Shown: piece after piece, positions 1-20,919 of the stretch
Layout: each line of letters begins with the position of its first letter
Numbering within the stretch: the first letter of the stretch is position 1
Origin: a virus
DNA length: 20,919 bases
Virus record (IMG/VR): IMGVR_UViG_3300007345_000371
Coordinates: 1 to 20,919 of that record
Direction: 5' to 3' (one strand)
Made by a program: the position numbers and the translations under genes
Notes under the pieces: model-generated
What the model was told of the DNA's origin: nothing
What the model saw: the letters and a program-made list of their open reading frames with translations, nothing else
The model's database searches: none

Positions 1-1
1 T

Positions 2-472
2 AAACTATCCGGGAATGTATCATCAGGTATTGAACCATGGGCAGCTAATGTATTTACAGAGCAGTCTGCTAAAGGTACTTTCATAAGAAAGAATCCTACA
101 TTAGAAAAGCTATTAGAACAAAAGGGATTTAATACCAAAGAAATCTGGGATAAAATACTTCAAGACGGTGGCTCAGTTCAAGACTTAGACTGTTTAACAC
201 AAGACGAAAAAGATGTGTTTAAAACGTTTAAAGAAATCAACCAACTAGAATTAGTTAATCAAGCTGGAATTAGACAACAGTATATAGATCAGAGTGTTAG
301 TTTAAACCTTGCTTTTCCAAATGAAGCGTCTCCAAGGTGGATTAATAAAGTCCATATGGAAGCCTGGAAAAAAGGTATTAAGACTTTGTACTATATGCGA
401 ACCGAGTCTGTGTTAAGAGGCGATATAGCTTCGAAAGCTCTAGATGAAAGTTGCTTAAGTTGCGACGGCTAG
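2..472 (+). CDS. nrdA: Ribonucleoside-diphosphate reductase large (alpha) subunit, C-terminal part, 5' end outside window
   Basis: Class I ribonucleotide reductase alpha subunit, which reduces ribonucleoside diphosphates to deoxyribonucleotides for phage DNA synthesis. The frame is open from the left edge, so the internal ATG at 215 is not the start; residues before it (KLSGNVSSGIEPWAANVFTE) continue the enzyme. Seen: the conserved SSGIEP segment, a Tyr-Tyr pair in TLYYMRTES, which corresponds in position to the radical-transfer tyrosines near the C-terminus of NrdA proteins, and a terminal CLSCDG, the flexible redox-active Cys pair that re-reduces the active site. Only about 156 residues are present. 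It is the only plus-strand gene and converges on the late block, so it probably ends a DNA-metabolism operon to the left. The small subunit NrdB is not in view. Family assignment is secure; the symbol nrdA rather than nrdE is by resemblance of the tail. Confidence 0.93.
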   Translation, partial: KLSGNVSSGIEPWAANVFTEQSAKGTFIRKNPTLEKLLEQKGFNTKEIWDKILQDGGSVQDLDCLTQDEKDVFKTFKEINQLELVNQAGIRQQYIDQSVSLNLAFPNEASPRWINKVHMEAWKKGIKTLYYMRTESVLRGDIASKALDESCLSCDG

Positions 473-480
473 AAATGAAT

Positions 481-510
481 AAAGGGGCTTATGCCCCTTT
501 TTTTTATTTT
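481..510 (+). terminator. Rho-independent terminator, probably serving both convergent operons
   Basis: A perfect 8-bp inverted repeat, AAAGGGGC (481-488) and GCCCCTTT (493-500), has a 4-nt TTAT loop and runs into a T tract (498-505, then 507-510). It starts 8 nt after the nrdA stop codon and is a classic intrinsic terminator on the plus strand. Read on the minus strand the same stem follows the stop codon of the last late gene (504-506). The outgoing tract there is weaker (TTTATTCATTT), so termination of the late transcript is likely but less certain. Confidence 0.88.
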
Positions 511-758
511 TCTCCGCAAGGTTTCCCATTAGCGATGTTAACCCATTTTTCTTTTTGAAACCAATCTCGCAATGTTGCTCCAGGTTTTCTGGCGTCTTTA
601 ACATTTGTAGAACTTGGTCTTTTGTATCCTCCTTTTGCCGCTGTCCTTTGCTTAGCGTTAATAAGCTTTTGTCTCTCAGCTGGACTCATACTTTTATATT
701 TGTCATAAGGTAAACAAACTTTTTTAGTTCCTCCACCTTTTATTTTACTCTTAGGCAT
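504..758 (-). CDS. Small basic protein of unknown function, DUF5872-like
   Basis: An 84-aa Lys/Arg/Gly-rich protein with the order KVCLP, then MSPAERQKLINAKQR, then GATLRDWFQKEKWVNI, then GKPCGEK at the end. The pattern KVCLP...AKGGYKR...LRDWF.KE.W....GKPCG recalls a widespread unknown family in phages and large DNA viruses (DUF5872, named from memory). Two cysteines, one near each end, and the high charge would suit a metal- or nucleic-acid-binding protein, but no function is established. It is the last gene of the late block and overlaps the upstream metallopeptidase-like gene by 8 nt, which suggests translational coupling. Its stop codon abuts the terminator. Real gene: very likely; function: unknown. 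Confidence 0.82.
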   Translation of the reverse strand: MPKSKIKGGGTKKVCLPYDKYKSMSPAERQKLINAKQRTAAKGGYKRPSSTNVKDARKPGATLRDWFQKEKWVNIANGKPCGEK

Positions 759-1143
759 TTCTTTTTCTTTTTATATCTCTTTGTATCTTGTACATGTTAG
801 CATAAGCTTCTTTCTCCCAAGGCAGACTTTTGTCTTTTGGATTAACACTCATAGTTGGATACCTACTTTCAGACGATGTTGGTGTTTGCTTCCATGAATA
901 ATTCAAAGAGTCAAACTTTAGTCTACCATCTTTTATCTGTTGTTTATGTACTGTTTCATGAGCTATAACTAAAGACTTATCTTTTCTAGAGAGATCCTTA
1001 TTTATATGAATAGTCTTATGCTCATCTACAAAACCCCACATATTTTTCTCTGGCATTTCTACTTCTTTGATAACATTATCAAGATGATTAGATGTTTCAT
1101 GTAAACCTAATACTTGGTTCTTATTTTTTAATTTAAATGCCAT
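751..1143 (-). CDS. Small HExxH zinc metallopeptidase-like protein
   Basis: A 130-aa protein with a zinc-peptidase core: HETVH at residues 62-66 within a predicted helix (KSLVIAHETVHKQQ), and a conserved-looking LPWEKEAYAN at 108-117 whose E110 or E112 could be the third zinc ligand, as in gluzincins. The segment before the motif (WGFVDEHKTIHINKDL) has the strand pattern that usually precedes the active-site helix. There is no signal peptide, so it should act in the cytoplasm or be packaged. It starts inside the PhoH stop codon (1-nt TAATG overlap) and overlaps the next gene by 8 nt. It could mature phage proteins or attack a host protein; the substrate is unknown. It is shorter than typical peptidases, so an inactive binding fold is possible. 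Confidence 0.8.
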   Translation of the reverse strand: MAFKLKNKNQVLGLHETSNHLDNVIKEVEMPEKNMWGFVDEHKTIHINKDLSRKDKSLVIAHETVHKQQIKDGRLKFDSLNYSWKQTPTSSESRYPTMSVNPKDKSLPWEKEAYANMYKIQRDIKRKRNA

Positions 1144-1826
1144 TAGTCTGAAAATATTTTATATACGTTTAATATATCTTGAACGATACTGTGCCTGTGG
1201 TTCTTTTTCAGGCATACAAAGTTAAAGCCAGGTACTTGCTCTTCAACACGACGCAGGAAAGACAGTCCACTTATTTTTTTATCTTTCAAATCTATCTGCG
1301 CTATATCCCCACATAAAACCATTTTTGATCCATGTCCTAATCTACCTAGTAATGCTTCTGTTTGTGCATGTGTTAAGTTTTGTACTTCATCAGCGATCAA
1401 CATTACATTAGTAAATGTTAATCCTCTTATATAGCCAAGTGGTAGTATTTGAATATTGCCCTCGCTTATCTCTTTTTCTATTTTATTCTTATCGTATAAG
1501 TTATAGAAGTTTTGATATATAGGTTGCAACCATGGATCCATCTTTTCTGATATGTCACCAGGTAAAAATCCAAGATCTTCGCCTGCTAACACGGCTGGTC
1601 TAGTGATTATTAGTTTATCTATTTCTTTTCTAAACAATAAATCTAAACCAACAGCAGTTGCTAATAGTGTCTTACCAGAACCTGCAGCGCCAGTCACAAC
1701 AGTAACGGCGCTATCAAGTATTATTTCTTTTGCTACTTTTTGTTCTTCGTTTAATTGAAGTTTAAACTTTATTGGATTCTTAGGTTTTCTTTTAGCTTTG
1801 AAAACTTCATCGTTATAATCCGTCAT
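1143..1826 (-). CDS. phoH: PhoH-family P-loop ATPase
   Basis: A 227-aa single-domain ATPase of the PhoH-like family, common in marine phages. Seen: Walker A GAAGSGKT at residues 46-53, the ITRPAV motif at 74-79 after the first strand, Walker B LIADEVQNLT at 143-152 with D146 and E147, and a CGDIAQIDL sensor-like segment at 172-180. This order is that of the PhoH core (an SF1-helicase-like fold) without extra N-terminal KH or PIN domains. The family is linked to RNA metabolism and, in E. coli, to phosphate starvation, but its phage role is unsettled. The ATG follows an A/T-only leader (AATAAATAATATTATATG) with no Shine-Dalgarno. It lies at the end of the late block after the lysis genes, an unusual place for what is often an early metabolic gene. 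Confidence 0.95.
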   Translation of the reverse strand: MTDYNDEVFKAKRKPKNPIKFKLQLNEEQKVAKEIILDSAVTVVTGAAGSGKTLLATAVGLDLLFRKEIDKLIITRPAVLAGEDLGFLPGDISEKMDPWLQPIYQNFYNLYDKNKIEKEISEGNIQILPLGYIRGLTFTNVMLIADEVQNLTHAQTEALLGRLGHGSKMVLCGDIAQIDLKDKKISGLSFLRRVEEQVPGFNFVCLKKNHRHSIVQDILNVYKIFSD

Positions 1827-1832
1827 ATAATA

Positions 1833-1979
1833 TTATTTATTTTTAGGTTTCTTTTTTCCTAAATTGCCAGGTCCACCGGCTTTTGTGCATCTAACTCCCC
1901 AGCCAGATGCGTAGGCGCTAGGCCATACTTTGAACTTCTTCTTAGCAGCAGCTTTACAAGCTGGACTTATCTTACCCAC
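1833..1979 (-). CDS. 48-aa basic small phage protein, GTG start
   Basis: A short frame starting at GTG (1979-1977) and ending at TAA (1835-1833), reading (V/M)GKISPACKAAAKKKFKV, then WPSAYASGWGVRCTKAGGPG, then a Lys-rich tail. It lies in the 155-nt space between the secreted protein and phoH, which is otherwise unexplained in this tightly packed block. The GTG begins 2 nt after the upstream stop, as expected for coupled re-initiation. There is no in-frame ATG before the upstream in-frame stop at 1995-1997. The motif K(I)SPACKA.AK.KF.VxPSAYA resembles small proteins remembered from other marine phages. Two Cys (residues 8 and 31) and about 30% Lys are notable. Function unknown. Confidence 0.78.
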   Translation of the reverse strand: MGKISPACKAAAKKKFKVWPSAYASGWGVRCTKAGGPGNLGKKKPKNK

Positions 1980-1981
1980 GA

Positions 1982-2386
1982 TTAGAATTTTAATCTATAG
2001 AAAGTGACATTGTATCCAATACGAGAGTCACCTCTAAAAGTAATTTCAGCCTCAATATCTCTACTGGCAAGTTCTCTCATTAGAGCATCGTGCATTGGAT
2101 CTTGCATAAAGAAACATGCATTATAGTTTGGTGCTGATATAAAGTTAACGCTAACTTGTTTAAAACCTCTAGGAGGATTACAAGGAGCTACAGGCCCGAT
2201 GTGTGGTTTAACTGCTATTGGTGATCCGTGTGGATTAGCTGATTCAAGCATAACTCCTTTAACAGTTACTTTACGCCCGTCAAAGCGCGATGGATTGTCA
2301 GCAAATGTTGCGCCTGGTATTGCCATTTGAGCCATTGCAGCTACAGACATAAACAATACAGTTAATAATATAGTTGTTTTTTTCAT
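1982..2386 (-). CDS. Secreted 134-aa protein with Bacteroidetes-type signal peptide
   Basis: The N-terminus MKKTTILLTVLFMSVAAMAQ is a clear Sec signal peptide (basic KK, hydrophobic core at about residues 5-15, AMA-Q cleavage near residue 19-20). The Q after cleavage is typical of Bacteroidetes. There is no lipobox cysteine, so it is not a lipoprotein o-spanin. The mature part is beta-rich: FDGRKVTVKGVMLES and EAEITFRGDSR look like OB-fold-type strands. C69 and C91 could form a disulfide in the periplasm. It overlaps the upstream membrane-protein gene by 4 nt, and its position after the holin-like genes suggests a periplasmic role in late infection, such as lysis control, spanin-like function or superinfection exclusion. 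No family is recognised with confidence; an acquired host gene is possible. Confidence 0.85.
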   Translation of the reverse strand: MKKTTILLTVLFMSVAAMAQMAIPGATFADNPSRFDGRKVTVKGVMLESANPHGSPIAVKPHIGPVAPCNPPRGFKQVSVNFISAPNYNACFFMQDPMHDALMRELASRDIEAEITFRGDSRIGYNVTFYRLKF

Positions 2387-2676
2387 GATTTATTTCTTAT
2401 GAATGCCTTATAATGAAATATGCTAGCCCAAGTAAACAAAGCGGCATATCCTATGTTTATTATTATCTCTACATTTAATGGATACTGAGCAGATAGTACA
2501 TTCCATAGCGCGCCAATTGATGGTATTGCTAATCCTATCCTCAATAGTATTGTTTCAAAAATGTTTAATCTTGCCAATGCTTTTATTTCTCTTCCAAATA
2601 TAAATATATAGAACAATGTAGCATTAACAAATATAAATAAGTTTGCTATTTCGTTTATAACTTGTAGTAAATCCAT
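2383..2676 (-). CDS. Small three-helix membrane protein, possible second holin or antiholin
   Basis: A 97-aa protein with three hydrophobic segments, at about residues 11-28 (ANLFIFVNATLFYIFIFG), 41-62 (ETILLRIGLAIPSIGALWNV) and 68-87 (VEIIINIGYAALFTWASIF), and a basic C-terminus KAFIRNKS. By the positive-inside rule the charged loop GREIKALARL and the tail would face the cytoplasm. It begins in the stop codon of the holin-like gene (1-nt TAATG overlap) and overlaps the secreted-protein gene by 4 nt. Small size, topology and position in a lysis block fit a holin partner or antiholin. Sequence alone does not prove this; it may instead be an unrelated inner-membrane protein. Confidence 0.75.
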   Translation of the reverse strand: MDLLQVINEIANLFIFVNATLFYIFIFGREIKALARLNIFETILLRIGLAIPSIGALWNVLSAQYPLNVEIIINIGYAALFTWASIFHYKAFIRNKS

Positions 2677-2957
2677 TATACTTTATTTAAAAATCTTTTA
2701 GACACAGCTTCAACTCCTTTTAATCCTAGAAAACCTAAAACAAATGCAATACCATTTTCGTATTTTACGTCACTGATATTTAGCAAGTGCGCTGCAACTG
2801 GTGTAATGTAATTAGCGCTAGCTACTCCAGCTATTATAGAAAAGAAAGATTGCTTCCAATTTATAGCAGCACCTTTGCCAAGCAATAATAAGCTCCCGAA
2901 TAAACCAGCTATACTTTGCATAATGTTTATTCCGATCTCGTCTAAGAATGTTTTCAT
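2676..2957 (-). CDS. Holin-like small membrane protein
   Basis: A 93-aa protein with an amphipathic start (MKTFLDEIGINIMQSIAGLF), hydrophobic segments at about residues 12-27 and 38-58, and a third at about 68-85 (GIAFVLGFLGLKGVEAV) before a basic end SKRFLNKV. The last segment resembles the C-terminal helix of phage holin families. It is three short genes after the amidase. The role would be timed permeabilisation of the inner membrane so the amidase reaches peptidoglycan. Its ATG lies in a 4-nt ATGA overlap with the 58-aa gene. Of the two membrane proteins here, this is the better holin candidate. Exact holin class not assigned. Confidence 0.78.
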   Translation of the reverse strand: MKTFLDEIGINIMQSIAGLFGSLLLLGKGAAINWKQSFFSIIAGVASANYITPVAAHLLNISDVKYENGIAFVLGFLGLKGVEAVSKRFLNKV

Positions 2958-3130
2958 TTTTTATTTTGTTTTCCTCCTCTACTGTATGGGAACAATGTAT
3001 TCATTGCCTCGCGTCTGCCTTCGCAACCACAAGGTATATTTAAACCTTGAGATACTTTATCTACAACCTTTTTAATGCCAGTGGCTTTTGTTACTTTGTG
3101 TATTGTATCTCCTAATCCTCTTGATTCCAT
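2954..3130 (-). CDS. 58-aa conserved small phage protein with CGC motif
   Basis: A short frame from ATG (3130-3128) to TGA (2956-2954), reading MESRGLGDTIHKVTKATGIK at the N-terminus, then KVVDKVSQGLNIPCGCEGRR, then EAMNTLFPY and a basic tail. It fills the otherwise empty gap between the Lys/Cys-rich gene (1-nt spacing) and the holin-like gene (4-nt ATGA overlap). The pattern GLGDTI.K.TKATGIKK.VD.VS....(D/P)CGC..R.E..N.LFPY is one I remember from many Bacteroidetes and marine phages, always as a short gene of unknown role. The CGC pair could bind metal or form a disulfide. Coding is supported by the tight junctions and the recognisable pattern. Confidence 0.87.
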   Translation of the reverse strand: MESRGLGDTIHKVTKATGIKKVVDKVSQGLNIPCGCEGRREAMNTLFPYSRGGKQNKK

Positions 3131-3131
3131 A

Positions 3132-3428
3132 TTAATATTTACCTCTTATTCCTTTTGGACTTGACTTAGTACTTCCACCTTTACCAGCCCATAAATCTTT
3201 ACAAGCCCAGTATTTAGCAGATAATTTATCTTTTGCATTGGCACAACCATGTCTAGCCCTGAAGCTTTTTCTAGCAGCAGCAGAATAATTGTGACCATAC
3301 TCAGATGCGCCGTAGTGTATTATCTTTTCTTTACCTCCAGAGCAAGCTTTTACAACCCTCTTTTTACCAGCTTTTGGCGATGGCTTAGGAGAGTTACATT
3401 TCATTTTTGATTTGTCTAGTTTTTTCAT
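3132..3428 (-). CDS. 98-aa Lys/Cys-rich small phage protein of unknown function
   Basis: A highly basic protein with four cysteines (residues 11, 29, 62 and 76). The core reads KRVVKACSGGKEKIIHYGAS, then AAARKSFRARHGCANAKDKL, then SAKYWACKDLWAG. The order KACxxGKEKIIxxG, RKSFRARHxCA.AKDKL and YWACK recalls a small phage family of unknown function found in diverse tailed phages. Regular spacing of Cys and His (H45, H60) would suit zinc binding, but this is not demonstrated. The start overlaps the amidase stop by 4 nt and the stop lies 1 nt before the 58-aa gene, so it belongs to the lysis block. A virion or DNA-binding role is equally possible. Confidence 0.85.
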   Translation of the reverse strand: MKKLDKSKMKCNSPKPSPKAGKKRVVKACSGGKEKIIHYGASEYGHNYSAAARKSFRARHGCANAKDKLSAKYWACKDLWAGKGGSTKSSPKGIRGKY

Positions 3429-4096
3429 TCAGTTAAACCTTTCCACATTTCAATTATTCTTGGATCTGGATATATATCAGCTTTATCGTATCTAACGCTG
3501 TTGTGAGTATAAACGCCAGGCTCAGCCATTAATGCGCGCATGGTAACATCCCATACGTCTTCATTGTAATCTAAAGGAATATTATAAGTCTTACTCCAGA
3601 ACAATAACAATTTACGAACACTTTCTATTTGTTCATCTGTGTACTTATGCCAGAACTTACTACCTCTATATTCTTCATCTAACGTACAGACTTCGTCTGC
3701 GTTTATATAATTGCCGTATATACTTTTAAACCTGCTCCCAGATGGTTCTAATGGTCCGTATGAACATAGTTCAATGCCTATACTTATTTTGTCTAACGAT
3801 ACATAAGGTAAACCTTTACTATCAAACACAGACTCTTTAAGTCCTAAGTGATACGCCCAATATAAAGAAGAAAACGCTTGCACAATAGATCCGTCTCTAG
3901 ATATGCAAACAGCAGTACCAACACGAGCTCTATCATTAGCCCAAATATCTATCGTGCGTTCACCTGTTGGTCCACCAACCGTATGGTGCAAATATATTTG
4001 TTTCTTTGGACTAGATTGCTTTATGTATTGATGCGGCTCTAGCGGATGTTGTTTTAAATTTAAATCATCTAGAGTTATCTCTATGTTATTGGCCAT
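3425..4096 (-). CDS. Endolysin: N-acetylmuramoyl-L-alanine amidase (Amidase_2 / PGRP fold)
   Basis: A 223-aa zinc amidase that cleaves the bond between N-acetylmuramic acid and L-alanine in peptidoglycan. Seen: first zinc-ligand region QIYLHHTVGG with H37/H38, YWAYHLG with H83, the central strand ISIGIEL with E109, and the last ligand region GVYTHNSVR (H198) followed by KADIYPDP, where D207 occupies the position of the usual terminal Cys or Asp ligand. There is no signal peptide, so export should depend on a holin. An insertion at about residues 111-150 (PLEPSGSRFKSIYGNYINAD onward) makes it longer than T7 lysozyme (151 aa). The start follows an A/T leader (AAGTAATAAATATTATATG) without Shine-Dalgarno, and a 25-nt space separates it from the structural genes, the widest in the block. 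Confidence 0.95.
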   Translation of the reverse strand: MANNIEITLDDLNLKQHPLEPHQYIKQSSPKKQIYLHHTVGGPTGERTIDIWANDRARVGTAVCISRDGSIVQAFSSLYWAYHLGLKESVFDSKGLPYVSLDKISIGIELCSYGPLEPSGSRFKSIYGNYINADEVCTLDEEYRGSKFWHKYTDEQIESVRKLLLFWSKTYNIPLDYNEDVWDVTMRALMAEPGVYTHNSVRYDKADIYPDPRIIEMWKGLTE

Positions 4097-4121
4097 ATAA
4101 TATTTATTACTTGATTTGATT

Positions 4122-5846
4122 TTATTTTACCCTTCTACCACCACCAACTCTTATTCCACTGCCAACCCTAGATCCAGCCTCGACTCTTCCACCGGTTTGT
4201 TTTTTCTTTTTGTCGTCTTGAATACCTAATTCCCATTCAGACCAACCGCCAAGTAGTGCCATTCTCTCCCACATTTCTAAGTCTTGACTGTATGCTGCAT
4301 CTATGTTATTTATTTTCTTTATAACACGATCTGCTGGTATGTTAGTTGTGGCAGATATTACATTTGCGCTTGCTAGCCAAGCTGGATTATCTAAGCTCCA
4401 ACCCATTTGTGACATCTCTTTTTTGTTCCACTGTACTTCGCGAGCTGCTTGATTTAATCTAGACAACTTTGAAGATATTGGAGGAGATATTTTTGTCATT
4501 TCAAACGCAACCTTCTCATAGTTTGGTCTTTTCTTTTCCGATTCTTCTATTGCTTTTAGCACTCCACCTTTTACAGTACTTGCAACAGCTCCACCAACAC
4601 CGATACCTCTTAGTATACCGTCTGCCATACCATTTGCCATACGCATATACTTTTCATCCATTTCTTCTTCGTCTTCAAAGTCAGCGGCAAATAACGCAGA
4701 TTGTATAGCGTTGAATATTATTCCTTGCACAGCGCCATAATAAAGTATTTTTGATATATTTACTTTAGCATCACCTCTTCCAGCTGCTAAATCCATGCTA
4801 GCTTTCTTTATGATACGAGCATACTGAGAAGGTGTATTTGCAAACGCTAGCACTATTCTACCTAATGGTCCAGCTTGCTGTTGAGATATTCTATCAGGTC
4901 TACTTGACTGTTGAGATTCTTCTGTTGCTTCTCTAAAATCATCAAATGCTTTTTGCTCCGCTTCGCTTTGACTTAATCCTTCTTTTAAATATGACTTAAG
5001 TCTATTTCTATAAAACGTAGCTCCGCCAGATGCAATAGCAAAACTATCAGCAAACTGTGTAGGTAAAAATCCTTTTTGAAGTATATAACTAATAGCACCT
5101 CTAACTCCACCTTTATTTGCCATTTCAGCAATGTCAGCTTCGTTTATGTTAATAGTTAAATTATTTCTACGCTCTTTCAAAAAGTCCGAATTAAATAAAT
5201 AAGCAAAGTCTTTCCAATACTGAGGTTGATTAGCAAATGCTGCAGATGCTTTCAATATATTATTGTCTGACCAGTTTATAAAGTTTACTGCAGATATAGT
5301 CTGAAGTAATGCTGATCTAGTATTAAAGAACATTATTGCACCAGTACTACCGTTGACCCAGTCTAAAAATCTACCCGTATTAGAATCACCATCGAAGTTT
5401 CTATTCTTACCAGACTTCATTCTTTTTAACATGTTCTCTAAAGCTTCTCTATAATTAGAACCATATGCTGCTTCTAGTTTATTTAAGTTCTGCTTAGAGA
5501 ATATTGCGTCAACATTGGCTTGCCATTGTTCTAAGTGCTTTGCTCTTTTAGTGATCTGCAGTCCAGCCATCAAGTCTGTAGTGATGCTACCAGCTAACCA
5601 ACCTTCATTAGGCCCTATGTAACCGTCGCCTTTGTTGATTGCTATTAGTTGATCTGCAAATACACGTAATTCTGGATTATTGAATACGTATTTAGTCATT
5701 TCGTTTAGATCTGACTTGCTCAAACCAGGTACTTCAAAACCTTGTTGATTCCAAATATAGATACGAACAGCTTGCTCTTTAGTGAAACCTTCGTTCGGTA
5801 TTTTCTTTCTTAAGTTTTTTGGAATTATCTTTAAGTTTTTCTTCAA
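4122..5846 (-). CDS. C-terminal piece of giant internal virion protein (gp16-like), separate frame
   Basis: A 574-aa frame read from TTG (5846-5844), overlapping the TGA of the 2056-aa gene by 4 nt. It begins LKKNLKIIPKNLRKKIPNEG and contains a long helical middle with Trp/Asn-rich blocks (ITTDLMAGLQ, AIMFFNTRSALLQTISAVNF, INWSDNN, AFANQPQYWKDFAYLFNSD). A hydrophobic segment near residues 367-385 (ILYYGAVQGIIFNAIQSAL) could span a membrane. From memory these blocks occur in marine phages at the C-terminus of one very long virion protein, fused to what is here the upstream gene. The last about 22 residues are a Gly/Arg tail with four spaced RV pairs. It may be translated by coupling at TTGA, or be cut off from the first part by a one-base change. 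Ejection/internal virion role inferred. Confidence 0.83.
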   Translation of the reverse strand: MKKNLKIIPKNLRKKIPNEGFTKEQAVRIYIWNQQGFEVPGLSKSDLNEMTKYVFNNPELRVFADQLIAINKGDGYIGPNEGWLAGSITTDLMAGLQITKRAKHLEQWQANVDAIFSKQNLNKLEAAYGSNYREALENMLKRMKSGKNRNFDGDSNTGRFLDWVNGSTGAIMFFNTRSALLQTISAVNFINWSDNNILKASAAFANQPQYWKDFAYLFNSDFLKERRNNLTININEADIAEMANKGGVRGAISYILQKGFLPTQFADSFAIASGGATFYRNRLKSYLKEGLSQSEAEQKAFDDFREATEESQQSSRPDRISQQQAGPLGRIVLAFANTPSQYARIIKKASMDLAAGRGDAKVNISKILYYGAVQGIIFNAIQSALFAADFEDEEEMDEKYMRMANGMADGILRGIGVGGAVASTVKGGVLKAIEESEKKRPNYEKVAFEMTKISPPISSKLSRLNQAAREVQWNKKEMSQMGWSLDNPAWLASANVISATTNIPADRVIKKINNIDAAYSQDLEMWERMALLGGWSEWELGIQDDKKKKQTGGRVEAGSRVGSGIRVGGGRRVK

Positions 5847-5851
5847 TGCTT
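5841..5851 (-). other. Frame junction between the two pieces of the giant virion protein
   Basis: On the minus strand the junction reads TAT AAG CAT TGA AGA. The upstream frame ends DYKH-stop. In the -1 frame, GCA TTG AAG AAA (A-L-K-K) leads straight into the downstream frame; just before it that frame has a TAA stop. Adding one base after AAG (AAG GCA TTG AAG) would give an uninterrupted DYKALKK reading. No canonical slippery heptamer precedes the junction. It is either a real split with TTG re-initiation or a one-base deletion in the genome or assembly. Confidence 0.7.
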
Positions 5852-8800
5852 ATAATCAGCAACCAATGACATTCTCTCATTAGCGATGTTATTCATTGCT
5901 CTAGCATAAGGGTCAATTAGGTTTTTCTTGTACCATGCCATTTGATTGTCACCTAACTTGCCTCTCGATAAAGTAGTGTATAGTAATCCAACAAAGTCTT
6001 CGGCTGACGGTGGTATAAAGAATTTATACTTACCCTTACTTGCGCCAACCACTTCTGCTTTCGCATCGCTGTACATTTTGTCAGCTGCAATGCCTGTCTT
6101 TGCTTCTAATATATCATTAAACTCTTTATCTAACTTGTCGAAAACATCTTTATATACGATGCGTTCTTTAGATTTAACGTCTAATACTTTCATCGCATCT
6201 TGAACTGCTTTTACATTTTTGTAAGCATCGTCAACAAAATAAAAATCATTATAACCAAGCGCTGCTTTTTCAACCATCCATTGAGCTTTAGCTTCTGGAA
6301 GACTATTCTGCAAGCCAGTTATATTTTCTAATGGTATCTCATACCCAACACCTTTTAAAAATTCGTATATTGCTGGTGCTGAATTTGCTGGACGAGCAGT
6401 TAACACGTATACGTCTTTATTGCCGAATTTATTTATTGCTTTTTCTAGCTTTGAAATTAAAGGACCAGGTTGACCATTTACCACTTTACTGAAATCACTA
6501 AAATCAAACACAGCGCCTTGCTCAGATAATGTGTCTCCTTGCTTGGCAAATTCGGTTGCGTCTATTTTTTTAGTCGTACCGTCTGGCATAGTTACGCCAA
6601 CCATGCTTTTGCTCGTTGCTAAAGTATCGTCAAAATCAAATACTGTAATACCTTTTCTTGGTGCTTTAGCATTTCTAGCATTAGCAATTGCTTTGTCTCT
6701 ATTTTTTAAATCGTTTAATAATTCGCTATTGTTTTTCGCTTTACTATAAGCTACTTTAATGTTGTTCTTAAATGCAACTTCTTTTTGCTTCTCTAATTGT
6801 ACTGTTGTGGCAAATCCACTAGAGTCTACATTATATTTCTCTAATATCGTTTCACCATCATACATTACTATCTCGCTTGGATTTATTCCGCCATTATTAG
6901 TCGCTACATTTTCATTAAAATATCTAGCAAATATATTATCAGTTATCTTCCAACCTTCTGGTGTCGATGCTATATAATTATAAGGCTTTCCGTTTGGTTT
7001 GAAACCCTTGAGCTTTTTGTCGTTGACCTTAGACAATAAACCTTGTTGATAATTATTTTTAATATTAACAAAACTTTCATCTAATGTGCCATCAAGCATG
7101 GCGCCAAATAAATACTTACCAACTAAGCTAGCTGGTAGCGTATGTTCTTCAACTACCACCTTGCCACCACCTGTTAGCGGTCTTCCATTTTCAACAGAAT
7201 AGAAATTTATAGGAGCAGATGTTCTAACAAAATGTGCCATGCTTTGGCTGGAACTAGAAAGTATGGCTGCTACGTACTTAGCGTTTTCTGGATTTTCGTT
7301 TATTAACTTTTCGAAAGCTTTAAATATTTTCCTTAAACCATTTATGCTTTGATCTTGTCTTTCTCTAAACTGCTTTGTGTTTATTTTTTCATCTAGTTTA
7401 GAATAACTATCTCTGCTAACTGCTGCAGTTATCTCAACGTCTTCAGGAGCAAAGCTCATTCCATCAATGTCGTTGTAAACTTCTTCCATGCTAACATAGA
7501 AGAAACCTCTTTTAGCTGCAGACGTACCAGCGTTAGCAAATGTTCCGCCAGTAAAGAAGCTCTTAGGCAAAACCTTTGTTAATTTTTCTCTAACAAACGT
7601 TCTAACAGATTCTATATCAGCTGCATCTTTAGAGCTTGGTAAAGTTAAATTCAAAGGCGCTAGTATAGCTTTCCAAACTTTGTTTTCAGCAGCAAACTCA
7701 TCAGAGCTTTTTTCGAAAGAATCATTTTGCATGAATACGTTCTTAGACTTTTGAACAGCTGCTTTAGAAAGCATAACGCGAGCTTTACCTGCAGCAACAT
7801 CTGCTAATTGCTTTTCTGTTGCTCCAGCAGATTTTAACTCTTGGCGAACTAAAGTATTAGCTGCTAACGTACTGTAAGTTTTAGCCATACCTTTTATCAA
7901 TTGACCTAGAGAACTTCTCAATTCATTCTTTGGAAGTATGTTCAATTCGCCTTTTGGTGTTATACCTATATCTAATTTTAATTTATCTATTGTCTCTTTG
8001 GATACTACACCCCTAAACTCTGGCTTTAATCTTCTAACTGGTACTTGACTGGTCAACCCTTTGCTTCTGCCTTTTGGACTAGTTAACTTACCGGATGGAT
8101 CAATAAAATCATCATAGAAATAATCAAGTATTCTTTTTGGTAGTCCTATGCCTGTACCTTGTATTGTTTTAGATACGTCTATGTCTTTACCTTCAACTCT
8201 AGCCTCTGGAGTTGCTATATTGTACTCTGGCAATATACTAACAAATTTATCTAAATTATCAGCTCTAAAAAAGAATTGCTGTATAGCTCTAGCTTCATTC
8301 ACAGATCCAAGGTTTGCCGATGCGTCAGTAATCTTTTTAGCTGGTATGCCTAATATCTGCTCACCAACTTCTCCTGCATATTTTTTTGAAACATTTTTAA
8401 ATGTTAGTCCCTCTCCTGGCTTATCAGATATAGTAACCTTGTCTGGAACTCCAGAAAATTTCAAAGGATTAATACTTGGTTTTTCTCTCGTTTCAACTGT
8501 TGCTTCTTCTTCAACAGTTTCAACATCAGCTATTTCTCTTACTGAATCGTCAATACTAGTTTGCTTTGCTTTTCTTTGAGATTCTTCGTATAAAGCTTTT
8601 TTCGCATCGCGCTTACCGAATGCTGTGTTTGCAAATATAAATTCACCAAAACCTTCTCTACCAATAGTTGAACCATCTTTACGCTTAGCTTGTGGATCAA
8701 AATTCATTAATCTATCAACAACAGAATCTATAGCTAGCTCAGCCTCCATAGGACTGCTTGATTTAGATTTTATGTAATTATTGATTACGCCGCCAGGCAT

Positions 8801-11800
8801 CATAACTGACTCATACACCTTAGTGAAAGATCTATCAGATAAAAACTGCTCTTTAGTTTCTATGTTTTCTGGTATTAGATTATTTATTTCTTCAAGAACA
8901 CTAGCTCTTGAATACTTGACGTCTCTTTCAGACACTCCTATACCTTTGTATACTTTATCTAAAAAGTCTTGTGGAAGGTCTTCTCCATAGTTTATAGACT
9001 CTGTGTTTATTTCGTAAAGCTTATCACCAAAGTCTTGTTTGTACTTAGCTAGACTTTCTTGAACTTGCTCATACGTTTTTGTGACTATTTTGTCTGGTAA
9101 AGATCTCTCTTTTCTAGCTCTATTTCTTTCTAATGCTGTTTCAAGTGGTGTATTAGCTACAACCATAGATACTTCAAATCCTGCGTCTTGAAGTTCTTTT
9201 ACTTTTTTCATTGTAGCATTATAAGAAGCGCCAGTACCATCTATCACCATATCGTTCTTATCCGATACGTACTTATTGAATTTTTCTTTAGCGGCTTTTA
9301 CTGCTGCAGCGCCAAGCTTTGATCTAGTTGACCTCTGTTCAGCAGTGTATTCAGATTCTTCAGTTGGAAGACCTGCTTCTTCTTTCATTGCCTCTAGTGC
9401 TATATCTTGGTTGACGACCTTGAAACCTCTTCTACCTAGCTTCAGGCCTTTGCCAACGTTAGTTTTACCGGCTCCTGGCCCACCAACCATAAATATGGCT
9501 TTTGGTTTTTCAGCTGCGGCTGCAGCGGATGCTTTAACTGTTTCAGTGTCAGTGTATAAACCTTCCTGTATTAATTTTCCTTTACCACCTTCAACAGCTA
9601 ATTTTGCTTGAGCTTGTGTTAAACCTCCTTCTTCTATGCTTTTATTATAATCTTTTATAAAGTTGTATACGTCTCTACCATTATTGAACTTTATATTAAC
9701 ACCAAAGTTTCTTTGTAAAGTTCGTCTAACTGTATCGCCTATTTTAGTAAAGGTATTTTCGTTGTATTTTATATCTCCTGTTGCTAGCGCATCAGAAAAT
9801 AATGTTAATGCCTCCTCCATTCTAACTTCTTTAGACTCGTCAGTGTATTGAAGCATTCTATTTTTAAATTCGCTGTTTTCTATTTTGTTTATGTCTATAG
9901 AGTTTAATCTTTTAAGTAGTGCATTACCAAGGCTTATAGCATTACTTGTATTTTTGTTTACAGTATTGAAAAGTATACCGTGCAGAAATTCGTGAGAGGC
10001 AACTGTTACTGCGTTATCTTTTAATGCTTGTTCTTTATTTAGTATTATTTGCTGCTTGCCAGTCTTACTATTTTGTATTATGAAACCTTGTTGACCGGCT
10101 GCTTTTTTTACATCAACATCATCACCAACACTGTTTAAGTACTCCTCTACTTCAGACGTTGTATCAAACTTTTTAATTTCAACACCTTCAACATCTCTAG
10201 CTGCTGATTCTACTTTTTTAGCGTTGTCGTTAAATTCGTTTTCTACTCTATTTCTAGCTGCGTTAGCTATAGCTAATTGTCTATCTTCTATGCTTACATC
10301 TACGTCAGCATCTATGTATGCATCACTTATCTTTTTTACTTTTTCTCTTAGATTAGCGATTTTATTTTTATTAGTCTCAGACTCACTACTTTTTAATTGG
10401 CTTATTTCACGCTCTAATCTTATTAAATCTGCTCTGTCATTTGCGTCAGATATTTTAGCATCTATACTTTGGTCTATCTTTATATCTTCTCTTCTATTGT
10501 CTACAATAGCCTTTATTACATCGTCGCCTTCTACGTCTATTCTAGCTTCTGTAAAAGCTATGTCATCCATTTTTTTAATAGACTCTGTAAACTCATTAAA
10601 ACCTAATTTCTGCCCATTTATCTTATATTTGCCATTAGCCGCTATAGCGTCAGTAGCCATACCCGCTATAGTAAATATCTTATCACCAGCTAAACCTTCT
10701 ATCAAGGCGTCCTTTGTATCGATCTCTTGCCCAGCTGCTATTTGACCGGCGTACTCAGAAGCTATCCCCATGGTTGTCTCTGTAGTTCCTCTCGCGATTG
10801 TTGGAGCTAATTTGGCAGATACTCTTGTTGTTGTTTTTGCTACTTTTGAACTTGCTTTGTACGCAGATCTTGTTGCTTTTTTTACAGCACCAGTTACTAC
10901 TTTACCTGTCCCTTGTGTTAATGCACCAGTGACAGCGTCGAAAGTACCTATAGCTATACCTCTTCTTAGCGCTCTATTTCTTAATTCGTTTTTCTTAACA
11001 GGATTGTTTAATATGTCGCTTACATAACTAAATCGTTGTTCATCGCCCATATTATCCCATCTAGTGCTAGCGCCTGAAGATATTAATTCCTTATCTATTT
11101 CATCTTTAAGTAAGTCAGCAGTCGTGAACCCAACTTCCATAGCACCAGAAAGACCACCTATAAAGCCTGCACCTCCGCCTACTATTGCTCCACCAGGTCC
11201 AGATACTAAAGCACCAGCTCCAGCTCCACCAGCTCCAGCTGAAGCAGCAGATGCTATTGCTTCTCCAGTCTGTACGCTAGCTGCCATGTTGCCTAGTGAT
11301 TGGCTAGCATACTGATGCATGATAGATGGATTCCTCCATGCTCCATAGAAAAATCCAGCAACAGGGCCATATTTTTCGCTCATTCTACTATAATCATCTT
11401 CAAATTGAAGCATTTCATCTGTTCCATGGAAGTTTTCTAGATTTCTAACATCTGACAAATATTTTTTTATTTCTTCATCTGTTGTGCCTTGTTTGAATAA
11501 TTCAATTGCACTATCAAACGATTCACCTTGAGCATATCCGCTTTTAAAAGACCTATATATGTCACCAAAGAAGTCAGTTGCGTTATTTTTACCAAACTTA
11601 CGCTCAAGCCATGTTAGGTCTTCTTCTTTTTCCTTTGCCTTTACTTTTATTTCTACTTGCCCTACACTTTGTACATTTATTTTTCCATCATCTGAAACAA
11701 TCAAACCCATACCTTCTAGATCAGACCTTGTTAATTCGCCAGAGGCAAATTGTCTTTCTAGCTCTGGCATATCTTTCATGCCTGGAAGTTCTATCTCTGT

Positions 11801-12013
11801 TTCTATGGTTCTATCTCGAGAAACCAAAGAACCATCTTCCGAACTGGAGACCATATCTTCGCTCGACCCTACACTTGTCTCCGCAGTTGCAGGATCTTGT
11901 TTCTTTTTTGGCGGATCTGTTGGTTCTTTAAATTCGTTATCTAGCTTGTAAAGAATCTCATCATCGTTAAATCCTTTGCTTATAAGGTCTTGTATGTATT
12001 CTCTTTTGTTCAT
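5843..12013 (-). CDS. Giant multidomain internal virion protein (gp16-like): HExxH peptidase motif, PNK/zeta-like kinase, HAD phosphatase
   Basis: A 2056-aa protein at the T7 gp16 position. Visible order: short helical start and acidic linker (1-110); Gly/Ala-rich hydrophobic stretch (about 250-290), possibly membrane-active; coiled-coil-like region (about 470-620); zinc-peptidase motif HEFLH at 674-678 in VASHEFLHGILF; P-loop kinase (about 838-985) with GGPGAGKT at 844-851, a VVNQD strand end, MVIDGTG and an Arg-rich lid (ERNRARKERSLPD) as in T4 polynucleotide kinase and zeta toxins; HAD phosphatase (about 1785-1955) with DFDDT at 1793-1797, T1872 in LTARP, K1909 and VDDA with D1928/D1929. 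All four HAD motifs are present, so catalysis is plausible. It is probably packaged and ejected, carrying enzymes into the host. The ATG follows ACAAATAAAATATAATG. The C-terminal piece lies in the next frame. Confidence 0.87.
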   Translation of the reverse strand: MNKREYIQDLISKGFNDDEILYKLDNEFKEPTDPPKKKQDPATAETSVGSSEDMVSSSEDGSLVSRDRTIETEIELPGMKDMPELERQFASGELTRSDLEGMGLIVSDDGKINVQSVGQVEIKVKAKEKEEDLTWLERKFGKNNATDFFGDIYRSFKSGYAQGESFDSAIELFKQGTTDEEIKKYLSDVRNLENFHGTDEMLQFEDDYSRMSEKYGPVAGFFYGAWRNPSIMHQYASQSLGNMAASVQTGEAIASAASAGAGGAGAGALVSGPGGAIVGGGAGFIGGLSGAMEVGFTTADLLKDEIDKELISSGASTRWDNMGDEQRFSYVSDILNNPVKKNELRNRALRRGIAIGTFDAVTGALTQGTGKVVTGAVKKATRSAYKASSKVAKTTTRVSAKLAPTIARGTTETTMGIASEYAGQIAAGQEIDTKDALIEGLAGDKIFTIAGMATDAIAANGKYKINGQKLGFNEFTESIKKMDDIAFTEARIDVEGDDVIKAIVDNRREDIKIDQSIDAKISDANDRADLIRLEREISQLKSSESETNKNKIANLREKVKKISDAYIDADVDVSIEDRQLAIANAARNRVENEFNDNAKKVESAARDVEGVEIKKFDTTSEVEEYLNSVGDDVDVKKAAGQQGFIIQNSKTGKQQIILNKEQALKDNAVTVASHEFLHGILFNTVNKNTSNAISLGNALLKRLNSIDINKIENSEFKNRMLQYTDESKEVRMEEALTLFSDALATGDIKYNENTFTKIGDTVRRTLQRNFGVNIKFNNGRDVYNFIKDYNKSIEEGGLTQAQAKLAVEGGKGKLIQEGLYTDTETVKASAAAAAEKPKAIFMVGGPGAGKTNVGKGLKLGRRGFKVVNQDIALEAMKEEAGLPTEESEYTAEQRSTRSKLGAAAVKAAKEKFNKYVSDKNDMVIDGTGASYNATMKKVKELQDAGFEVSMVVANTPLETALERNRARKERSLPDKIVTKTYEQVQESLAKYKQDFGDKLYEINTESINYGEDLPQDFLDKVYKGIGVSERDVKYSRASVLEEINNLIPENIETKEQFLSDRSFTKVYESVMMPGGVINNYIKSKSSSPMEAELAIDSVVDRLMNFDPQAKRKDGSTIGREGFGEFIFANTAFGKRDAKKALYEESQRKAKQTSIDDSVREIADVETVEEEATVETREKPSINPLKFSGVPDKVTISDKPGEGLTFKNVSKKYAGEVGEQILGIPAKKITDASANLGSVNEARAIQQFFFRADNLDKFVSILPEYNIATPEARVEGKDIDVSKTIQGTGIGLPKRILDYFYDDFIDPSGKLTSPKGRSKGLTSQVPVRRLKPEFRGVVSKETIDKLKLDIGITPKGELNILPKNELRSSLGQLIKGMAKTYSTLAANTLVRQELKSAGATEKQLADVAAGKARVMLSKAAVQKSKNVFMQNDSFEKSSDEFAAENKVWKAILAPLNLTLPSSKDAADIESVRTFVREKLTKVLPKSFFTGGTFANAGTSAAKRGFFYVSMEEVYNDIDGMSFAPEDVEITAAVSRDSYSKLDEKINTKQFRERQDQSINGLRKIFKAFEKLINENPENAKYVAAILSSSSQSMAHFVRTSAPINFYSVENGRPLTGGGKVVVEEHTLPASLVGKYLFGAMLDGTLDESFVNIKNNYQQGLLSKVNDKKLKGFKPNGKPYNYIASTPEGWKITDNIFARYFNENVATNNGGINPSEIVMYDGETILEKYNVDSSGFATTVQLEKQKEVAFKNNIKVAYSKAKNNSELLNDLKNRDKAIANARNAKAPRKGITVFDFDDTLATSKSMVGVTMPDGTTKKIDATEFAKQGDTLSEQGAVFDFSDFSKVVNGQPGPLISKLEKAINKFGNKDVYVLTARPANSAPAIYEFLKGVGYEIPLENITGLQNSLPEAKAQWMVEKAALGYNDFYFVDDAYKNVKAVQDAMKVLDVKSKERIVYKDVFDKLDKEFNDILEAKTGIAADKMYSDAKAEVVGASKGKYKFFIPPSAEDFVGLLYTTLSRGKLGDNQMAWYKKNLIDPYARAMNNIANERMSLVADYKH

Positions 12014-12019
12014 TATATT

Positions 12020-13894
12020 TTATTTGTTTCTTTCTTCTGCAAGTAGTATAGCGTTTTTATTATTTTTAGCAAACTCAACCCAGTGCGTAGCTCTTGAGCC
12101 AGGTCCATAAAGAGAAGGATTTGTAGCCGCGTAGTTGATCAACTCTTTCTTAGCCTTGCTACCTCCGTTATCAATAACCCAATTGAACCATTTGTTGTAT
12201 TTTGGATCTTCCAAGTCTTTTTTACCTTCTGTGGTAAAGTACTTTAGCATTTCATTTTTGAAGCCAGTACTTCTATAGTACGCAGCACTCTTGCTTGAGC
12301 CTGAAGCGCTCGGTGATACTATATTCCACATATTATTCATTTGTGCTGGATCGTATATGTTGAACGTTTTGTCTGGTTTTAACCACTCTCCATTAATTAT
12401 TTTGTCTTTGTATACGACTTTTATTTCTCCAGTGTTAGGATTAAACTCACTGCCTTCTACTTCTTTAGGAGCTCCACCTATGCTAAGTGTAAAGTTTTTC
12501 CCTGCTGGTAGATTCATAAACCTCGATGCGCCAACATCTTGTCTAGCTCTTGATCCAACCTGCGTCATAAACGAACTCATGTTTGCTCCAACTCTTTGCA
12601 CTTCACTGTTTATATCAGTTCTATCAGTTACAGTCTTAGTTGCTTGTTTTTCTTTCTTTTTTAGATTTATACCATCGTGAACACCTTTAGCTATAACGTC
12701 ATTAGTCATGAATTCAACTACAGACTGAAATTGAAATTCTTCTACAGTATCATATACATTTTGTATATCTCTGTTATTGATTATACCAAGCCTGCTTAAT
12801 TCTTTTATGTGTTGATCTATGCGATCATCACTGATTGGTAGGTCTAATATAGCTTTTAAATGGCCTTCAGCTTCCTCTTTTGTTTCTTTATCCTTTATGC
12901 TGTCAATACCTTCCACAACAGTCGATCCAAAGTCTATAGATCCAAACAACTCTTTTTTTGTCTTAGTATATATTGTTTGACCAGGCGCTATATCGTACGG
13001 TATTTTAACTAAATTACTAAATGCGTTATCTATAAAACCATCCTCTCTAGATCCAGTAGAATCGTTTTGCTGTATAACTTGCAAACTCCTTAATCGCTGC
13101 TCCGTGAAGTCTCTAACTACTTTTTCGCCATTTATTAATAAGTCTTCATTTGATAACTTAGCATCGTTTATTTTGTTTTTTATATCAGCATTAGCTGCGC
13201 CTTTTATTGTTTCAGATGTCGATGTAAATTGGTCTATTACAGGTTGTATATCTTTAAGCGTCATTAACTTAGCTTGAAGAACATCTACGGGCATACTAGA
13301 ATATCTTGTGCCATCTTCACTTACTATATTGCCGTTAGGATTTGGAAACGTAACTGTACCACTGAAGCTATCGTTCTCTGCATTCAAAGATAATGCTGCG
13401 TCTGGATTTTTAGAGAAATAATCCATAGCCAATTGAGTGGTTGCCCAATCTTCACTAAGTCTATTTGTATTCTTATATTTTTTAAAATCAACAGCATACT
13501 CAGAAATAGTATTAAGCGCGTTGATTAATCCTTTCGCGCTAGAAGTAGCTTTGTTTATTTGCGCCGCCGAAGGCCCAGTTGCTCTTGCTGATGCTACTCT
13601 TGTTAAAAAGTTGTCACCTTGTCTTTGTTCGGTAGCAGCAGAACTTCTCATCCAATTAGTTGTAGTGTCTAATAATTTATTTTGAACTGATCCAATTAAA
13701 TTTTTAGACTTATATATAGTATCTTCTATCTTTTCGCCTTGCTCTACTACGTTTCTATTTTTAGCATTTATCTGCTCTCTAACTTTTGATATGTGATCTT
13801 CGACTGACCTATAACCAGCTTCAAATGATTTGCCAAAACTCTTAGCAAATGCTAATGGATCTCTAGTATATATGTCTGGATTGCTATAACTCAT
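12020..13894 (-). CDS. Internal virion / ejection protein, gp15-like by position
   Basis: A 624-aa, mostly helical and polar protein, rich in Asn, Lys and Asp, with no signal peptide or membrane segment. The N-terminus (MSYSNPDIYTRDPLAFAKSF) leads into a long coiled-coil-like region at about residues 25-130. A beta-containing part sits at about 455-520 (GKNFTLSIGGAPKEVEGSEF). No enzymatic motif was found. It lies between the 233-aa gp14-like gene (1-nt TAATG overlap) and the giant protein (6-nt gap), the slot and approximate size of T7 gp15 (747 aa), so it is inferred to be part of the internal core or ejectosome. Assignment is by synteny and general composition, not by a recognised domain. 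A different virion role, such as a tail-associated structural protein, cannot be excluded. Confidence 0.72.
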   Translation of the reverse strand: MSYSNPDIYTRDPLAFAKSFGKSFEAGYRSVEDHISKVREQINAKNRNVVEQGEKIEDTIYKSKNLIGSVQNKLLDTTTNWMRSSAATEQRQGDNFLTRVASARATGPSAAQINKATSSAKGLINALNTISEYAVDFKKYKNTNRLSEDWATTQLAMDYFSKNPDAALSLNAENDSFSGTVTFPNPNGNIVSEDGTRYSSMPVDVLQAKLMTLKDIQPVIDQFTSTSETIKGAANADIKNKINDAKLSNEDLLINGEKVVRDFTEQRLRSLQVIQQNDSTGSREDGFIDNAFSNLVKIPYDIAPGQTIYTKTKKELFGSIDFGSTVVEGIDSIKDKETKEEAEGHLKAILDLPISDDRIDQHIKELSRLGIINNRDIQNVYDTVEEFQFQSVVEFMTNDVIAKGVHDGINLKKKEKQATKTVTDRTDINSEVQRVGANMSSFMTQVGSRARQDVGASRFMNLPAGKNFTLSIGGAPKEVEGSEFNPNTGEIKVVYKDKIINGEWLKPDKTFNIYDPAQMNNMWNIVSPSASGSSKSAAYYRSTGFKNEMLKYFTTEGKKDLEDPKYNKWFNWVIDNGGSKAKKELINYAATNPSLYGPGSRATHWVEFAKNNKNAILLAEERNK

Positions 13895-14595
13895 TATACA
13901 GTTGTATTAGGTGTATTAAATGCACTTGCCCAATTTGTATCTTTCGCGTAAGCACCAAGTCCTACTCCGCCTGCAGCACCAAGTGCGCTACCTAGCGAAC
14001 TCCAAGCAGCATCTTTATATTGTGCAGTTTGTCTATTAGCAGCATCTAATTGTGCTGCGGCTCTATCTATGTCTTGTTGCTTTCTACTTTCTTTTATGCC
14101 GAATTCGTATTGCGCAGCTCCTATTCTAGCTGACTCAACTCTTCCAAGTTCTGCTAATCTAGCTTGCTGAGCTGCTTGAGCACCTTGTGCTCTTGCTGCA
14201 ACGTTAGATGCCTCTTGTCTAGCTATATCAGCTCCTATATCTCTCTTACTTCTTAATGCAGCTTGCGCTAAACTAGTAGCACCACCAGATCCGAATCCAC
14301 CAGCTCTTAACGTATCTAAAGTACCCGCTAAAGACAAGTCAGTTTCTTCTGCTTGATATTTCGCCGCCTCTGTAGATACTTGTAAGTTTGCCATCTCGTT
14401 TTGAATTAATGAACTTCTATCTTGAATCATACCTCCTAAATCAGGTATATCAGGTCTCTGTGATAACGCTACTCTAAGTTGCTGGTCTAATTTATTAGCT
14501 CTTTCTTGAGACTTCCAACCTTGATAAGCTGAAGTAGCTGCTCCTATTAAACCACCAACAACTTGAGCTCCAGCCGTTGCTAAAAATGCTGCCAT
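13894..14595 (-). CDS. Internal virion protein, gp14-like
   Basis: A 233-aa Ala/Gln-rich protein. A glycine-containing hydrophobic N-terminus (MAAFLATAGAQVVGGLIGAA) is followed by a long amphipathic helical region (about 25-195; AARAQGAQAAQQARLAELGR), then a second Gly/Ala hydrophobic stretch SSLGSALGAAGGVGLGAY near 198-215. Two membrane-active ends around a helical middle is the pattern of podovirus ejection proteins such as T7 gp14 (196 aa), which form a channel in the outer membrane for DNA entry. It lies directly before the gp15-like and gp16-like genes, as in T7. The start follows TTAAAATATAAATAATATG with no Shine-Dalgarno. Similar Ala/Gln-rich proteins are frequent in marine podoviruses. 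Role inferred from composition and synteny. Confidence 0.78.
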   Translation of the reverse strand: MAAFLATAGAQVVGGLIGAATSAYQGWKSQERANKLDQQLRVALSQRPDIPDLGGMIQDRSSLIQNEMANLQVSTEAAKYQAEETDLSLAGTLDTLRAGGFGSGGATSLAQAALRSKRDIGADIARQEASNVAARAQGAQAAQQARLAELGRVESARIGAAQYEFGIKESRKQQDIDRAAAQLDAANRQTAQYKDAAWSSLGSALGAAGGVGLGAYAKDTNWASAFNTPNTTV

Positions 14596-14600
14596 ATTAT

Positions 14601-15971
14601 TTATATTTTAATTTCGTTTGATACTGCATACAACTCTGCTTTATATCCATTACCAGTTGCTTCATGATATAACATATCTATTTCAGCATGATAACCTTTT
14701 ATTCCTAGTGTTGTATTAAATGTGTTAGAATTAAATGTTGCGTTTTGATTTGCCAATGTGTAAGGAACTTTTTGCTTTAGATCAGCATAATATTTACTTT
14801 CTCTTAGTTTGAATCCTATATCTATAGCCACCCCATTTTCATTTAATATAGTTACACCTTTCTTAGGTATTTTATATGCTTCTTCTTTTTGCGAATCTTC
14901 TATATAACCGTCTTTAATCACCCTTTCTGCTTCTGCTCTATCCATGCTCCAACCTTTTGATCCTTCGTAGTTTATAGTCATAAACGTCTTGGTTTCGCTA
15001 GAGCCATCGTTCATTATTAATGTTATATATGACGGATCATTGAATTGAGAGTTATAAAAATTGTTATACTTACTACCTTTATAGTGTTTATATATATTAG
15101 TTTTGTTAAACGTATAAAACTGGTTTCTCACGCTTAAGCCAAATGTAGGTTTGTAAGAATAAAAACTCACCCAACCATTACTGTTTTCTGAAAACCCTAA
15201 AGTAATAAACCCTGTAGCTGTAGAATAGTTTGGACTATTAGTACTTTTTTTACCACCACTTATGGAACTATGTTGTATAGATACAACATACTCGTCATGC
15301 CTAGAGTCATACATGCCATATATCTTTCCTATTTCTCCACCACCAAAGTAATCACTAGATACAAGCTCTAAGTTATCTCTAAAAAAATCTATCATACCAT
15401 AGTCTGATATTTTTTCTAATCCATTCTGTGAAAGTCTTAGTACTGCTCCTCTAGATTTATCTACAAAGTATTTCCTATTAGCATAATATGCAAAACTTTC
15501 TGGATTGTCAGATATACCAAATTTACCTGTGTATGGTACTATTTCTCCAATAACTCTAGCCCCAGTCGACGTTAATCCAACGCCTTCAGCTGTATATATA
15601 GCATCTTTATCTATAAGGGCTTTACTAACTTTATGCTGTTGAAATATATTTAAATTTGTATCTTCAGCATGTAATTTTTGTATGCTACCATTTGAAACGT
15701 CAACTGCCCTAGTAATAGATTCGGCTATTGAGAACTCGTTTGTTCTATTTGTTTTGGTCTTAGAGTTGAATACCCCAGAATAAATCATGGCATTAGATCT
15801 TCTTCTTATACCATAATCATTATCAGTAGCATATGCTCTAGCTCCATAATCAGTGCTAATGCCGTTATAATCTCCTTTTATTCTAGACTCTTCAACGTGC
15901 CATAATCCAGGTATTCTTCCACCTGTTAGTATAAAAGAGTTATAATAACATATTTCTATTTGTTTAGCCAT
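14601..15971 (-). CDS. Tail structural protein, probable nozzle/spike-associated beta-rich protein
   Basis: A 456-aa beta-rich protein. Recognisable stretches are LNIFQQHKVSKALIDKDAIY (about residues 106-125), GKFGISDNPESFAYYANRKY with FVDKSRGAVLRLSQNGLEKI (about 150-190), YGMIDFFRDNLE, and GWVSFYSYKPTFGL then NQFYTFNKTNIYKHYKGSKY (about 260-300). These phrases recur, from memory, in long structural proteins of marine podo- and myoviruses. The repeated blade-like pattern (VLRL..G..KISDYG, KIYGMYDSRHDEYVVSI) is consistent with a beta-propeller. The gene starts 1 nt after the stop of the 1323-aa gene and may be a separated C-terminal module of that protein. There is no frameshift sign, because it has its own ATG after TAGAAATATAAAATG. 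Exact place in the tail unknown. Confidence 0.75.
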   Translation of the reverse strand: MAKQIEICYYNSFILTGGRIPGLWHVEESRIKGDYNGISTDYGARAYATDNDYGIRRRSNAMIYSGVFNSKTKTNRTNEFSIAESITRAVDVSNGSIQKLHAEDTNLNIFQQHKVSKALIDKDAIYTAEGVGLTSTGARVIGEIVPYTGKFGISDNPESFAYYANRKYFVDKSRGAVLRLSQNGLEKISDYGMIDFFRDNLELVSSDYFGGGEIGKIYGMYDSRHDEYVVSIQHSSISGGKKSTNSPNYSTATGFITLGFSENSNGWVSFYSYKPTFGLSVRNQFYTFNKTNIYKHYKGSKYNNFYNSQFNDPSYITLIMNDGSSETKTFMTINYEGSKGWSMDRAEAERVIKDGYIEDSQKEEAYKIPKKGVTILNENGVAIDIGFKLRESKYYADLKQKVPYTLANQNATFNSNTFNTTLGIKGYHAEIDMLYHEATGNGYKAELYAVSNEIKI

Positions 15972-15972
15972 T

Positions 15973-18900
15973 TTATATTTCTATGTTTTTTATCACGCTA
16001 GTTACAAGTCCATCTGAGTTTACAGTTGCTAATCTATACGTAGTAGCACCTGGCTCTAAAACTTTGTAAGTACCAGCTGGTGCTGTTTCGCTTGACGTTA
16101 ATAAGTCTGTAAAAATTACATGTCCAACATCTAGATTTACAAATTTATTATTATCGTTTACAATACCTAAATACCATGGTATTAACTCTGGTCCTGTGTT
16201 TTGTGCAACCCAGTACAATGTATAATCTCCATCATTGTAAGACATTTGACTAGAAGTAAAACTTTCTGTTACTTCATTTATAGGAAAAGATATGTCTTTT
16301 TCTGCACCATATTCATCAAGTATAGTTATTGTCATAGTCCTATTAGCTATTGAGTCGTTGAAAAACGCTTCTATCGCGCTGTCATTCCAATTACTTGTAG
16401 TTCTTATTGTTATTTCACCATCTTTTATATCTCCATCAAAATAAGAGTTATAATCGCTATTAGCCATAGTTACTACCATGCTGATTCCAATTCTATTATT
16501 ATCGACTCCAGTAGTAACTAAGCTACCATTGTTTACTAATAAACCATCTAAAACTACATAGTTGTTTATACCTAAGTTAGGAGCTAGTCCTTCAGTAGGT
16601 GTTGATTCAAATGCTGGTTTAGAGTTTCTTATTTTAATTTTAAAATCTTTAGATAAAGAGCCAAATTCACTGTCAATAGCATTTATTTTTACTATTACTA
16701 TATCTTCATTGTTGTTTTTAAACTCTGGCATTATGGCATCTGTTTTTAATTTCCATGTGCTATCAGCCGGGTCTAACTCTACCTCAAATAACTCAGTAGC
16801 ACTAGCTCCACTAGCTAAAAACGTAGCTCTACTTAATGAAAAAGAAAGCGTGCCAGAAGAAGTAGGATCTAATGTAGCGCTTAAATCTCCAACGTATGTG
16901 CCAGACGGCGTATTCTCATATACATATATTACATCTCCCCATTCATCGTTTGCATCGCCATCTATCAACTCTGGTAAAGGGTATTGATCAGCAAAAACAC
17001 CTGTAGAGTAATCGTCTTGTTTTAATGTAAAGCCAGTAGGTAGATTTTCAAAGCTAGCATCAACTTCTTCGACTAAATCTCTTAATAGACCACTAGTTGA
17101 AGTTTCGTAATATATTTCAATTTTAGATTCAAAGGGTTCTGTTTCAAAAACACTTAACCCTTCGTAGTACTTACTAAACACCAATTTGTCACCTTGCGCT
17201 ATTGATTGATTTGAAGATAACGTAACGTATGGTCCTGATCCAGACGATGCAAAAGAATCTAATACAGTTATCTGCTCATTATGCTTTGGTGAAGTAACAT
17301 TCAGAGAGAAGTAATTTAAGTCATCATCAGAATAAGTAGCGTTGTCACCCTGTTGGTTTTCTGCTATTGTCAAAGCAGATGAAGATGTGTCAGCTTTAGC
17401 ATAATATACAAATGATTTATTATTGCTATTTGAACCTATATATGCTTTCATGTTTTTCACTTCAGCCACTAATGGATTTTTATTTTTTCCATAGACAAAA
17501 TCAAAAACAGTAAATCCGCCTGTTCCAGAATTATTGTCATCGCCTGACATGAATAAGTTTTGTTCATAGGCATTACCTAGGCTAATGACTTCAAGTAGCT
17601 CTGTGGAAGATGAATTAAGCTTTGATTCACCAGATAAGTAGTATAAGTCATCTTTTGTTAGCGTTATTACTACGTCGCTTGCTCCGCCTAAGTTGAATGA
17701 TATTGTTTCACCTGTTTTGAAACCTTTCCCGGTAGTTAACACCTCGACAGATATGGCGGTTTCTGTTGCGTCTACTATTATTTTAAACTGTGCATCTACA
17801 CCACTACCACTGTATGTAACACCAGAGTCACCAATCGTTTTTGTATATGGAGATCCACTCTCAGCTATGCCAGATCCTGCATTTGTTATACCTATGTCCC
17901 CAAGTTTTATTCCTCCATATTCACTATCAAATATGATTTTAGGAAATAACCTCACATCAGATCCCATTGTTCCAGGCCTATTAGTATCATTGCTGTTTAA
18001 CGATCTAGGAATTTTATTTATATTATCGCCATGCAATGATAGCCAACTTCTACCACCGGTCAGTGAATCTTGTGGAGACTCCTTTATGTTATCCCAACCA
18101 TCAAATGGATGTGGAGTGTACACGTTATAATAGTCTTGTTGCTGTTGTTTAACTACTAGTCTATATGAATACCATCCATGTGGATTATAACTTCCACCTG
18201 TTGCATCTAAATAAGTAGCCCCAGGCCCAAAGTTCATATCTGCAACGAATTTATCATCGCCACTAATTCCTTTCTCTAAAAAGCCAATAGCAAGAGATTT
18301 ACCAAACGCATCGTTAGAGCTCCAAGCCCCATCAGCATTTGCTTCAAAAGTATTATTTACTGCTCCAACTGTTATAGTGTCAGCATTCGGTAGTTCGTTT
18401 GACGATAATATTACTGGTGATTGTCTTCCAAATATATCGCAAAAAACTATTCCAACTTGATACGTTCTTCTTTGCTTGACTGTGTGATACTTATAAGTTC
18501 TATGCATCCACTGTTTTAGTCCGTCTAAGTATGGCTCGCTAGCGTCTATGCCACCAGACAAATCATAAGTGCCTTTAGTGACAGACTCAACGTTATAGTT
18601 TATACCTTTTCTACCATTGTTGTCTTTTGGATATTCATAATTTTCAACGTAGTTTCCAAATATAACTCTGTTGCCAGCTATATCCATTGCTTTTGCTAAT
18701 ACTGGCACTTGATCTGTAACTCTGTTTATTTCGCTTTCTGGTAGAACTTTAGTTGGCTCTCCAGAAGTATATTCATATTTTAAGCATTGTCTTTGATACG
18801 GGCTTCCAGATGATACAGGTCTTACTGTGTAAGATTCTATTGCGTCACTTGGATACTTTAAATCTTTTATTTTTACGCTTTTTATAGATTTAAATGAAAT

Positions 18901-19944
18901 ACCATTTGACTCTTTTAGCAAAATCTCAACTTCATCTATATGGAATGGATTTTCATAAACACCTGTAGAATATGGCGTTGTTGTAAATTCGTTTTTATTT
19001 GGTAAAGGTATTCTAAATATTATTTTATTTATTCTATTCTGCATTATATCTACAATGCCTTTTTTGTAAACCTCTTTTTTTCCAGTGAGAACTTGAGGTT
19101 CTCCAGATGTTTCATTTATCTCATCGTCAGTTAAACTGTTTGTTATAATACCTTTGTTTAGTGGTTCAAATACAGATTGCGTAAAAGGTGCTATTAGTGA
19201 ATATTCTCCATCGCTGTATTTGTACCTGTAAGAAAATCTAACAAATCTCTCTTTTAAATACTCTGATTCAACATCTGCGTTTCTAGAAATACCAACGACA
19301 CCATTGTCGGAGTGTAACATTATTGGCTTGTATGGAGCATATTTTGCTAAACTTATTGTCTCTTCTCTATTATAGTATGTATGCCCGTTGTCTAGTGCAG
19401 TTTTTATATTTATTTTTCTTGGTTGGTTTAAATTATCAGTCCAAAATAACAAATCTTCTATTATTTGTACACCAGTTATTAAGTGGTTTTTACTAAAGTT
19501 CAAAAAAGTTCCATAACATAAAGTTCTATATACATCTTCTTTTATGTCGTACAGTATTATAGCACATCCATAATTAGATGGATCATCATTAAAATCATAA
19601 TCCCAAGCTCTATCTATAGATCTAATATTGTCAGTATAAGAAGTACTAGAAAAGTTGGTAACAAAGTATACTACTCTATCATTACTTAAGTCCTCGCAAT
19701 AACCTATAACTTCATACTCTGATGTATCTGTATTTCCAGGAGTAGATCTTATTGGCAATGTAGGTGTTATGTTATTTCCAAGCTTTACATTTCCAATTAT
19801 ATTTTCAATTGCACCAACGTCAGAACCTTCTGACTCTGTAATGTGTATGTTCTGAGCTTCTCTATACTCACCTTTTGGTATTAACCTCTCGTCGAGGTCT
19901 TTATTCATTTTACCTTTAATGAAGTTTTGTTTTATTTCAGGCAT
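15973..19944 (-). CDS. Large tail nozzle/stabilisation-like structural protein with cadherin-like domain
   Basis: A 1323-aa protein. The N-terminus FIKGKMNKDLDERLIPKGEY then REAQNIHITESEGSDVGAIE is a hallmark of phage neck/tail proteins in the role of T7 gp12 or P22 gp10. A long beta-rich middle follows (residues 60-500, propeller-type strands such as VVYFVTNFSS), then SYRLVVKQQQQDYYNVYTPH at about 595-615. A cadherin-like Ig domain lies at about 1005-1108: VYENTPSGTYVGDLSA at the start, the KTDAIMPE region, and DFKIKIRNSKP at the end. A second beta domain runs at about 1109-1225. The likely role is closing the portal channel and forming the tail nozzle, with the cadherin-like part exposed for surface adhesion. 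It follows the adaptor-like gene by 7 nt. Leader TTAAATAATAATTAAATG. Family by remembered resemblance; placement by synteny. Confidence 0.83.
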   Translation of the reverse strand: MPEIKQNFIKGKMNKDLDERLIPKGEYREAQNIHITESEGSDVGAIENIIGNVKLGNNITPTLPIRSTPGNTDTSEYEVIGYCEDLSNDRVVYFVTNFSSTSYTDNIRSIDRAWDYDFNDDPSNYGCAIILYDIKEDVYRTLCYGTFLNFSKNHLITGVQIIEDLLFWTDNLNQPRKINIKTALDNGHTYYNREETISLAKYAPYKPIMLHSDNGVVGISRNADVESEYLKERFVRFSYRYKYSDGEYSLIAPFTQSVFEPLNKGIITNSLTDDEINETSGEPQVLTGKKEVYKKGIVDIMQNRINKIIFRIPLPNKNEFTTTPYSTGVYENPFHIDEVEILLKESNGISFKSIKSVKIKDLKYPSDAIESYTVRPVSSGSPYQRQCLKYEYTSGEPTKVLPESEINRVTDQVPVLAKAMDIAGNRVIFGNYVENYEYPKDNNGRKGINYNVESVTKGTYDLSGGIDASEPYLDGLKQWMHRTYKYHTVKQRRTYQVGIVFCDIFGRQSPVILSSNELPNADTITVGAVNNTFEANADGAWSSNDAFGKSLAIGFLEKGISGDDKFVADMNFGPGATYLDATGGSYNPHGWYSYRLVVKQQQQDYYNVYTPHPFDGWDNIKESPQDSLTGGRSWLSLHGDNINKIPRSLNSNDTNRPGTMGSDVRLFPKIIFDSEYGGIKLGDIGITNAGSGIAESGSPYTKTIGDSGVTYSGSGVDAQFKIIVDATETAISVEVLTTGKGFKTGETISFNLGGASDVVITLTKDDLYYLSGESKLNSSSTELLEVISLGNAYEQNLFMSGDDNNSGTGGFTVFDFVYGKNKNPLVAEVKNMKAYIGSNSNNKSFVYYAKADTSSSALTIAENQQGDNATYSDDDLNYFSLNVTSPKHNEQITVLDSFASSGSGPYVTLSSNQSIAQGDKLVFSKYYEGLSVFETEPFESKIEIYYETSTSGLLRDLVEEVDASFENLPTGFTLKQDDYSTGVFADQYPLPELIDGDANDEWGDVIYVYENTPSGTYVGDLSATLDPTSSGTLSFSLSRATFLASGASATELFEVELDPADSTWKLKTDAIMPEFKNNNEDIVIVKINAIDSEFGSLSKDFKIKIRNSKPAFESTPTEGLAPNLGINNYVVLDGLLVNNGSLVTTGVDNNRIGISMVVTMANSDYNSYFDGDIKDGEITIRTTSNWNDSAIEAFFNDSIANRTMTITILDEYGAEKDISFPINEVTESFTSSQMSYNDGDYTLYWVAQNTGPELIPWYLGIVNDNNKFVNLDVGHVIFTDLLTSSETAPAGTYKVLEPGATTYRLATVNSDGLVTSVIKNIEI

Positions 19945-19951
19945 TTAATTA

Positions 19952-20919
19952 TTATTTAATTATTTTACTTTTTCCTCTAAACGCATTAATCATGTTGTTA
20001 GTGTTTAAGTTATACAACCTTATTTTAGCGTTGCGCATAGATGCTCTTCTTTCTTTCTTGGCTCTAGCTATTTGGTATTCTGGTACACCTAACTTAGTAG
20101 AAATTACAGCATGATATATATACTTATATAGTGCATCTTCAGCTAGCTTGGATACTTTCATTTCTTCATCTGTTCCTAGACCGTCTGATATATATTTTAA
20201 TATAATAGTCTTGCCAGCCAAATCACTAGAAAAACCAAATTGACCATTTGCTTCATCTACTACAAATACACCATTAGTATTAGCCCTAGTCGGATCTAAT
20301 CCATACCTGCTACCCCTGTTAAAAACTCTATTTGATATGTAGTGAGTATACAACCAGTAGTCGCTATTATTCATATTGTCACTAAATGTAAATAAGTCGA
20401 ACTCTTTAAATTTAGTTTCAGTTGTTGATGGTGTTATTTCTGTTACGTCTCCATCTTCGTCGTATAAGTACACAGCGTCTTCATCTTGCAGTATAGACTG
20501 AGAAGGCCTACTTGTTAAACTTGTAGCTGGAAATATTGGATGCTCAAGTCCAGAGGTATCAACCCAAGACAACATTGTATACTGCACATAATCTTGTGGC
20601 ATAGCTAATGTTAAATTAGGCGGTACGTCTACTTCTTGTAGTTTTTCTACTTTTGATATATCGTAAGCAAACTCTTGTATACCTCTTTTTGCGTGAAATA
20701 TGACGTCTGATCTTTTTACTTTATTTATGACTTTGCCTTCGCCAGTGTACCCATAGACAAAGTTATTTACTATGTCTTCTAATGTTATATATCTATAGTC
20801 ACCTAGTGATCTATCAACAAAGCGAACAACTACTACTGAATTTTCTGCAGGTAGACTAGATGAAAATGTTATTAAACCAGTATTAGGATTGTAAGAGTAG
20901 TTTGATTGATTTATTTCTA
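19952..20919 (-). CDS. Head-tail adaptor / tail tubular A-like structural protein, 5' end outside window
   Basis: The frame is open through the right edge, giving at least 321 residues; the ATG at 20602 is internal. Residues before it include FVDRSLGDYRYITLEDIVNN and DISKVEKLQEVDVPPNLTLA, which run smoothly into MPQDYVQYTMLSWVDTSGLE. The phrase VPP.L...MPQDYV.Y..LSWVD..G.EH.I.P recurs, from memory, in neck proteins of marine podovirus-like phages. The C-terminal region is helical (KVSKLAEDALYKYIYHAVIS), then basic (ARAKKERRASMRNAKIRLYN), as expected for a ring protein that contacts portal and nozzle. It precedes the nozzle-like gene in the order of T7 gp11-gp12. Function is inferred from order and remembered resemblance; a minor virion protein is the alternative. 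Confidence 0.7.
   Translation of the reverse strand, partial: EINQSNYSYNPNTGLITFSSSLPAENSVVVVRFVDRSLGDYRYITLEDIVNNFVYGYTGEGKVINKVKRSDVIFHAKRGIQEFAYDISKVEKLQEVDVPPNLTLAMPQDYVQYTMLSWVDTSGLEHPIFPATSLTSRPSQSILQDEDAVYLYDEDGDVTEITPSTTETKFKEFDLFTFSDNMNNSDYWLYTHYISNRVFNRGSRYGLDPTRANTNGVFVVDEANGQFGFSSDLAGKTIILKYISDGLGTDEEMKVSKLAEDALYKYIYHAVISTKLGVPEYQIARAKKERRASMRNAKIRLYNLNTNNMINAFRGKSKIIK

What the first reader, a model, noticed from the sequence alone, without database searches (positions are those of the whole stretch)
6149..9505. PNK/zeta-like kinase and HAD phosphatase carried on one ejected virion protein
Residues 838-985 hold a P-loop kinase (GGPGAGKT, IDGTG, Arg-rich lid ERNRARKERSLPD). Residues 1785-1955 hold a full HAD motif set (DFDDT, LTAR, K, VDDA). 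T4 Pnkp combines the same two activities, in the same kinase-then-phosphatase order, to heal RNA ends cut by host defence nucleases. Here the pair is separated by about 800 residues inside a protein likely injected with the genome, so end-healing or nucleotide phosphate editing could begin at the moment of entry. Alternatively the kinase is a zeta-toxin-like enzyme attacking a sugar nucleotide. This is the best candidate in the window for an undescribed system.
Basis: partly seen in the sequence, partly recalled or inferred. Interest (0 to 1): 0.7.

Follow-up and report, generated by a model that had tools for sequence, protein, structure and literature searches.

The report
Swappable kinase in phage cargo protein
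A giant protein that a marine bacterial virus probably carries in its particle holds a real kinase and a real phosphatase, and in about 30 related viruses the same kinase sits inside the phosphatase, at a site where other domains have also been inserted.

Summary
Both domains are real. P0001 (window 5843-12013, minus strand, 2056 aa) has a PNK/zeta-like P-loop kinase (Pfam AAA_33 5e-15, Zeta_toxin 1e-12) and a HAD phosphatase whose catalytic aspartates are kept in all 213 distinct relatives. The gene lies beside crAss-type muzzle genes, where isolated flavophages encode giant virion proteins, so it is probably a virion-packaged 'polyvalent' protein. The T4-Pnkp reading is not established: most relatives have the HAD without the kinase; L124 and L151 have the kinase without the HAD; the Arg that T4 and Clostridium kinases use (R38/R41, from general knowledge) is Leu; and no RNA-ligase family passed its cut-off in 40 related contigs. 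The unexpected result is that in about 30 viral contigs the same kinase is inserted in the HAD itself, at the flap hairpin after motif I (the C1-cap site). AlphaFold models both folds (pLDDT 88). The kinase tree places the window's upstream copy among nested copies. The HAD tree needs at least 8 kinase gains or losses. Unrelated inserts, one resembling an ADP-ribosyltransferase, use the same site. I read this as a known kind of protein with an unreported insertion hotspot, not a proven end-healing enzyme.

The parts
5843..12013 (-). P0001, 2056 aa: main part of the giant polyvalent protein; in relatives it is one frame with P0002
   Evidence: fused in L001 and the other relatives
4122..5846 (-). 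P0002, 574 aa: conserved C-terminal part, split off by a 1-base frameshift near 5851 that is absent from L001
9518..10306 (-). conserved region, residues 570-832, with HEFLH (674-678): putative zincin metallopeptidase (motif-level only, no Pfam hit)
   Evidence: HExxH-like motif in nearly all untruncated relatives
8903..9517 (-). inserted kinase cassette, residues 833-1037
   Evidence: absent from L004, L005, L006, L013, where residue 832 joins about 1038 directly; present in L082 at the same place
8984..9508 (-). PNK/zeta-like P-loop kinase domain, residues 836-1010
   Evidence: Pfam AAA_33/Zeta_toxin; profile hits zeta 1.3e-6 and T4 PNK 2.6e-6 in PDB
9461..9484 (-). Walker A GGPGAGKT, residues 844-851
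   Evidence: kept in 33 of 34 distinct giant-protein kinases
6089..6676 (-). HAD phosphatase domain, residues 1780-1975
6623..6637 (-). HAD motif I DFDDT, residues 1793-1797
6566..6586 (-). HAD flap hairpin tip, residues 1810-1816: empty here, holds the kinase or other inserts in relatives
6392..6403 (-). HAD motif II LTAR, residues 1871-1874
6287..6289 (-). HAD motif III Lys, residue 1909
   Evidence: invariant in 52 of 52
6227..6232 (-). HAD motif IV Asp-Asp, residues 1928-1929
   Evidence: invariant in 52 of 52
12020..13894 (-). P0003, 624 aa, positional match to the phi38:1 virion protein gp100
   Evidence: synteny
13894..14595 (-). P0004, 233 aa, positional match to the phi38:1 virion protein gp99
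   Evidence: synteny
14601..15971 (-). P0005, crAss muzzle C-terminal domain (PF25729)
   Evidence: E 2.8e-11; phrog_14478
15973..19944 (-). P0006, crAss muzzle protein N-terminal part (PF25731)
   Evidence: E 4.8e-13; tblastn to Cellulophaga, Flavobacterium and Tenacibaculum phages

Best explanation
P0001+P0002 is a virion-packaged polyvalent cargo protein of a marine, crAss-related phage of the flavophage type. Proposed mechanism: it is stored in the particle and leaves through the tail with or before the DNA; a built-in zincin-like protease may cut it; independent catalytic domains then act in the host cytoplasm. One domain is a cap-less HAD phosphatase, near-universal in this protein family. 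The tip of its flap hairpin, where C1 caps sit in other HADs, is a recurrent insertion site. A PNK/zeta-like kinase cassette usually occupies that site when it is present, and in the window's lineage it has moved about 950 residues upstream. The kinase and the HAD most likely add and remove phosphate on nucleotide-type substrates (nucleic-acid ends, nucleotides or nucleotide signals) during entry. Shown: the domains, the insertions, the conservation, the gene order and the repeated gain or loss of inserts. Inferred: packaging, ejection, self-cleavage, substrates and benefit.
For: Domains. Kinase nested at the HAD flap in about 30 contigs: motif I-II spacing 275-280 aa instead of 77-80. AlphaFold places the kinase between the two flap strands, pLDDT 87.8, pTM 0.76. 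Empty upstream site in L004/L005/L006/L013. Kinase tree: window and L082 copies form a 100/100 clade inside nested copies. HAD tree: at least 8 gains or losses of the nested kinase forced by well-supported branches. Other inserts at the same site. Virion context: muzzle neighbours and the same order (ring protein, muzzle, about 200 aa, about 450-550 aa, giant 'structural protein') in Cellulophaga phi38:1 and Flavobacterium elemoA. crAss001 carries cargo proteins in its virion (PMC10172136). Polyvalent proteins as an injected class: PMC5512222.
Against: No proteomics for this virus. Direct homology of P0001 to phi38:1 gp101 is weak (BLASTP E 0.11), so virion location rests mainly on gene order. 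The zincin is a motif-level call. The HAD matches no PDB chain by sequence. The many kinase changes on the HAD tree could be losses rather than gains, and a direct test of kinase/HAD tree conflict was not significant (AU p 0.14).
Confidence: 0.62

Rival explanations
1. Pnkp-like end healing: the kinase phosphorylates 5'-OH ends and the HAD removes 3'-phosphates from RNA or DNA cut by host defence nucleases, as in T4 Pnkp, from the moment of entry.
For: The kinase profile aligns with the whole T4 PNK kinase domain (PDB 2.6e-6; hhalign 2.6e-8). Top Foldseek hit of the nested model is T4 Pnkp, E 6.8e-8. The HAD matches PHROG 'polynucleotide kinase' family 415. P-loop Lys, base Asp and lid Arg (T4 K15, D35, R126) are kept. 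The nested form physically couples the two activities.
Against: T4 R38 (and, from general knowledge, Clostridium thermocellum Pnkp R41) corresponds to Leu or another non-Arg residue. T4 phosphatase R176 has no conserved equivalent. The HAD occurs without the kinase in most relatives and the kinase without the HAD in L124/L125 and L151. ART-like inserts replace the kinase. No RNA_ligase (PF09414) above cut-off and no RtcB in 40 related contigs, whereas jumbo-phage PNK/HAD repair enzymes generally go with RNA ligases (PMC7824862). Contigs may be incomplete, and the PF09511 search had no working control.
Confidence: 0.2
2. The kinase is a zeta-toxin-like enzyme acting on sugar nucleotides such as UDP-GlcNAc, as suggested for zeta-like kinases in other polyvalent proteins; the HAD is unrelated to it.
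For: Pfam Zeta_toxin above cut-off. Best PDB profile hit is zeta toxin, 1.3e-6. The [D/E]GTG motif is zeta-like. The polyvalent-protein paper proposes this role for zeta-like kinases (PMC5512222).
Against: Of the UNAG-binding residues listed for zeta (E100, T118, R120, T121, T128; PMC4938570), R120 is Ala (30 of 32 cassettes matching the motif; the other two Asn) and T121 is Ser. The lid RNxxRxERSLP is PNK-like. No antitoxin-like partner was examined.
Confidence: 0.13
3. The HAD flap is only a permissive surface loop. Inserted domains sit there because it tolerates them, with no working relation to the phosphatase.
For: Different inserts (kinase, ART-like, 46-aa helical, others) use the same hairpin tip. 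A second insertion region follows HAD motif IV in L182/L272. The window keeps kinase and HAD apart, both under purifying selection.
Against: The kinase cassette is found nested in HADs from many clades, and its ancestral state appears to be nested, which is at least compatible with selection for the arrangement.
Confidence: 0.35

Closest known systems
Polyvalent proteins of phages and conjugative elements (Iyer et al. 2017, PMC5512222)
   Same: Giant multidomain protein encoded beside virion genes; zincin-type motif plus disparate enzyme domains including a zeta-like kinase; cassette-like shuffling of domains
   Different: A HAD phosphatase, and effectors nested in it, are not mentioned in that paper's main text
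T4 polynucleotide kinase-phosphatase (PseT/Pnkp)
   Same: P-loop kinase plus HAD phosphatase on one polypeptide; shared P-loop Lys, base Asp, lid Arg and HAD motifs
   Different: Kinase is inside or far from the HAD rather than in tandem; acceptor Arg R38 and phosphatase R176 not kept; located in a giant cargo protein; no RNA ligase above cut-off in related contigs
Zeta toxin / PezT
   Same: P-loop kinase fold, [D/E]GTG motif, base Asp
   Different: R120 replaced by Ala; PNK-like lid; part of a virion-associated protein
Crassvirus virion cargo proteins (phi-crAss001 gp45-gp50, PMC10172136)
   Same: Muzzle-adjacent genes for very large proteins stored in the virion and thought to be ejected
   Different: crAss001 giant cargo is RNA-polymerase-associated; here the recognised enzymes are a kinase and a HAD phosphatase
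Cellulophaga phage phi38:1 gp101 and Flavobacterium phage elemoA gp21
   Same: Same position after the muzzle genes; annotated as structural proteins
   Different: Sequence similarity to P0001 is very weak (phi38:1) or was not examined (elemoA)

Membership tests
Polyvalent proteins | Multiple unrelated enzyme domains on one polypeptide | tested here: met
   kinase and HAD, plus an HExxH motif
Polyvalent proteins | Encoded among late virion genes | tested here: met
   muzzle genes next door; synteny with phi38:1 and elemoA
Polyvalent proteins | Zincin-like metallopeptidase domain | tested here: inconclusive
   HEFLH at 674-678, HExxH-like in nearly all relatives, but no Pfam peptidase hit in P0001
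Polyvalent proteins | Delivered into the host with the DNA | not testable with these tools
   needs virion proteomics and delivery assays
T4 Pnkp family | Kinase residues K15, D35, R126 (T4 numbering) | tested here: met
   aligned and conserved
T4 Pnkp family | Acceptor-binding Arg R38 (T4) / R41 (C. thermocellum) | tested here: not met
   D-x-x-L-E here; no Arg in 34 distinct giant-protein kinases
T4 Pnkp family | HAD phosphatase with DxDxT, T/S-x-R, K, DD | tested here: met
   T4 R176 equivalent not conserved
T4 Pnkp family | Tandem kinase-phosphatase order | tested here: not met
   about 770 residues apart in the window; nested in relatives
T4 Pnkp family | 5'-kinase and 3'-phosphatase activity on nucleic-acid ends | not testable with these tools
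   biochemistry needed
Zeta toxins | UNAG-binding residues T118, R120, T121 (PMC4938570) | tested here: not met
   DGTGAS: T118 kept, R120 to Ala, T121 to Ser
HAD superfamily phosphatases | Four catalytic motifs and Rossmannoid fold | tested here: met
   (phosphoserine phosphatase top fold hit, E 0.009)
HAD with C1 cap insert | Folded domain inserted in the hairpin after motif I | tested here: met
   met in about 30 relatives; not met in the window itself, where the flap is empty
ART-PolyVal (insert of L158 and others) | Pfam ART-PolyVal above cut-off or ART fold match | tested here: inconclusive
   only family hit repeatedly, E 9e-4 to 0.12, below cut-off; Foldseek to tankyrase/KptA E about 0.5

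The most novel reading that the evidence does not exclude
The HAD phosphatase of these giant phage proteins is a dedicated acceptor whose cap position is filled with interchangeable catalytic domains (kinase, ADP-ribosyltransferase-like and others). Each virus would thereby deliver a different paired 'write/erase' enzyme, with the inserted enzyme acting as a catalytic cap that sets the phosphatase's substrate.
Probability: 0.2. Interest if true: 0.8.

Novelty: new variant of a known kind. Interest (0 to 1): 0.55.

Why it matters
Phage proteins that enter with the genome act before any phage gene is expressed, and few have known activities. Here a conserved phosphatase carries a defined insertion site that takes different enzyme domains in different viruses. 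That gives a natural way to find early-entry effector domains by reading one short loop across hundreds of marine phage genomes. It also gives a compact construct (about 400 aa, confidently modelled) in which kinase and phosphatase activities and their dependence on each other can be tested directly.

Tried and rejected
Kinase-HAD co-occurrence as evidence of a functional pair: rejected, because the HAD is so common in this family that finding it in 29 of the 31 giant-protein kinases of the tree is close to the base rate; only the nesting is informative. PDB sequence search with P0001 and with the HAD profile: nothing useful. tblastn of the HAD, the N-terminal region and P0003 against named phages: no match. 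RNA ligase search: PF09511 had no working control and is uninformative; PF09414 gave one sub-threshold hit, in a HAD-only contig. Foldseek on the ART-like nested model: no hit below E 0.001, so ART is tentative. AU test of kinase/HAD tree conflict for L109: p 0.14, not significant. First motif-column script for the HAD failed and was redone with patterns.
Full report
What is in the window. The window is a 20,919-base fragment of an IMG/VR virus record. All the large genes relevant here are on the minus strand. P0006 and P0005 match the crassvirus muzzle protein and its C-terminal domain, and P0006 matches structural proteins of Cellulophaga, Flavobacterium and Tenacibaculum phages. Next come P0004, P0003, P0001 (2056 aa) and P0002 (574 aa). 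In relatives P0001 and P0002 are one frame. In the window a single-base difference near 5851 splits them, and a 99.5% identical contig, L001, has the uninterrupted frame. I cannot tell a real mutation from a sequencing error.

The kinase. Residues 836-1010 pass the Pfam cut-offs for AAA_33 and Zeta_toxin. A profile of twelve relatives finds zeta toxin (1.3e-6) and T4 polynucleotide kinase (2.6e-6, across the whole kinase domain including the lid) in the PDB. The P-loop, the base Asp (D870) and the RNxxR lid are kept in essentially all 34 distinct giant-protein copies. The position of T4 R38 is never Arg; the pattern is D-x-x-x-E. That R38 binds the acceptor is from general knowledge of T4 Pnkp. 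The zeta residue R120, listed as UNAG-binding in PMC4938570, is Ala in 30 of 32 cassettes matching the motif and Asn in the other two. The kinase therefore belongs to neither family by its substrate-binding residues. Relatives about 35-40% identical occur mostly as roughly 260-aa standalone proteins in other phages.

The HAD. Residues 1780-1975 carry all four HAD motifs. They are invariant in 52 aligned relatives, and the motif I aspartates and the motif IV pair are kept in all 213 distinct copies examined, two of them with small variations in neighbouring letters. Single-sequence searches are weak, but 32 of 34 relatives match PHROG 415, best 8e-9, and the fold matches HAD phosphatases. Comparing P0001 with L082, non-synonymous change is 0.06 (kinase) and 0.14 (HAD) of synonymous change, with synonymous sites near saturation.

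The surprise. Searching with the kinase alone found L082, with the kinase in the same place as the window, and L083-L091, where it lies inside the HAD. A second search with the nested domain raised the number to about 30 contigs from many metagenomes. The distance from motif I to motif II is 77-80 aa in plain HADs and 275-280 aa in the nested ones. The insertion is at the tip of the flap hairpin: plain YTMPDG-T-GKL, nested YTVPN-[kinase]-KVGKVDA. This is the position where C1 caps are found in other HADs (general knowledge). AlphaFold models the L086 nested domain with mean pLDDT 87.8 and pTM 0.76, the kinase (46-233) lying between the two flap strands. Its top Foldseek match in the PDB is T4 Pnkp (E 6.8e-8), but with a large rmsd, so the relative placement of the two domains is not shared.

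History of the cassette. In the kinase tree, rooted on standalone relatives, nested copies branch first, and the window and L082 copies form a 100/100 clade among them. The upstream position in the window therefore looks derived. Close relatives without the cassette (L004, L005, L006, L013) join residue 832 to about 1038 directly. On a tree of 97 HADs, the nested kinase needs at least 8 gains or losses on well-supported branches. Kinases are on average more alike than their HADs (0.74 vs 0.65; L109 vs L097 0.91 vs 0.53). This fits transfer, but strong constraint on the kinase would also contribute, and a direct test of tree conflict for L109 was not significant (AU p 0.14). Gains and losses cannot be separated with these data.

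Other inserts. The same flap site holds a different domain in about ten further HADs, for which Pfam ART-PolyVal is the only repeated match, below its cut-off (E 9e-4 to 0.12). A confident AlphaFold model (pLDDT 86) did not give a significant ART match, so that label is tentative. A 46-aa helical insert and several single cases also occur there. In L124/L125 and L151 the kinase stands where the HAD should be, and the HAD is gone.

Virion context. The order ring protein, muzzle, about 200 aa, about 450-550 aa, giant protein is the same in Cellulophaga phi38:1 and Flavobacterium elemoA, where the muzzle and the giant protein are annotated as structural. phi-crAss001 carries very large cargo proteins in its particle (PMC10172136). 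Direct similarity between P0001 and phi38:1 gp101 is only E 0.11, so packaging is an inference from gene order.

What it probably does. The nearest described class is the polyvalent proteins of Iyer et al. 2017, which include zeta-like kinases and are thought to be injected (PMC5512222). The kinase and HAD most likely act on nucleotide-type substrates early in infection. The specific Pnkp reading would predict end-directed activity and, by analogy with jumbo phages (PMC7824862), a linked RNA ligase. No RNA_ligase (PF09414) hit above cut-off and no RtcB was found in 40 related contigs, and one ligase family search had no working control. These contigs may be incomplete. I therefore put end healing at 0.2, a zeta-like role at 0.13, and give substantial weight to the flap being merely a tolerant site (0.35). 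These are alternatives about function; the architecture itself I hold with high confidence.

Noticed in passing
window 5843-5851: A one-base difference from L001 splits the giant gene into P0001 and P0002; intact copies exist in relatives.
   Followed up: partly
window 14601-19944: The crAss-type muzzle is split into two ORFs: the N-terminal part matches P0006 and the C-terminal domain P0005.
   Followed up: no
window 1143-1826, 751-1143, 3425-4096: A PhoH-like gene, a small putative metallopeptidase (DUF6782/M78, below cut-off) and an N-acetylmuramoyl-L-alanine amidase lie downstream of the cargo genes.
   Followed up: no
L158, L266-L270, L273, L275: A 131-139 aa ART-PolyVal-like domain occupies the same HAD flap site as the kinase; weak family and fold support.
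   Followed up: partly
L182, L272 (after HAD motif IV); L328 (flap): A second inserted domain (SRxKLYxxL..LGW pattern) is found after HAD motif IV in L182 and L272 and at the flap in L328, with a short duplicated 'DVKSxxQ' stretch beside the L182/L272 copies.
   Followed up: no
L075, L077, L080: These relatives keep only the C-terminal half of the HAD, without motifs I and II and with the DD pair lost, perhaps a non-catalytic remnant.
   Followed up: no
record of L119 (G014), 9888-10325 and 22862-23293: This contig has two AAA_33 kinases in two giant open frames on opposite strands.
   Followed up: no
L176-L178, L180, L181: Contigs of this virus type sit in MAGs labelled Aliivibrio, Ilumatobacteraceae and Woesearchaeota; probably binning of viral contigs.
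   Followed up: no
HAD domain family (alignment A4): 31 of 34 HAD relatives weakly match DUF2608 (best 3e-6), a Pfam family of unknown function that may be HAD-related.
   Followed up: no
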